A stretch of DNA of 64,000 bases from Xestospongia bergquistia (Eukaryota > Porifera > Demospongiae > Haplosclerida > Petrosiidae), in NCBI GenBank assembly GCA_963965975.1, contig OZ014414.1:7940230-8004229 (forward strand), given 5' to 3'. Below are positions 1 to 64,000 of the stretch, piece by piece. The translations under genes and the position numbers were made by a program. How positions within the stretch are numbered: the first letter of the stretch is position 1; every line of letters begins with the position of its first letter. The notes under the pieces were generated by a model. The model searched no databases, was not told where the DNA came from, and saw only the letters and a program-made list of their open reading frames with translations.

Positions 1-520
1 CTTTATTGCGTCAATTAATTTATTACGTACATGCACACAGATAGTGGTTATAATCAAGTCAGCCAATCAATTTTACAGTGATATATATATAAATATTCCA
101 AATATGGACACCTCTCTAGTACTAGTCAGGGTGGTTTTTCAGTCACAAAGTATTCAAAATTCTTAAAGAAGCATTCATTGAGTATTTGTATTCAATATCA
201 CTTTAATATTATTTTTGACGAACAGGGTAGATTTCAACTGCATAGATGAAGTGTATATTGCTGTAAAAAAACAGGGTATTAGTTATATGGAGAGGTGAAA
301 GCTGATAATGAATGTGACAGACTATATCTTTAATTTGTCAAGCCTAAAGTAAAACATAGCAAGTAGTTTAATTGTATGCATATAGGTTAAATTAGAGGTG
401 CTTACTTCCTTGCCTCCATTTTTTGTATTTTTTATATTAATTTTTATATGTTTGATAAATGGGAATCATCCAACGCATTTTTAATAACTACGCATGTACA
501 CGCATAAAAATTATGTATGG
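1..520. other. Upstream non-coding DNA, nothing recognised
   Basis: AT-rich sequence with no long open frame, no RNA gene and no clear repeat. It precedes the GC-rich promoter patch of the ARL13B gene; the gene to its left, if any, is outside the window. Confidence 0.5.
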
Positions 521-576
521 GCGGGGGGTTGGTGGGCGTGTTGCCTAGAAACCAATAACAAAAGTTGACAGGCAAC
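521..576 (+). promoter_or_regulatory. ARL13B promoter: GC box, CCAAT and two X-box-like motifs
   Basis: A short G-rich patch (521-538) in otherwise AT-rich DNA is followed by gttgcctagaaac (540-552), a ccaat (553-557 area) and gttgacaggcaac (564-576). Both 13-mers fit the RFX-factor X-box consensus GTNRCC-N(1-3)-RGYAAC with a one-base spacer and one mismatch each. They lie 27-63 bases before the ATG of a ciliary GTPase gene. X-boxes near the start are an established feature of ciliary genes in animals. The functional role here is inferred. Confidence 0.55.
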
Positions 577-602
577 TGGTTTCATTTAAATTTCAATAAG
601 AA

Positions 603-3600
603 ATGGGAAACGTTCATAATCTTTTAAGTCCTAAAAGGTAAGTTAACGTTAAATTTTTAACTTAATAATGATCATTCATCCTTTCAACAGGGACATCACC
701 ATTGGTGTCTTTGGTCTTGATGGAGCTGGAAAGTCAACACTTGTAGATAATTTAGCAAATGGTAAAATAGTTTGTAAACTAAGTAACTGAACCTGTTATT
801 GCTAGCCTAGTAACTTATAAGACTGGAAATGTCTTGACTAAACTTTATAATTATTTTAAATGTTTACAATTTAAGGGCGGGAATAATTATCATAATACAC
901 AATGAAATATAAACTTCTACCATCATTGTAGAGACATCTTATACCTTACTCTCTATCCCTATAATATACATGTACATGTATATGTAATCACATTAGTACT
1001 ATGATAATATTGAGGATACCAAGGTATCATAGTGGAAAAAGTAATATATGAGACTGTGACTCAGATAAGATTGTTAGAACTTCTCTTTATTTTATTAAAT
1101 ATATATATAAAGTTTCAATCCGATAGGCCCCTTTTCGGGTAACTTTGTTTGGTTTGAAACAGTCTTTATAAAGAGTATCTATCTTAACTGAGTCACTCAC
1201 TGTCTTGTACTTACATTACATTACCTACCATCTTATAATTATTACCAAGACAAGAGTGGGCATTCACTATTTGAAACCAACCCATATCACTTTTTGACAA
1301 AGTATTATAGCGGATATGCCACTATATATGCACATATTTCAAAGATGTAGTAATAATCAAACAAAATTATATTTAATATAGACAGTAATAGTTGCCTATA
1401 GTCTACTTTCAATACTCTCTCTCTCTCTTCCAGAGAAAATTGATGATAATCCACTTCCAACTGTTGGATACACATGTCGTAGATTTTCTAAAGGTCGTTA
1501 TAATATTGTACTGACAGAGTTAGGAGGTGGCAGAGATATACGTGGGATTTGGCCTAAATACTTTGCTGAGGTAAGCGTCTTTATAGAATCTTTTTGATAT
1601 TTATTTTGAGAAGTTAATTAAAACCAGGTACAGTACCATAGTCTCTGTTATTTTCTCTTTTCAAAGTTAAATTACTATAAAGTGTTGATAGTACATGTAC
1701 ATGTATAGTTTAATAACACTGACATGTTAAATACAAAATAGCAACCATGCATTCTATAAATACTGCTGTACCAATGTTCCGATAATTAGAAGGCCCTCTG
1801 TTTACGTTTACATTGTAACAGTTTTTAAGATGCAAAATTGAATTTTTACTTGTTCAATGAAAAGCACTAAAGTAAAGAACCCTTGGCTGAGTAGTGTTTT
1901 TAACAATTGCCATGCTACCACTCTATGACAACTTACTAAAACATTACCATAAACTCAACTTACAAATACATGTTTGACCAAATGAAGTTTAATTGATGAA
2001 GTTTACTTTTCAAAAAAACTATTAGTACACTTATAAATGTTTAATACATTATTAGTGGTTGCTATAATGCTCATGCAAACAATATAAAATGTTCATTTTC
2101 TCATTCTAAAGTCACCTTTATATTATTGAGGAATCAATCTGAAATACTGACATGTTAAATGAAACTAAGAAACACATCCTTAGAAAAATTATGACCTTAT
2201 ATGTCAAGAGGTCTTTTAATATACATAAAATAATGTTTATTTTGGCAAAATCAAATGTAGAGATTTTGAACATAAACCATGCAACACAATTGTTCATGAA
2301 CATAACTTTATACAGCAAAGCTGTTGGATTATAGTGATTCCTCCTTTTTAAATAAACCAATAACTTGGCAAGTGCATTGTGTAAACATAAACATATCATT
2401 GTTTTAACTGGACAACTCTCTGCTTGTGTTTTCACTACAACGCTATTTTTAAGATATGATATTGGCTAAAAACTTGGAACTGCCAAAATGAGCTTGTATA
2501 TAAAGGCTGAGTCTTGCTACAGCTCTTACAAGAACACTAGAAGCCACTATCATGGGATCTTTATCAATTCTCACTGTATTGGCTCTCTTTCTCTATATCA
2601 CCTTGTCTGAAAGCTGTAACTTTCCAACGGCATCCCTTCTCGGAAAGAGATTTCGTTTTGAGTCCAAAAACTACAGGCACCACTATTTCCGCCATCGTGG
2701 TTATCAAATGTGGAAAGACCGATACAGTAGCAGTGGATTATACTATCTAGATAGTGCATTTGACATTGTCCCTGGACTAGCTGGAGTTGGTGTGAGTTTT
2801 CGATCTGTCAATTATCCTAATCATTTTATCCGACATTCTGGTTTCAAGTGCTACATACATCGATCTGATGGTAAACCACTTTTCCGTAATGAGGCCACTT
2901 TTATACCACGTGTTGGTTTAGCAGATACAAGAGGTGTCTCCTTTGAATCTGTGAATTATCCTGGATATTTTATTCGTCACAGAGGCTCAAGAGTTCAAAT
3001 TAACCGCATTGATGGGAGTCACCTCTTTCGTTTGGATGCCACCTGGTTTCCACGGCAACTTAAGGGTTTTTCTGTCAAAAGCCAGTGGCTTCTTGTTGTA
3101 GGTAGTCATTATTCTCGTAAACATATTTCTTTTGACAAAATGGAAGGTTTAGAAGTTGGAAACCGTTACTCCACTTCATATGGCATAAATACTGAGAACT
3201 CTTGGAAAGATGCAATTGAAGGAGGTAATTTTGCAAGTATTGGCTGTTCAATTAAAGCCATGTTTAAACGTTTGAGGTCTGCAAGAGTGACTGGTGATTC
3301 TTCATGGACTAAGGTCTCCAAAAGAGGTACTACTTATATTAATATTTATAAACCAACATTCATATGGCAGTTGTATCTGTACGGTTTTACATCTGAAGGA
3401 ACTCTCATTATTTCAAAGACCAACATATACCGACAGACCACTTCAAATCGTCCACCTCGTCCATATTTGAGCATCCAAACTGATACTGCACTCTCTGATG
3501 GAAAGGCTGCTGAAGAAACGACTGATATGAACGACAAAGACATTACTAAGGTCATTGAAAAGCCTGACTTCCCTCAGATGAATGAAAAGGATGGTCAACT

Positions 3601-6600
3601 CAATGATGAGATTAATGGTGGTTATGGAAAGAGTGAGCAGGCCAATCAACTTGATGAGAGTGATGACAATAATGGAAAGAGAGATCAAGGCAGTCAACTT
3701 GATATTGAGAGTGATGGTGGTTTTGGAACTGAGGAAAGAAAAGAGCAAGACACTCAACTCAATGACGAACACCAAGGAATTGACAAGAAGGATGAGCAAA
3801 TTCAGGACACCTACAATCCACTTGATGACAAAATTAATGGTGGCTATGAAACTGATGAGATCAATGAAGTACTTAATGAAGATCTTACCTTGGAATAAGA
3901 GCAAACAGAATTAATGGAACAATCATTGAACAAACACCAGTAGAAATTAGACTAGCTAATATCTATTGTACAAGTGTTTTTTGTACTTTTTTCAAAATTT
4001 CTAGGTTAGGCTAGGCTAGCTACTTTTTGTACTCTTGTCATCAAATTTTTATGACAATGTGTTATTTTTTGAAATTTTAGCACACTCTTGGGTCTAAAGA
4101 TTTTAGCAGGTTTCAAAAGAAATGCATACCCTGTGGTCCTGTATGCTATTTAGAATGTATTAAAAAACGTAATGCAAGGTTTCGTTTAAAAAGGAGTTAA
4201 AAGAGAAGCACAACATAGTAGGCATGTGTATTGGACCCAGAAAGTAGTGTATGCGTACATGTGTTCAAAGAAGAACCACTCTCAGGGGGTCTGGAGGTAT
4301 GCTCTAACCTGAAATATTAAATTTTTAGATACTCTAAAGTGGCATCTGAAACAAATACATGCACTTGTTGTAGTCTATTAACAACATAGGAATAAAGAAT
4401 TATTAATGGTGGTTACTCTTTATTTAGCAAGAAAAGTATTATATCAGCACACTATGTATATTTTTAATAATTATGTCACTACATAATTGGACAGTGCTTA
4501 GTGACTTTTCTATAGTAATCTACTCACAAAATCTATCAATTAGTTGGTTAACTAATGATAATATAACTTGCATAGGATTCCATCATAATGCTAACGTTAC
4601 TCAATTTGATGAATTAACTTGCTCTTGTATATAAATGCTGCATTTTGTTATAGTCACATTAGAAGTCACAATCATGGAATCTTTATCCATTCTTTCTGTA
4701 TTGGCTCTCTTTTTTATATCACTTTGTCTGAGAGTGTAACTCTCCTATAGCATTCCTTCTTGGAAAGAAGTTTCACTTTGTGTTAACTTCAAAATATTTC
4801 AAACATTGTGGTTATTAGATGTTGAAAGATTCATACAGCATCCATGGATTATACAAAGAACAAACGTAATAGCTTTTTTGACATTGTTTCTGACGGAACT
4901 GTCATTTTAATTTTAGTTTAGATACAGTCTGAATAAGGGCATTTCTCTAGTACTAGTAAGGCCAGGTGATATAGAATACCTCACAATAGACGGAATAACA
5001 AAATGACTATATAGCCACGTTGTTTTTTAACATAGAAAAATGTTGTAATAGTTGCTATTAACCATACTTGAGTAGTCAGTCCTCTATCACAAGAACAGGA
5101 GACATTGATATACTTCATTTATAACTATAAAATGATAGTAAAAACAAGAAAACTGCAATGTATATGTAAAGAAATGAATTTACATCAAGACTTGAAGTTA
5201 ATTGCATTTGTATTACATGGTTGTGACAAATAACATGTGGTTTTTAGGCTGTGATTATCCTGATAGTAACAAATGAATGCTTTAAGATAATATTTCTTAA
5301 ATGTGAACTTATAATAAATATGTCAATTATTTCTGACATATGTTGGTTAGCTATACTACAGATGAAACGGCAAGCATTGACTGTTGATCTACTTGACAAC
5401 CAATGAATTTAATTAAGTCTACCCTGAACAAAATGCAAGGAATATACTTCTCACTATACTTGCTTGTAACTTGCTTTTCCATTTAGAATACTGTAGCTAC
5501 CCTACAACGTTTAACAAATTTCCAATAATTTTCAAAACTCAGTCTTTCAAATTGTACCTTTGTGATAATAATTTTCACAATAATAATCATTGTCAAAAAT
5601 TTTACACCACTCCAAAACTAACAATGTTATTACTTATCATAATATAATAATAACATAATTATTGTTTTATTTATTGTATTGTATAATTATATAGAGCCAT
5701 GCTATCATTTATGTTGTTGATGGTACTAGTAATGAAGAAAGGCTCAAAGAATCTAAGGAAGAACTACGTAAACTTCTTCTTGATCAACGCATGAGATGTA
5801 AGCCATTACTTGTTCTTTGTAACAAGTTTGATAAAGAAGGGTCTATTGGAGCAATGGAACTTGTTCGTTTATTCAGTCTAACAGAGTTACTGCAAGAAGC
5901 TGTGGATAATGGACCATCTATAAACCCACCAAAAACTAGAGTCGTAAGTAGTAGATACAAATACATTGTACTTAACAATGATAATGTGTGATATTATCTT
6001 TAAATCCACTTACCTCCTTGTCTCTGTTACTGAGATCCTCATAGTTCAGTTAGTATAATAAATATTACAGGTTAAATTCCAGGGCATGCATAGTTCATTT
6101 TCCTTTGCTTTTTTCTATACTGTCAATTTATATAGTGGGAATTATAAAATGAATTAATTTAGAAAATTATCAACATACTTGAGTAGTATTTGCTGTCTGT
6201 GCGACAAGGGCCATTATGAGCCCTGCAATACTTTTGACACTGTATAAATTGAAAATAGTTTATATATCCTATATTAAAGGTTTGACTTACTGCAGTGTTT
6301 GCATCAACAATCCACACCACAAAGGTGAGAAATATAGCCAACACAATATAAAGAAGCTGCATTGAGTACTTCATACTTGTTATAGAACACAAGTGTTAGA
6401 AATCAATTCAGTAAAATGAAGCAATCACATCGATAATGACTTCAATTGATCAACAAATTGCTTTTGTAGTAATTGATTCATACAAGGTGATATATCCTTC
6501 ATTCTGTAAAATGTTGACCTCACTACACTCTGATATATATAGCTTCTTTACTGTATAGTTAGATAATGAGTTGGAGTTACTAGGAGGATCTTTATAGTTG

Positions 6601-9070
6601 ATGTGATATATCCTTCATCATGTATGATAACATTGTTCACAGTGTTCTTAATTGTCAATATATAGTTATATTATTATATAATTAAAGCATAAACAGTGTC
6701 AATCAAAGGGAGTAAATAATTATTTGACAATGTACAAGGTTACAAGGTCATATCAGTAAATGCATGAATAGCATTGCTGCCAAAGGAAGTATTTTATATG
6801 ACAATCTACTACTAGATCCATCCAGAAGTTTATACTAATCATGTACTATATTAGTTGCTATGATTTAGGAGTCAGTATTACATCTATAGTGTACTAGCTA
6901 TGCCAACTAAGACTGATGCTTACAACATTATACTATTCTACTATATTATGCTGTTTCTTTCTATATAACTAGCCATACACTAAGATGGTTTAGTGTTGTG
7001 ACTAGGGAACAATACTGAATGAGCATGGAAGTCATGAAGTCAAATTAAATGTCACTCTTAGGTTCAGTGAATAACATCAGATTGTTTCACTAGACTACAC
7101 ACAGTGTGTAGTGATCCTATCTATTCACATATAGTACAGCTATCGTTAGGCTAGTGAAAATGACCTACTAAATAAAAGTACATTAATACAATGATACTAA
7201 TATTTCTTTATTCTGTAGTGGATATGTACATCTTTGAGAACAAATGGTCAAGATGTCAGACTAAAACGAGCCATTAAATGGTTGTTAAGCGTAATAAGTA
7301 AAGAATGGCATACTCTCTCTCCTCGTGTCCAAGAAGATCGTGGTGCAGAACTAGAACAACAAGAACGGGAGAGACAGGAAAGGATCGAAAGAAGACGACA
7401 AAGAAGAGAAGAAGAAGAAAGGTTCCCTCTTGTAATGCCAAAGAAGTTTTCTTTAGCATTATATGTAGGTTAGAAAGAGAAGCAACAACAACTGCTGAAG
7501 AGTCTGGCCAACCAAGGGAAGAGGAAGAAACTGATGTTAATCCCTTTCAACCTATTTCAGTAAGTTAACATATGAATGTTTCTCCTATCAGATATATATA
7601 GACAATGTCTTAAAGCCTACACCATACATGTGTCTTTGTCTATTGCATAAATCATACATGTAAACAATCTGACATTATCTAGCACAATTTATTACAGGCT
7701 GTAGTTGCCAACTTAAAGAATTCTTCAACAGAACAGCCAGCAACTACTGATATAGTGGCAGTCCCTTCGTCTCCAGCAAGAACTGAAGAAGAGACTCCAT
7801 TACCAACAAAAAGTACATCAGAATTAACAAAAGAAACGAGACAGTCATTGAATGATGTGTCTTCAGTGAACTCTTCAGATAATGAAGAGCCAACGCTAAA
7901 GTCTGTAACTAACGTTATTGAAACAGGCTCTTCCTTGCCTGAGCTAACCCCTGGAAGAGAATTGGTTAATGCTCCCATCTCCCCAATATCTCCTTCCTCT
8001 GTAGCCAAATCTCTTGAGAGTGAAGAGGAGAATGTTGATGAGAAATATAGAAAGGATAGTGGTATTAGTTTACGAGAGGAGGGAAACACCCCTCCAGAGA
8101 TGACAGCTACAGGTGAAAAGAATCAACTAATTCCAGACCAACCAATTAATGAACCTGTGAGTTACAATAAAGTGTACATTATTAATTATTACGATATTAT
8201 TTAATGTAAAGATAGTTTATTTACATGACGTCTAGACTGTAATTGATTTAATTACATACATGTACATATATTTACATGTGTACATCTATTGTATTATAAT
8301 ATTAAGTATATTTGTATGTACTAGTTGGTCATTATTCCTGTTTGACTATGGATCTTCTTGTTTATTTGTTTATACAATAATACATTGTACATGTATCTAT
8401 GCAATAAAATCTCCAAGGGTTAGATAATATCTTTAATATTGGATATGATCTTCAGTGTTCATTGTTATGTACTTGAAGTAGTAATTTAATATCAATCACA
8501 GTAATAGAATCTATCTTGATATACATGAACACACTATAATAGTACTGTGTAGTATGTACATATACCTTTCCTCCTCCAGGTTACTAAGAAAAAGAAGTCT
8601 AAGACAGCTCGTGTTGTCCGAAAGCTAAAGAACCGAAACAAGACACTTCCAATGACCACGGACATTGACGCAACTTCCTTAGCTGTGAGACCTCCCCTGA
8701 TGGCTCCCTGGATTGCTCCAGATACAGCATTTCCTGCTGACAATGACAGTGAAGATGTTAAGGGAGTCATTGTAGATGAAACTGACAAAGAATTCATTGA
8801 CAATACAAAGCAGGAAAGTCCTAATGAAGCTAGTAAAAAGACAATACAGTTATTACCTTGTGAGTTATAAATCAGAGATACAAAAAACATGTTTGCTAAG
8901 CCTACCATAATGTATATGTAATGTTTTAATACAAGTACTGTTGATTAAACACGTCTCTATAATGACATTAGGACCAAATAAGTATAGATGATACTTTAAT
9001 GAAGTGATTGAATATAATGAGTATACTAAAGTATTAGTATGAAATACATGTATAAAAGTGTTCATAATTG

Positions 9071-9119
<49 letters not shown>

Positions 9120-9121
9120 TA

Positions 9122-9154
<33 letters not shown>

Positions 9155-10794
9155 GTATATATATATATGGACAAAGTTCATATCAATTTTGACCAAGCTT
9201 CATTATACACTTTATATTATGAATACAACAATCACTGCAATGTATTATAATAATATTAAGAGAATCATTAAATGAATAGAAATGTTTATAATTTCATTAT
9301 TATTGTTTGTTATATGTTACCTACTTTGGTAATGAACTACAGCTGTACATACGCTTGAACTACTTTTATAAGATTTCTATGTATTGATCTTCTAACTGCA
9401 TTTATAAGTTATTCATAATAGTATTACTCTGTTTGTCCATTTTATAGACTGTGTTTTGACGAGGCATCATTGAAATTCAATAATGATAATAATATTACCA
9501 TTAGAAGTAACATATAACAAATAAAGTAATAATACATTATAGTGTGCTCCTGTTTAGTATATTATGTTTGCCAAATGTTAAATGTATTTTCAAACAACAT
9601 CATTTAAAAACTCAACAACATTATCTTAGTATGAATATTGAGACGCTTCCCTTGTTAAGTAGAGAACACACAAAAGTGATAGACACAGTGAAGTCTTTGT
9701 AAAGCAGACAAATTGGAACCATTTATTTAGTGCAATATTGTCATCAATGCAGAGATTTGGTAATGTATTAAAATATTAGTATATAATTAGAAGCCTAGAG
9801 TATACATAATACATTTCATAAAGGTTAAAATTAATAATAATATATTATAATTAATATTACCATGGGTTAAAAGGTAGTAGGTCAAAGTTTCCTGATCATA
9901 GAGAGTCTGAATGTTTATTATAAGACTGTCCACTATAATAACTCAATTTCTTAATGTTTTCTTTTACTCTGTAGTGACTAATCATTCAACAGCAACCACT
10001 TCCTTCACATTACCACAGGTAATACGTACACATATACACAATGCTGTACATGAGTATTTTACATAGAAGTCATAGGATCTGTTATAAATAGTCCTAGACC
10101 AATAAGAACTACACATTCTAGAAGCACAAGAGCTGTTGCTAAGAAACCTGAGCACAAATGCACAAATACTTTATTAAGCTTGTGGAACTCTAATTACATA
10201 TTTTCCATTTGTCAAGAGCTCTTAGCAACAACTCTGTAATAATACATATTGGAAAGTAACTAAGTGATAATGTGAGCTTGGAAAGTGACTAGAAAAGCCA
10301 AATGAGTAACTGAGAAACGTGATTACTTGTGTGTGACCAATCAAATCACTTCATTTATACATCGTATACTCTAATAAACCTCATAGGAAAACTGATGTAT
10401 GTTTACTATAACAAAATCATTGAACAGACAATGTAATTGTTGCATATATGCAATATCTCTACAAGTATTGTCTATTAGTTTTCTGTAATGTAACATACAT
10501 TTAATCTATGTTCTAGTAGCTTTTAATTAAGTCAATTGATTGCATAATGCTTGTATTCTGTTGAAAGATAATGTTATCATGTGTCCTAGTTCTTCTTACT
10601 TCAATAACAAATAATTATGTTTAGTACAAATATTTATGGCAGCCAAGCTCAGAGTATTTATTAGTAGATGTTCATTATAATCAGTACATTTGTACATGTA
10701 CATATATAAAATTATATTATGCTTATAGTATTAATTTTGTATGTTCTTATTGTAGGATGTCTTGCTATCTCCAATACTTGGGAAACTATCTTGA
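603..10794 (+). CDS. ARL13B: ARL13B-like ciliary small GTPase, 10 exons, ~535 aa
   Basis: Proposed exons: 603-637, 691-761, 1434-1570, 5695-5943, 7219-7421, 7469-7559, 7698-8156, 8580-8859, 9975-10018, 10756-10794. All introns are GT-AG and the joined length is 1608 nt, in frame throughout. The G1 loop is GLDGAGKST (about residues 20-28). The switch II region reads LGGGRDIRGIW, with Gly where most ARFs have the catalytic Gln, as in ARL13B. The NKxD motif is CNKFDKEG. After the GTPase comes a charged coiled-coil (ERQERIERRRQRREEEER), an NPFQPI motif shared with vertebrate ARL13B and a basic KKKKSK stretch. ARL13B acts in the ciliary membrane as a GEF for ARL3 and in INPP5E targeting (family knowledge). 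The N-terminus is MGN, suggesting N-myristoylation instead of the Cys palmitoylation of vertebrates. Intron 7422-7468 is only 47 nt, and without it the frame stops at 7473. The last two small exons are less certain: without splicing at 8860 the protein would end at 8870. Confidence 0.88.
1571..2490. other. ARL13B intron 3, 5' part: non-coding
   Basis: AT-rich intronic DNA. The short open frames on both strands here have neither splice logic nor domain character. It leads into the core promoter of the nested gene. Confidence 0.5.
2497..2504 (+). promoter_or_regulatory. TATA box of the nested secreted-protein gene
   Basis: TATATAAA lies 48 bases upstream of the ATG at 2552. The same element at nearly the same distance precedes the pseudogene copy (4628-4635, ATG at 4674), and the sequence between box and ATG is also similar (agaagyca-c-atcatgg). 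The shared promoter indicates that the duplication included the core promoter. Confidence 0.65.
2552..3898 (+). CDS. Secreted AbfB/CBM42-like beta-trefoil protein, intronless, nested in ARL13B intron 3
   Basis: 448 aa uninterrupted frame starting at an ATG downstream of a TATA box. Residues 1-22 form a signal peptide (hydrophobic core ILTVLALFLYITL, then Ser-rich before Cys). Residues about 28-165 hold three trefoil-like repeats of about 47 aa with the pattern F-S-V-N-Y-P-x-F-I-R-H-G ... D-G-x-L-F-R-x-A-T-F-P-R. This is the signature of the AbfB domain (arabinose-binding CBM42) known mainly from fungal and bacterial arabinofuranosidases. No glycosidase domain is present. Residues about 166-300 form a beta-rich segment I do not recognise. 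The tail (about 310-448) is acidic with degenerate repeats of the form QLNDEINGGYGK. Likely role: secreted carbohydrate-binding protein, inferred. It lies on the same strand as its host gene and lacks introns, unlike its neighbours, which could reflect retrotransposition or horizontal origin. Confidence 0.82.
   Translation: MGSLSILTVLALFLYITLSESCNFPTASLLGKRFRFESKNYRHHYFRHRGYQMWKDRYSSSGLYYLDSAFDIVPGLAGVGVSFRSVNYPNHFIRHSGFKCYIHRSDGKPLFRNEATFIPRVGLADTRGVSFESVNYPGYFIRHRGSRVQINRIDGSHLFRLDATWFPRQLKGFSVKSQWLLVVGSHYSRKHISFDKMEGLEVGNRYSTSYGINTENSWKDAIEGGNFASIGCSIKAMFKRLRSARVTGDSSWTKVSKRGTTYINIYKPTFIWQLYLYGFTSEGTLIISKTNIYRQTTSNRPPRPYLSIQTDTALSDGKAAEETTDMNDKDITKVIEKPDFPQMNEKDGQLNDEINGGYGKSEQANQLDESDDNNGKRDQGSQLDIESDGGFGTEERKEQDTQLNDEHQGIDKKDEQIQDTYNPLDDKINGGYETDEINEVLNEDLTLE
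3899..4620. other. Spacer between nested gene and its pseudogene copy
   Basis: Intronic, AT-rich, no coding signal seen. It contains the 3' UTR of the nested gene; I see no clear AATAAA close to the stop (the nearest aataaa is at about 4390). Confidence 0.4.
4628..4870 (+). pseudogene. Truncated pseudogene copy of the AbfB-like secreted gene
   Basis: TATATAAA (4628-4635) and an ATG at 4674 open a sequence closely matching the first ~200 bases of the gene at 2552: signal-peptide region, then the start of the first trefoil repeat (ttggaaagaagtttcact, catggattatac). Small deletions shift the frame within the signal peptide and stop codons follow (gtgtaactctcctatag). Similarity fades after about 4870, so only the 5' end plus promoter remains. 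It is a dead tandem duplicate in the same intron. Confidence 0.8.
4871..5694. other. ARL13B intron 3, 3' part: non-coding
   Basis: AT-rich, no open frame or repeat of note. It ends at the acceptor gtataattatatag before exon 4. Confidence 0.5.
6115..6374 (-). CDS. Candidate tiny secreted Cys-containing peptide, 3 exons, nested in ARL13B intron 4
   Basis: Possible exons on the minus strand: 6291-6374, 6179-6239, 6115-6119, giving 49 aa. The first encodes MKYSMQLLYIVLAIF followed by more hydrophobic residues, a clear signal-peptide shape ending DANTA. A consensus donor (gtaagt, 6285-6290) and acceptor (ttatacag, 6240-6247) bound a 51-nt intron. The second exon encodes CQKYCRAHNGPCRTDSKYYS, with three Cys. 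A donor gtatgt follows, and the next acceptor brings an immediate stop. Without any splicing the frame gives a 70-residue version. No family recognised; the splice consensus at the first intron is the main support. Confidence 0.33.
6400..7218. other. ARL13B intron 4, remaining part
   Basis: Non-coding AT-rich DNA. The phrase gtgatatatccttca occurs twice (about 6488 and 6602), a weak repeat. It ends at the acceptor ttctgtag before exon 5. Confidence 0.45.
9072..9168. repeat. (TA)n microsatellite with short interruptions
   Basis: Nearly uninterrupted alternating TA over about 95 bases, broken by single ac/ag changes. It lies in the ARL13B intron between 8860 and 9974. The open frames it generates are meaningless. 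Confidence 0.95.
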
Positions 10795-10924
10795 AACGAT
10801 CCAAGTGAAAGAGACATTAACATTGTGTTATTAAAGTTTATAAGTAAATATTCAATCATATTTTCTTCTTGTTTTAATTTTAATATCATCTTTAATTTTA
10901 ATTTTTCATTCAGTAATTAAATCA

Positions 10925-11218
10925 TTACAATTAGTGTTTTCATTTCCGCATTGTTGGTGTTGTTAATTCCAGGAAACTAAACGAAAACGGAGAACTAATT
11001 GTAGTATACGGTAGTACGCGACTTGCGTGGGCGAGGTTGTGGGAAATCGAGCTATCAAGCAAAAAGTCAATCAATAGTTGCTGCAAGTTTCTTCAAGAAG
11101 TCGAAGGGCCATCTAGTCTAATTCCCCAATCATTGCTCGTGATTACAACGCCAGATATTGTATTTGCTCTCTAAAAGAACCGAACTCTTGCTCTATTGTA
11201 CTAATCGACCACAAAGAG
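10925..11218 (+). promoter_or_regulatory. Probable distal promoter and non-coding first exon (of the MRL gene?)
   Basis: The segment 10975-11110 is unusually rich in CpG for this DNA (cgaaaacgg, tacgcgacttgcgtgggcgagg). It starts 130 bases after the ARL13B stop. A strong donor (acaaagag/gtgagt) lies at 11219. The next plus-strand gene begins at 23397 without an obvious promoter of its own, so an untranslated first exon here with a ~12-kb first intron is plausible. This is inference; transcript data would decide. Confidence 0.35.
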
Positions 11219-14200
11219 GTGAGTTCGTATATTTCAATAGTGCGCGATGTTTGTTGACTTGAGTTTGTTGTGTGTATGATGTGAAATGATGTCTGTGGAA
11301 CAAGAAGTAAAGGCAGTAATCTTATAGTATTATTGTGTATGAAGTAGATAGGTGTACAATGCATTTGTCAACTTGTATATGCCACCTATATTTTCCACAT
11401 GCCCGTCTATCTAATCTCCCCAGCACCACAACCACAACTTATGAATAGTCTTATACTTGATATTCTAGCCTGTATATTCTGTCTCCAACCATTTATCTTA
11501 AAGTAATTTTAACCTGCCATTCCTTGCTCTTGTTTGTAGTTCTTACTGAATGCAATAATTGGTGCAAGAGAAACAATGTTGTTTTATTGTTCCAATTCGA
11601 TTACCAATTGGTGATAGACTGGTAATTTAGAATCATAATACCCTATATGTGTTATGTATATATTAAATATAGATCCAGCTGTATCTCTTTAAGTGATGAT
11701 GATAATAGAATTATAATTTTGCCTTCACTTTGATCATTGTGTCAACTACCTTAGTGTGTTAAATACATGTTTCCATGGTGATTTTGTTGGCCTGGCTTAT
11801 TGACACAGTGTATATACTATGCTGTATTTGTAAGCTTAAGGATTGAGTTAGTGTATTTAAGCGAAACTTTTAAACTTTTGAATTGATAATGTAAATTGCT
11901 TTAATTCTTTGACATGAATGTTGTTATTAAGTTGATACTTCAGTATGGTCTGCGTCATTCTCTTTTAAACAGGTTTGTCTAGCTTGTTATGCTATAGTTA
12001 ATAGATGTAGCAAATCTAAATATAGATGGAGGACAGAGAGAGAGATAGACAGAGACAGAGATGAACTGAAAATACACTATAGTTGTAAGAGTAATGTACA
12101 GAAGAAGGAAACAAGAACTACTATAGACAGAAGACTATAGTTTGAATGGTCTTATAAACATTAAAAAGAAAACTAACCCTTGAATAACATGTACCACATG
12201 TTACACTGATATATAGTCCCTTACATCCTGTGTTTGATCGGATAGTGACTGCCAACACTGACCAGGTGCAAGTCCAATAATAGCACATAGCTGCTGTTAA
12301 GAGAGATGAAAATTGGCTTGAATTCTATGTAAAGAAGCCATAATACTTCATCTCTGTTATTTGTTTTAGTCTTGAAAGAAGCCATTGACAATAGTTAGAA
12401 AGAAAGACATTGCACTATTGTCGAGTAACATGTAATAGTACATATGTATATCCTTCATTCTTACTATAAGATAGGTATTTCTATTATTGAGATACCAATG
12501 ACTCTTTCCTTGACGTCATGAGTGTGTTTGGTTTATTTGAAATAACCAATTAGTACATTGAAGGATATTATTAATCTGTGTTTTGTATCTTTGATAACTT
12601 GATTAAATTTGAGTATGACAATCACTACCTTTTTAAGACCTAGTCCATTATTGGCTCTAATCTCCTTTAAAAAGGCTATTTACCATACTTCATGAAGCAG
12701 TAGTCACGTTTGACATATTTTGTTAGGTGTCTGATGCTTGAGAACATGGACAGTCAAAATTAATAAGAATAATAGTTATTAATAGTTATGGTTATGCATT
12801 ATTTAATAACTTGTTAATAACTAGACTAGTTATTAATTATTGAGAAGAGTCAGTGGTTACTTTTTACTTTAAGCCTACAGTATTTTAATAACTATATTAA
12901 TTACTACATAGCTAGCTGGTTGTTGATGTTGTCGTACATTTGAAAAATAGAATAAGTTAATTAGAACTAATTTGTTTAATAGTTGGCAGAATTTGTTGAT
13001 AAACTTACAAATTGTTTACTTCTCAACTTGTTAGGAAAATTCATATATTTATTTGAAATCTCTCTGTAATCTTTGTGTCGCTGTTATTTGAAGAACAAAA
13101 TTACTAATTTAGGAAATAGCTCTTTCATGTATTATACTAGGAGATCATAGTTACCAAAAAAAGGAGAAGAGAGAGAAACACAAAACACCCACTCTAAATA
13201 ATTGAAATAAATACTTTTCGTATGTTGGTACATTACTATTTTTGACAACATTTAAATTGTTCTAAATTTTTATAATGTGAGTCTTATCTCTAACCATGTC
13301 TCTAAAATTGTTTATAAATGTTTATAATGTGAGTCTTATCTCTAACCATGTCTCAAGATAATATACTTGTTAGACTAACCTGTTTGTATTAGAAAGTTAT
13401 GTCAGCATTTGAATATCTCTTTTTCTTTTGATGAGGGTCTTTGATGTGATGATCACAAACAATTTTATGCGCATTTATTCCAAGAAGCTTGCTTTGCTTT
13501 GAAAGTTAAATGTTTCTTTTTAAGAAATTCAAGTGCTTAAACAATTGTACTTTGTTACTCTAATACTAAACTATCTCATATGTGTGTTGTTATATTTTTG
13601 TCTAAAATAACAATATGTTATTGGTTATAGGAGATTGTAAATCAGTTATACTTTTACAGTAATAGGTCATTTATTATTTACCAGTCGCCTTTTGTCATAC
13701 TTTGGCTTAGCTAGTGTCTCTATGTAAATGCATGTTCTTTATTGAGTAGAATGGATAGAGCATTTCTGGTTACAAGATATTAATACTTACAATCTATTGT
13801 TTAACATTCACTCTTAATCACACTTTTGCTAAGCTTGCTTCAGTCTTCATTTAAATCTATATCCTTTGTTGTAGACAATATGGACTTTGCAAATTATAGA
13901 AATGATGGCATATTTGTATATTGTGCTATAGTACAATAATATAGTTAAATAGGTCTTGTGTTAAATGATGAAATCATTGATAGATAGACTTTTTGTCTCA
14001 TTCTTTGTTTGCAAATATTGTGATGTTGTACACCAGCACAATTATCTACAGTTCCTGTAGCAATACTGACTACAAGAGATTGATATTTACACAAAACTTA
14101 CATTGTGTGTGTGCAATCTACAACCACTCTACATCACCCTTTGGTTTAGCAACCTTGTACAATTATCTACAGTTCCTGTAATAGCAGTATTAAGTATATG

Positions 14201-16457
14201 CTTGTGTACTTGTCTGTTACAATGTGTGCTTAGACTGATAATTGGTAAACTTTAAATCTGGTAAACATCCTTCTAATGGCTGACATTGGCTGTATACTTT
14301 TATGTATAATATTCAAGAGGTAACCAGTCTATACTACTTGGCAATGAGTTTGCTAATATGATTAAATAACATGATTTGAAACTACAAATACTCTTTACAA
14401 TTAATGAACTACATTTAGTCTTCATTTGATATTGTCAGCATCAAATGGATAGTGATTCCAATACATATAATATAGTACAATATAAGAATGATATACGTGT
14501 ATACAAGTATCATTGTGGTTAGTGGCTTTTCTATTATTGTAACACCTGTGAATGATAATAGTTTAGCAGGTGACATATAGCTCTTCACTTTCATCTCTTT
14601 CTGAGAAGTGTGCATTGTACCTTGTACATATATATCTGCATATTAATTAGTAGTTATGGTAACGTTTAATCTCTTATAAGCATGCTATGACTACACTTGT
14701 ATAAACATTATAATATCATTTAGTGCATTACTGATATATGAATACAGCTGACAATGTTTCACTTTTGGCTTTCATAACATTTATGGAAGTTTATTAATAT
14801 TCTAATAATTTATACGAGTAATCTGGAGAATTTAGAACACTTGACATTCAGTGACTCCTACATAAAGAAATCAAGCTTTATATTAATGCTGATAATACCA
14901 TCAAACAATAAAAAAGTCTTTCACTTTTGTGAATGGAATGATTTTCCCTGCTGCCTGATAGCCATTTTGCTTAGACACTTTCAAGCATAAAGTATAAGAG
15001 CAACACAAATACACACATCTAGATAAGTCAAGGGCGTGGTCAGTAGGTTTAAATTCAAGATCAGGCCTTAGTTTACTATTTGAATCAGACTAATCAGGCA
15101 TAAATCTGAGATGGGTCCTCTGTTTAGAGGAGGCCTCTATTCGAGGAAATACAATACACATATATGTTTATCATTCTCAGTTATATGTACTTGTTACGAA
15201 TGGTGTATCAAGTGTGTCCTTGTACATATATCAAACAATATCGTATGATAATGTTGTTATTTACATGGTCTGTTGATGACTTTCAGTTGGTATTGATAAG
15301 TTCGTTTGATAACAATGTAATGACCAAAACAATGTAATAACTTTCATTGAATAATTTGTCAGTTGTCGTACATATCAGCTAGGGTTGGCACCTCTCGTTT
15401 ATCATGGAACTGCTAAAATATGATTATTAAATTATAAGGAATCCATTTGTGATTTTGTATGAGAGAGAGAAGGAAGAAGGGAAGGAGAAAAGAGAAAGAG
15501 AGAGGCTACATTATATGTTGTTACTTGTGGTTATTAAAATATATCATCCTCTTAGACAAATCTGTAACAGTAATTTTCTCTATTCAGTTAATACATACAA
15601 TATGATAATACCAATATATTTAGCCCTGTACATTTATTATGTTAATTTACGGTGTTTAAGGATGTATGTCATCCTGTGTTTTAGACTTTGCATTTTTAAC
15701 ATCAAAGATCACAAAAGGTCAAAGAGAAAGAAAGGAAGGTTGTGATGTAGTGAGGTAGTGAGTGATAGAGAAAGGCTAGTAGAAAGCTAAGCTGAGAAGT
15801 ATTGATAGGCAAAATTCAGATGCACAATGACAACTTGTTCATCTGATGCTCTATCCTATTGTGTCCCTAGTCAATATTACTATTAATATAATGTGTAGTC
15901 TGTGTGTTTGTGGTAATTCTGTTATTGTGTTGACAAAGGAAATGATTTTATATCAGTTTGTATTTGAGGTATTCAGTCCTCTTTGACACAGAGGATTATC
16001 ATAACTCACTAGAATATATTTTCTGTATACTAATGCTGTGTTAACTTGATCACTAAAAGTACAGTCAGACAGAATGATATAAACACCTTGGATGTGGTAA
16101 GGTCAAAGGAGTTGACTTATTATAATATGAATATTGTAATTAGATTAAGGCTCAGAAAGAAGTACATTGGCTGTGTGATATAGATATCAATCAGCTAAGT
16201 CAGTATACATGTACACATACATGTACACGACACAGATATTCATGTTTAATGTATTCCTGTAATGTGGTATTGATTTGGAATATAAATAAACACAGTAAGT
16301 ATTGTTAAAAATTTGCTGAGATGTTTACTAAAGTAAATTACAACATTTTAGAGCTAAGTCTACATGTCAGGATTCATTTGTAGTAAAGATTGAAGGTTGT
16401 AATTTTTACTCTAGTAAAAGTATCTCTGGGAATCTTTAACAATATGTACTAGTGATT
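11219..16457. other. Long non-coding stretch
   Basis: About 5.2 kb of AT-rich sequence. No exon-like open frame with splice sites, no RNA gene and no transposon ends recognised. Only small local duplications are visible (13.27-13.35 kb; the phrase acaattatctacagttcctgta at about 14038 and 14158). Possibly the first intron of the MRL gene. Confidence 0.45.
13267..13354. repeat. Two-copy direct repeat, ~31 bp
   Basis: tataatgtgagtcttatctc followed by taaccatgtct occurs at 13271 and again at 13323, separated by a short related spacer (ttgtttataaatgt). Confidence 0.85.
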
Positions 16458-16769
16458 TTATTTATATCGGCTTTCATTTGCATATCTTTGTGTAAAATCT
16501 TCTAAACAGATGGAGACATGTACATGATGTAGTTGAATGAACACACTTAACACACACGAAAGCAAGATAATGCATGAAACAATTTCATTGCCAAAAGTCT
16601 CCCTCGCACAACATGAACTGGAAATGCCTTCTTTGTACCTTACATATCTGGAACCTATAATAGCATAAATAATGGATATGCAGACTAATAAACCCACGGG
16701 CAAAGATATTACCACTATGAAAAGGAAGTTTACTACATTTGTATTAATAACACAATTGTTACCACTCAT
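16458..16769 (-). CDS. Candidate small two-helix membrane protein, 103 aa
   Basis: Open frame from an ATG with two strongly hydrophobic segments: about residues 12-36 (NVVNFLFIVVISLPVGLLVC onward) and about 64-82 (IVSCIILLSCVLSVF). They are separated by a basic loop with paired Cys (SSSCCARE). On the same strand tattataaata (16830-16840) lies about 62 bases upstream of the ATG, a TATA spacing similar to that of the nested AbfB-like gene. No family recognised. It could be a real intronless gene, one exon of a larger gene, or chance. Confidence 0.35.
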   Translation of the reverse strand: MSGNNCVINTNVVNFLFIVVISLPVGLLVCISIIYAIIGSRYVRYKEGISSSCCARETFGNEIVSCIILLSCVLSVFIQLHHVHVSICLEDFTQRYANESRYK

Positions 16770-17640
16770 GATGAGATGAGTTGAGATGAGCTCATGCTAG
16801 TTGAAATCCTAAAAGTTACATCGTCTACTGTATTTATAATAGACATGACCTCAGTTAAGTGTTTTATAACAAATATGAAATCTCTATACTCTTAATTATA
16901 TCATACTTGATAAATTTCCTGTGAACTGTTGTGGTATGTTCTCATTTGATGAGCTATATTACTGTAGTTTGGGCAGCTGGAATTCATAATTGTTGTTAAT
17001 TGACATAGTAATATAAGAAATGACATTCAGTACATCCATGTAATTTTGTAGGACTGACAAAAAGCTTATCAAATGTCCATCCATCCATCCACCCACAGAC
17101 AACCTTGTGTCTCTTACATGTAGGTCATGTAAAGGACCTATATACACGTACGTGTACATGTGCTAATGTAATTCCGACTTGTTATGAACCACAGAAGCCT
17201 CACTGTCAGGAACCAAGTTGTAAATAAACTGCTGTCCTTACTACAATATGTTATTATATTTACAATATTCCAATTGTCTGATGCCAAACTTTATAGAGTG
17301 ACATAAATAATAAAATAGAACAGATTATATCATCATTACATATATGTCATGTTCATTATGTAGACTATAGAAATATGTACCATTACTTAAGATGAAAGGA
17401 GTGTTTGATATATATGTAAGTGTACATGTCATGAAAAAAGGAATGGCTGATATAAGTCTATTGCAAAGTGAAACCATCTATAGTGGGATCTTAGAAACTA
17501 TCCTTATTGTTGTCAATATTCATGTTTTAAAATACTTAGACTTAGTAAGGATACCTTTTATATCATTCAGAGTCTGCCTATGATGGTAAAATCTATGTTT
17601 TTTGCTGTTTTAGTTAGACATCACACAATATTACTAGTCA
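16770..17640. other. Non-coding spacer
   Basis: Nothing recognised apart from the TATA-like element near 16830 and a short (atcc)n run near 17077. Confidence 0.4.
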
Positions 17641-17651
17641 CATTAATAATT

Positions 17652-18213
17652 GTATGTAACTATATGTCAGTATATGTAACTATATGTCAGTATATGTCAG
17701 TATATGTAACTATATGTCAGTATATGTCAGTATATGTAACTATATGTCAGTATATGTAACTATATGTCAGTATATGTAACTATATGTCAGTATATGTAAC
17801 TATATGTCAGTATATGTCAGTATATGTAACTATATGTCAGTATATGTCAGTATATGTAACTATATGTCAGTATATGTCAGTATATGTAACTATATGTCAG
17901 TATATGTAACTATATGTCAGTATATGTAACTATATGTCAGTATATGTAACTATATGTCAGTATATGTCAGTATATGTAACTATATGTCAGTATATGTCAG
18001 TATATGTAACTATATGTCAGTATATGTCAGTATATGTAACTATATGTCAGTATATGTAACTATATGTCAGTATATGTCAGTATATGTAACTATATGTCAG
18101 TATATGTAACTATATGTCAGTATATGTAACTATATGTCAGTATATGTAACTATATGTCAGTATATGTCAGTATATGTAACTATATGTCAGTATATGTCAG
18201 TATATGTAACTAT
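17652..18213. repeat. 10-bp minisatellite built from two alternating unit types
   Basis: About 56 units of either tatatgtaac (A) or tatatgtcag (B). The A unit is never doubled, while B occurs singly or doubled, giving strings such as ABABBABBABABAB. Almost no point mutations are present, so the array is young or homogenised. Confidence 0.97.
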
Positions 18214-18503
18214 AATATGTCAGTATTTTCAAATGTTGTTGTCATTTTAAACGTAGTGAAAGTAACTGTTTGGAAGTTTGTTTATATAAAACAAACTAAT
18301 CAACTATAGAATAAAATTTTATTAATGCTTGCTAGTAGATTTATCAGGTGTCCGATAGATTGACAGATAACAGTAATAAGAAAGCCCCTGCTATTATTAA
18401 TGTGGGACACTCTGAACTAATAACACCCTCCATTATTTCAATACATTAGGACAAGTTATTTCTTTCTTAGCATTGAGAACACCACTATACTAAAACTATC
18501 TGA

Positions 18504-18776
18504 CTGAGACTGAGACTGATGCTTCAGCTTTAGTTTCATACCTAATCTTTTATACTGAGACTGAGACTGATGCTTCAGCTCTAGTTTCATACCTAATCTT
18601 TTATACTGAGACTGAGACTGATGCTTCAGCTTTAGTTTCATACCTAATCTTTTATACTGAGACTGAGACTGATGCTTCAGCTCTAGTTTCATACCTAATC
18701 TTTTATACTGAGACTGAGACTGATGCTTCAGCTCTAGTTTCATACCTAATCTTTTATACTGAGACTGATGCTGAAG
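18504..18776. repeat. 51-bp tandem repeat, about 5.3 copies
   Basis: The unit begins ctgagactgagactgatgct and contains cagctctagtttcatacc and taatcttttata. Copies are nearly identical and differ mainly at ctctag/ctttag. Because the period is a multiple of 3 it yields a repetitive minus-strand frame, which I do not take as a gene. Confidence 0.95.
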
Positions 18777-19005
18777 CTTTCAGTCTATATGAAGTTTTAC
18801 GATATCAAGTCAGTATTGTGAGCATCATCATAACAGCTGTCAGTTTGTTATTTATAGAGCCACATTTCTAGTGAATTATATTTTAATCAGTTATTTTTTA
18901 TCATAACTCTAGCCTGATAACTGTGGCTAATTATCAAAACACTTATGTAATATTTAAGACATTTAATGTGTATTACTGTTGATGTAATGTGTTTATATCA
19001 GTTGT

Positions 19006-19008
<3 letters not shown>

Positions 19009-19036
<28 letters not shown>
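19009..19036. repeat. (TC)n microsatellite
   Basis: Uninterrupted tc dinucleotides. Confidence 0.95.
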
Positions 19037-19037
<1 letters not shown>

Positions 19038-19360
19038 CCGAGGCTATGTATACATAATAGACTAAGTATGAATACAATACTTCAAACTGTGGTTTCAATT
19101 ATTACTGAATACTAGATAGATATTCTCAACACAATACAATGTCAATAACATTTCCAACTCTACACATTCAAATGTTCATTGAACACAACAATCCTTACTA
19201 AATATGTGTGTGTATTGGTTTCACTGTTTACCACATGAGCAGGTGGATACGTTTGAATAGGGACATTAAAACAACCATAATGGCAGCTGGCTTTGTAGTA
19301 TCAAAAGTATTAATTAATACTACAATTCCCTCCAGCAACAACAGGCTATGCTATTAATAG

Positions 19361-19653
19361 TGCCTTTACTTTAGTAGTATTCTGATAGTATACTAATAGT
19401 ATACTGATAGTGTACAGATACTTTGTGATTATATTGCCTTTACTTTAGTAGTATTCTGATAGTATACTAATAGTATACTGATAGTGTACAGATACTTTGT
19501 GATTATATTGCCTTTACTTTAGTAGTATTCTGATAGTATACTAATAGTATACTGATAGTGTACAGATACTTTGTGATTATATTGCCTTTACTTTAGTAGT
19601 ATTCTGATAGTATACTAATAATATACTGATAGTGTACAGATACTTTGTGATTT
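19361..19653. repeat. 74-bp tandem repeat, four copies
   Basis: Each copy starts tgcctttactttagtagtat and contains tactaatagtatactgatag and tgtacagatactttgtgatt. Copies start at 19361, 19435, 19509 and 19583. The last differs by aataatata and fades after ttgtgatt. Confidence 0.95.
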
Positions 19654-19924
19654 AATCTCTAAATCATGAAAGACTGATATACAACATGATCCCTAATATA
19701 CAATGACTGTATAATATTCTCAGTATTTTGTGGTTGAAATATACAGTATAACTTAATTATCAAACTTGTGATAGGACCTCTTTGTGGCTTATGTATAGTG
19801 TCATATAAATTATGTTTAAGTCAGTAAGCAACCTTATATATTACCACATTGTGGTTTACTAGTATAATTGTATTGTGTGCTTTGAATGGATGTATGGATT
19901 AATAGATGGATGGATGGTTGGTTG

Positions 19925-20470
19925 AATGAACAATTGAAGATATGCTTAAATGGACAGATGAAAGATGTAATGGATGAATGAACAATTGGAAATATGCTTA
20001 AATGGACAGATGAAAGATGTAATGGATGAATGAACAATTGGAAATTGCTTAAATGGACAGATGAAAGATGTAATGGATGAATGAACAATTGGAAATATGC
20101 TTAAATGGACAGATGAAAGATGTAATGGATGAATGAACAATTGGAAATTGCTTAAATGGACAGATGAAAGATGTAATGGATGAATGAACAATTGGAAATA
20201 TGCTTAAATGGACAGATGAAAGATGTAATGGATGAATGAACAATTGGAAATTGCTTAAATGGACAGATGAAAGATGTAATGGATGAATGAACAATTGGAA
20301 ATATGCTTAAATGGACAGATGAAAGATGTAATGGATGAATGAACAATTGGAAATATGCTTAAATGGACAGATGAAAGATGTAATGGATGAATGAACAATT
20401 GGAAATATGCTTAAATGGACAGATGAAAGATGTAATGGATGAATGAACAATTGGAAATATGCTTAAATGG
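19925..20470. repeat. 51/52-bp tandem repeat with 103-bp higher-order period
   Basis: The unit contains aatgaacaattggaaa, tgcttaaatggacagatgaa and agatgtaatggatg. Units with ggaaatatgctt and ggaaattgctt alternate through most of the array, giving a dimeric 103-bp super-repeat, then become uniform at the right end. There are about ten units. The open frames it creates are repeat artefacts. Confidence 0.95.
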
Positions 20471-20489
20471 AAGGCGTAATAGACTAATA

Positions 20490-23059
20490 GACTAGGAGGC
20501 ATTGTTAGTTGGTGATAATGTGCTAATAAAGCTTTCAAATTGGTGATAAGAATTTACTAGTAACTACTGTTAACAAATTCTACACACCACAAACATGTTA
20601 ATACTATGTTTCCTATGTTTCTAGTTGTGTCAGTTACTATGGTATTGGTACTACATATCATTTTGTGATGTGTGAAATATATTGGGGAATTAGTTGACAT
20701 AACTTTATTATTTGTTTCATGACTTTGTCAACTGTGTAAAAATTGTGGAAAGAGTAGGTGCTTTACTTCATAACAGTTGTTACCTGAAAGAGAGAGAGAG
20801 AGAGATCAAATGTAATCACATTGAACTAGAATTCCCTATGATTTTAACCCCTTGACTGTTGTACAATAACTCAGTATAATGTCAATAAAATGTCCAGCTG
20901 TTCATATATCAACAGCTCACATAATATTGATCCAATGAGAAATGGAATCCCCTTTGATTGTTGCAGCTGTTGAAGTCATTAAAAAGAGCCAAATGCTCAA
21001 CTATTATTGAATGTTAATATGTCTAATATGATATTACCATATATGGGATCAATGCTAGCCTATTGTCCATTGATTGAATTTATAAATTTGTACATAACTA
21101 CTTTGATGTGTATGCTGTGAATGTTGTACTAAATATAATTAACATCAGAAATGGATTTAAATAGAGGGATATCATTGTTTACATCAGCTGGATTTTAAAT
21201 AATAATGTATAAGACCCTATGATACAGAACTATAGTGCCTGTATACTTACTCTTAGTTGATTCTGGACCAATAAGTCATCTCTTCTATATCTTGTTGTAT
21301 TTCTGGTCTTACCCAATGTTGTTAAACCCGATGATAGTCTGGCTACCACTGTGTTGTCTTGATGCTATCAATATGGTTGTTTACTTAAACTTCCTTTTTT
21401 TCAACTTTCAATATTTTAATTTATACTAATCTTGTACTTGTATCTTAGATACACAATGATATCATAAAATATTGTTAAGTTTTTGGGGATTCAGTAACAA
21501 ACTTTTCCAAACTAGTTCACACGATAAGTCCTTCCTAACATGAACTTCAAAAAATGTCAAACTTCAATTTGATAAAAATCTAGTACCACTTTGGAATCAA
21601 TCCAATAAATTGTCTCATATCAGTCTCCAATTTCCTCCTTACTTACCTACTATTACTTACCTATCTTATTTAAAGTATAATCATATTAATAGTTATTAAT
21701 TGAAGAGGTGATCCTCTTTCAAAGATATAATTCACTAGGGATTTGATAATATAGGGATTGTAATGTTTATTGTCAATAACTTACCATGTAATATTTTGAG
21801 TGTTAAAACTGTTTATAATACATTGGTAAGTGATATGTGTCTAATTAATAGAGTGTTATATATTAGGAATAAAGAAACTTGGTATACAATAAATTTAGTT
21901 TTTTAACAAACATTTTTGATATACTTAGACTTTTAAAGTGGTATTGGTTTATAGTCTGTCACCTTCTCAAGAATCTTTTCAACAGCGTCACTACCATACA
22001 TGACAATGACAGTATTTTAATATACATAGCTGCATTGTAGCTGTGTCATTATACTAAGTGTAATGTCTTGACTATTCCAGATTAACACCTGCATCATTTG
22101 TTGAGGTATTCATTACAACTAGTGCTATATTCATCTTAATGGTCTCTATATGTACAGGTGTAACTATATGAGGTTTATATACTTTGTTTCTTCCTCCTTC
22201 TTTCCTCCTTGTATCAACCTGACACTGTAGTAGACAGCTGTATTTATTTTATGTCCAACTGATACTAACTCCATACATCTCTCCCTTCTTCCTAGCAAAG
22301 CTCTTGTATTATGCAGCTGTAATTATGGCCCAACTTCCCTCCTATTTTTCAACTGATATTTATCTTCAATAATACAGCTGTGTTTTTTACTTTGTTTCCT
22401 CCCTCTTAATACATGTAACTTGATGCTCATTTAGACAACTATCTATAATCCTACACACACATGCATAGACAGAGTGACACACTATCATCTAATAGATGGC
22501 TAGTCACACCACACTTACATTCAAGTCACATATATTGACATATCAATTACATTGAGTTGTACACCCCACTGACTCTATTATCTCACCTACGCAGTAATAT
22601 AGTACTATTAATATAAAACTATTAATATCTATGTATAATAGTAATAATGTAGAAGTATATATTTAGCTGTAGTCTCTGTGTCTCTTATTGTCTCTGCATT
22701 TAGGGCTTATAAAAATTCATATTTATTCTATTATGATAACTGTTGTGATATAGCCATAGATTAAGTACTTGTCAGATACACACCCATGTCACCATGTCAT
22801 CAAACATAACAAACTAAATGTATTGTTAATTTACCAAACACTGCAACACAAGAGATCAAAATTGTTGAGTACAATATTCCCACATAATTATTAATTGTAT
22901 AATATTAGCTTTCAATAGTCAGTATAATTATTAGGTACAGTAATTAGGGATAAGGGAAGTAAGGGTTTGTTATTGTAATTGTGTCTGTAATAAATATAGG
23001 CATAAATGAAATATTATGTATTTGTTAAATATTTGAGGTTTAACTGTAACACAGTAAAC

Positions 23060-23060
<1 letters not shown>
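20490..23060. other. Long non-coding stretch upstream of the MRL gene
   Basis: AT-rich, with a short (ga)n run at about 20787. No exon, RNA gene or transposon terminus recognised. It may be the 3' part of a long first intron. Confidence 0.4.

Positions 23061-23062
<2 letters not shown>

Positions 23063-23119
<57 letters not shown>
23063..23119. repeat. (TC)n microsatellite
   Basis: About 28 uninterrupted tc units, roughly 280 bases upstream of the MRL start codon. Confidence 0.95.
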
Positions 23120-23121
<2 letters not shown>

Positions 23122-23396
23122 GCATGCACACACACAGATATTAACAATCTAACTGAAAGTATTGGTAACACAACTAGTAACTCTTTCTAAGGGACTCTAA
23201 TCTACAGCAAGAAGAAACCAAATGAAAAGTCTCATACTAATTTCAGATTAATCAAACTTGTAACCTGATTCCTGTACCAGATTTCAAATTATTGAGTATC
23301 AAATCTAATCAAGACACATATCTATTTATTATTTCTTGTCGCTACTGACAACCAGTATATTTGACCAGTTATTGCTTTATTTATTACACTCATAAA

Positions 23397-25101
23397 ATGC
23401 CTCCTCCCCCTCCCCCACCTCCTCGAGCGGCCACCACTCGTTTGAGTTCATCGTCAGCTATGACTATGCCTATTGGAGGTCCTCCTCCTCCTCCTCCCCC
23501 ACCCCCACCTCCCCCTGGTGGTAGCCCTATACCGCCTCCGCCCCCTCAGCGGAGATCATCATTAAGCAAACCACTATCTACATCTTTTTCTCCACCTCCC
23601 CAGAATGATGTACCACCTCCACCGCCTCCTCCCCCTGGTAATGTCCCTCTTCCTCCTCCATCACCTGGTAGAAATTCCGTTTTCTCACCAGGACCTCTAA
23701 ATAGTCCTAAAAAGAAAGTGCCTCCACCTACAGCACCAAAAAGAAACTCAAGTCGTTCCAGTCGAAATTCAGATGTGTTCCTACCAGGTCCTCCACCCCC
23801 TCCTCCTCCTCCTCCCCCTCCCCCATCATCTGCTCCAGTAGCTCCACCTCTATCTATTGGAAATGGGCCACCTGTTGCTAAGAAACCCTCTAAAGGAAAG
23901 GGAGGTCCCCCTCCTCCACCACCAGCACGTAATGAATCAACACGTTTGACATCTTCCTCATCTACTCGCCAAACAAGTCCTGATCCAACGTCTCCAAACA
24001 AAAGGCGCAGTGCAGCTGCTATGACTGTAGGATACCTTCCCAATATGACACACATAGATCAACCCCCTCCTGCACCTCCTCCTCCCCCCCTTGTGCAGCG
24101 ACGTTCCCAGTCCTCTCTCTCACCACCTCCCGTACCAATGATGGTACAGAATGGACACAAAGATTATGACATACCGATAACAAAGGCCGAGAGAGAGGTC
24201 CGAGAAAGAATCTCAGTGGGACCCATCTACGATGAGTTAGAGTTTCCAAAAGATAAACAGCAGTCACCTCCATCAGGATCCAATTCACGTCCTATTTCAT
24301 TAACCAGTGTTACATCCAGTTCTCTCTCTGTTAACAGTAGTCGTGAGAGTCATAAAGATGATGGTGATTATGATATCCCACGTCCAGTTGGCAATGTTGT
24401 TCCTCCAGCTCCTCCTCCCCCACTCCCACCACCTCGAGGAGGGATAAATACAAATGAGGTTGTGGACCGGTTACTTGATGAACTATCAGAAGGACCAGAA
24501 CTTGAAATGGCCACTTTAGAACATCCTAATTTATTGAAGACAAATAGTTCCCTGTCCAGCCTGAGTACCTCATCACCAAGTGGTAGCAATGATAACCTCG
24601 GCCTTTGGGAAGATTTTAATTATGAAGATGACGAGAGTAATGGTTCTGGAGATAGTAATAGTATTGGTGGATTGAGTCTTGAAGCTCAACCCCCTGTTCT
24701 GACAGATGAAGATGAAGCGTTATTGGACTCATGGATCAAAGAATTGGAGAGTGGTGTTCAACGAATGTCAGATCTAATATCACCTGATGCTGTTCCACTG
24801 CCACCCTCGTCTGCTCCAGCACCTCCTCCACCCCCTCCAGCTCCTATGCCTCCTCCATCTGTCCCAGCTCCACCCCCTCCAGCTCCTATTCCTCCTCCAT
24901 CTGTCCCAGCTCCACCCCCTCCAGCTCCTATGCCTCCTCCATCTGTCCCAGCTCCACCCCCTCCTGCTCCTATGCCTCCTCCATCTGTCCCAGCTCCACC
25001 CCCTCCTGCTCCTATGCCTCCCCCATCTTTTCCAGCTCCTTCTCCTCCTCTTTCTCCATCTATTTCTGCCCCGCCCCCACCACCATCTAGAGCTCTGGTA
25101 A

Positions 25102-25137
<36 letters not shown>

Positions 25138-26214
25138 CATGTACATGTATTTAGTTATGATGAGGAATGCTAATTGGTTTATTTAAAGCAGTCAGTAATC
25201 TTAGCATCAGACGTAGACACGTGTTAAATGTACTAACTAATTATCTTTATCTTTGACATGTGTTGTTATATCACATATCAATAAAACTATACACACACAT
25301 CAATTAAAGATTGCAATTCTTATCGTGTTACGAGTAACTGGTCCTGAATTGACTAAAGTCTTAAACTAAACAATGTTTGGATAAACCAGTTACTGTAACA
25401 GTTTATAATTTTACTATTGTAAGAATTAGAGGAGATGTACATGCACATGTATACAAGCTTAGAACAAAGCAATGTTTGGATGAGCCATTTACTGTAACAG
25501 TTATTTTTAGAGCTAAAGGAGATGTACATGTACATGTATACAAATCACATGTCAAGTAAAGAATGTAATTATTATCATGTTAAAAGTAATGGGTGCTAAA
25601 TAGACTGAAGTTTTAAACTAAACAATGTTTGGATAAACCAGTTACTGTAACAGTTATTCTAAGAGGCAAAGGATATGTACATATATATATATATGTATAT
25701 GTGCATACATGTCAGATCTTGAGACACTCATCTTTCCAATTAATGTTGTTTGTTTACATAACAACAACTTAATTTGTAAAAATATGTAATTATTTTTGTA
25801 ACTTCTTTTGTTTACTAGCCGCGTCTGGATGATGTATCATCTCAAGTTCCACCTGGCTCACCCATGTCTGTCAATACTCCAGTTAATCATGTACCTCCAA
25901 CATCAATGTCTCCACCCCCTGAGCTATTAGTACAGCAAACATTGTCTCCACCTACTATCGAGTTGTCTCCACCCCCTTCTTCACCAGAGAGGAGGGGTAC
26001 TGGTGTCCAGATGAGACGAAAAGGAACTATAGTGGAAAAGAAAATGGTGTGTAAAATATACATAAACATATTATGTCTAATTGAGATACCCATTACTCTC
26101 TCTCTGTCTCTCTCTCTCTGTCTCTCTCTCTGTCTCTCTTTCTGTCTCTCTCTGTCTCTCTCTCTGTCTCTCTCTGTCTCTCTCTCTCTCTGTCTCTCTC
26201 TCTCTCTCTGTCTC

Positions 26215-26272
<58 letters not shown>

Positions 26273-28130
26273 ACAGCAAGATAAATATGCTCCTTGGAGA
26301 GTATCAATGGCAGCAATAGCAGGTAAGGCTAGAAAAAAAGAAGTAACTTATAATATGTTGGGAAATATTGGTGACATCTTACTGTTATACTAACATGTAT
26401 TGTAGTCCTGTTGTCTTTATACATATATTAGAAGAGTTTACTAACTACATGTATTTAAGTAGTTTAGTAACTGTTGTTATATTTTCAGGAGCTGAAGATA
26501 AAGATCTTGATGATTTGTTGGCCGATTTGTGTAAATTTGAAGAAGACACTTTGGCTCAATTGATAGCCACTAGTAGTACAGACCTTGATGATACAGCTGC
26601 TACAGTTACCAGGTACACGCACTATCAGTACATGTACATGGAATTTAGTTTTATATAAAATGCATATATAATTGTGCATCATAATTTTTAACTCCTCATG
26701 TTAAACTAATAAAATAATAACAATTGAAATAATCATCTTGTACTAATTTCAAAGTGAAACATTGACTAGAGCTACAAAGATTGATTGCATAATTAGCAGC
26801 TGTTGTCAGTGGAAGACTAATAGCTAGTGAATGTTAGAAACAAAGAAGAGTAAGCTAGAGAGAAGCTTCAAGCATTGTCAGTCATATCTATTGTTGTACT
26901 GCTCATAGTTAGGGTTAATGAAATTCTTTGGTTGCTATGTACATTGGTAGTTAAAGGATGTGGTTTAATTTCATTCATTGCTCTCACAACAATATAGATA
27001 TATGTAACAAACATAATTTGTTACATATCTATACATAACATGTGGTCCAATACAATTACAGGACATCCTGGCACATACAGCATGCCAGGTGGAAAAAGAA
27101 TTGTACCAAGGTTTAGTTTGGTATTATTGTCCCTTTGCTAGGAGAGGAAGGTCTGGGGACAACCACATATATAGCTCATACAGCCTGCAAAAATATTGCA
27201 GGCCACAGAAACATTCCTGCTATACGAGTCCTATATGTGCTTGCCCTCAGACCATTCCTCTCTAAGCAGCAACATCAGATTAACCAAGTTCTAGATATAC
27301 ATATGAAGATATTGTACTTTACATATAAAAACAATGGTATTACAAGCTATTACTGTTGATTGAAGTATTTTATATCTACTCTTGTTTCTATAGTCCTACA
27401 AAAGTGATGAAAGGTTCATCTAATAAAGATACAACGTCCAGTGATGATTTTGTCAAACATATGATGAGTTTACAAGATACTACACAATTTGTTGTGGACC
27501 CATCAAAAGCTTTGACAGCTGTTCAATATAAACCTCCAGAAAAGAGAGAAAGAGCAGGTACGTAAATTGTTAGACCGTTCATTGCATTATCCATTCATCT
27601 TGTTAACTGATGATCCATCTACATATGTCCAGTCAGTATTGTTTTTAGAGTATTTAGTAGTTAAAATTTAAAGGAGCCAACATTTTGACACCTATTCGAG
27701 TGTTTTCTTCATGTCAAAAAAGTAGAAATATTTTTTTTGGCTAGTGAATAAATACTCTAAAAACTTACTAAACAATAAATGTTTTTCAAAATAAAAATAA
27801 GCTGTTCACTCACTCATTCTCCATTCACCATTTATTCATTCCACCTATCCATTCGTTTTTCTTCTATAGTTACTCCTGAATTAGACCATGAATATGATAC
27901 ATTAGGTATCAACTTAGAGAGAAACTCAGTTGATGATATCTTCTCTCGTAATCGTACCAATAGTATTGTAGGTAAGTACCTCATTGATACATTTACAGCA
28001 GGCACAAGTCAACGTAGAGACACGAGTGGCATTGTGTATAGTGCGTGAGCTATGTTAATACTTGTAACACACTCAGGGTGTATACACATGCTAGACTTGA
28101 TTGACTTGATTGTGTGTAGATTCTTGTGAG

Positions 28131-28179
<49 letters not shown>

Positions 28180-31100
28180 ATGTCGAGCCTTCATCTTCTG
28201 CATAAGTGAGGACATGTTTAAAAAATATTCACTCAAGGATACCTTGTATGTAGTGAGTATGTTCTGTGCGAGTATTTGTACAAGTTAAAGTTATGACTGA
28301 GCATAATGTATCACTTCTTTTGTATTCAGGTCGTGCACCTACTCCAACAGGAAACACACTCAGACGCAGAACAAGTACCAGAAATACTCTGGCAACTGGT
28401 TTAGTTGAACCACCTTCACCTTCTCATGTGAGTGTCATGTGACTTGTCATGTGATAGTAAGCTATTAAAAATATTTTTAGATTGCATTAAAGAAACAACT
28501 CGATGATTTCACTAAAGAACTGGTTGTTGATGAAGACTTGACACCAGTAAGTTATAATATTGATGGAGATGAAAATGATATTGTTATCATAATGTACATT
28601 TTTGATGTAATGATTTATAAGGAACCAGTTCATACTATACAGTCTTAATACTTGCGTGATTTTTTCATTTTTATTTTCTCTGATATTAGGAAGAGCAAGC
28701 AAGTAAACTTAAAAATGAAAAAATTAAACTGGCCATGTTGAAACTGAAAGAAGCCAGTGTACAAAAGGTGCGTGTAAATATAAGAACCCTCTCTATCCAT
28801 CCATTGATACATGTTATATCCATCTGGTGATTCATCTATCTACCTTTATTATTCATTTTTGTGTACATATGTATATCTATTCATCCATTTTGTATACATA
28901 TGTATATCTATTCATCCATTTTCATGTACATATATATATCTATTCATCCATTTTTGTGTACATATGTGTATCTATTCATCCATTTAGCTCTTTAATTATT
29001 CATTTATGTTCTTACATTCTATTCATTCAAACATTTATCTCCTAATATTAACATCCATCAACCAACTATATGTCCATTTAACCATTTAATAACTATTTCC
29101 ATGTACATCAATTATATGTATCTATTTATTCATTTTTTTAATAACTAATTGTCCTCATTTTCTATTTAATGACCACTTTATCTCTAATGTTATCAGGTTG
29201 TTCTTAAAGCTCATAATGTTGATGGTAGTACCAAAATGGTGGCCATTACTGATGGAATGAATGCAAGAGACGTCTGTTTCTTGTTAGCTGAGAGAAATCA
29301 TCAAGAACAAGGACCCAATTGGACTGTTGTTGAGAAAATACCAGACCTACATTTAGGTAGAGAACATAAAGTATATACATGTACCTGTATATGTCTATTG
29401 AACAGTAGCTAGTTAGCAATACATGAAGATTTTTAATAAAACATTTTTATATCTACAAGTAGATTTAAATTTAGTTGAGTTATGATTTGAAGTATACTAA
29501 TAATTTGTACATTTTTATTTTTTCTATTCAACAGAGCGTACTCTTGAGGATCATGAGGTAGTTGTAGAGGCAACATCACATTGGCCTAGAGATCATAACA
29601 ATTTTGTTCTCTTCAAAAACAATCCTGAGAAATATTACATCATTAAAAGACCACAGGTATTTAGTTGTCATTACAATGACTGTAGTTATCTCTCTTCTTT
29701 CTTCTAATAGTTACTTATGCCATCCAAACATGTCTACTCCAGTAATAATCCAGCTAGAAATAGAGGGAGCTTCTCTGAAGAACAAAAGAAGAATATTATT
29801 TTGAAAGTAAGGGAGAAAACGATAGATGACAATGGATGGATGAATGGATTGATGATGTGCTAATGTTAACTTATTTTTACTTTTCTTTCTCAGGAAATTT
29901 TTGAACAGAATATAATGCCTCCTATTGAGGGAGAACTTTACATTAGAGAAGGCAAGAAAAGTAATTGGAAGAAACATTTATTTGTATTAAGAGCCTCTGG
30001 TCTTTATTACTCTAAGAATGGAAAATCAACGGTAGGAAATCTACAGTTGACAGATAAGATCTTTATCTCTATTTGTTTTTTTTTTCTAGGCTAGTCGAGA
30101 CCTTGTACGTGTTATAGAATGGAAGGATGTAGAGTGCTATACTGGTAATCAGTATAAAAAATTCTACAAATCTCCTGGCAACTTCTGTTTCTCTCTAATG
30201 GTAAGTTAATCTAATGAAATTGTTATAGGAAGTTGCCTGAATGAAAGATGACAAGGGATAAACAAAATACGTACACTTAACTAAGTTTATATATTTGGGA
30301 GGTGGAGTGTGACAATTTGTTTTTATTGTAGCCATATGGTCCTATATCTAAAGTAGAGAAGAAAATCATTCACGTCTGTGTACCTACTAAACATGATCTT
30401 AACTGTTGGATAACTGGAATAAGACTAGCTAAAGTAAGTTAAATAAAAAATATGGCAGCCACTTTATTACCTTTATCCCACAAAGCATGGCAATCAACTA
30501 CGTCAGAATTACGAGGACACTAAAGCTGATCTACCTTGGTTATTACTGGAGGATGAAAACTTAGACCAAATTACATTACCATCTAGTTCTGCTGACAGCT
30601 TCACACCTCGATCACGAGACACTAGTGCCGAACCAAGTAATATTAAAATCACGGTAATAAGTTCAATGTACATTAACTACAGTAAATTAATGTGTTGTTC
30701 TATTTATAGCAAGGAAGTGAGGAATTATCAGCTGGTTCTACTCGTCACAAACTAACAAAACAATCTTGTAAGGATTCAAGTTATTCAGTGATAACATATT
30801 TTAATACATTTTTCTAATAACAGCTCAAGAACGGGAACGACCTTTTGAGTTTGGTTCTTCAAATCCTGGTGGTGGTGCTCATGTAATATCAGGTCCTGTT
30901 ATAGAACCACAGATGAAAACAGCTTCTCTGAAACGTAATCAACAACGCAATGTGTTGGCAGCTGCTTTCAAAGATGCTTGGAAACAGGGCAACTTAGCAA
31001 CTGACGTAAGTACATGTGCATGTAAATACAAGTTATAAATGATGACTCTCTCTGTCTCTCCCTTTCTCATTCTGCTCTCAGATGCAACAAGAAGAAAAGT

Positions 31101-31288
31101 GGCCAGTATTTCAAACAAGTCCCAAGATGTCAGCCAAGTTTCCAAAGGACACTACAAATACTTTACAACCTGAATCAGCAGAACTGTTTGAGGAAATGTC
31201 TGGAATGGTGACATTGAAACGGAAAGCTAAAGAGAAGGGAAATGGAGTCAGTAGTCGACCTGAGTCTCCATATCAGAGCGTGTTTTAA
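23397..31288 (+). CDS. MRL-family adaptor (RIAM/lamellipodin/Mig-10): proline-rich, RA and PH domains
   Basis: 19 coding exons: 23397-25097, 25819-26046, 26277-26322, 26489-26612, 27394-27557, 27870-27971, 28330-28427, 28481-28546, 28690-28767, 29197-29356, 29535-29656, 29711-29806, 29894-30031, 30090-30200, 30332-30433, 30486-30653, 30710-30767, 30824-31005, 31082-31288. The sum is 3951 nt, 1316 aa, in frame across all GT-AG introns. Order: proline-rich region (1-640) with poly-Pro runs for profilin or Ena/VASP-type partners and YDIP/YDEL motifs near residues 256, 278 and 323; an acidic helix DLDDLLADLCKFEEDTLAQL like the talin-binding site of RIAM; a short helix (KLKNEKIKLAMLKLKEA); an RA domain (VVLKAHNVDGSTKM ... 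FKNNPEKYYIIKRPQ); a PH domain (GELYIREGKKSNWKKHLFVL ... WITGIRLAKHGNQL). The RA-PH unit matches MRL proteins closely. These link Ras/Rap GTPases and phosphoinositides to actin and integrin activation at the membrane (family knowledge). The start is the ATG after ataaa. The proline-rich part is mostly N-terminal, whereas in vertebrate lamellipodin it is mostly C-terminal. Confidence 0.92.
24838..25047 (+). repeat. 42-bp coding repeat (14 aa), five copies, in the MRL proline-rich region
   Basis: In-frame tandem copies encode PMPPPSVPAPPPPA. Variation is mostly synonymous, plus one PIPPP. Expansion of a poly-Pro ligand array by unequal exchange is likely. Confidence 0.92.
25105..25136. repeat. 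(TA)n microsatellite at the donor of MRL exon 1
   Basis: Alternating ta begins 5 bases into the intron, just after gtaag. Confidence 0.95.
25330..25700. repeat. Three diverged copies of a ~100-150 bp unit in MRL intron 1
   Basis: The phrase caatgtttggat recurs at 25371, 25470 and 25623, each followed by gactgtaacag-like sequence (ttactgtaacagtt) and then by atgtacat motifs. The copies have diverged in length. Non-coding. Confidence 0.7.
26095..26272. repeat. (TC)n/(TCTG) low-complexity run abutting an MRL acceptor
   Basis: Pyrimidine-rich tctctctg repeats extend from 26095 directly to the acceptor taacag at 26276, serving as an extreme polypyrimidine tract for the 46-nt exon 26277-26322. 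Confidence 0.93.
26613..27393. other. MRL intron 4
   Basis: Non-coding; the largest of the inner introns. Short open frames here are not supported by splice sites. Confidence 0.5.
28132..28173. repeat. (GT)n microsatellite
   Basis: About 20 gt units, intronic in the MRL gene, ending gcgcgc. Confidence 0.95.
28850..28990. repeat. ~36-bp minisatellite in the MRL intron before the RA exon
   Basis: Units of tatctattcatccatttt plus gtgtacatatgta, about four copies. The same minisatellite begins the third copy of the segmental duplication (44930-45075), and a remnant (atctattcatctatttagct) marks the start of the second copy at about 37940. Confidence 0.9.
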
Positions 31289-31341
31289 TATTAACATTTT
31301 ATATAATTATTGTTATTATCCATTTCATTAATCATTTATGT

Positions 31342-31347
31342 AATAAA
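31342..31347 (+). terminator. Polyadenylation signal of the MRL gene
   Basis: AATAAA, 54 bases after the stop codon, followed by T/GT-rich sequence (tattgtgtattaattgttattgttg). Further aataaa lies at about 31417. Confidence 0.55.
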
Positions 31348-31763
31348 TATTGTGTATTAATTGTTATTGTTGTCATAGTGATTTGATAATATTATTGGTT
31401 ATACATAGTAATGCTAATAAATATCACTAAAATTATATAGGTCATCACTATATGTTATAATTATACATTCTTGTATAGTAGTTTAATAGATTATGATGTT
31501 TAATAACTATAATGTCTAGTACATAAAAATGTAGGTTTGTAATCCTTATTAATGTTTTTTAATTTAGGGTTTAGAAACCTTAACTCAAAACATTATATAA
31601 CCTTTTTACAATTAAAATCTCCTTTACATGTTAGTGACTTATTTCTATTCTCAAATCAAGATGTCTGACATATAAAATAGAGCATCATCAACATTTTAAA
31701 AATTACATCACTGTCATTACAATATTACATGTACTGACTTATTTACTGTTTTTTACTTCCCAT

Positions 31764-34700
31764 TTATTCATGTTTTATTCTATACCACGTAATCTTTTCA
31801 CGATCAACAAATTCTACTCTATTATCACAGATCTTTTCACGATAACACTCATAAAGCACTAACTTCTTTATACTTCTGTTTTCTTTAAGACCGTCAGCTA
31901 TTTTGGAGATGTATGTTTCACTTAATGTATCAATAACAAGATACAATTTTTCAATAGTGCAATTGTCTTTAATAAGATTGGCAAGATGGAATTCTTTAAT
32001 CTCTTCTTCTATCATGTCATCATATGGTGGTATTTCATCAGGGTCATATGACAGCATAGTGTCCACTAGCACAAGCTTCTTGAGAATGCTGTTGGTAGTT
32101 AGTGATACATATAAATAATAATAGAAAGTATTTGAGAAACTTGGTGTTTCACAGAATAAGTATAGTTCTTGAAGTGAACTATTGGAGGTCAATCCCTTTG
32201 CTAAATCTTTTATTTCATCAAGGTTATTTATAGAAAGTTTCTGAAGATTTGGAAGCAACATTATTAAGTGACACTCCTCTTCACTTGGAGAAGACAAAGA
32301 CAACTCAAAAAGGGAAATTTTACTAATGGATTGGAGCAACTTAATATGACTATTGGGACTATTATTATTGTTGGATAAACGCAGTGTTTCCAAATGAGAT
32401 AAAGAAGGAACAAGTTTAGCTAGTTGGTCACACCCTCTATCATCAAGTTTACTTGTTGATAAATTCAAATATTGAAGTGATTGTAGTGGAAGTTTTATCA
32501 AGTGGTTAATACCAGCAAATGTGATGTCATTGTCAGAAAGATCTAGGTCTTTAATACAACCAGTCACTTCTTTTTGAGCAGTGATACCAGTATATAACAA
32601 CTCAAGATGATCATCAGTAATGTGAACATGAAAATTTAATGACCACTGCTTTTTACTGAATGCAATACATGACCCAATAACATACATATCAGTAGGTATC
32701 ATAAAAATGTCACCATAAACATATGGTGTTACTTCTCTTAGCAAAGTAAAATTTTGAGATTCATACACACAATGAAAGTCATAGACATCTAATTCCATCT
32801 TACTGACATTAAAGGATCCTGTTAAACCAGAAAGAAATCGCTTTACCATATTACCCAAGTCTGTTGACTTATCACCCTTTGATGAAATGTAGTATGCTGC
32901 AAAATATTCTTGTATTGATAAATGGAGAAAATTATAACTATAAGACTGGCCACAACTAATATGAATATACTCTACCTTTTGCATCAAATTGAAAACTTCA
33001 AAATCTTCTGGAAGATGATTAAAAGTTAGTTGTTCTTTCACAATACCTTCATAAGCTACCTGACATAGAGAAAGGAACTGCTGATAAACTTCATTTGGTA
33101 AATCTGTCTTAAAATCATTACCAAGATACCAATTCTTCTCTTTATATATTGGATGACATTTAAGATAACGTAAAAGAGCTGTCTTTACTAATTTAGTATA
33201 AAGTTGAGTCAATGTCTTTGGAGCATCTTCAATTGAACCTGATTGACGAAACACTTCCACTACTATAGCACAATTGAGAGGTATGTACATGACAGAACGA
33301 ATGTAGGAATATCGTTTAAGGTATTGTTGGAAGGTGGATCTTTCTGTTTCCTCTGGAAAAGCTTGTGTGATATAGTCATCCACATTATTCCGAGTAAATC
33401 CAACTATTTCAATATGTTGAGATATACAATGTTTGTGTGTCTCTATTAAATTATTAGTAGCCCAGGGTCGACTAGTAACCATTACTGTAGCTTGAGGTAA
33501 GATTTTACCAGTAAGTAGCTCCATAAAAAAAGATTCATCTTTCCTCTTGTCCTCAGGAAGTTCATCAAATCCATCCACTAATATAAAGGCACCTTGTCCA
33601 TGTGTACCTTTCACTTTTTTACAGTAATTTTCATCACTATTAGGGAAGAGATCAGCTACTGTTGATGCTTTGTGAACTTCTGGATCTCGTAGTTGTAACA
33701 ATGATAATACTGAGTATTGCTGCAAGATCTCTCCTTTAGCCCAACGACTACATACCTCCCAAGAAAACATAGTTTTACCAGATCCTGGAGCTCCTTCTAC
33801 AACAATACATTGAGATTGTCTACCATCTTTCAGATTTGCTAAGTCAGTAAATGTCATTTTAGTCTTAGTTCCCTCAACATAGTCAATGTGACCTTTTATA
33901 ATACGTTCATTCATCACTCTTACTTCCTTTCTGGTAACCCCTGCTTTATTGATCCACAGTAAATTAATAAAATCAGTCATTTGTACTGGAGGCCATTTTG
34001 GGTACCTTTTGTGTACATCTCTCAAGTAAATTTCCCTAAGATAATTATCATATGACAACACTTTAGGAGACTGATTGGTAAAACAATGATCTACAAAATG
34101 AAAAGCATACAACACTGATAAGTAACACATACCCACCATCTATGTAATTCCATTCTATTAATAACATATTATAGGTGATATTAGTTGTAGATTACTACTA
34201 TAGATAATGAAACCTAGAACAAAATTCATGAAGAGCATATATGCAAAACATATGGTCCCAACTACATTTCATTACACATAACATTTGCTGCTCTCTGAAA
34301 TATGGAAAGCTCTGTATTTCACATATAATCAACAAATTTTGATACCTGGATGTTTATAAACAGTTACATAACTGAATGTGGGTGAGCCTTATAGCAACAA
34401 AAAGACAGCGCCTTTTATCAGTCAATTTTCCATACTGCTCTGCTGTGCAGAGATGGTTAAATTTATTGCTTACAACTAGCTTAGGATAATGCATGGGCAG
34501 GTATGCTCGATATATAATTCACGAGATGTGAAAAAGTCGTATAGTAATTCACTATAATGATTACAAACAATCCTTATATATCATCTTTTGATGTTCATAG
34601 CTTAACTAATAACTTACTTGTGTCACTAGAGTATTTGTTTTTCAAAATTTTGTATATTTCCTTAGCTAGGGCTTCGTTTTCAACAAGTGGTCCTTTAACA

Positions 34701-37700
34701 ACATCTACAATTGTCTTCCAAGTAACAGGAGCAGCTGGACTATCCAAGTCTATCCATTTTTGAAGAACATGTTGAAGTCTTATTTGATTAGACATTGTAT
34801 TGTCTTTAGCCAATCCATCAAGGTAATTAAAACCCACATGTAGACCATTACCGATTTCACGCCATCTTGTATCAATAGAAACTAGTTGTTCTAAAACATC
34901 ATCTGTTGTGGTGAGTTTTTCAGCTAATAAAATTATAGAAAGGATCATTTTGTTATATAATAATAACTTACATAATAAAGGAAAATCACTGAGCTCCTCA
35001 GTACAGCTATCATTTCCTGCTACCTGTTCCTGACTACCTAATAATTATTGATCATGTTATAACATAACAGATAGTAAAGTTATGTTAGATTTACCTATGT
35101 CGAATTGGTACTTGTCCATAGGCTCTGAAGTTAGTGTAGAAGAATCTTTGCATCTACCTTTGCATCTATTCAGCACTAGAGTAAATGAAGAAAGATATTT
35201 AGACTTTTTAGATCTTTTCCTTTGTTTAGGTATGGAAATACACGAGGAAAAACCTTTAAAAACAAACATAAAACATCACAGTATTATTTGAAGGTAGCCT
35301 GTACCTTCATCCTTAGATATTGTACCTTTAGATTTTGAAACACTTATAAGTGAGGAAGTATCTGTTGACTCTTTTGATATTTTCTTTTGTTTAGGTGAAT
35401 GCTCTTTTATCCCTTTTGACCTCCTAAATCCAAAGGAAGTATCTTTAGATCTTTTCCTCATTTGAGGCGTTGAAGGATGAAGTAAGGAAGCATCTTTAAC
35501 TAGACAAATATAATTAGTATATACATGGATATATAGAGCCTACACTGTAAAAATTAATATGTCATTTCAACAACTAATTTGCAGCTTAAATGGATTAACT
35601 ACTATGGAGCATAGAATTCTTGTGTATTGCTCACTACGTAACTTGTTGGCATGTTGTTCCTTTAAAAACCAACAAAGTATACAATGAGTAATTCATGACA
35701 ATTCTATATTCCATAGTAATCCACCCATGTAAAGTACAAACTAATTGTTAAAATGACATGTTATTTTTTACAGTGTATACCTTTTATCTCTTTGTGTCTT
35801 TTATGAACTGGAATAAATGAAGAATTTTCAATCTCTTTAGGTCTTTTCCTCAAAGGATTGTTTGATGTCAATTCTATTGAAGTAAACAGATAAAACTCCT
35901 GCTTTTTATACCATCTCTCAATTATTATTGTCATACAATTATGAACATACTACAGTCATATATAGTTCTAGCTAGAAAAGCTTCTTTCACTACATGTTAT
36001 AAACACTATATGACATTGATGCTGATGAAACTCCCAACAACTAAATGGTTGGATAACTAGAACACTAGATCACACAAATCAAGATGTTTAAACATTTTGA
36101 TAATGCATGAGGCAAATGGATTTTGTTCTGTAGTATCTATATTGTACCATCATTCAATTTTCACAAATTGCCAAAAATAACAATGCACATTGCTAGTTTG
36201 TTTTAACAGTACACTAGCAAAGACCTCCAAATTATGATAGTTGGTATGTACAACATGATCCACAGGTGGATCCAGAGTGTAAAAATAGGGGGTGCACAGA
36301 CCGAGCGTAGCGTGCGCCAAAATTTTTAACTCTAATAAATTTCATAACTATTTATTATTCATAGTGCACCCTTTTAATTGTAAGGTGTGGTTGCAAGAAT
36401 TTGCTATGAATATACTTAAGTAATAATTTATGTACCACAGGTATGTCTGAATGATTGACTATGAATATTATTATAGAATGTGCCTGTGTACCTCTAGCCT
36501 CGTACCCTGCATGGGAAAAGAAAGCCTGGTAACTACTGTTTGCACATCCGTTTAATTTCCACAGATTTTTTGGAAAATAGTATACTCTAGGAATCCTCCG
36601 TTAACTATGACGGTTAAAATTCTTAATGTCACATTAGCTACTTGTAGTACAGTTATTCACAAACCCCAATTGTTTTGCATCCCAACAGCACTGAACAAGT
36701 TTGTTGCTCTTTGGCTTCCACTAAATCTCTGCACAACCGACAAACTCGACTAGATGTAGTGCATAAAACATCGTCAATATAAACCCAGTCCAATTTGTCA
36801 TTTAATTTAAATGTGTCATTATGATGTCAACATTTTCAATAATTACATGCATGCGCAAGCAGTAGTTTCTTGCGAAAAGCCTGGGTACGAGGCTAGTGCA
36901 CCCCTTAGATCCGCCAGTGATGATCTACATGGGCACTAAACTACACTAAACTCCTCAGTACAGCTATTATCTGTTTCTGACTACCTAATAATTATTGATC
37001 ATGTGATAACACAACAGATAGTACAAGTTATATTTACATTTACCTATGTCAAATTGGCTTGAATCAGTTATGTCATCAGGTTCTGAAGTTAATGTAGAAG
37101 AATCTTCTAGTTCTTTGTATCTTTTCTGAACTGGAGTAATAGAAGCATCTTCAATCTCTTTAGGTCTTTTCCTCTGTGAATCATGCAAGAAAGAATCTTC
37201 ACCAAAATGAGTACAAAATGACACTGTATTATTTACCTTCATTATTAATATCAAGATGTCTCTTTAACTTAGTAGCTATATCCTTATCTCCACAGTCTTC
37301 AACAGCTGAGATAAGGTTTTCCCACGAGGGGTCAGTACTGTTTGTAATCCACCATTGTAAACCTTCTTCTAAAGCAAAGTGGTAGTCTTGATCACTGCTG
37401 GCCGTTCTCTTAAGTCGTCTTCTCTCTTCCAGTGAGACACCTAGAAGACTAGTAAGCTCAGTCCATTTCTCTTTAACAACAAAACCACTTTTAACAAGAA
37501 GTCTTAAAACACTGTTAGAGTTTAATTCTATTGTAGTAAACAGATATACTCATACATGATTCTAGATAACGTTTCTATATACCTGTTTTAGGTCCAGGAT
37601 TGAGTTCAATATCTCCTGATAATATAAGGAGTAAGAAGAAAAACAAGACTAGAAAGGACATCAGGTTATTGCTGTCAGCCAGATTCCTTGGCAATCCTTC

Positions 37701-37802
37701 TCCTGACAAGACTGGGACTGTATCAGTGGTAGTTCCCCATAGATTGTTTTTATGGCAATACCATAACCCAATACTAGCTCTCCATTGACAAATATCAATC
37801 AT
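31764..37802 (-). CDS. NLR-A: 2A leader - Death - basic linkers - Death - NACHT - LRR, 1269 aa
   Basis: Nine exons on the minus strand in 5'-3' order: 37583-37802, 37237-37527, 37044-37196, 35781-35873, 35305-35499, 35095-35253, 34972-35037, 34618-34923, 31764-34090. The sum is 3810 nt with no stop. All internal boundaries are phase 1. Exon 1 (about residues 1-73) has a hydrophobic stretch and ends GDIELNPGPKTG, a canonical 2A motif. Exon 2 (about 74-170) is a Death domain (KWTELTSLLGVSLEERRRLK ... ISAVEDCGDKDIATKLKRHL). Exons 3-6 are Lys/Arg and Ser-rich linkers (RKRPKEIE, KQRKRSKKSK). Exon 8 (about 393-494) is a second Death domain (RWREIGNGLHVGFNYLDGLA). Exon 9 holds NACHT: Walker A GAPGSGKT (about 594-601), Walker B ILVDGFDEL, sensor VMVTSRPW, winged-helix region ending FLHLSIQEYFAAYYIS, then divergent LRRs (LDLSDNDITFAGINHL). 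Expected role: cytosolic innate sensor, by family. The acceptor cattttgtag/ATC sets the last exon start, so the ATG at 34139 is intronic. It is convergent with the MRL gene (475 bp apart). Confidence 0.87.
34091..34617. other. NLR-A intron between Death 2 and NACHT
   Basis: AT-rich, non-coding. The same intron is recognisable in NLR-B (42753-43265) and, more diverged, in NLR-C (48353-48890). Confidence 0.7.
35543..35775. mobile_element. MITE with TA target duplication inside an NLR-A mini-intron
   Basis: 233-bp element with long inverted ends (CACTGTAAAAA at both termini, similarity continuing about 40 bp through atgtcattt-aacaa), flanked by TA. The matching intron in NLR-C (50863-50908, 46 nt) is the empty site. 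In NLR-A the same intron is 281 nt, exactly 46 + 233 + 2. TA duplication and end structure suggest a Tc1/mariner-class non-autonomous element. It inserted within the first few bases after the splice donor of the exon 35781-35873. Confidence 0.9.
36261..36919. mobile_element. Non-autonomous DNA transposon, 659 bp, ATGATC target duplication
   Basis: Ends are CACAGGTGGATC and the complement of GATCCGCCAGTG, flanked on both sides by ATGATC (36255-36260 and 36920-36925). The interior begins with gaccgagcgtagcgtgcgcc. No transposase frame. It is the same insertion as 51401-52078, so it predates the duplication of this segment. Superfamily not assigned. Confidence 0.85.
36930..36984 (-). pseudogene. 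Broken extra copy of the small linker exon (exon 7 type)
   Basis: Reads ttattag/GTAGTCAGAAACAG and on to CTGTACTGAGGAGTTTAGTG like exon 34972-35037, but lacks the FPLL end and the donor. It sits between the transposon and exon 3, and marks an old internal duplication of the linker modules. Confidence 0.7.
37590..37616 (-). other. 2A ribosome-skipping motif GDIELNPGP, NLR-A exon 1
   Basis: Fits the established 2A consensus D-(V/I)-E-x-N-P-G-P, at which the ribosome fails to form the Gly-Pro bond. It directly follows a run of about 15 hydrophobic residues (LVLFFFLLLILS) and ends 7 nt before the exon boundary. An in-frame Met lies just before the hydrophobic run in this copy. Function here is inferred. 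Confidence 0.8.
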
Positions 37803-37929
37803 GATTAGAAGAAACAGTAAACTTGTCTTCACGTATAAATAAATTAATAAACCACACAAACCAACTTAATAACTATCCAGTTACACCCACTTGTTAATAA
37901 CATTCATTGTTAATAATTATATTAGCTGG

Positions 37930-38154
37930 AATTCTGTGTATAATATCTATTCATCTATTTAGCTCTTTAATTATTCATTTATGATCACCTTCTATTCATT
38001 TAAACATTTATCTCTAATATTAACATCCATCAACCAACTATATGTCCATCTAGCCATTTAATAACTATTTGCATTAACTATTATTTAACTATTTGTAACT
38101 ATTTATTTATTTTTTAATAACTAGTTGTCCTTACTTTCTATTTAATGACCACTT
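37930..38154. repeat. Start of duplicated unit 2: copy of the MRL intron upstream of the RA exon
   Basis: tatctattcatctatttagc to tttaatgaccactt matches about 28970-29171, then is cut by the transposon at 38155 and resumes at about 39001. Confidence 0.85.
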
Positions 38155-38995
38155 GGAAACGTCCCAGAATGTCTAATCCTAGAATGTCTAATCACATAAT
38201 GTCTAAAGGTGATAACTGAGGTGTTAATGAATTGATTGTCTAATCTGAAAAGCTATATCTAAAAATCAAATGAAACAACACAGTGTCTAATTGCAGAAAT
38301 GTATGATTCAATGCTTCTTTTCCCATTAGTATTACTGTAAGTTCATCTTTCAGCAATTTTATCTTCTCTTCTCTTTGAATTACCTTTTGTCTTTTAGCTT
38401 TGTGCAATCCTTCTGCTTGTAGCTGTGACTTCAGTAGCTGCTTGTTCTTTTGAAAGAGTTCAAGCACTTCATAAAGGTTAGGGTGTGCCTTTCTCGCTAT
38501 TCTTTTTAACCTATTGTGCCATCCTTCTAAATGATTATTGGTTCTTGGGCCACTGTAAGCAAAGTAGTTCCACATACGTGGTTTAAACTGACCATTCATC
38601 CAGTTTGGTCAAAATAATCTGAGTAGTTCTTCATCTTGTCATCATCTGGTATTTCAGTTTTTAATCCATCCCAAGCAACTCGAACAAAATTGGATGGCAC
38701 AAAAGCAATGGCTGCACTCTTTTGTATAAATTGCCTAATAGAGCCATCTTCTTTATACTCTTCCACTAGTCCAAGACTCTGTACTTTTCTCCACAGACAC
38801 TACATAAAATGAAAGTAGCAGCCATGAATACAAGCACTGGGAAATTGAAGTTCAAGTGATTGCACTAAAGGAAGCTCAAAATCAGACATTGAAATACTCT
38901 GTTATAATTAACACCTCAGTTATCACCTTTAGACATTATGGGATTAGACATTATGGGATTAGACATTTTGGGATTAGACATTCTGGGAATGACTC
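38155..38995. mobile_element. MULE-type DNA transposon remnant with long inverted ends
   Basis: Both ends carry repeats of agaatgtctaatccc followed by taaaggtgataactgaggtg in inverted orientation (about 38165-38225 and 38905-38985). The flanks gaccactt and gacca-aatt give an imperfect ~8-bp target duplication. The empty site is at 29166-29176 in unit 1. The interior holds a broken transposase fragment. Internally deleted, since only the C-terminal part of the transposase is left. Confidence 0.85.
38240..38815 (-). pseudogene. MULE-like transposase C-terminal fragment, frameshifted
   Basis: Minus-strand frame 38599-38240 encodes MNGQFKPRMWNYF and RTNNHLEGWHNRLKRIARKA, the typical C-terminal block of metazoan MULE-type transposase-like proteins. 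The preceding ~200 bases encode VEEYKEDGSIRQFIQKSAAI and SDYFDQT in another frame, so one base was lost near 38605. The catalytic DDE core is absent. Non-functional. Confidence 0.8.
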
Positions 38996-39000
38996 GACCA

Positions 39001-40836
39001 ATTTATCTCTAATATTATCAGGTTGTTCTTAAAGCTCATAATGTTGATGGTAGTACCAAAATGGTGGCCATTACTGATGGAATGAATGCAAGAGACGTCT
39101 GTTTCTTGTTAGCTGAGAGAAATCATCAAGAACAAGGACCCAATTGGACTGTTGTTGAGAAAATACCAGACCTACATTTAGGTAGAGAACATAAAGTATA
39201 TACATGTACCTGTATATGTCTATTGAACAGTAGCTAGTTAGCAATACATGAAGATTTTTAATAAAACATTTTTATATCTACAAGTAGATTTAAATTTAGT
39301 TGAGTTATGATTTGAAGTATACTAATAATTTGTACATTTTTATTTTTTCTATTCAACAGAGCGTACTCTTGAGGATCATGAGGTAGTTGTAGAGGCAACA
39401 TCACATTGGCCTAGAGATCATAACAATTTTGTTCTCTTCAAAAACAATCCTGAGAAATATTACATCATTAAAAGACCACAGGTATTTAGTTGTCATTACA
39501 ATGACTGTAGTTATCTCTCTTCTTTCTTCTAATAGTTACTTATGCCATCCAAACATGTCTACTCCAGTAATAATCCAGCTAGAAATAGAGGGAGCTTCTC
39601 TGAAGAACAAAAGAAGAATATTATTTTGAAAGTAAGGGAGAAAACGATAGATGACAATGGATGGATGAATGGATTGATGATGTGCTAATGTTAACTTATT
39701 TTTACTTTTCTTTCTCAGGAAATTTTTGAACAGAATATAATGCCTCCTATTGAGGGAGAACTTTTTATTAGAGAGGGGAAGAAAAGTAATTGGAAGAAAC
39801 ATTTATTTGTATTAAGAGCCTCTGGTCTTTATTACTCTAAGAATGGAAAATCGACTGTAGGAAATCTACAGTTGACAGATAAGATCTTTATCTCTATTTG
39901 TTTTTTTTTCTAGGCTAGTCGAGATCTTGTACGTGTTATTGAATGGAAGGATGTAGAGTGCTATACTGGTAATCAGTATAAAAAATTCTACAAATCTCCT
40001 GGCAACTTCTGTTTCTCTCTAATGGTAAGTTAGTCAAATGAAATTGCTATAGGAAGTTGCCTGAGTGAAAGATGACAAGGGATAAACAAAATGTGTACAC
40101 TTAACTAAGTTTATATATTTGGGAGGTGGTGTGTGACAATTTGTTTTTATTGTAGCCATATGGTCCTATATCTAAAGTAGAGAAGAAAATCATTCACGTC
40201 TGTGTACCTACTAAACATGATCTTAACTGTTGGATCACTGGAATAAGACTAGCTAAAGTAAGTTAAATAAAAAAATATGGCAGCTGCTTTATTGCAATTA
40301 TCCCACAAAGCATGGCAATCAACTACGTCAGAATTATGAGGACACTAAAGCTGATCTACCTTGGTTATTACTGGAGGATGAAAACTTAGACCAAATTACA
40401 TTACCATCTAGTTCTGCTGACAGTTTCACGCCTCGATCACGAGACACTAGTGCCGAACCAAGTAATATTAAAATCACGGTAATAAGTTCAATGTACATTA
40501 TCCACAATAAATTAATTTGTTGTTCTATTTATAGCAAGGAAGTGAGGAATTATCAGCTGGATCTACTCGTCACAAACTAACAAAACAATCTTGTAAGGAT
40601 TCAAGTTATTCAGTGATAACAAATTTTAATACATTTTTCTAATAACAGCTCAAGAACGGGAACGACCTTTTGAGTTTGGTTCTTCAAATCCTGGTGGTGG
40701 TGCTCATGTAATATCAGGTCCTGTTATAGAACCACAGATGAAAACAGCTTCTCTGAAACGTAATCAACAACGCAATGTGTTGGCAGCTGCTTTCAAAGAT
40801 GCTTGGAAACAGGGCAACTTAGCAACTGACGTAAGT
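39001..40836 (+). pseudogene. MRL copy 2: RA-PH exons without 5' or 3' ends
   Basis: Nine to ten exons identical in order and phase to 29197-31005 (first at 39023-39182, last ending at 40830), with intact splice sites and mostly synonymous differences. The upstream exons are absent. The final exon is gone: six bases after the donor the sequence jumps into the antisense of NLR-B. No promoter seen; presumed non-functional, though the reading frame still looks open. Confidence 0.88.
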
Positions 40837-43800
40837 CTTTAATAAGATTGGCAAGATGGAATTCTTTAATCTCTTCTTCTATCATGTCATCATATGGTGG
40901 TATTTCATCAGGGTCATATGACAGCATAGAGTCCACTAGCATAAGCTTCTTGAGAGTGCTGTTGGTAGTTAGTGATACATATAAATAATAATAGAAAGTA
41001 TTTGAGAAACTTGGTGTTTCACAGAATAAGTATAGTTCTTGAAGTGAATCATTGGAGGTCAGTCCCATTGCTAGTGCTTTTATTTCATCAAAGTCATATA
41101 TAGAAAGTTTCTGAAGATTTGGAAGTGACATTAGTAAGTGACACTCCTCTTCACTTGGAGAAGACAAAGTCAACTTAAAAAGGGAAATTTTACTAATGGC
41201 TTTGAGCAAGTTAATATGACCACTAGGAGTAATATTATTGTAGGATAAACGCAGTGTCTCCAAATGAGATAAAGAAGGAACAAGTTTAGCTAGTTGGTCA
41301 CACCCTCTATCATCAAGTTTATTCCTTGATAAATTCAAATATTGAAGTGATTGTAGTGGAAGTTTCATTAAGTGGTCAATACCAGCAGATATGATGTCAT
41401 TGTCAGAAAGATTTAGGTCTTCAATACAAGCAGTCACTTCTTTTTGAGCAGTGATACCAGTATATAACAACTCAAGATGATCATCAGTAATGTGACCATA
41501 AAAATATAATGACCACTGCTTTTTACTGAATGCAATACATGACCCGATAACATACATATCAGTAGGTATCATAAAATTGTCATCATAAACATATGGTGTT
41601 ACATCTCTTAGCAAAGCAAAATTTTGAGATTCATACACACAATGAAAGTCATAGACATCTAATTCCATCTTATTGACATTAAAGGATCCTGTTAAACCAG
41701 AGAGAAATCTCTTTACCATATTACCCAAGTCTGTTGACTTATCACCTTTTAATGAAATATAGTATGCTGCAAAATATTCTTGTATTGATAAATGGAGAAA
41801 ATTATAACTATAAGACTGGCCACAACTAATATGAATATACTCTACCTTTTGCATCAAATTGAAACCTGAGTCAATGTCTTTGGAGCATCTTCAATTGAAC
41901 CTGATTGACAAAACACTTCCACTACTATAACACAATTGAGAGGTATGTACATGACGGAACGAATGTAGGGATATCGTTTAAGGTATTGCTGGAAGGTGAA
42001 TCTTTCTGTTTCCTCTGGGAAAGCTTGTGTGATATAGTCATCCACATTATTCTGAGTGAATCCAACTATTTCAATATGTTGAGATATACAATGTTTGTAT
42101 GTCTCTATTAAATTATTAGTAGCCCAGGGTCGACTAGTAACCATTACTGTAGCTCGAGGTAAGATTTTACCAGTAAGTAGCTCCATAAAAAAAGATTCAT
42201 CTTTCCTCTTGTCCTCAGGAAGTTCATCAAAGCCATCTAGTAATATAAAGGCACCTTGTCCATGTGTACCTTTCACTTTTTTATAGTAATCTTCATCACT
42301 ATTAGGGAAGAGATCAGCTATTGTTGATGCTTTGTGAACTTCTGGATCTCGTAGTTGTAACAATGATAATACTGAGTATTGCTGTAAGATCTCTCCTTTA
42401 GCCCAACGACTACATACCTCCCAAGAAAACATAGTTTTACCAGATCCTGGAGCACCCTCTACAACAATACATTGAGGTTGTCTACCATCTTTCAGATTAG
42501 CTAAGTCAGCAAATGTCATTTTAGTCTTAGTTCCCTCAACATAGTCAATGTGACCTTTTATAATACGTTCATTCATCACTCTTACTTCCTTTCTAGTAAC
42601 CCCTGCTTTATTGATCCACAGTAAATTAATAAAAGCAGTCATTTGTACTGGAGGCCATTTTGGGTACCTTTTGTGTACATCTCTCAAGTAAATTTCCCTA
42701 AGGTAATTATCATATGACAACACTTTAGGAGACTGATTGGTAAAACAATGATCTACAAAATGAAAAGCATACAACACTGATAAGTAACACATACCCACCA
42801 TCTATGTAATTCCATTCTATTAATAACATATTATAGGTGATATTAGTTGTAGATTACTACCACAGATAATGAAACCTAGAACAAACTTCATGAAGAGCAT
42901 ATATGCAAAACATATGGTCCCAACTACATTTCATTACAAATAATATATACTGCTCTCTGAAATATGGAGAGCTCTGTATTTCATATACAATTTTTGCTAC
43001 CTGGATGTTTATAAACAGTTACATAACTGAATGTGGGTGAGCCTTATAGCAATAAAAAGACAGCGCCTTTTATCAATCAATTTTCCATACTGCTTTGGTA
43101 TACAGAGATGGTTAAATTTATTGCTTACAACTAGCTTAGGATAATGCATGGGCAGGTATGCTCGATATATAATTCATGAGATGTGAAAAAGTCGTAATTC
43201 AGTATAATGATTACAGACAATCCTTATATCATCTTTTGATGTTTACAGCTTAACTAATAACTTACTTGTGTCAGTAGAGTATTTATGTTTCAAAAGTTTG
43301 ATATTTCATTAGCTAGGGCTTCGTTTTCAACAAGTGGTCCTTTAACAACATCTATAATTGTCTTCCAAGTAACAGGAGCAGCTGGACTATCCAAGTCTAT
43401 CCATTTTTGAAGAACATGTTGAAGTCTTATTTGATTAGACATTGTATTGTCTTTAGCCAATCCATCAAGGTAATTAAAACCCACACGTAGACCATTACCA
43501 ATTTCGCGCCATCTTGTATCAATAGAAACTAGTTGTTCTAAAACATCATCTGTTGTGGTGAGTTTTTCAGCTAATAAAATTATAGAAAAGGATCATTTTG
43601 TTATATAATAATAACTTACATAATAAAGGAAAATCACTAAACTCCTCAGTATAGCTATCATTTCCTACTACCTGTTTCTGACTACCTAATAATTATTGAT
43701 CATGTGATAACACAACAGATAGTACAAGTTATATTTACATTTACCTATGTCAAATTGGCTTGAATCAGTTATGTCATCAGGTTCTGAAGTTAATGTGGAA

Positions 43801-44502
43801 GAATCTTCTAGTTCTTTGTATCTTTTCTGAACTGGAGTAATAGAAGCATCTTCAATCTCTTTAGGTCTTTTCCTCTGTGAATCATGCAAGAAAGAATCTT
43901 CACCAAAATGAGTACAAAATGACACTGTATTATTTACCTTCATTATTAATATCAAGATGTCTCTTTAATTTAGTAGCTATATCCTTATCTCCACAGTCTT
44001 CAACAGCTGAGATAAGGTTTTCCCACGAGGGGTCAGTACTGTTTGTAATCCACCATTGTAAACCTTCTTCTAAAGCAAAGTGGTAGTCTTGATCACTGCT
44101 GGCCATTGTCTTAAGTCTTCTTCTCTCCTCCAGTGACACACCTAGAAGACTAGTGAGCTCAGTCCATTTATCTTTAACAACAAAACCACTTTTAACAAGA
44201 GTCGTAAAGCATTGTTCGATGTCAATTTTATTGTAGTAAACAGATATACTCATACATGATTCTAGATAACGTTTCTATATACCTGTTTTAGGTCCAGGAT
44301 TGAGTTCAATATCTCCTGATAATATAAGGAGTAAGAAGAAAAACAAGACTAGAGAGGACATCTGGTTATTGCTGTCAGCCAGATTCCTTGGCAATCCTTC
44401 TCCTGACAAGACTGGGACTGTATCAGTGGTAGTTCCCCATAGATTGTTTTTATGGCAATACCATAACCCAATACTAGCTCTCCATTGACAAATATCAATC
44501 AT
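40837..44502 (-). pseudogene. NLR-B: decayed Death-Death-NACHT-LRR copy
   Basis: Recognisable exons: 44283-44502 (2A leader), 43938-44228 (Death 1), 43745-43897 (linker), 43620-43685, 43266-43570 (Death 2), 40837-42752 (NACHT-LRR). The basic linker exons 4-6 of NLR-A are missing. Lesions: acceptor AG of the Death 1 exon changed to AA plus a 1-base loss inside it; a 1-base deletion near the end of Death 2 (exon 305 instead of 306 nt); a ~205-base frame-breaking deletion after the NACHT region (junction near 41867, frames meeting at 41854-41857); loss of the last ~65 codons by fusion to the MRL copy. Walker A and B remain. Between lesions the sequence is very close to NLR-A, so the decay is recent. 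Confidence 0.88.
44290..44316 (-). other. 2A motif GDIELNPGP in the NLR-B leader exon
   Basis: Identical to the NLR-A motif and preceded by the same hydrophobic run. It belongs to a gene broken downstream. Confidence 0.75.
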
Positions 44503-44662
44503 GATTAGAAGAAACAGTGAACTTGTCTTCACGTATAAATAAATTAATAAACCACACAAACCAACTTAATAACTATCCAGTTACACCCACTTGTTAATAA
44601 CATTCATTGTTAATAATTATATTAGCTGGAATTCTGCGTATATATAATATATATATCACTTT

Positions 44663-44925
44663 CAGGGATGTTGTAATTGTAATTGATAATTGTAATTAAT
44701 TACAATTAATTACTTTTGGCATGTTCAGTCAAGTGTAAATTCCTCTGAATAGTTAATGAGCATCTTGTGTAATTGTAAATTTGTAATTAAGTAATTGTAA
44801 TTGAATAATCCTAATTAAAACCTGATTACATTTTATGTCAGCAGTAATTGTAATCATTACAACTTTATATGATCAGTAATTGAGTTGTAATGATTACATT
44901 TGTACATGTAATCACAACATCCCTG
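44663..44925. mobile_element. hAT-like MITE, 263 bp
   Basis: Perfect 12-bp inverted ends CAGGGATGTTGT / ACAACATCCCTG, flanked by ATCACTTT and ATCTCTTT (8 bases, one mismatch). The interior is rich in ttgtaattgtaatt repeats with internal palindromes. The CAGGG ends and 8-bp duplication suit the hAT superfamily. It separates duplicated units 2 and 3. Confidence 0.85.
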
Positions 44926-44929
44926 ATCT

Positions 44930-45075
44930 CTTTATTCATCCATTTTTGTATACATATGTATATCTATTCATCCATTTTTGTGTACATATGTATATCTATT
45001 CATCCATTTTTGTATACATATGTATATCTATTCATCCATTTTTGTGTACATATATATATCTATTCATCCATTTAG
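44930..45075. repeat. ~36-bp minisatellite at the start of unit 3
   Basis: Four copies of tctattcatccatttttg plus tgtacatatgtata, matching the MRL intron minisatellite at 28850-28990. Confidence 0.9.
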
Positions 45076-45080
45076 CTCTT

Positions 45081-45680
45081 TAATTATTCATTTATGATCA
45101 CTTTCAATTCATTCATTTATCTCTAATATTAACATCCATCAACCAACTATATATCCATCTAGCCATTTAATAACTATTTCCATGTACATCAATTATATGT
45201 ATCTATTTATTCATTTGTTTTATAACTAATTGTCCTCACTTTCTATTTAATGACCACTTTATCTCTAATGTTATCAGGTTGTTCTTAAAGCTCATAATGT
45301 TGATGGTAGTACCAAAATGGTGGCCATTACTGATGGAATGAATGCAAGAGACGTCTGTTTCTTGTTAGCTGAGAGAAATCATCAAGAACAAGGACCCAAT
45401 TGGACTGTTGTTGAGAAAATACCAGATCTACATTTAGGTAGGGAACATGAAGTATATATCAGTTACCTTGGTTATTACTGGAGGATGAAAACTTGGATCA
45501 AATTACAATACCATCTAATTATGCTGGCAGTTTCACACCTAGATCATGAGACACTATTTATTTTTGTCATAGTGTTATTGATTTTAAGTAATACTAATAA
45601 CTATTGCTATAATTATAAACATTATAGGTCATCACTACATGTTATATACATCAACTGTTATTGAGTTTAATAGATTATGC
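45081..45680 (+). pseudogene. MRL copy 3: one RA exon and scraps
   Basis: Exon 45278-45437 matches 29197-29356. The sequence then jumps (about 45462) to a match of about 30530-30620 (ttggttattactggaggatg), and again (about 45560) to the MRL 3' flank (gtcatagtg ... taggtcatcacta). Two internal deletions removed the PH exons. Non-functional. Confidence 0.85.
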
Positions 45681-45950
45681 TGTTCAATAGATTTATAATG
45701 CCCTGTACATAAAAATGCAGGATTGAAGTCCTTATATTTTTTTATTTAAGGTTTAGAAACCCTGAATGAAACATTATATGAGTTCTTTACAATTAAAATC
45801 TCTTTTACGTGTTAATGACTCAATTTTAGTCTCAAATCAAGTTGTCTGGTGTATATATCTGACATAGTATACAATAGAGTATAATCAATTTGGACATTTT
45901 TATTAAAAAATCTACGAAACTGTCATTAAATATTTACATAAAACTAATAA

Positions 45951-48900
45951 TTATAACTGTTTATAATATTTTATTCTGTATGAAATCATCTTTTCTTGAT
46001 CAACAAATTCTACTCTATTATCACAGATCATTCCACGATAAGACTCATAAAGCACTAACTTCTTTAAAGTTCTGTTTTCTTTAAGACTGTCAGCTATTTT
46101 GGAGATATATATTTCACTTAATGTATTAATAACAAGATACAATTTTTCAATAGTGCAGTTTTCTTTAATAAGATCAGCGAGATAGAATTCTTCAATCTCT
46201 TCTACAATAATTTCATCACATAGTGAGATATCATCAGGGTCTTCAATCCCCTCTTCAATCTCATTTAACATCATTTCACCATATAGTGATATTTTATCAA
46301 GGTCAAAGTCCACATAAATGTCCGTTAGCACAAGCGTCTTGAGAGTATTGTTAGTAGCGAGTGAACTATACAAATAATAATATAAAGTATTTGGGTCTGT
46401 TACGGGATCACAAAAGTGTAGTTTTTGAAGTGTAGTATTTAAGGCTAGTCCTGTTGCTAATGCTTCTATTTCATCAAGGTCAAATATAAAAAGGTTTTGA
46501 AGGTTTTCGAGTGACATTAATAAGTGACACTCGTTTTCACTTGGAGAAGACAAGGTCAACTCAAAAAGGGAAAGTTTACCAATGGTATTGAGCAAATTGA
46601 TATGACCATCAGGAGTAATGCTGTTGAGAGATATGTTGAGACACTGCAAATGAGGCAACAATGGAACAAGATTAGCTAGTTTGTCACATCCGTCATTATC
46701 AATTTCATTCATTGACAAATTCAAGTAATGAAGAGATTGTAATGGGAGCTTCATTAAATGGCCAATACCAGTAGATGTGATGGCATTGGAGGAGAGATCT
46801 AGTTCTACAATACTTCCACTAACTTCATTTTGAGCATTGATACCAGCATATAACATCTCAAGATGATCATCAGTAAGTTGATGATCTTTAATGATCAATG
46901 TCCATTGACGTTTACTGAGCACTATACATGACCCAACAATATACATATCAGTAAGTGTCATGGAGATAACAGAAAAAAATAGTAATGGTTCTACTTCTAG
47001 ATCTCTTAACAAAATAACATTTTGAGATTCATACACACAGTGACAGTCATTAACATCTAGTTCTTCCCTCCTTTCAACATTATAATATCCTGTTAAACCA
47101 GAGAGAAATCTCTTCACCATATTACCCAAATCTGTTGACTTATCACTCTTTGATGAAATGTAGTATGCTGCTAAATACTCTTGTATTGATAAATGAAGAA
47201 AATTGTAACTATAAGACTGGCCACAACTAATATGAATATACTCTACCTTTTGCATCAAATTAAAGCCTTCAAAATCTTCTGGAAGATGATTAAAAGTTAG
47301 TTGTTCTTTCACAATACCTTCATAAGCTACCTGACATAGAGAAAGGAACTGCTGATAAACATCATTTGGTAAATCTGTCTTAAAATCATTGCCAAGATAC
47401 CAATGTTTCTCTTTGTATATTGAATGACATTTAAGATAACGTAAAAGAGCTGTCTTTACTAATTCAGTGTAGAGTTGAGTCAATGTCTTTGGAGCATCTT
47501 CAATTGAACCTGATTGACGAAACACTTCCACTACTATAGCACAATTGAGAGGTATGTACATGACAGAACGAATGTAGGGATATCGTTTAAGGTATTGCAG
47601 GAAGGTGGATCTTTCTGTTTCTTCTGGAAAAGCTTGTGTGATATAGTCATCCACATTATTCTGAGTGAATCCAACTATTTCAATATGTTGAGATATACAA
47701 TGTTTGTGTGTCTCTATTAAATTATTAGTAGCCCAGGGTCGACTAGTAACCATTACTGTAGCTTGAGGTAAGATTTTACCAGTAAGAAGCTCCATAAAAA
47801 AAGATCGATCTTTCCTCTTGTCCTCAGGAAGTTCATCAAATCCATCCAGTAATATAAAGGCACCTTGTCCATGTGTACCTTTTACTTTTTTACAGTAATT
47901 TTCATCAACATTAGGGAAAAGATCAGCTATTGTTGATGCTTCCTGGATCTCTGGATCACGTAGTTGCAACAATGATAGTACTAAGTATTGCTGTAAGATC
48001 TCTCTTTTGGCCCAACGACTACATACCTCCAAAGAAAACATAGTTTTACCAGATCCTGGAGCACCCTCTACAACAATACATTGAGGTTGTCTACCATCCT
48101 TCAGATTAGCTAAGTCAGCAAATGTCATTTTGGTCTTAGTTCCCTCAACAAAGTCAATGTTACCTCTCGCAAAATGTTCATTCATTACTCTTACTTCCTT
48201 TCTGGTAACCCCTGCTTTATTGATCCACAGTAAATTAATAAAAGCAGTCATTTGTACTGGAGGCCATTTTGGGTACCTTTTGTGTACATCTCTCAAGTAA
48301 ATTTTCCTGAGGTAATTTAACACTTTAGAAGACTGGTTGGTAAAACAAGGATCTATAAAATGAAAAGCATGCGTCCACATCTATGTAATTAACTCCATTC
48401 TATAGTAACATATTGTGCATGATATTAGTTGTAGATAACTGCTACAAATAGTGGAACCTACTTCTCTTAACAAACTTCATGATGAGCATAAAGTTCATTA
48501 ATACAGACACAATTATGATATGTGGTCCCAACTACATTCCATTACATACAATACTTGCATGCTCTCTGAAATATAGAAAGCTCTGTATTCTAATATATTG
48601 AACAATTTTCATTGGATGGATGCTTATAAACAGTTACAATACTAAAAATGGGTGTGCCTTATGGTAGCTATAAAGTTGTAGCTCTGATCAGTCAATTTCC
48701 ATACAGCTTTGTTGTGCATAAATATAGTTGAATTTAATGCTTAAAAATGGCTTGGGATGATACTTGGTCAGGTATGGTCAATATACAATTTATGTGTGGT
48801 TAAAAAGTTAGTCTATTAATCTAGTCCAATGATTATAGACAGTCTTTATATATCATCTTTGATGTTCATAACTTAACTAAAATAACTTACTTGTAACAGT

Positions 48901-51062
48901 AGAATTTTTATCTTTCAAATACTTCCATATCTCATTAGCTAGGGCTTTGTTCTCAACAAATGATCCACTAACGACATCTATAACTGTCTTCCAAGTAACA
49001 GGAGCAGCTGGACTATCTAATTCTTTCCACTTTTGAAGGACATGTTGAAGTTTTATTTGATTAGACATTTTAATATATTTAGCCAATCCCTCAAGGTAAT
49101 TAAAACCCACATGTAGACCATTACCAATTTCACGCCATCTTGTATCAATAGAAACTAGTTGTTCTAAAACATCATCTGTTGTGGTGAGTTTTTCAACTAA
49201 TAAAATTATAGAAAAGGATCATTTTGTTATATAATAATAACTTACATAATAAATGAAAATCACTAAACTCCTCAGTACAGCTATCATTTCCTACTACCTG
49301 TTTCTGACTACCTAATAATTATTGATCATGTAATAACACAACAGATAGTACAAGTTATATTTACATTTACTTATGTCAAATTGGCTTGAATCAGTTATGT
49401 TATCGGGTTCTAAAGTTAATGTGGAAGAATCTTCTAGCTCTTTGTATCTTTTCTGAACTGGAGTAATAGGAGTATCTTCAATCTCTTTAGGTCTTTTCCT
49501 CCGTGAATCATGCAAGAAAGAATCTTCAACAAAAATGAGTACAAAATGACACTACAAATAGTGGAACCTAGTTCTCTTAACAAACAACAAACTTCATGAA
49601 GAGCATAAAGTTCATTAATACAGACATAATTATGATGTGTGTTCCCAACTACATTCCATTACATACAATACTTGCATGCTCTCTGAAATATAGAAAGCTC
49701 TGTATTCTAATATATTGAACAATTTTCATTGGATGGATGCTTATAAACACTAAAAATGGGTGTGCCTTATGGTAGCTATAAAGTTGTAGCTCTGATCAGT
49801 CAATTTCCATACAGCTTTGTTGTGCATAAATATAGTTAAATTTAATGCTTAAAAATGGCTTGGGATGATACTTGGTCAGGTATGGTCAATATACAATTTA
49901 TGTGTGGTTAAAAAGTTAGTCTATTAATCTAGTCCAATGATTATAGACAGTCTTTATATATCATCTTTGATGTTCATAACTTAACTAACTTGTAACAGTA
50001 GAATTTTTATCTTTCAAATACTTCCATATCTCATTAGCTAGGGCTTTGTTCTCAACAAATGATCCACCAACGACATCTATAACTGTCTTCCAAGTAACTG
50101 GAGCAGCTGGACTATCTAATTCTTTCCACTTTTGAAGGACATGTTGAAGTCTTATTTGATTAGACATTGTAATATCTTTAGCCAATCCCTCAAGGTAATT
50201 AAAACCCACACGTAGACCATTACCAATTTCACGCCATCTTGTACCAATAGAAACTAGTTGTTCTAAAACATCATCTGTTGTGGTGAGTTTTTCAACTAAT
50301 AAAATTATAGAAAAGGATCATTTTGTTATATAATAATAACTTACATAATAAATGAAAATCACTAAACTCCTCAGTATAGTTATCATTTCCTACTACCTGT
50401 TCCTGACTACCTAATAATTGTTGATCATGTGATAACACAACAGGTAGTACGAGTTATATTTACATTTATAATACCTGTATCATTTGTGTCATTAGGTTCT
50501 GAAGTTAGTGTGGAAGAATATTTGCATCTATTCAGCACTAGAGTAAATGAAGAAAGATATTTAGACTTTTTAGATCTTTTCCTTTGTTTAGGCATGGAAA
50601 TACACGAGGAAAAACCTTAAAAAAACAAGTATAAAGCATCGCAGTATATTTTGAAGGTAGCCTGTACCTTCATCCTTAGATATTGTACCTTTAGATTTTG
50701 AAACACTTATAAGTGAGGAAGTATCTGTTGACTCTTTTGATATTTTCTTTTGTTTAGGTGAATACTCTTTTATCCCTTTTGACCTCCTAAATCCAAAGGA
50801 AGCATCTCTAGATCTTTTCCTCATTTGAAGCGTTGAAGGATGAAGTGAGGAAGCATCTTTAACTAGACAAATATAATTAGTATATACTTGGATGTATGGA
50901 GCCTATACCTTTTATCTCTTTGTGTCTTTTCTGAACTGAAATAAATGAAGAATTTTCAATCTCTTTAGGTCTTTTCCTCAAAGGATTGTTTGATGTCAAT
51001 TCTATTGAAGTAAATAGATAAAACTCCTGCTTCTTATACCATCTCTCAATTATTATTGTCAT
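45951..51062 (-). CDS. NLR-C: linker - Death - linker - Death - NACHT - LRR, no 2A leader found
   Basis: Possible exons in 5'-3' order: 50909-51062 (ATG at 51062 reading through the acceptor used in NLR-A), 50668-50862, 50475-50615, 50345-50410, 49990-50295 (Death), 49371-49523, 49246-49311, 48891-49196 (Death), 45951-48352. The sum is 3789 nt, in frame, 1262 aa. The NACHT-LRR exon is uninterrupted: GAPGSGKT, ILLDGFDEL, VMVTSRPW, FLHLSIQEYLAAYYIS, LRRs (LDLSSNAITSTGIGHL, LNLSMNEIDNDGCDKL). Two near-identical Death exons (RWREIGNG, NYLEGLAK) come from a ~1-kb tandem duplication. The donor of the upstream Death copy is weak (gttagt). The leader/2A and first Death exons seen in A, B and D are absent; the sequence upstream of 51401 is a transposon followed by unrelated DNA. 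The 5' end is uncertain. Confidence 0.7.
48440..50465. repeat. ~1.1-kb tandem duplication inside NLR-C
   Basis: ctacaaatagtggaacctas begins at 48442 and 49553. Both copies continue through the intron, Death exon and small linker exon with a few per cent difference (for example ataacttac kept at 48882 but lost at 49981). Copy 1 ends after the linker exon 49371-49523 and copy 2 runs into exon 50475-50615. Confidence 0.92.
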
Positions 51063-51400
51063 ACAATTATGAATATACTAGAGATCTTTACAGTCATATA
51101 TAGTTCTAGAAAAGCTTCTTTCACTACATGATATAAACACTATATGACATTGATGCTGATGAAACTCCCAACAACTAAATGGTTGGATAACTAGAACACT
51201 AGATCACACAAATCAAGACGTTTAAACATTTTGATAATGCATGAGGCAAATGGATATTGTTCTGTAGTATCTATATTGTACCATCATTCAATTCCAATTT
51301 TCACAAATTGCCAAAAATAACAATGTACATTACTAGTTTGTTTTAACAGTACACTAGCAAAGACCTCCAAATTATGATAGTTGGTATGTACAGCATGATC

Positions 51401-52078
51401 CACCGGTGGATCCAGAGTGTAAAAATAGAGGGGTGCACAGACCGAGCGTAGCGTGTGCCAAAATTTTAAACTCTAATAAATATTCATAACTATTTATTAT
51501 TCATAGTGCACCCTTTTAATTGTAAGGTGTGGTTGCAAGAATTTGCTATGAATATACTTAAAGTAATAATTATGTACCACAGGTATGTCTGAATGATTGA
51601 CTATGAATAATTATTATAGAATGTGCCTGTGCACCTCTAGCCTAGTACCCTGCGATAGAAAAGAAAGCCTGGTAACTACTGTTTGCACATCCGTTTAATT
51701 TCCACAGATTTTTTGGAAAATAGTATACTCTAGGAATCCTCCGTTAACTATGACGTTAAATTCTTTTTACCGCAATGTCAGATTAGCTACTTGTAGTACA
51801 GTTATTCGCAAACCCCAATTGTTTTGCATCCCAACAGCACTGAACAAGTTTGTTGCTCTTTGGCTTCCACTAAATCTCTGCACAACCGACAAACTCGACT
51901 AGATGTAGTGCATAAACGTCGTCAATATAAACCCAGCCCATCAATTCGTCATTTAATTTAAATGTGTCATTTGATGTCAACATTTTCAATAATTACGCGC
52001 ATGCGCAAGCAGTAGTTTCTTGTGAAAGCCTGGGTACGAGGCTAGTGCACCCTAGGCACCACCCTAGATCCGCCGGTG
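51401..52078. mobile_element. Second copy of the ATGATC-flanked DNA transposon
   Basis: Inverted ends CACCGGTGGATC / GATCCGCCGGTG (11 of 12 bases pair), flanks ATGATC at 51395-51400 and 52079-52084. About 95% like 36261-36919 by eye. The left flank is shared with NLR-A, but the right flank is different sequence, so a rearrangement breakpoint lies at or just beyond its right end. Confidence 0.85.
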
Positions 52079-52135
52079 ATGATCTACAGCTCGTAGCAGG
52101 GCAACTATTGCATTTTCTACAGATTGAGAACATTG

Positions 52136-52705
52136 CTACTTTTGTATATTTGCTAATACTTCATTAGAAATAATACCCTCATCATGTAGTAACTGTGCTA
52201 CCCTAACAAGATATTTAAGAGATTGAGAGAGAGTACCATAATGACAATGTAAAATTTCACTGGCCAGGAAAACTTGCTCTATGAAATACAATTTAATAAA
52301 TATATATATATCAACCACTATACATATACCACTAGAATCAGATTTTTATAGATAATTCATATAAGCATTACACTTATTGATATTTCACTCACTGGAAGAA
52401 CTACAATATTTTTTCAAAGTCTCCTCGTACTTATGAGCAATAGTGTTTTCTTCAATGAGCTCTTTCCTCAAAGCATCTATCACTTGTCTTCTGGTAGCAT
52501 AAGGGTTAGCGTCTAACCATAGCTCAAACATTTTGGTCATTTTGGATGCAGAGCTATCTGGTAGCTTGTGAATATCTTTTAACTTCTTATGATCAATGTC
52601 AAGCTGGATTCCCAACTGGTACCAGTTATCACCAATGCAAATATTTTCACATAATTCTTCAAGAGTTGGTCTCTCTTTTAATATTTTCTCAAATCTTTCA
52701 TCCAT
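52136..52705 (-). CDS. Small Death-domain protein, two exons, 151 aa
   Basis: Exons 52393-52705 and 52136-52278, joined at a phase-1 GT-AG intron (donor gtgagt, acceptor tttcatag), 456 nt. Residues about 12-100 form a Death domain: LEELCENICIGDNWYQLGIQ, KKLKDIHKL, MTKMFELWLDANPYATRRQV, then DALRKELIEENTIAHKYEETLKKY. The second exon (YLVRVAQLLHDEGIISNEVL) is helical and unrecognised. It may be an adaptor-like partner of the NLRs, or the relic 5' part of another NLR; its phase at the 3' end does not suit the NLR-C exons. Start taken as the first Met before the domain. Confidence 0.6.
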
Positions 52706-52730
52706 TGCTGCTTTGCCAAAAGTAGTATGG

Positions 52731-53858
52731 TGATCTTTATGTGTGTACCTTATTATATGAGCTGCGATGACCACACACAACTTAATAAGATTCATAAGCC
52801 ACACCAAATACATATGAATGTCACAGGTTGGTAAGAACCTTACCAGAATGTCTGAGAAATAGATTTAAAAACATTCATTTAAATATCAAAACAATATAAT
52901 TATTATCTTGGCTATTTTTTGTTGTAGCAGCCATAGTTGTTTAGATAAAGCAAAATTTATAGTTGGGTTGTTGATTAAATACTAGGTGTTTGGGAGGTCT
53001 TTGACACCTTATGTATAATTACATTATATTGAATTTTCACACCATCATATATAAATAGTTTTATTTGGTGCTAGAACAACAAATAAATAATACTTTGGTG
53101 ATCTTTATGTGTGTACCTTATTATATGAGCTGCGATGACTACACACAACTTAATAAGATTCATAAGCCACACCAAATACATATGAATGTCACAAGTTGGT
53201 AGAAACCTTCATAAGACACCAGAATGTCTGAGAAATAGATAAAAAATAAAAAAAAAAACATTCATTTAAATATAAAAACAATATATTTTGGCTGTTTTTG
53301 TTGTAGCAGCCATAGTTGTTTAGATAAAGCAAAATTTATAGTTGGGTTGTTGATTAAATACTAGGTGTTTGGGAGGTCTTTGACACCTTATGTATAATTA
53401 CATTATATTGAATTTTCACACCATCATATATAAATAGTTTTATTTGGTGCTAGAACAACAAATAAATAATACTTTGGTGATCTTTATGTGTGTACCTTAT
53501 TATATGAGCTGCGATGACTACACACAACTTAATAAGATTCATAAGCCACACCAAATACATATGAATGTCACAAGTTGGTAGAAACCTTCATAAGACACCA
53601 GAATGTCTGAGAAATAGATAAAAAATAAAAAAAAAAAACATTCATTTAAATATAAAAACAATATATTTTGGCTGTTTTTGTTGTAGCAGCCATAGTTGTT
53701 TAGATAAAGCAAAATTTATAGTTGGGTTGTTGATTAAATACTAGGTGTTTGGGAGGTCTTTGACACCTTATGTATAATTACATTATATTGAATTTTCACA
53801 CCATCATATATAAATAGTTTTATTTGGTGATAGAACAACAAATAAATAATACTTTGGG
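52731..53858. repeat. Three tandem copies (368, 380, 380 bp) upstream of the Death-domain gene
   Basis: tgatctttatgtgtgtacct starts at 52731, 53099 and 53479. Copies two and three are almost identical, including an a-rich run, while copy one differs by a few indels. The first copy overlaps the 5' leader of the Death-domain gene on the minus strand, so its upstream region is present three times. Confidence 0.95.
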
Positions 53859-54149
53859 TGGAGCTCATTCTATTGGTTATATTTCTAATATAGCTATATT
53901 TCCAGACCTATATGATTTATAAACAATACCTACAATGTTACCAGTAGTTCATGTAAACTGTTGTAAATGTATTAGTAGAAACAAACATAATTTAATAAAT
54001 GATTTATACACATTGTAAATATTAACAGTAAATACAACTATATAACAATAAGTTATCAGTGTAACTGGTTATGTTAAAATCATTTATCAAGCAAAAAAGT
54101 GGAACAATAACAATTATGATTGTCTTCCTTTTATTACAAAAGTTCACTA
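53859..54149. other. Non-coding spacer
   Basis: AT-rich. Nothing recognised between the tandem repeats and the NLR fragment. Confidence 0.4.
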
Positions 54150-55001
54150 GTTCTGTGTACAGTTGAGTCAATGTCTTTGGAACATTTTCAAATGAACCTG
54201 ATTGACGAAACACGTCCACTACTATTGCACAATTGAGAGTTATGTACATGACAGAACGAATGTAGAGATATCTTTGAAGGTATTGCTAGAAAGTATTGTC
54301 TGATTCAATATGAAAAACCTGTGTGATATATTTATCAACATTCCCCCTAGAGAACACAACTTTTTTATGTTCTGAGATATACAGTGATTGTATTATTGGT
54401 AGTCTGCTAGTAACAATTACAGAAGCTAAAGGTATGAGTTTACCAGTAAATAGTTTCATGAAAAATGATTGTTCCTTCTCTTGTTCTCAGGACATTCATC
54501 AAAGCCATTCAAAAGTATATTCTCCGTGAGCACCAGTCATTTCTTTATAGAGATCTGCAGAGCTATTTGGGAAGAGATCAGCTATTGTTAATGCCTCATG
54601 AGCCTCTGGATCTCATAGTTGTAACAATGATAATACTGAGTATTGTTGTAAGATCTCTCCTTTAGCCCAACGACTACATACTTCCAAAGAAAACATAGTT
54701 TTACCAGATCCTGGAGCACCCTCTACAAAATTACATTGAGGTTGTCTACCATCTTTCAGATTAGCTAAGTCAGTAAATGTCATTATAGTTTTAGTTCCCT
54801 CAACATAATCAATGTCACCTTGAATTATATGTCATACAAAACATTCAATTCATCTTGGGTAACCCCTGCTTTTTCAATCCACGGTAAATTGATGTAAGCA
54901 TTCATTAACACTGGAGGCCATTTTGGATACCTTTGTGAATCTTTCGTAAATAAATTTCCCTGAGATACTCAGCATAAAACTGAACTAATTGAGATAATAC
55001 C
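54150..55001 (-). pseudogene. NLR fragment E: degenerate NACHT region
   Basis: Matches the 5' part of the NACHT exon, nearest to NLR-D. ccagatcctggagcaccctc (Walker A region, about 54705) and aacccctgctttttcaatcc are recognisable, and the 3' end keeps LNCAIVVDVFRQSGSFENVP. Several indels and stops break the frame (for example around 54290 and 54490), and nothing of the winged-helix or LRR part follows. Confidence 0.85.
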
Positions 55002-55670
55002 ATTATTTTCCATAGCAATTTATGAAAATAGAATAAATAAAATATGACAAAGTAAATGTACAGCCATTACATATTTTTATAATTTTGCAAACTAAACAAG
55101 ATTTCCCTTGTACATATATCTTAAATCTGGAAATTTCATCTGATTAGTGGATTATAAAGCTAGTAATTTGTGACTAACGGTTGGATTTTATGTTTATAAT
55201 GTACATTTGTATATAATGAACCTGCTGTAATGTATGTGTGGGTGAGGTTACAATTGTCTGTATGTGTGGATAAGTAACTATCACCACTAAAAGGATATAC
55301 CAATATCATACTCCATTATATTGCTATGTCTAACATTATCAATAAGTCAAGAAGGCTAGCAACTAATTATAGCGAGTAGATAGCATGGAGTCTTGTGTTC
55401 ACACTCACTTGCTGTATCAGCACTTTACCAATCAATAGGTGCACATTAAAACACATGTATGTATGTGGTTATACAGATTTTATGATGGAAACTGTTTACA
55501 TAATGTTAGAACTAATAATGATTTTATAAAGAATGTAAATAGTCAGTTCCATAGGACAATAGTAATTAAACCTGTATCATGTTTACTATTAGTTTGCATC
55601 ATAAAATAATACTTAATTGATAGCACAAAACATGTAACTTTATCCACAAAGAAATATATAGACATCATAC

Positions 55671-55815
55671 CCTTAGGAAGTTCTTTAATCTCTTCAAGTT
55701 TATCTTTCAAAGGCATTGAAGGATGTGTGGAAGTATCTTTAATGAAATGATAATTAGAAAGAAATGATTGATTCATTATTAGTACCTAAATGTTGTTTCA
55801 ACTTAGTAGTATGTG
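55671..55815 (-). pseudogene. NLR fragment E: linker exon and scrap of Death 1
   Basis: 55671-55736 encodes DTSTHPSMPLKDKLEEIKEL with intact splice signals (cattaaag before, ggtatg after), clearly paired with NLR-D exon 60296-60361. At about 55785-55815 a short match to the end of the Death 1 exon (tttcaacttagtag) remains. With the NACHT scrap at 54.1-55.0 kb this is the wreck of a D-type NLR. Confidence 0.75.
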
Positions 55816-55819
55816 TATG

Positions 55820-56254
55820 TACTATGTACTAGTCCTATAGATACCAATAGTATCACAGTTAAACTTGTTATTTCTGATCAATTGCTGCATCCTGTTTTGT
55901 TAATACTTGTAGTTCTGAAATTAAAGTGAGTGATAGACAGTAACAGTTAGTCCAATAACATAGTTATAGTGATCTAGCACATTCAGTTTAACAGGACTTC
56001 AAAATTTGTCTCAGTTCAGCTTATTAACTAGCAATGGTTCAACAGAATTCAAGGCTAAATATGTAGTATATTGGAATAGCATTATTAACATTGCAAATTT
56101 ACTGTTTTATACTAACGTTCATTTGCTTTTAAATTACAGAATACAAATGATAAGAATAACATAACAGTACAAGAAGATTAGGAATAACTATATGCTTTCA
56201 AAAATATTAAGTATAAATGAACAGAGTGAGGATTTAAGGACAAAATTCAGTTGG
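55820..56254. other. Spacer downstream of NLR-D
   Basis: No coding signal. It contains the NLR-D 3' flank on the minus strand. Confidence 0.4.
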
Positions 56255-59200
56255 CTACTGGCAACTATAAGCAATTGTTTTAGAAAAAGATATGCTGGGG
56301 GCACTTGTTGTAAAAGTTGGAAAATTAAAACACACTCTTGAATCGTTAATCTGACCATAATATGTTCTAGGTAAAAGCAGCCATTGAATAATTTGGTTTT
56401 CTTTAAGACTTTCAGCTAGTCTTAAGACATTATTCTTACTCAATCTGATATCACGAACATTCAAACGTTTAATACTACGATTTTCTTTAATGAGATCAAT
56501 CAAATCAGTGTCCTGTTCTCTTAGAAAAGCCTCCCTAATAGTGAGGACTCTCAGGTTTTTTAATGATGTCAATAATTGGTACTCTTCTTCACTTGGTGAT
56601 GATAACTTCAAACTAAAATCTGGAAGATTTGCAAGAGCTTTAAGTAAATTAATATGACCACCAGAATTAATATTGCTTTTGTGAATTTTCAAAGAGTTCA
56701 ACTGAGGCAAGAGAGGAATAAATTCAGCTAATTTGTCACACCCTTCATTACCAAGACTACTGTGTGAAAGATTAATGTAAGTAAAATACTGCCACAAAGA
56801 AGATGGAAGTGTCATAAAATGCTCAATACCAATAGAAGTGATATTAGAATGCTTAAGATTTAGTGCATTAATAAGACAAGAAACTTTGTTTTGGGCATTG
56901 ATACCAGCACATAACATTTCAAAATGCTCATCATTAAGAAACTCTCTTTCAAACATTAATTTCCATTTCAGTTTAGTGAGTGCTAAATATGATCCAATAA
57001 CATACATATCAGAGGGTAACAGGCGTTTTTCACATGAACATGTAATATCGTTGTCTATTGATTGTCCTGACAAAGTGGTTTTCTGAGACTCGTAGTGACA
57101 ATGAAGCATATGGATATCATCTTGTTGCCATGACCAATCAAAGTTACATGTTTTAGTCAAGCCACAAAAAAACTTCTCCACTTTTAACTCACCTCGCAAT
57201 GGATTAAAACCTATTAATGAAATGTGATATGCTGCTAAATATTCTTGTATTGATAAATGGAGAAAATTATAGCTATAAGACTAACCACAACTAATGTGAA
57301 TATGTTCTACTTTCTGCATTAAATCAAAACATTCAAAATATGCAGGAAGATGGTTGAAAACTAGCTGTTTTTTCTCAATACCTTCATAAGCTACCTGACA
57401 TAAAGAAAGGAACTGCTGATAAACTTTATTTGGTAAATCTGTCTTAAAATCATTACCAAGATACCAATTCTTCTCTTTGTATATTGGATGACATTTAAGA
57501 TAACGTAAAAGCGCTGTCTTCACTAATTTAGTGTAGAGTTGAGTCAATGTCTTTGGAGCACCTTCAATTGAACCTGATTCACAAAACACTTGAACTACTA
57601 TAGCACAGTTTAGAGGTATGTACATGACAGAACGTATGTAAGGATATCGTTTAAGGTATTTCTTGAATTTAGATCGCTCTGTTTTATCTGGAAAAGCTTG
57701 TGTGACATATGTATCAACATTCTCCCAAGTGAATCCAATTATTTCAATGTGTTGAGATATATAGCGTCTGTATCTCCGCACAAAATTATTAGTAGCCCAG
57801 GGTCTGCTAGTAACAATTACTGTAGCTAAAGGCAAGAGTTCACCAGTAAGTAACTTCATGAAAAATGATTGTTCCCTCCTCTTGTCCTCAGGAAGTTCAT
57901 CAAAACCATCCAAAAGTATGCAACAGCTTTCTCCACAAGCATCAACCATATTTTTAAGGAGATCTGCAGAACCATTTGGGAAGAGATCAGCTATTGTTGA
58001 TGCTTCATGAACTTTTGGATCTCGTAGTTGTAACAATGATAATACTGAGTATTGTTGTAAGATATTTTCTTTAGCCCAAAGACTACATACCTCCCAAGAA
58101 AACATAGTTTTACCAGATCCTGGAGCACCCTCTACAACAATACATTGTGGTTGTCTACCATCTTTTAGATTAGCTAAGTCAGCAAATGTCATTTTAGTCT
58201 TAGATCCCTCAACATAGTCAATGTCACCTTGGATTATATGTTCATACATAACATTCGATTCACCTATTGTAAACCCTGTTTTATCAATCCACAGTAAATT
58301 GATGAAAGCATTCATTAACACTGGAGGCCATTTTGGATACCTTTTGTGAATCTCTCGTAAATAAAGTTTCCTGAGATATTTAGCATAAGACTGAACTGAC
58401 TGAGGTAATACTGCAAAATATGAAAATAGCAAATTATGAAAATATGAAAATAAAAATAAATAAATAAGACATACTAGATGCATACCAATTACACATTTTT
58501 ATAATTTTGCAAACTACACAACATTTCATGTTCCCTTGTAGATATATCTTAAATTTAATTGTTTTTATCTAATTATATTCTTACAGTTTTATAGATATTT
58601 ATAATTTACAAAGTACAATTTCTATTTATTCAATAGTTAATGAAGCCGCTACAGCCACTCTGTGCTAATATATCAAGCTAGACCCTCCTTTTTGCTGACG
58701 TCAAGCAAAGAAATTTAATTAATTACAATAAATAAAATGATGAAGTTACACAGATACCTTTATTCTCACTTTTCATTATGCATGGCTACATTTGAAAATC
58801 AACACACTTTAAAACTCATGTTTTAAAAATGTTAAAAGTAAAAGGTTTTCTTTTAAAAATAAAGCATTATCATTTTGTAAAATGTCACATCACATCACTT
58901 ACAATATAGTAATCAAATCTACAGAAGCTGCAGACAGACATTCCAATTCCTATTTCCTATTTCTTCCACAAACCTTCACGTATTTTGAAAGTTCCAATTA
59001 ACAACCCAGTTGATGGGGTCCAGTTCTTTATTCCTTATTCTATTCTTGATACATGCACAATTTCTAATTTTAATTAGGCTTTTCTTGTTACTTAATAAAA
59101 CACAGAGTGTGAATACAATGAGCCATCTCTTAGAATCAAGCATCAGCGAGATGTTTCCAGTTGGGTTGGGTTCCTGATTTTGGTTATATATTGTAGGTCT

Positions 59201-60983
59201 ATCATACACAGAAACGTAGGACGGACATTCATTTCCGAGTTCTTATTTATGGAAGCCGAGGATGGAGATTCTAACTCCGTATAATTCAGTTTGTTTAAAA
59301 TTGGAAATAGAAATTGGAATGTCCACCCTTGACTTCAATACAAACCTGTATTATGTTTATTTGCACTTTACATCATGCTATCTGTATTACCATAATATTG
59401 GTTAAATCAACCAATCAGTCTTTATTGTGTTAACATTTAGAATAATATTATAATTAATAACAGGTACATTTGCTAAGGTATTATTATAATTCCAAGTAAA
59501 GTAAGACTATACTTGAACACAGTTCAAAGGTCAATTTCACTAGTTAAGGTTAAGACAACAATTTTCATTTCCTATTATAATATTTTTGAGATGAGCTTAC
59601 CAGTTTCCTGTGGAGCAGTTTTGGTGTCTACTTTATGTTGCTTATCTTGACAGTTACCTGTGACAATGACATGATAGAAACGTATACAGTGGAATAAATA
59701 TTATATATAATATGTATATTACTTTGCTGCGTAGAGGCTTGTTCTTTCAAATCTTGGTACATCTTCATAGCTAGAGCATTTTTTTGTACAAGTGGCCCTT
59801 CAACAACATCTATAATTGTCTTCCAATTGACAGGAGACTCTTGACTATCTAAGTCTATCCATTTCTGAAGGACTTGTTCCAGTCTTATTTGATTAGTCGT
59901 GTTAGACTGAGCTAATCCATCAAGGTAATTGGAACTTAGTCTCAAACCATTACCAAGTTCACGCCATCTTGCATCAATAGGAATTAGTTGCTTTAAAATA
60001 TCATGTATTGTAGTAATCTTTTCAACTATAATAATAACAGACAAGGAATCAATGAGTTATATAGTAATTAACTTACATAATAAAGGAAAATCAACAAAGT
60101 CATCAATAGAGCTATCATTTTCAACCAGTAATTCTTGGTTACTTGTAGTGTGTCCAGAACCTAATAAGAAATTAAAAATTTACCGGATAGGAAAATTCTA
60201 ACTAAGTCCATATGCTCTTCAAATAATACATAATTGATGGCACAAACATGTATGTATGTAACTTTTATCAACAATGAAATATGTAGACATCATACCCTTA
60301 GCAAGTTCTTCAATCTCTTCAACTTTTTCTTTCACAGGTATTGAAGGATATGATGAAGTATCTTTAATGAAGTGATAATAAGGAAGAAATGATTAAATTA
60401 AGCCATACCTTCATTATTAATATCTAACAGGTGCTTCAACTTAGCAGCTATATCCTTATCTCCACAATCTTCAACAGCTGAGATAAGGTTTTCCCATGAG
60501 GGGGCAGTACTATTTGTAATCCACCATTGTAAACCTGTTTCTAAAGCAAAGTGGTAGTCTTGATCACTGCTGGCCATTGTCTTGAGCCTACTCCTCTCCT
60601 CCAGTGAGACACCTAGAAGACTAGTGAGTTTAGTCCATTTCTTTTCAACAACAAAACCACTCTTAACAAGAAGTCGTAAAACATTGCTAGAGTTTAATTC
60701 TATTGATCACAGAAATCAAATGAGACAGTTATATGTTGAAATGTTTACCTGTTTTAGGTCCAGGATTGAGTTCAACATCACCTGATAAAATGAGGAGGAG
60801 TAAGAAAAACAACACTAGAGAGAAGGTCAGGTTATCACCAACATCATTTCCCAATTCTCTTAACCATAGTGACTCCATCCAGGTATCCACAGCAGTTCCA
60901 TGTGGCAGACTCTTAGTAGCAGCTGGTATTCGATAACAAACCCATATCCCAATACAAACCCTCCATTGAGAGAGGTCAATCAT
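56255..60983 (-). CDS. NLR-D: 2A leader - Death - linkers - Death - NACHT - LRR, one in-frame stop
   Basis: Exons in 5'-3' order: 60749-60983, 60409-60699, 60296-60361, 60077-60160, 59723-60025, 59601-59657, 56255-58410. The sum is 3192 nt, frame consistent, all boundaries phase 1. Exon 1 starts MIDLSQWRVCIG and ends GDVELNPGPKTG after a hydrophobic run. Death 1: KKWTKLTSLLGVSLEERSRL. Death 2: RWRELGNGLRLSSNYLDGLA. NACHT: GAPGSGKT, ILLDGFDEL, VIVTSRPW. At 57281-57283 a TAG replaces the CAG (Gln) of the other copies in the HISCGQSYSYNF block, at about codon 722 of 1064. The frame is then open again to 56255 with LRRs (LNLKHSNITSIGIEHF). As it stands the product would be Death-NACHT without LRRs. 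It may be a recent nonsense mutation, a polymorphism or a sequencing error. The LRR part is diverged from A and C. Confidence 0.78.
58938..59322. mobile_element. Inverted-repeat element in the NLR-D intron, possible MITE
   Basis: ACATTCCAATTCCTATTTCC (58938-58957) is repeated inverted at 59303-59322 with one mismatch. A further partial copy (gacattcatttccgagttct) lies at about 59225. No clear target duplication and no open frame; a foldback or MITE is likely. Confidence 0.5.
60756..60782 (-). other. 2A motif GDVELNPGP, NLR-D exon 1
   Basis: Same position as in NLR-A and -B, after a hydrophobic run (LVLFFLLLLILS), but with V for I. The sequence before the hydrophobic run is strongly diverged from NLR-A, apart from the first residues (MID-x-x-QWR-x-x-IG). 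Confidence 0.8.
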
Positions 60984-60999
60984 GACTGGATGAAGGCAG

Positions 61000-62530
61000 C
61001 TTTACCGTCAAAGCAACAAGAAAAAGAAGTGGTTGCTATATAGTGTTATTACTCATAAGTAAAATTAAATAATTGAGTTAGTGTTTTTATCATTTTGTCT
61101 ATATAAGGTAGTCCAAACATTCCCCTCTTACACATATCTTTAATTAGTTATGATAGCAACACCTAACAATTATAATAGTAGTAATATATGGTTTTACAGT
61201 GTCTGAGTACAGAATATGAAGGAAATAAGAATGAAATTTAATGAAATTTTTTGTTTACCAAGAGAGGTAAACAAAAAATCAATAGTAAAATCACAATTGA
61301 TGTTTAGGAGGTAACTGTGAACAAATGTTACGTGGACAGACTCTATACCATGGCCACAGAACAAGGATTGTTACTGTCAAAGCTCTGAATGAAGTGGTCC
61401 TAATATAGTAACCCAATTACCAGACTTTAAAGGATTGTTGATATATTATATTAATAGGTAGTATTAAATCACACATTTTGACAATCTTGTTTAGATTAAA
61501 ATGATGAGTTGCATTAAAGTAAGTGGAATTTGACTTCAGCTTGTTAAAGGTGGATGAGCTTATAACTAGAAGAGATAAAGTAATGTAATCATAATGTTGT
61601 AATACAAGAAGTAAATCCTGGATTTCTAGACATAATGTCAATGGTAACAACTTTAGGTGAATATTCTCTTCATTTCTGTGGCAGTTTTTTGTTTAGACTT
61701 TATGTAATTAAATTACACGTCCCCAGTTCAGAATTCATCCAATAACCTGTCAATACTTAATTTCTATAGATATAGACAATCTACTAGTAGTAGGATATTG
61801 TTTATTTTTACTTTCTTTTTATTACTTTAATAAAATGGAGTTGTCTTGATCTCTTTTGAAAATTTATCATCCACCTTAATTAGGTCTTGGTGGATTAATA
61901 GTTTGTAAATTATTCCAAACCTTGTATTTCTTTCTTTTATGTACAAACAGATCAATCCAATAGCAAGTTGATAGAACTATTACTACCACTAGTGGTCACC
62001 CCTGCATGCGTATTACCGTATAATCCGAAGATACCAGTCTATACTGGATAGTTGATCATGATGATTAATGGACTCACTTTAGAAACACCTATTTCCCAAT
62101 ATTAGATACTATAAACAACAAAGAATTCATCATAAATTTATCAATTGATGTTTTTAACAGGGAACAATGTTGACAACCTCACTAAGATAGAACAACATGA
62201 TGCTGTCAAAATCATAAAAGGTGCTTACACAAGAAAATATAACCTCAAGAGTTGGATTCCTTCTTTCCCCACTCATACTTCATTCATTATATTTTACAAA
62301 GGATGTGATAGAATTATATCGAGTATTTCAGAAGTTTAATATTATAAGGTTATTACATTATGTGTGAGAGTTGATATTATGAATCTGATATTGAACAGTT
62401 ATTTTAGAGGTGTATACTTTTTGCTTAATGTGCTTAATGTATAAATAAAAAAGTCATAAAAAATTCACCTATATTATTAGAATACATATATTTTTACATG
62501 AAACATGCACAGACTTATAATTGTATTTTA
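61000..62530. other. Region upstream of NLR-D
   Basis: About 1.5 kb of AT-rich DNA with a perfect hairpin at 61246-61279. A plus-strand frame 62145-62339 begins after an acceptor-like ttttaacag but has no partner exon or domain, and I do not call it. Confidence 0.4.
61246..61279. repeat. Perfect 14-bp inverted repeat, 6-base loop
   Basis: attttttgtttacc - aagaga - ggtaaacaaaaaat, about 265 bases upstream of the NLR-D ATG. gtttac / gtaaac also fits the forkhead-factor core on both arms. Confidence 0.85.
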
Positions 62531-62539
62531 GTCTAAACA

Positions 62540-63060
62540 GCTCAATATGATCATAGAATTCTACTCTATTTATCACAGGTCATTCTATAATATGACTCAT
62601 AGAACACTAACTTCTTTAAGACTGTCAACTATTTTGCAGATGTACTTTTTACCTAATGTATCAATAACTTAATGTATCTTCAATAGTGTAGCTTTCTTTA
62701 ATGTGATCAGCAAGATGGATTTCTTCAATCTCTTCTTCTATCATGTCGTTATATAATGATATTTCGTCAGGGTCATACTCCAGATAATAGTCCAATAGCA
62801 CAATCTCCTTGAGTGTTGTTGGTAGTGAGTGAACTATATAAAATAATAGCAATAAAAATATTTGAGAACAATAGTCTATTGTATAAGCACAGTCAGTGCA
62901 TGAAGTGAAGTATTGGGACCAGTCTAATCACTAATATTTCTATTTCACTAAGATGTTATATATAGCAAGGATTTAAGTATTTGTGAGTGACATTAGTAAT
63001 TGACATTCCTCCTCACTTGGAGAAAACAATGTCAATTTAAAATTTGAAAGTTTACCAATT
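62540..63060 (-). pseudogene. NLR fragment F: LRR/C-terminal remnant
   Basis: Minus-strand sequence encodes LEYDPDEISLYNDMIEEEIE and HLADHIKESYTIE, matching the NLR-A and -C C-terminal LRR segment. Flanking bases keep ttgacattcctcctcacttggagaa-type matches (about 63000) and the terminal tctactctatttatcacagg (about 62560). Indels and stops throughout. No NACHT part appears before the window's right half ends. Confidence 0.85.
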
Positions 63061-64000
63061 AGTTCTCAGGAGGTGGGGATGACTCCATTCCTACTGTATT
63101 AGACCAGTTACATTAATTAATTTAATTGTTTCTGCCTCAAACAGAACTATATATGTGTGGTACTGGAGGACTTGATTGTTTACAAGCTTTTACTCTGATA
63201 GGTAGAGTAGAACTGTAACTTGTATCATTTTTAGCTCTTTTCTTACAATTATTAGTAGATTGCTTTAGTATGACCTCAGTTGATCCCCTGAATTGCTATG
63301 GAGAGAGAGAGAGAACTATGATAACATGATAAGGTGTTTAATACATTAATTAAGTATTGTAATATTATTGTTTAGTAGTAATTATAGACTAATGTATGAA
63401 TGGATAGATAGATGAATGAAATGGATCAATAGTATATATATGAATGTAATATTGACAACATCTGTCCATTAGTTGACTATCTATCCATCCATTACAGACC
63501 ATTGTACAATAACTAATGAACAGATGAATGTATGGATGATATGATCATTTAAAATGGATGCCTTCTTGATAAAGTCATGATAGAGATTGGTTTGACATGA
63601 GCCATTGTCCAAGGAAGTAATAATTATGATATTACAAAGTAACTGTAAAAAAATTAATAATGAAAATTAATTTATGTTATTAAAACAATGTATTAATGAA
63701 GTAATATTAATATATAATACATTTATAAGTAATTTTTTGGGAGGTGGTAATCATTACTGTCACATGTACATGTAATTAGATGTACTATTGTGGTATGTCC
63801 AGTTATTAATAATTATTACATAAGAAGATACTCAACTCTTTTGTTCTCTTAATATACAAATTATATAAATTATTATGACATTACTTCATATAATGATAAT
63901 ATAGGATGGATTTTACTGCAGCTGCTCATGTGATGAGCTATTTCTGACATGACAACTGACATCAATATTAGGGAATATATACATGTACATGTACATGTGG
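63061..64000. other. Right end of window, non-coding
   Basis: AT-rich, with a short (ga)n run at 63300 and an atgga/tccat-rich patch at about 63390-63530. No gene recognised. Confidence 0.4.

Follow-up and report, generated by a model that had tools for sequence, protein, structure and literature searches.

The window analyzed here is the whole 64,000-nucleotide stretch of the Xestospongia bergquistia genome (contig OZ014414.1, positions 7,940,230 to 8,004,229). It contains three copies of an exon encoding a leader that ends in a 2A (StopGo) motif, one each in the NLR genes NLR-A, NLR-B, and NLR-D. The features, numbered by position in the window, are the following.

37583..37802, minus strand: NLR-A exon 1 (leader), with ATG at 37802; the 71 codons as far as NPGP are followed by KT and a phase-1 donor
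37752..37802, minus strand: conserved N-terminal block MIDICQWRASIGLWYCH of NLR-A; dN/dS of 0.27 over 33 leaders, purine at -3 of the ATG
37617..37661, minus strand: hydrophobic run MSFLVLFFFLLLILS of NLR-A, from the sequence and from constraint and hydropathy over 33 leaders
37590..37616, minus strand: 2A/StopGo motif GDIELNPGP of NLR-A, exact pattern match
37528..37582, minus strand: putative NLR-A intron 1, 55 nt, GT..AG
37237..37527, minus strand: NLR-A exon 2, Death domain (Pfam Death), 291 nt, phase 1-1
31764..34139, minus strand: NLR-A NACHT exon (Pfam NACHT, E=4.7e-18) with weak LRR matches below Pfam cut-offs
44283..44502, minus strand: NLR-B leader-2A exon, a near-identical copy (motif and peptide match)
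43930..44274, minus strand: NLR-B open reading frame (ORF) with Death exon (Pfam Death, E=6.2e-6)
41854..42801, minus strand: NLR-B NACHT ORF (Pfam, E=1.6e-19)
40793..41890, minus strand: NLR-B LRR ORF, in a frame different from that of the NACHT ORF (LRR_6, E=7.4e-8, over the cut-off)
60749..60983, minus strand: NLR-D leader-2A exon (GDVELNPGP, motif match)
60401..60706, minus strand: NLR-D ORF with first Death exon (purpose-built HMM, E=1.4e-39)
59628..60056, minus strand: NLR-D second Death-domain ORF (Pfam, E=3.9e-5)
57281..58498, minus strand: NLR-D NACHT ORF (Pfam, E=1.1e-17)

For a fourth NACHT gene (45951-48380), no leader-2A was found within 10 kb upstream.

Exon 1 of NLR-A is 220 nt long and, read on the minus strand from the ATG at 37802, encodes MIDICQWRASIGLWYCHKNNLWGTTTDTVPVLSGEGLPRNLADSNNLMSFLVLFFFLLLILSGDIELNPGP-KT, ending in LVLFFFLLLILSGDIELNPGP-KT before the phase-1 GT donor. 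The arrangement described in the original prediction, a hydrophobic run followed by GDIELNPGP-KT and a phase-1 donor, is found exactly at 37583-37802 on the minus strand, with a GT-AG intron and a Death exon downstream. Splicing of exon 1 to the Death exon is suggested by the sequence: the conceptual join keeps the reading frame open past the final Pro, and Pfam Death is matched both by the ORF of the Death exon (E=7.2e-6) and by exons 1 and 2 joined (E=2.5e-5). The junction peptide had been expected to read PKTGEL; the conceptual junction is PKT-E-LNSNS, because the donor interrupts a Glu codon, G|AA. Death, NACHT, and LRR regions follow in this order on a single strand (Pfam; LRR below cut-off), and what follows the 2A in the window is Death and NACHT, not a PHD finger or endonuclease/RT (Pfam). 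Immediately before the 2A core, NLR-A has the L-rich context LLLILSG, which ends in SG.

For comparison, 33 distinct leader exons were obtained from 53 rows. A loose match to M..QWR and to the motif was required, and the set excludes L012 as well as duplicates and any copy lacking the block. The N-terminal block has the consensus M-I-D-x-x-Q-W-R-x-x-I-G-L-W-x-C. Its ATG is present in 33/33 leaders, which is circular as evidence since the ATG was part of the picking criterion, and a purine is found at -3 of this ATG in all 33. A median of 48 residues (range, 37 to 53) precedes the hydrophobic run. The run, which had been placed at the N terminus, is probably not there, the likely start of NLR-A being 47 residues upstream of it. 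A start at a Met adjoining the run, as is present in NLR-A, was considered and rejected, such a Met occurring in 4 of the 33 leaders; an amphipathic-helix reading of the QWR block was likewise abandoned (median helical moment, 0.09). The run itself has a median Kyte-Doolittle mean of 2.82 (16-aa window, 33 leaders), and in a hand-chosen set of 26 aligned leaders L58, L59, L61, S62, and G63 are each present at 90% or more. In 29 of the 33 leader exons, a phase-1 GT has the same offset. None of 26 leaders matched any Pfam family, the leader matched no PHROG and no PDB chain, and pattern scans of genome_contigs (7 stretches matched) and viral_contigs (15 matched) confirmed no relative.

The exact DNA pattern for G-D-(V/I/M)-E-x-N-P-G-P has 156 matches in the 146-Mb genome and the reversed pattern has 0; with three copies in the window as well, the leader-2A is not a product of chance. 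A search with a 27-residue leader-end peptide yielded at least 143 matches (150 of 170 candidates scored), which together with 22 places from the exact-motif listing form a working list of 165 2A places, a mixture of gene-type and retroelement-type copies. The DNA pattern for Q-W-R-x-x-I-G-x-W is matched 118 times, with 0 matches for the reversed control. Of these 118 block sites, 100 were listed, and 97 of those have a leader-2A peptide match downstream on their own strand; the distance from block to peptide start is 111 to 174 nt and is a multiple of three in 97/97 cases. Because the distances are always in frame, block to 2A constitutes one translated frame with a middle part of variable length. 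In the stretch common to both listings, the exact 2A motif lies 147 to 192 nt past the block at 60 of 64 block sites, all in frame, and since these 64 sites were chosen regardless of 2A, they measure motif retention without selection bias. The exact block is present at 60 of 100 exact motifs (among the matches listed, of 156), and a loose pattern detects it in 28 of 40 loci that had been fetched by their 2A.

Three listed block sites are without a 2A match: L051 and L053 are truncated after the block, and in L052 the motif is frameshifted. Other copies are altered through loss of frame or start (L010 and L012), a stop ahead of the motif (L042), in-frame stops (L061 and L067), or a D-to-G change (L054 and L055). 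In L056, L057, and L065 the frame is not shown by the filter; the motif row is absent for L031 and L034; and L039 and L066 have the 2A and lack the block.

Pooled over the 33 distinct exons, dN/dS is 0.27 for the block, 1.06 for the linker, 0.32 for the hydrophobic run, and 0.10 for GDxExNPGP. We rely on the contrast among these and not on the values, because the paralogues are related and the synonymous sites are partly saturated. Removal of the residues used in picking (M1, Q6, W7, and R8) leaves the block at 0.35. The motif value is partly circular, because copies were chosen by the motif; among motif residues free of picking, G is found in 32/33 and the final P in 33/33. The linker, whose alignment is gappy, serves as a rough internal control. 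A special codon constraint on NPGP was also considered and rejected, its third-base variation of 0.12 to 0.27 being comparable to the 0.10 to 0.24 of five other leader columns; others have 0.47 to 0.67.

The leader exon stands before NLR, giant ankyrin, guanylate-binding-protein (GBP), and COR genes. For 49 of 95 NACHT matches (103 of 156 candidates scored), a 2A place lies at most 10 kb upstream in the same orientation, versus 30 with a 2A downstream on the same strand and 1 with a 2A on the opposite strand; at a limit of 6 kb, the respective numbers are 48, 19, and 1. Downstream same-strand 2As near NACHT are expected from tandem arrays. All NACHT matches with an upstream 2A are outside chromosome C2 (49/66, versus 0/29 on C2, among the matches listed), and the 29 C2 matches lie between 8.8 and 9.2 Mb. 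A Pfam survey of 20 regions of about 10 kb revealed, downstream of the 2A exon and in its orientation, ankyrin frames of 1,437 to 2,254 aa (L009, L012, and L022), a GBP GTPase (L023, E=1.1e-33), and NACHT (L016). COR-A was below cut-off after the exon of L025 and above cut-off 3.0 kb past the leader at 1.94 Mb of C7. Perhaps ZU5/Death genes carry the leader too; this family is tentative because in L019 the ZU5 match is just below cut-off and the Death domain is far downstream.

When each of the 165 places is given to whichever entered domain lies closest, up to a limit of 10 kb, the result is 48 NACHT, 19 ankyrin, 5 GBP, 3 COR, and 90 with none, the last being an upper bound because the ankyrin entries are only part of the full list (49 matches entered, 150 of 6,319 candidates scored). 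For COR, 150 of 171 candidates were scored, and for GBP, 32 of 32; the searches for Death (150 of 983 scored) and RVT (150 of 1,023 scored) were excluded from these counts. The leader had been presented as that of an NLR; it does belong to an NLR first exon, but other gene families have it as well.

A Death-like match begins 82 to 96 nt past the 2A in the C4 and C10 NLRs, the C14 ankyrin genes, and a C8 family. The exon is recognizably a common one in the NLR, ankyrin, and C8 families, and a candidate phase-1 donor is found at its end in 8 of 8 copies compared; for the copies of the ankyrin and C8 families that were tested, L009 and L049, it stays below the Pfam cut-off. Leader identity is 67 to 79% between the NLRs of C10 and the ankyrin genes of C14 and 59 to 70% between the NLRs of C10 and C4; the Death exon has 72 to 79% and 80 to 83%, respectively. 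Because these trends are opposite, the leader could have moved independently of the Death exon. A different Death-like exon is located at +361 to +2513 in L016, L020, L023, L024, and L025. Up to 3 kb after the 2A, no Death-like exon was found in L019, L021, L022, L026 to L028, and L050, nor was one found in the approximately 1.1 kb of sequence after the second copy in L015.

The closest precedent is the SpNLR2A group of Strongylocentrotus purpuratus, and the sea urchin NLR 2A signal sequence to which the original prediction appealed does stand in the available excerpts of Roulston et al. 2016 (PMC4981915). According to these excerpts, about 35% (85/241) of the sea urchin NLRs belong to this group, or 14 of 87 NCBI entries with the 26-aa N-terminal form; skipping by the 26-aa leader is about 80%, and a skipping-dead mutant directs the reporter mainly to the Golgi. 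As in the sponge, the sea urchin Death-NACHT-LRR receptors carry a run plus D(V/I)ExNPGP at their beginning or close to it. In the 14 listed cases, the leader is 26 aa long and at the very N terminus; others are said to be located within the N-terminal region, and some may be longer. The sponge leader is not of this 26-aa N-terminal form, given the median of 48 residues ahead of its run. Unlike SpNLR2A, it has a conserved block and a linker before the run and also precedes ankyrin, GBP, and COR genes. Its core octapeptide is also that of viral 2A/StopGo sequences, as is the L-rich run that closes with (A/S/C)G, a StopGo type described in the available part of PMC12846837. The viral sequences are known chiefly in polyproteins, in contrast to the sponge leader, which is a host-gene exon with a phase-1 donor; in the available part of the same paper, StopGo in cellular genes is called very rare, the signal sequences of sea urchin being one instance.

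The mechanism class, StopGo, is thus known; provisionally, what is new relative to the sea urchin is that the leader has a conserved block at its N terminus and occurs in several gene families. Rao et al. reportedly surveyed eukaryotic 2A sequences in 2025 (Cell Rep 44:115822), a survey outside the scope of our search; none of the matches listed from the open-access literature dealt with 2A in genes of sponges. Amphimedon queenslandica and "2A-like" are mentioned together in two papers, one of them a TULA review; in the other, "2A-like" belongs to the name of an unrelated protein. The terms "2A-like" and "signal peptide" are absent from the available portion of the Dysidea NLR paper.

We propose, with a probability of roughly 0.7, that in exon 1 these genes have a reusable leader module, one that acts as a StopGo/2A element and would yield a leader peptide and a leaderless receptor. 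Ribosomes would start at the MID..QWR..IG.W.C block and then make the hydrophobic run; at NPG|P, the Gly-Pro bond would mostly fail to form. The first product would be a leader peptide of about 70 aa with a hydrophobic segment near its C terminus, and the second would be a leaderless, presumably cytosolic Death-domain receptor starting with Pro (PKTELNSNSVLR). The unskipped minority, with the leader fused, would go to the ER membrane or the secretory route. Skipping at the leader 2A is likely given the canonical core behind an L-rich run ending in SG, and in the solved StopGo case the exit tunnel is obstructed by an L-rich stretch (available excerpts of PMC12846837). Since core and context fit StopGo and the sea urchin leader is skipped, most ribosomes would let go of the leader at the 2A and resume translation from Pro. 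On the other side, the same excerpts state that more than the core is needed for full 2A activity and that chimeric sequences are often inactive; in addition, several leader copies are broken or altered, and the paralogues are not independent.

The whole function could be dual targeting of the sea urchin type, with the leader only an ER signal and skipping deciding how much receptor goes to the ER and how much to the cytosol. The order of run, 2A, and Death-NACHT-LRR is as in the sea urchin NLRs, where dual targeting has been shown with reporters (PMC4981915, in the excerpts available). We nonetheless regard this as rather unlikely, for the 37 to 53 residues before the run have a constrained beginning (the first approximately 17; dN/dS, 0.27, or 0.35 without the picking residues), and a signal peptide alone would not require the QWR block. 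A receptor made in two forms via 2A, as originally predicted, gains from the canonical 2A after the run and from about a hundred paralogous exons (97 of the 100 listed block sites). Simple signal-peptide targeting cannot be assumed with it, because a median of 48 residues including the conserved block precede the run. Alternatively, the 2A might no longer skip and the leader be a signal-anchor that makes membrane-bound receptors, and sponge NLR models with transmembrane segments have indeed been reported as putative membrane-bound NLRs (available part of PMC12909245). A signal-anchor does not need NPGP, however, and retention of the exact motif at 60 of the 64 block sites chosen regardless of 2A makes this reading quite improbable. 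Conservation at the nucleotide level, as an RNA or promoter element and not as a peptide, would fit the low variation of the NPGP third bases (0.12 to 0.27), but five other leader columns are equally low (0.10 to 0.24), others are higher (0.47 to 0.67), and amino acid changes are rarer than synonymous ones in both block and run; we consider it highly improbable.

The origin of the leader was sought by the original prediction in a non-LTR retrotransposon. The two main categories of 2A carriers are NLRs and retrotransposons, according to the excerpts of PMC4981915, and the 2As of non-LTR retrotransposons named there resemble the sponge leader in having a leucine run before GD(V/I)ExNPGP. This genome contains such copies: in L021, L026, and L027, leucine runs precede GD(V/I)ExNPGP and the 2A leads directly into a PHD finger (below cut-off in L026), and behind the 2A of L027 is an endonuclease-like ORF, below the Pfam cut-off. 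L068 and L069 resemble these retroelement-type copies by eye, and L063 is unclassified. Odon et al. are said to have described 2A sequences in non-LTR retrotransposons in 2013. Unlike the gene leader, the retroelement-type copies go straight into the PHD finger, and the QWR block is absent from L021, L026, L027, L068, and L069. A PHD finger is absent, in turn, from the selected ORFs downstream of gene leaders (the window and L009, L012, L015, L016, L018 to L020, and L022 to L025; Pfam). Since none of the retroelement-type copies has the block, the predicted derivation finds no support, and capture of the gene leader from a non-LTR retrotransposon is improbable.

If the leader module does act as a StopGo element, the released peptide deserves attention of its own. 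The hydrophobic run ends 8 to 10 residues ahead of the Gly that would be the leader's C terminus after skipping, so that it would still be in the ribosome tunnel when the 2A acts, and the freed peptide would have a tail-anchored layout. A conserved membrane microprotein would then be a natural product beside dual targeting. It is possible, and we suggest it tentatively, that these are two-protein genes, in each of which a tail-anchored membrane microprotein with a cytosolic QWR block is produced at a fixed ratio to a cytosolic Death-domain receptor; the one module would supply NLR, ankyrin, GBP, and COR receptors with the same membrane partner.

At least about a hundred leader exons with a 2A stand in one animal genome before several immune-type families. 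If our reading is true, ribosome skipping would be a standing feature of the innate immune repertoire of this sponge, and a conserved microprotein is predicted that single-protein gene models would hide. The leader-2A could also bear on the reports of membrane-bound sponge NLRs.

The window carries further open frames, a NACHT gene and NACHT-like fragments as follows:

2504-3895, (+), 464-aa ORF with an AbfB domain of the arabinofuranosidase B type (Pfam E=2e-54)
23349-25154, (+), 601-aa open frame, for which no Pfam match was found at E 0.01
45951-48380, (-), NACHT gene without a nearby leader
54025-54831, (-), NACHT-like fragments in separate short frames upstream of this leaderless NACHT gene

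The NACHT-like fragments are probably decayed copies. The NACHT and LRR parts of the leader-bearing NLR-B are split over two overlapping open frames (window 40793-42801, -), a layout that can be read either as an intron or as a frame break.

Elsewhere in the same genome, a single NACHT exon at locus L018 was found to be preceded by two leader and Death cassettes in tandem, the second of which is without the QWR block. The position of this locus and its 2A motifs are:

G000:C4:8326611-8336582, 2A motifs ending at 863 and 2192

The double cassette may have arisen by partial duplication, or it may represent a set of alternative first exons. A third small 2A class, observed at locus L028 and at G000:C7:5.98-6.00 Mb, consists of a short ORF ending in FLLRCGDIESNPGPGK(A/S)DV; this class lacks the QWR block, and no Death-like exon was found in the 3 kb searched at one copy.

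Among the 33 distinct leader exons, 23 have an AG within 9 nt 5' of the ATG, which may be a splice acceptor or else part of a motif at the start site. Two leader copies, L054 (G000:C4:754000) and L055 (G000:C4:785430), contain GGVELNPGP in place of GDVELNPGP and are natural D-to-G variants of the 2A core. The diverged leader L060 (G000:C1:2174840-2175190) has the 2A motif GDVEVNPGP, and VWRARIGLF stands in it where QWRxxIGLW would be expected; the QWR block tolerates change.
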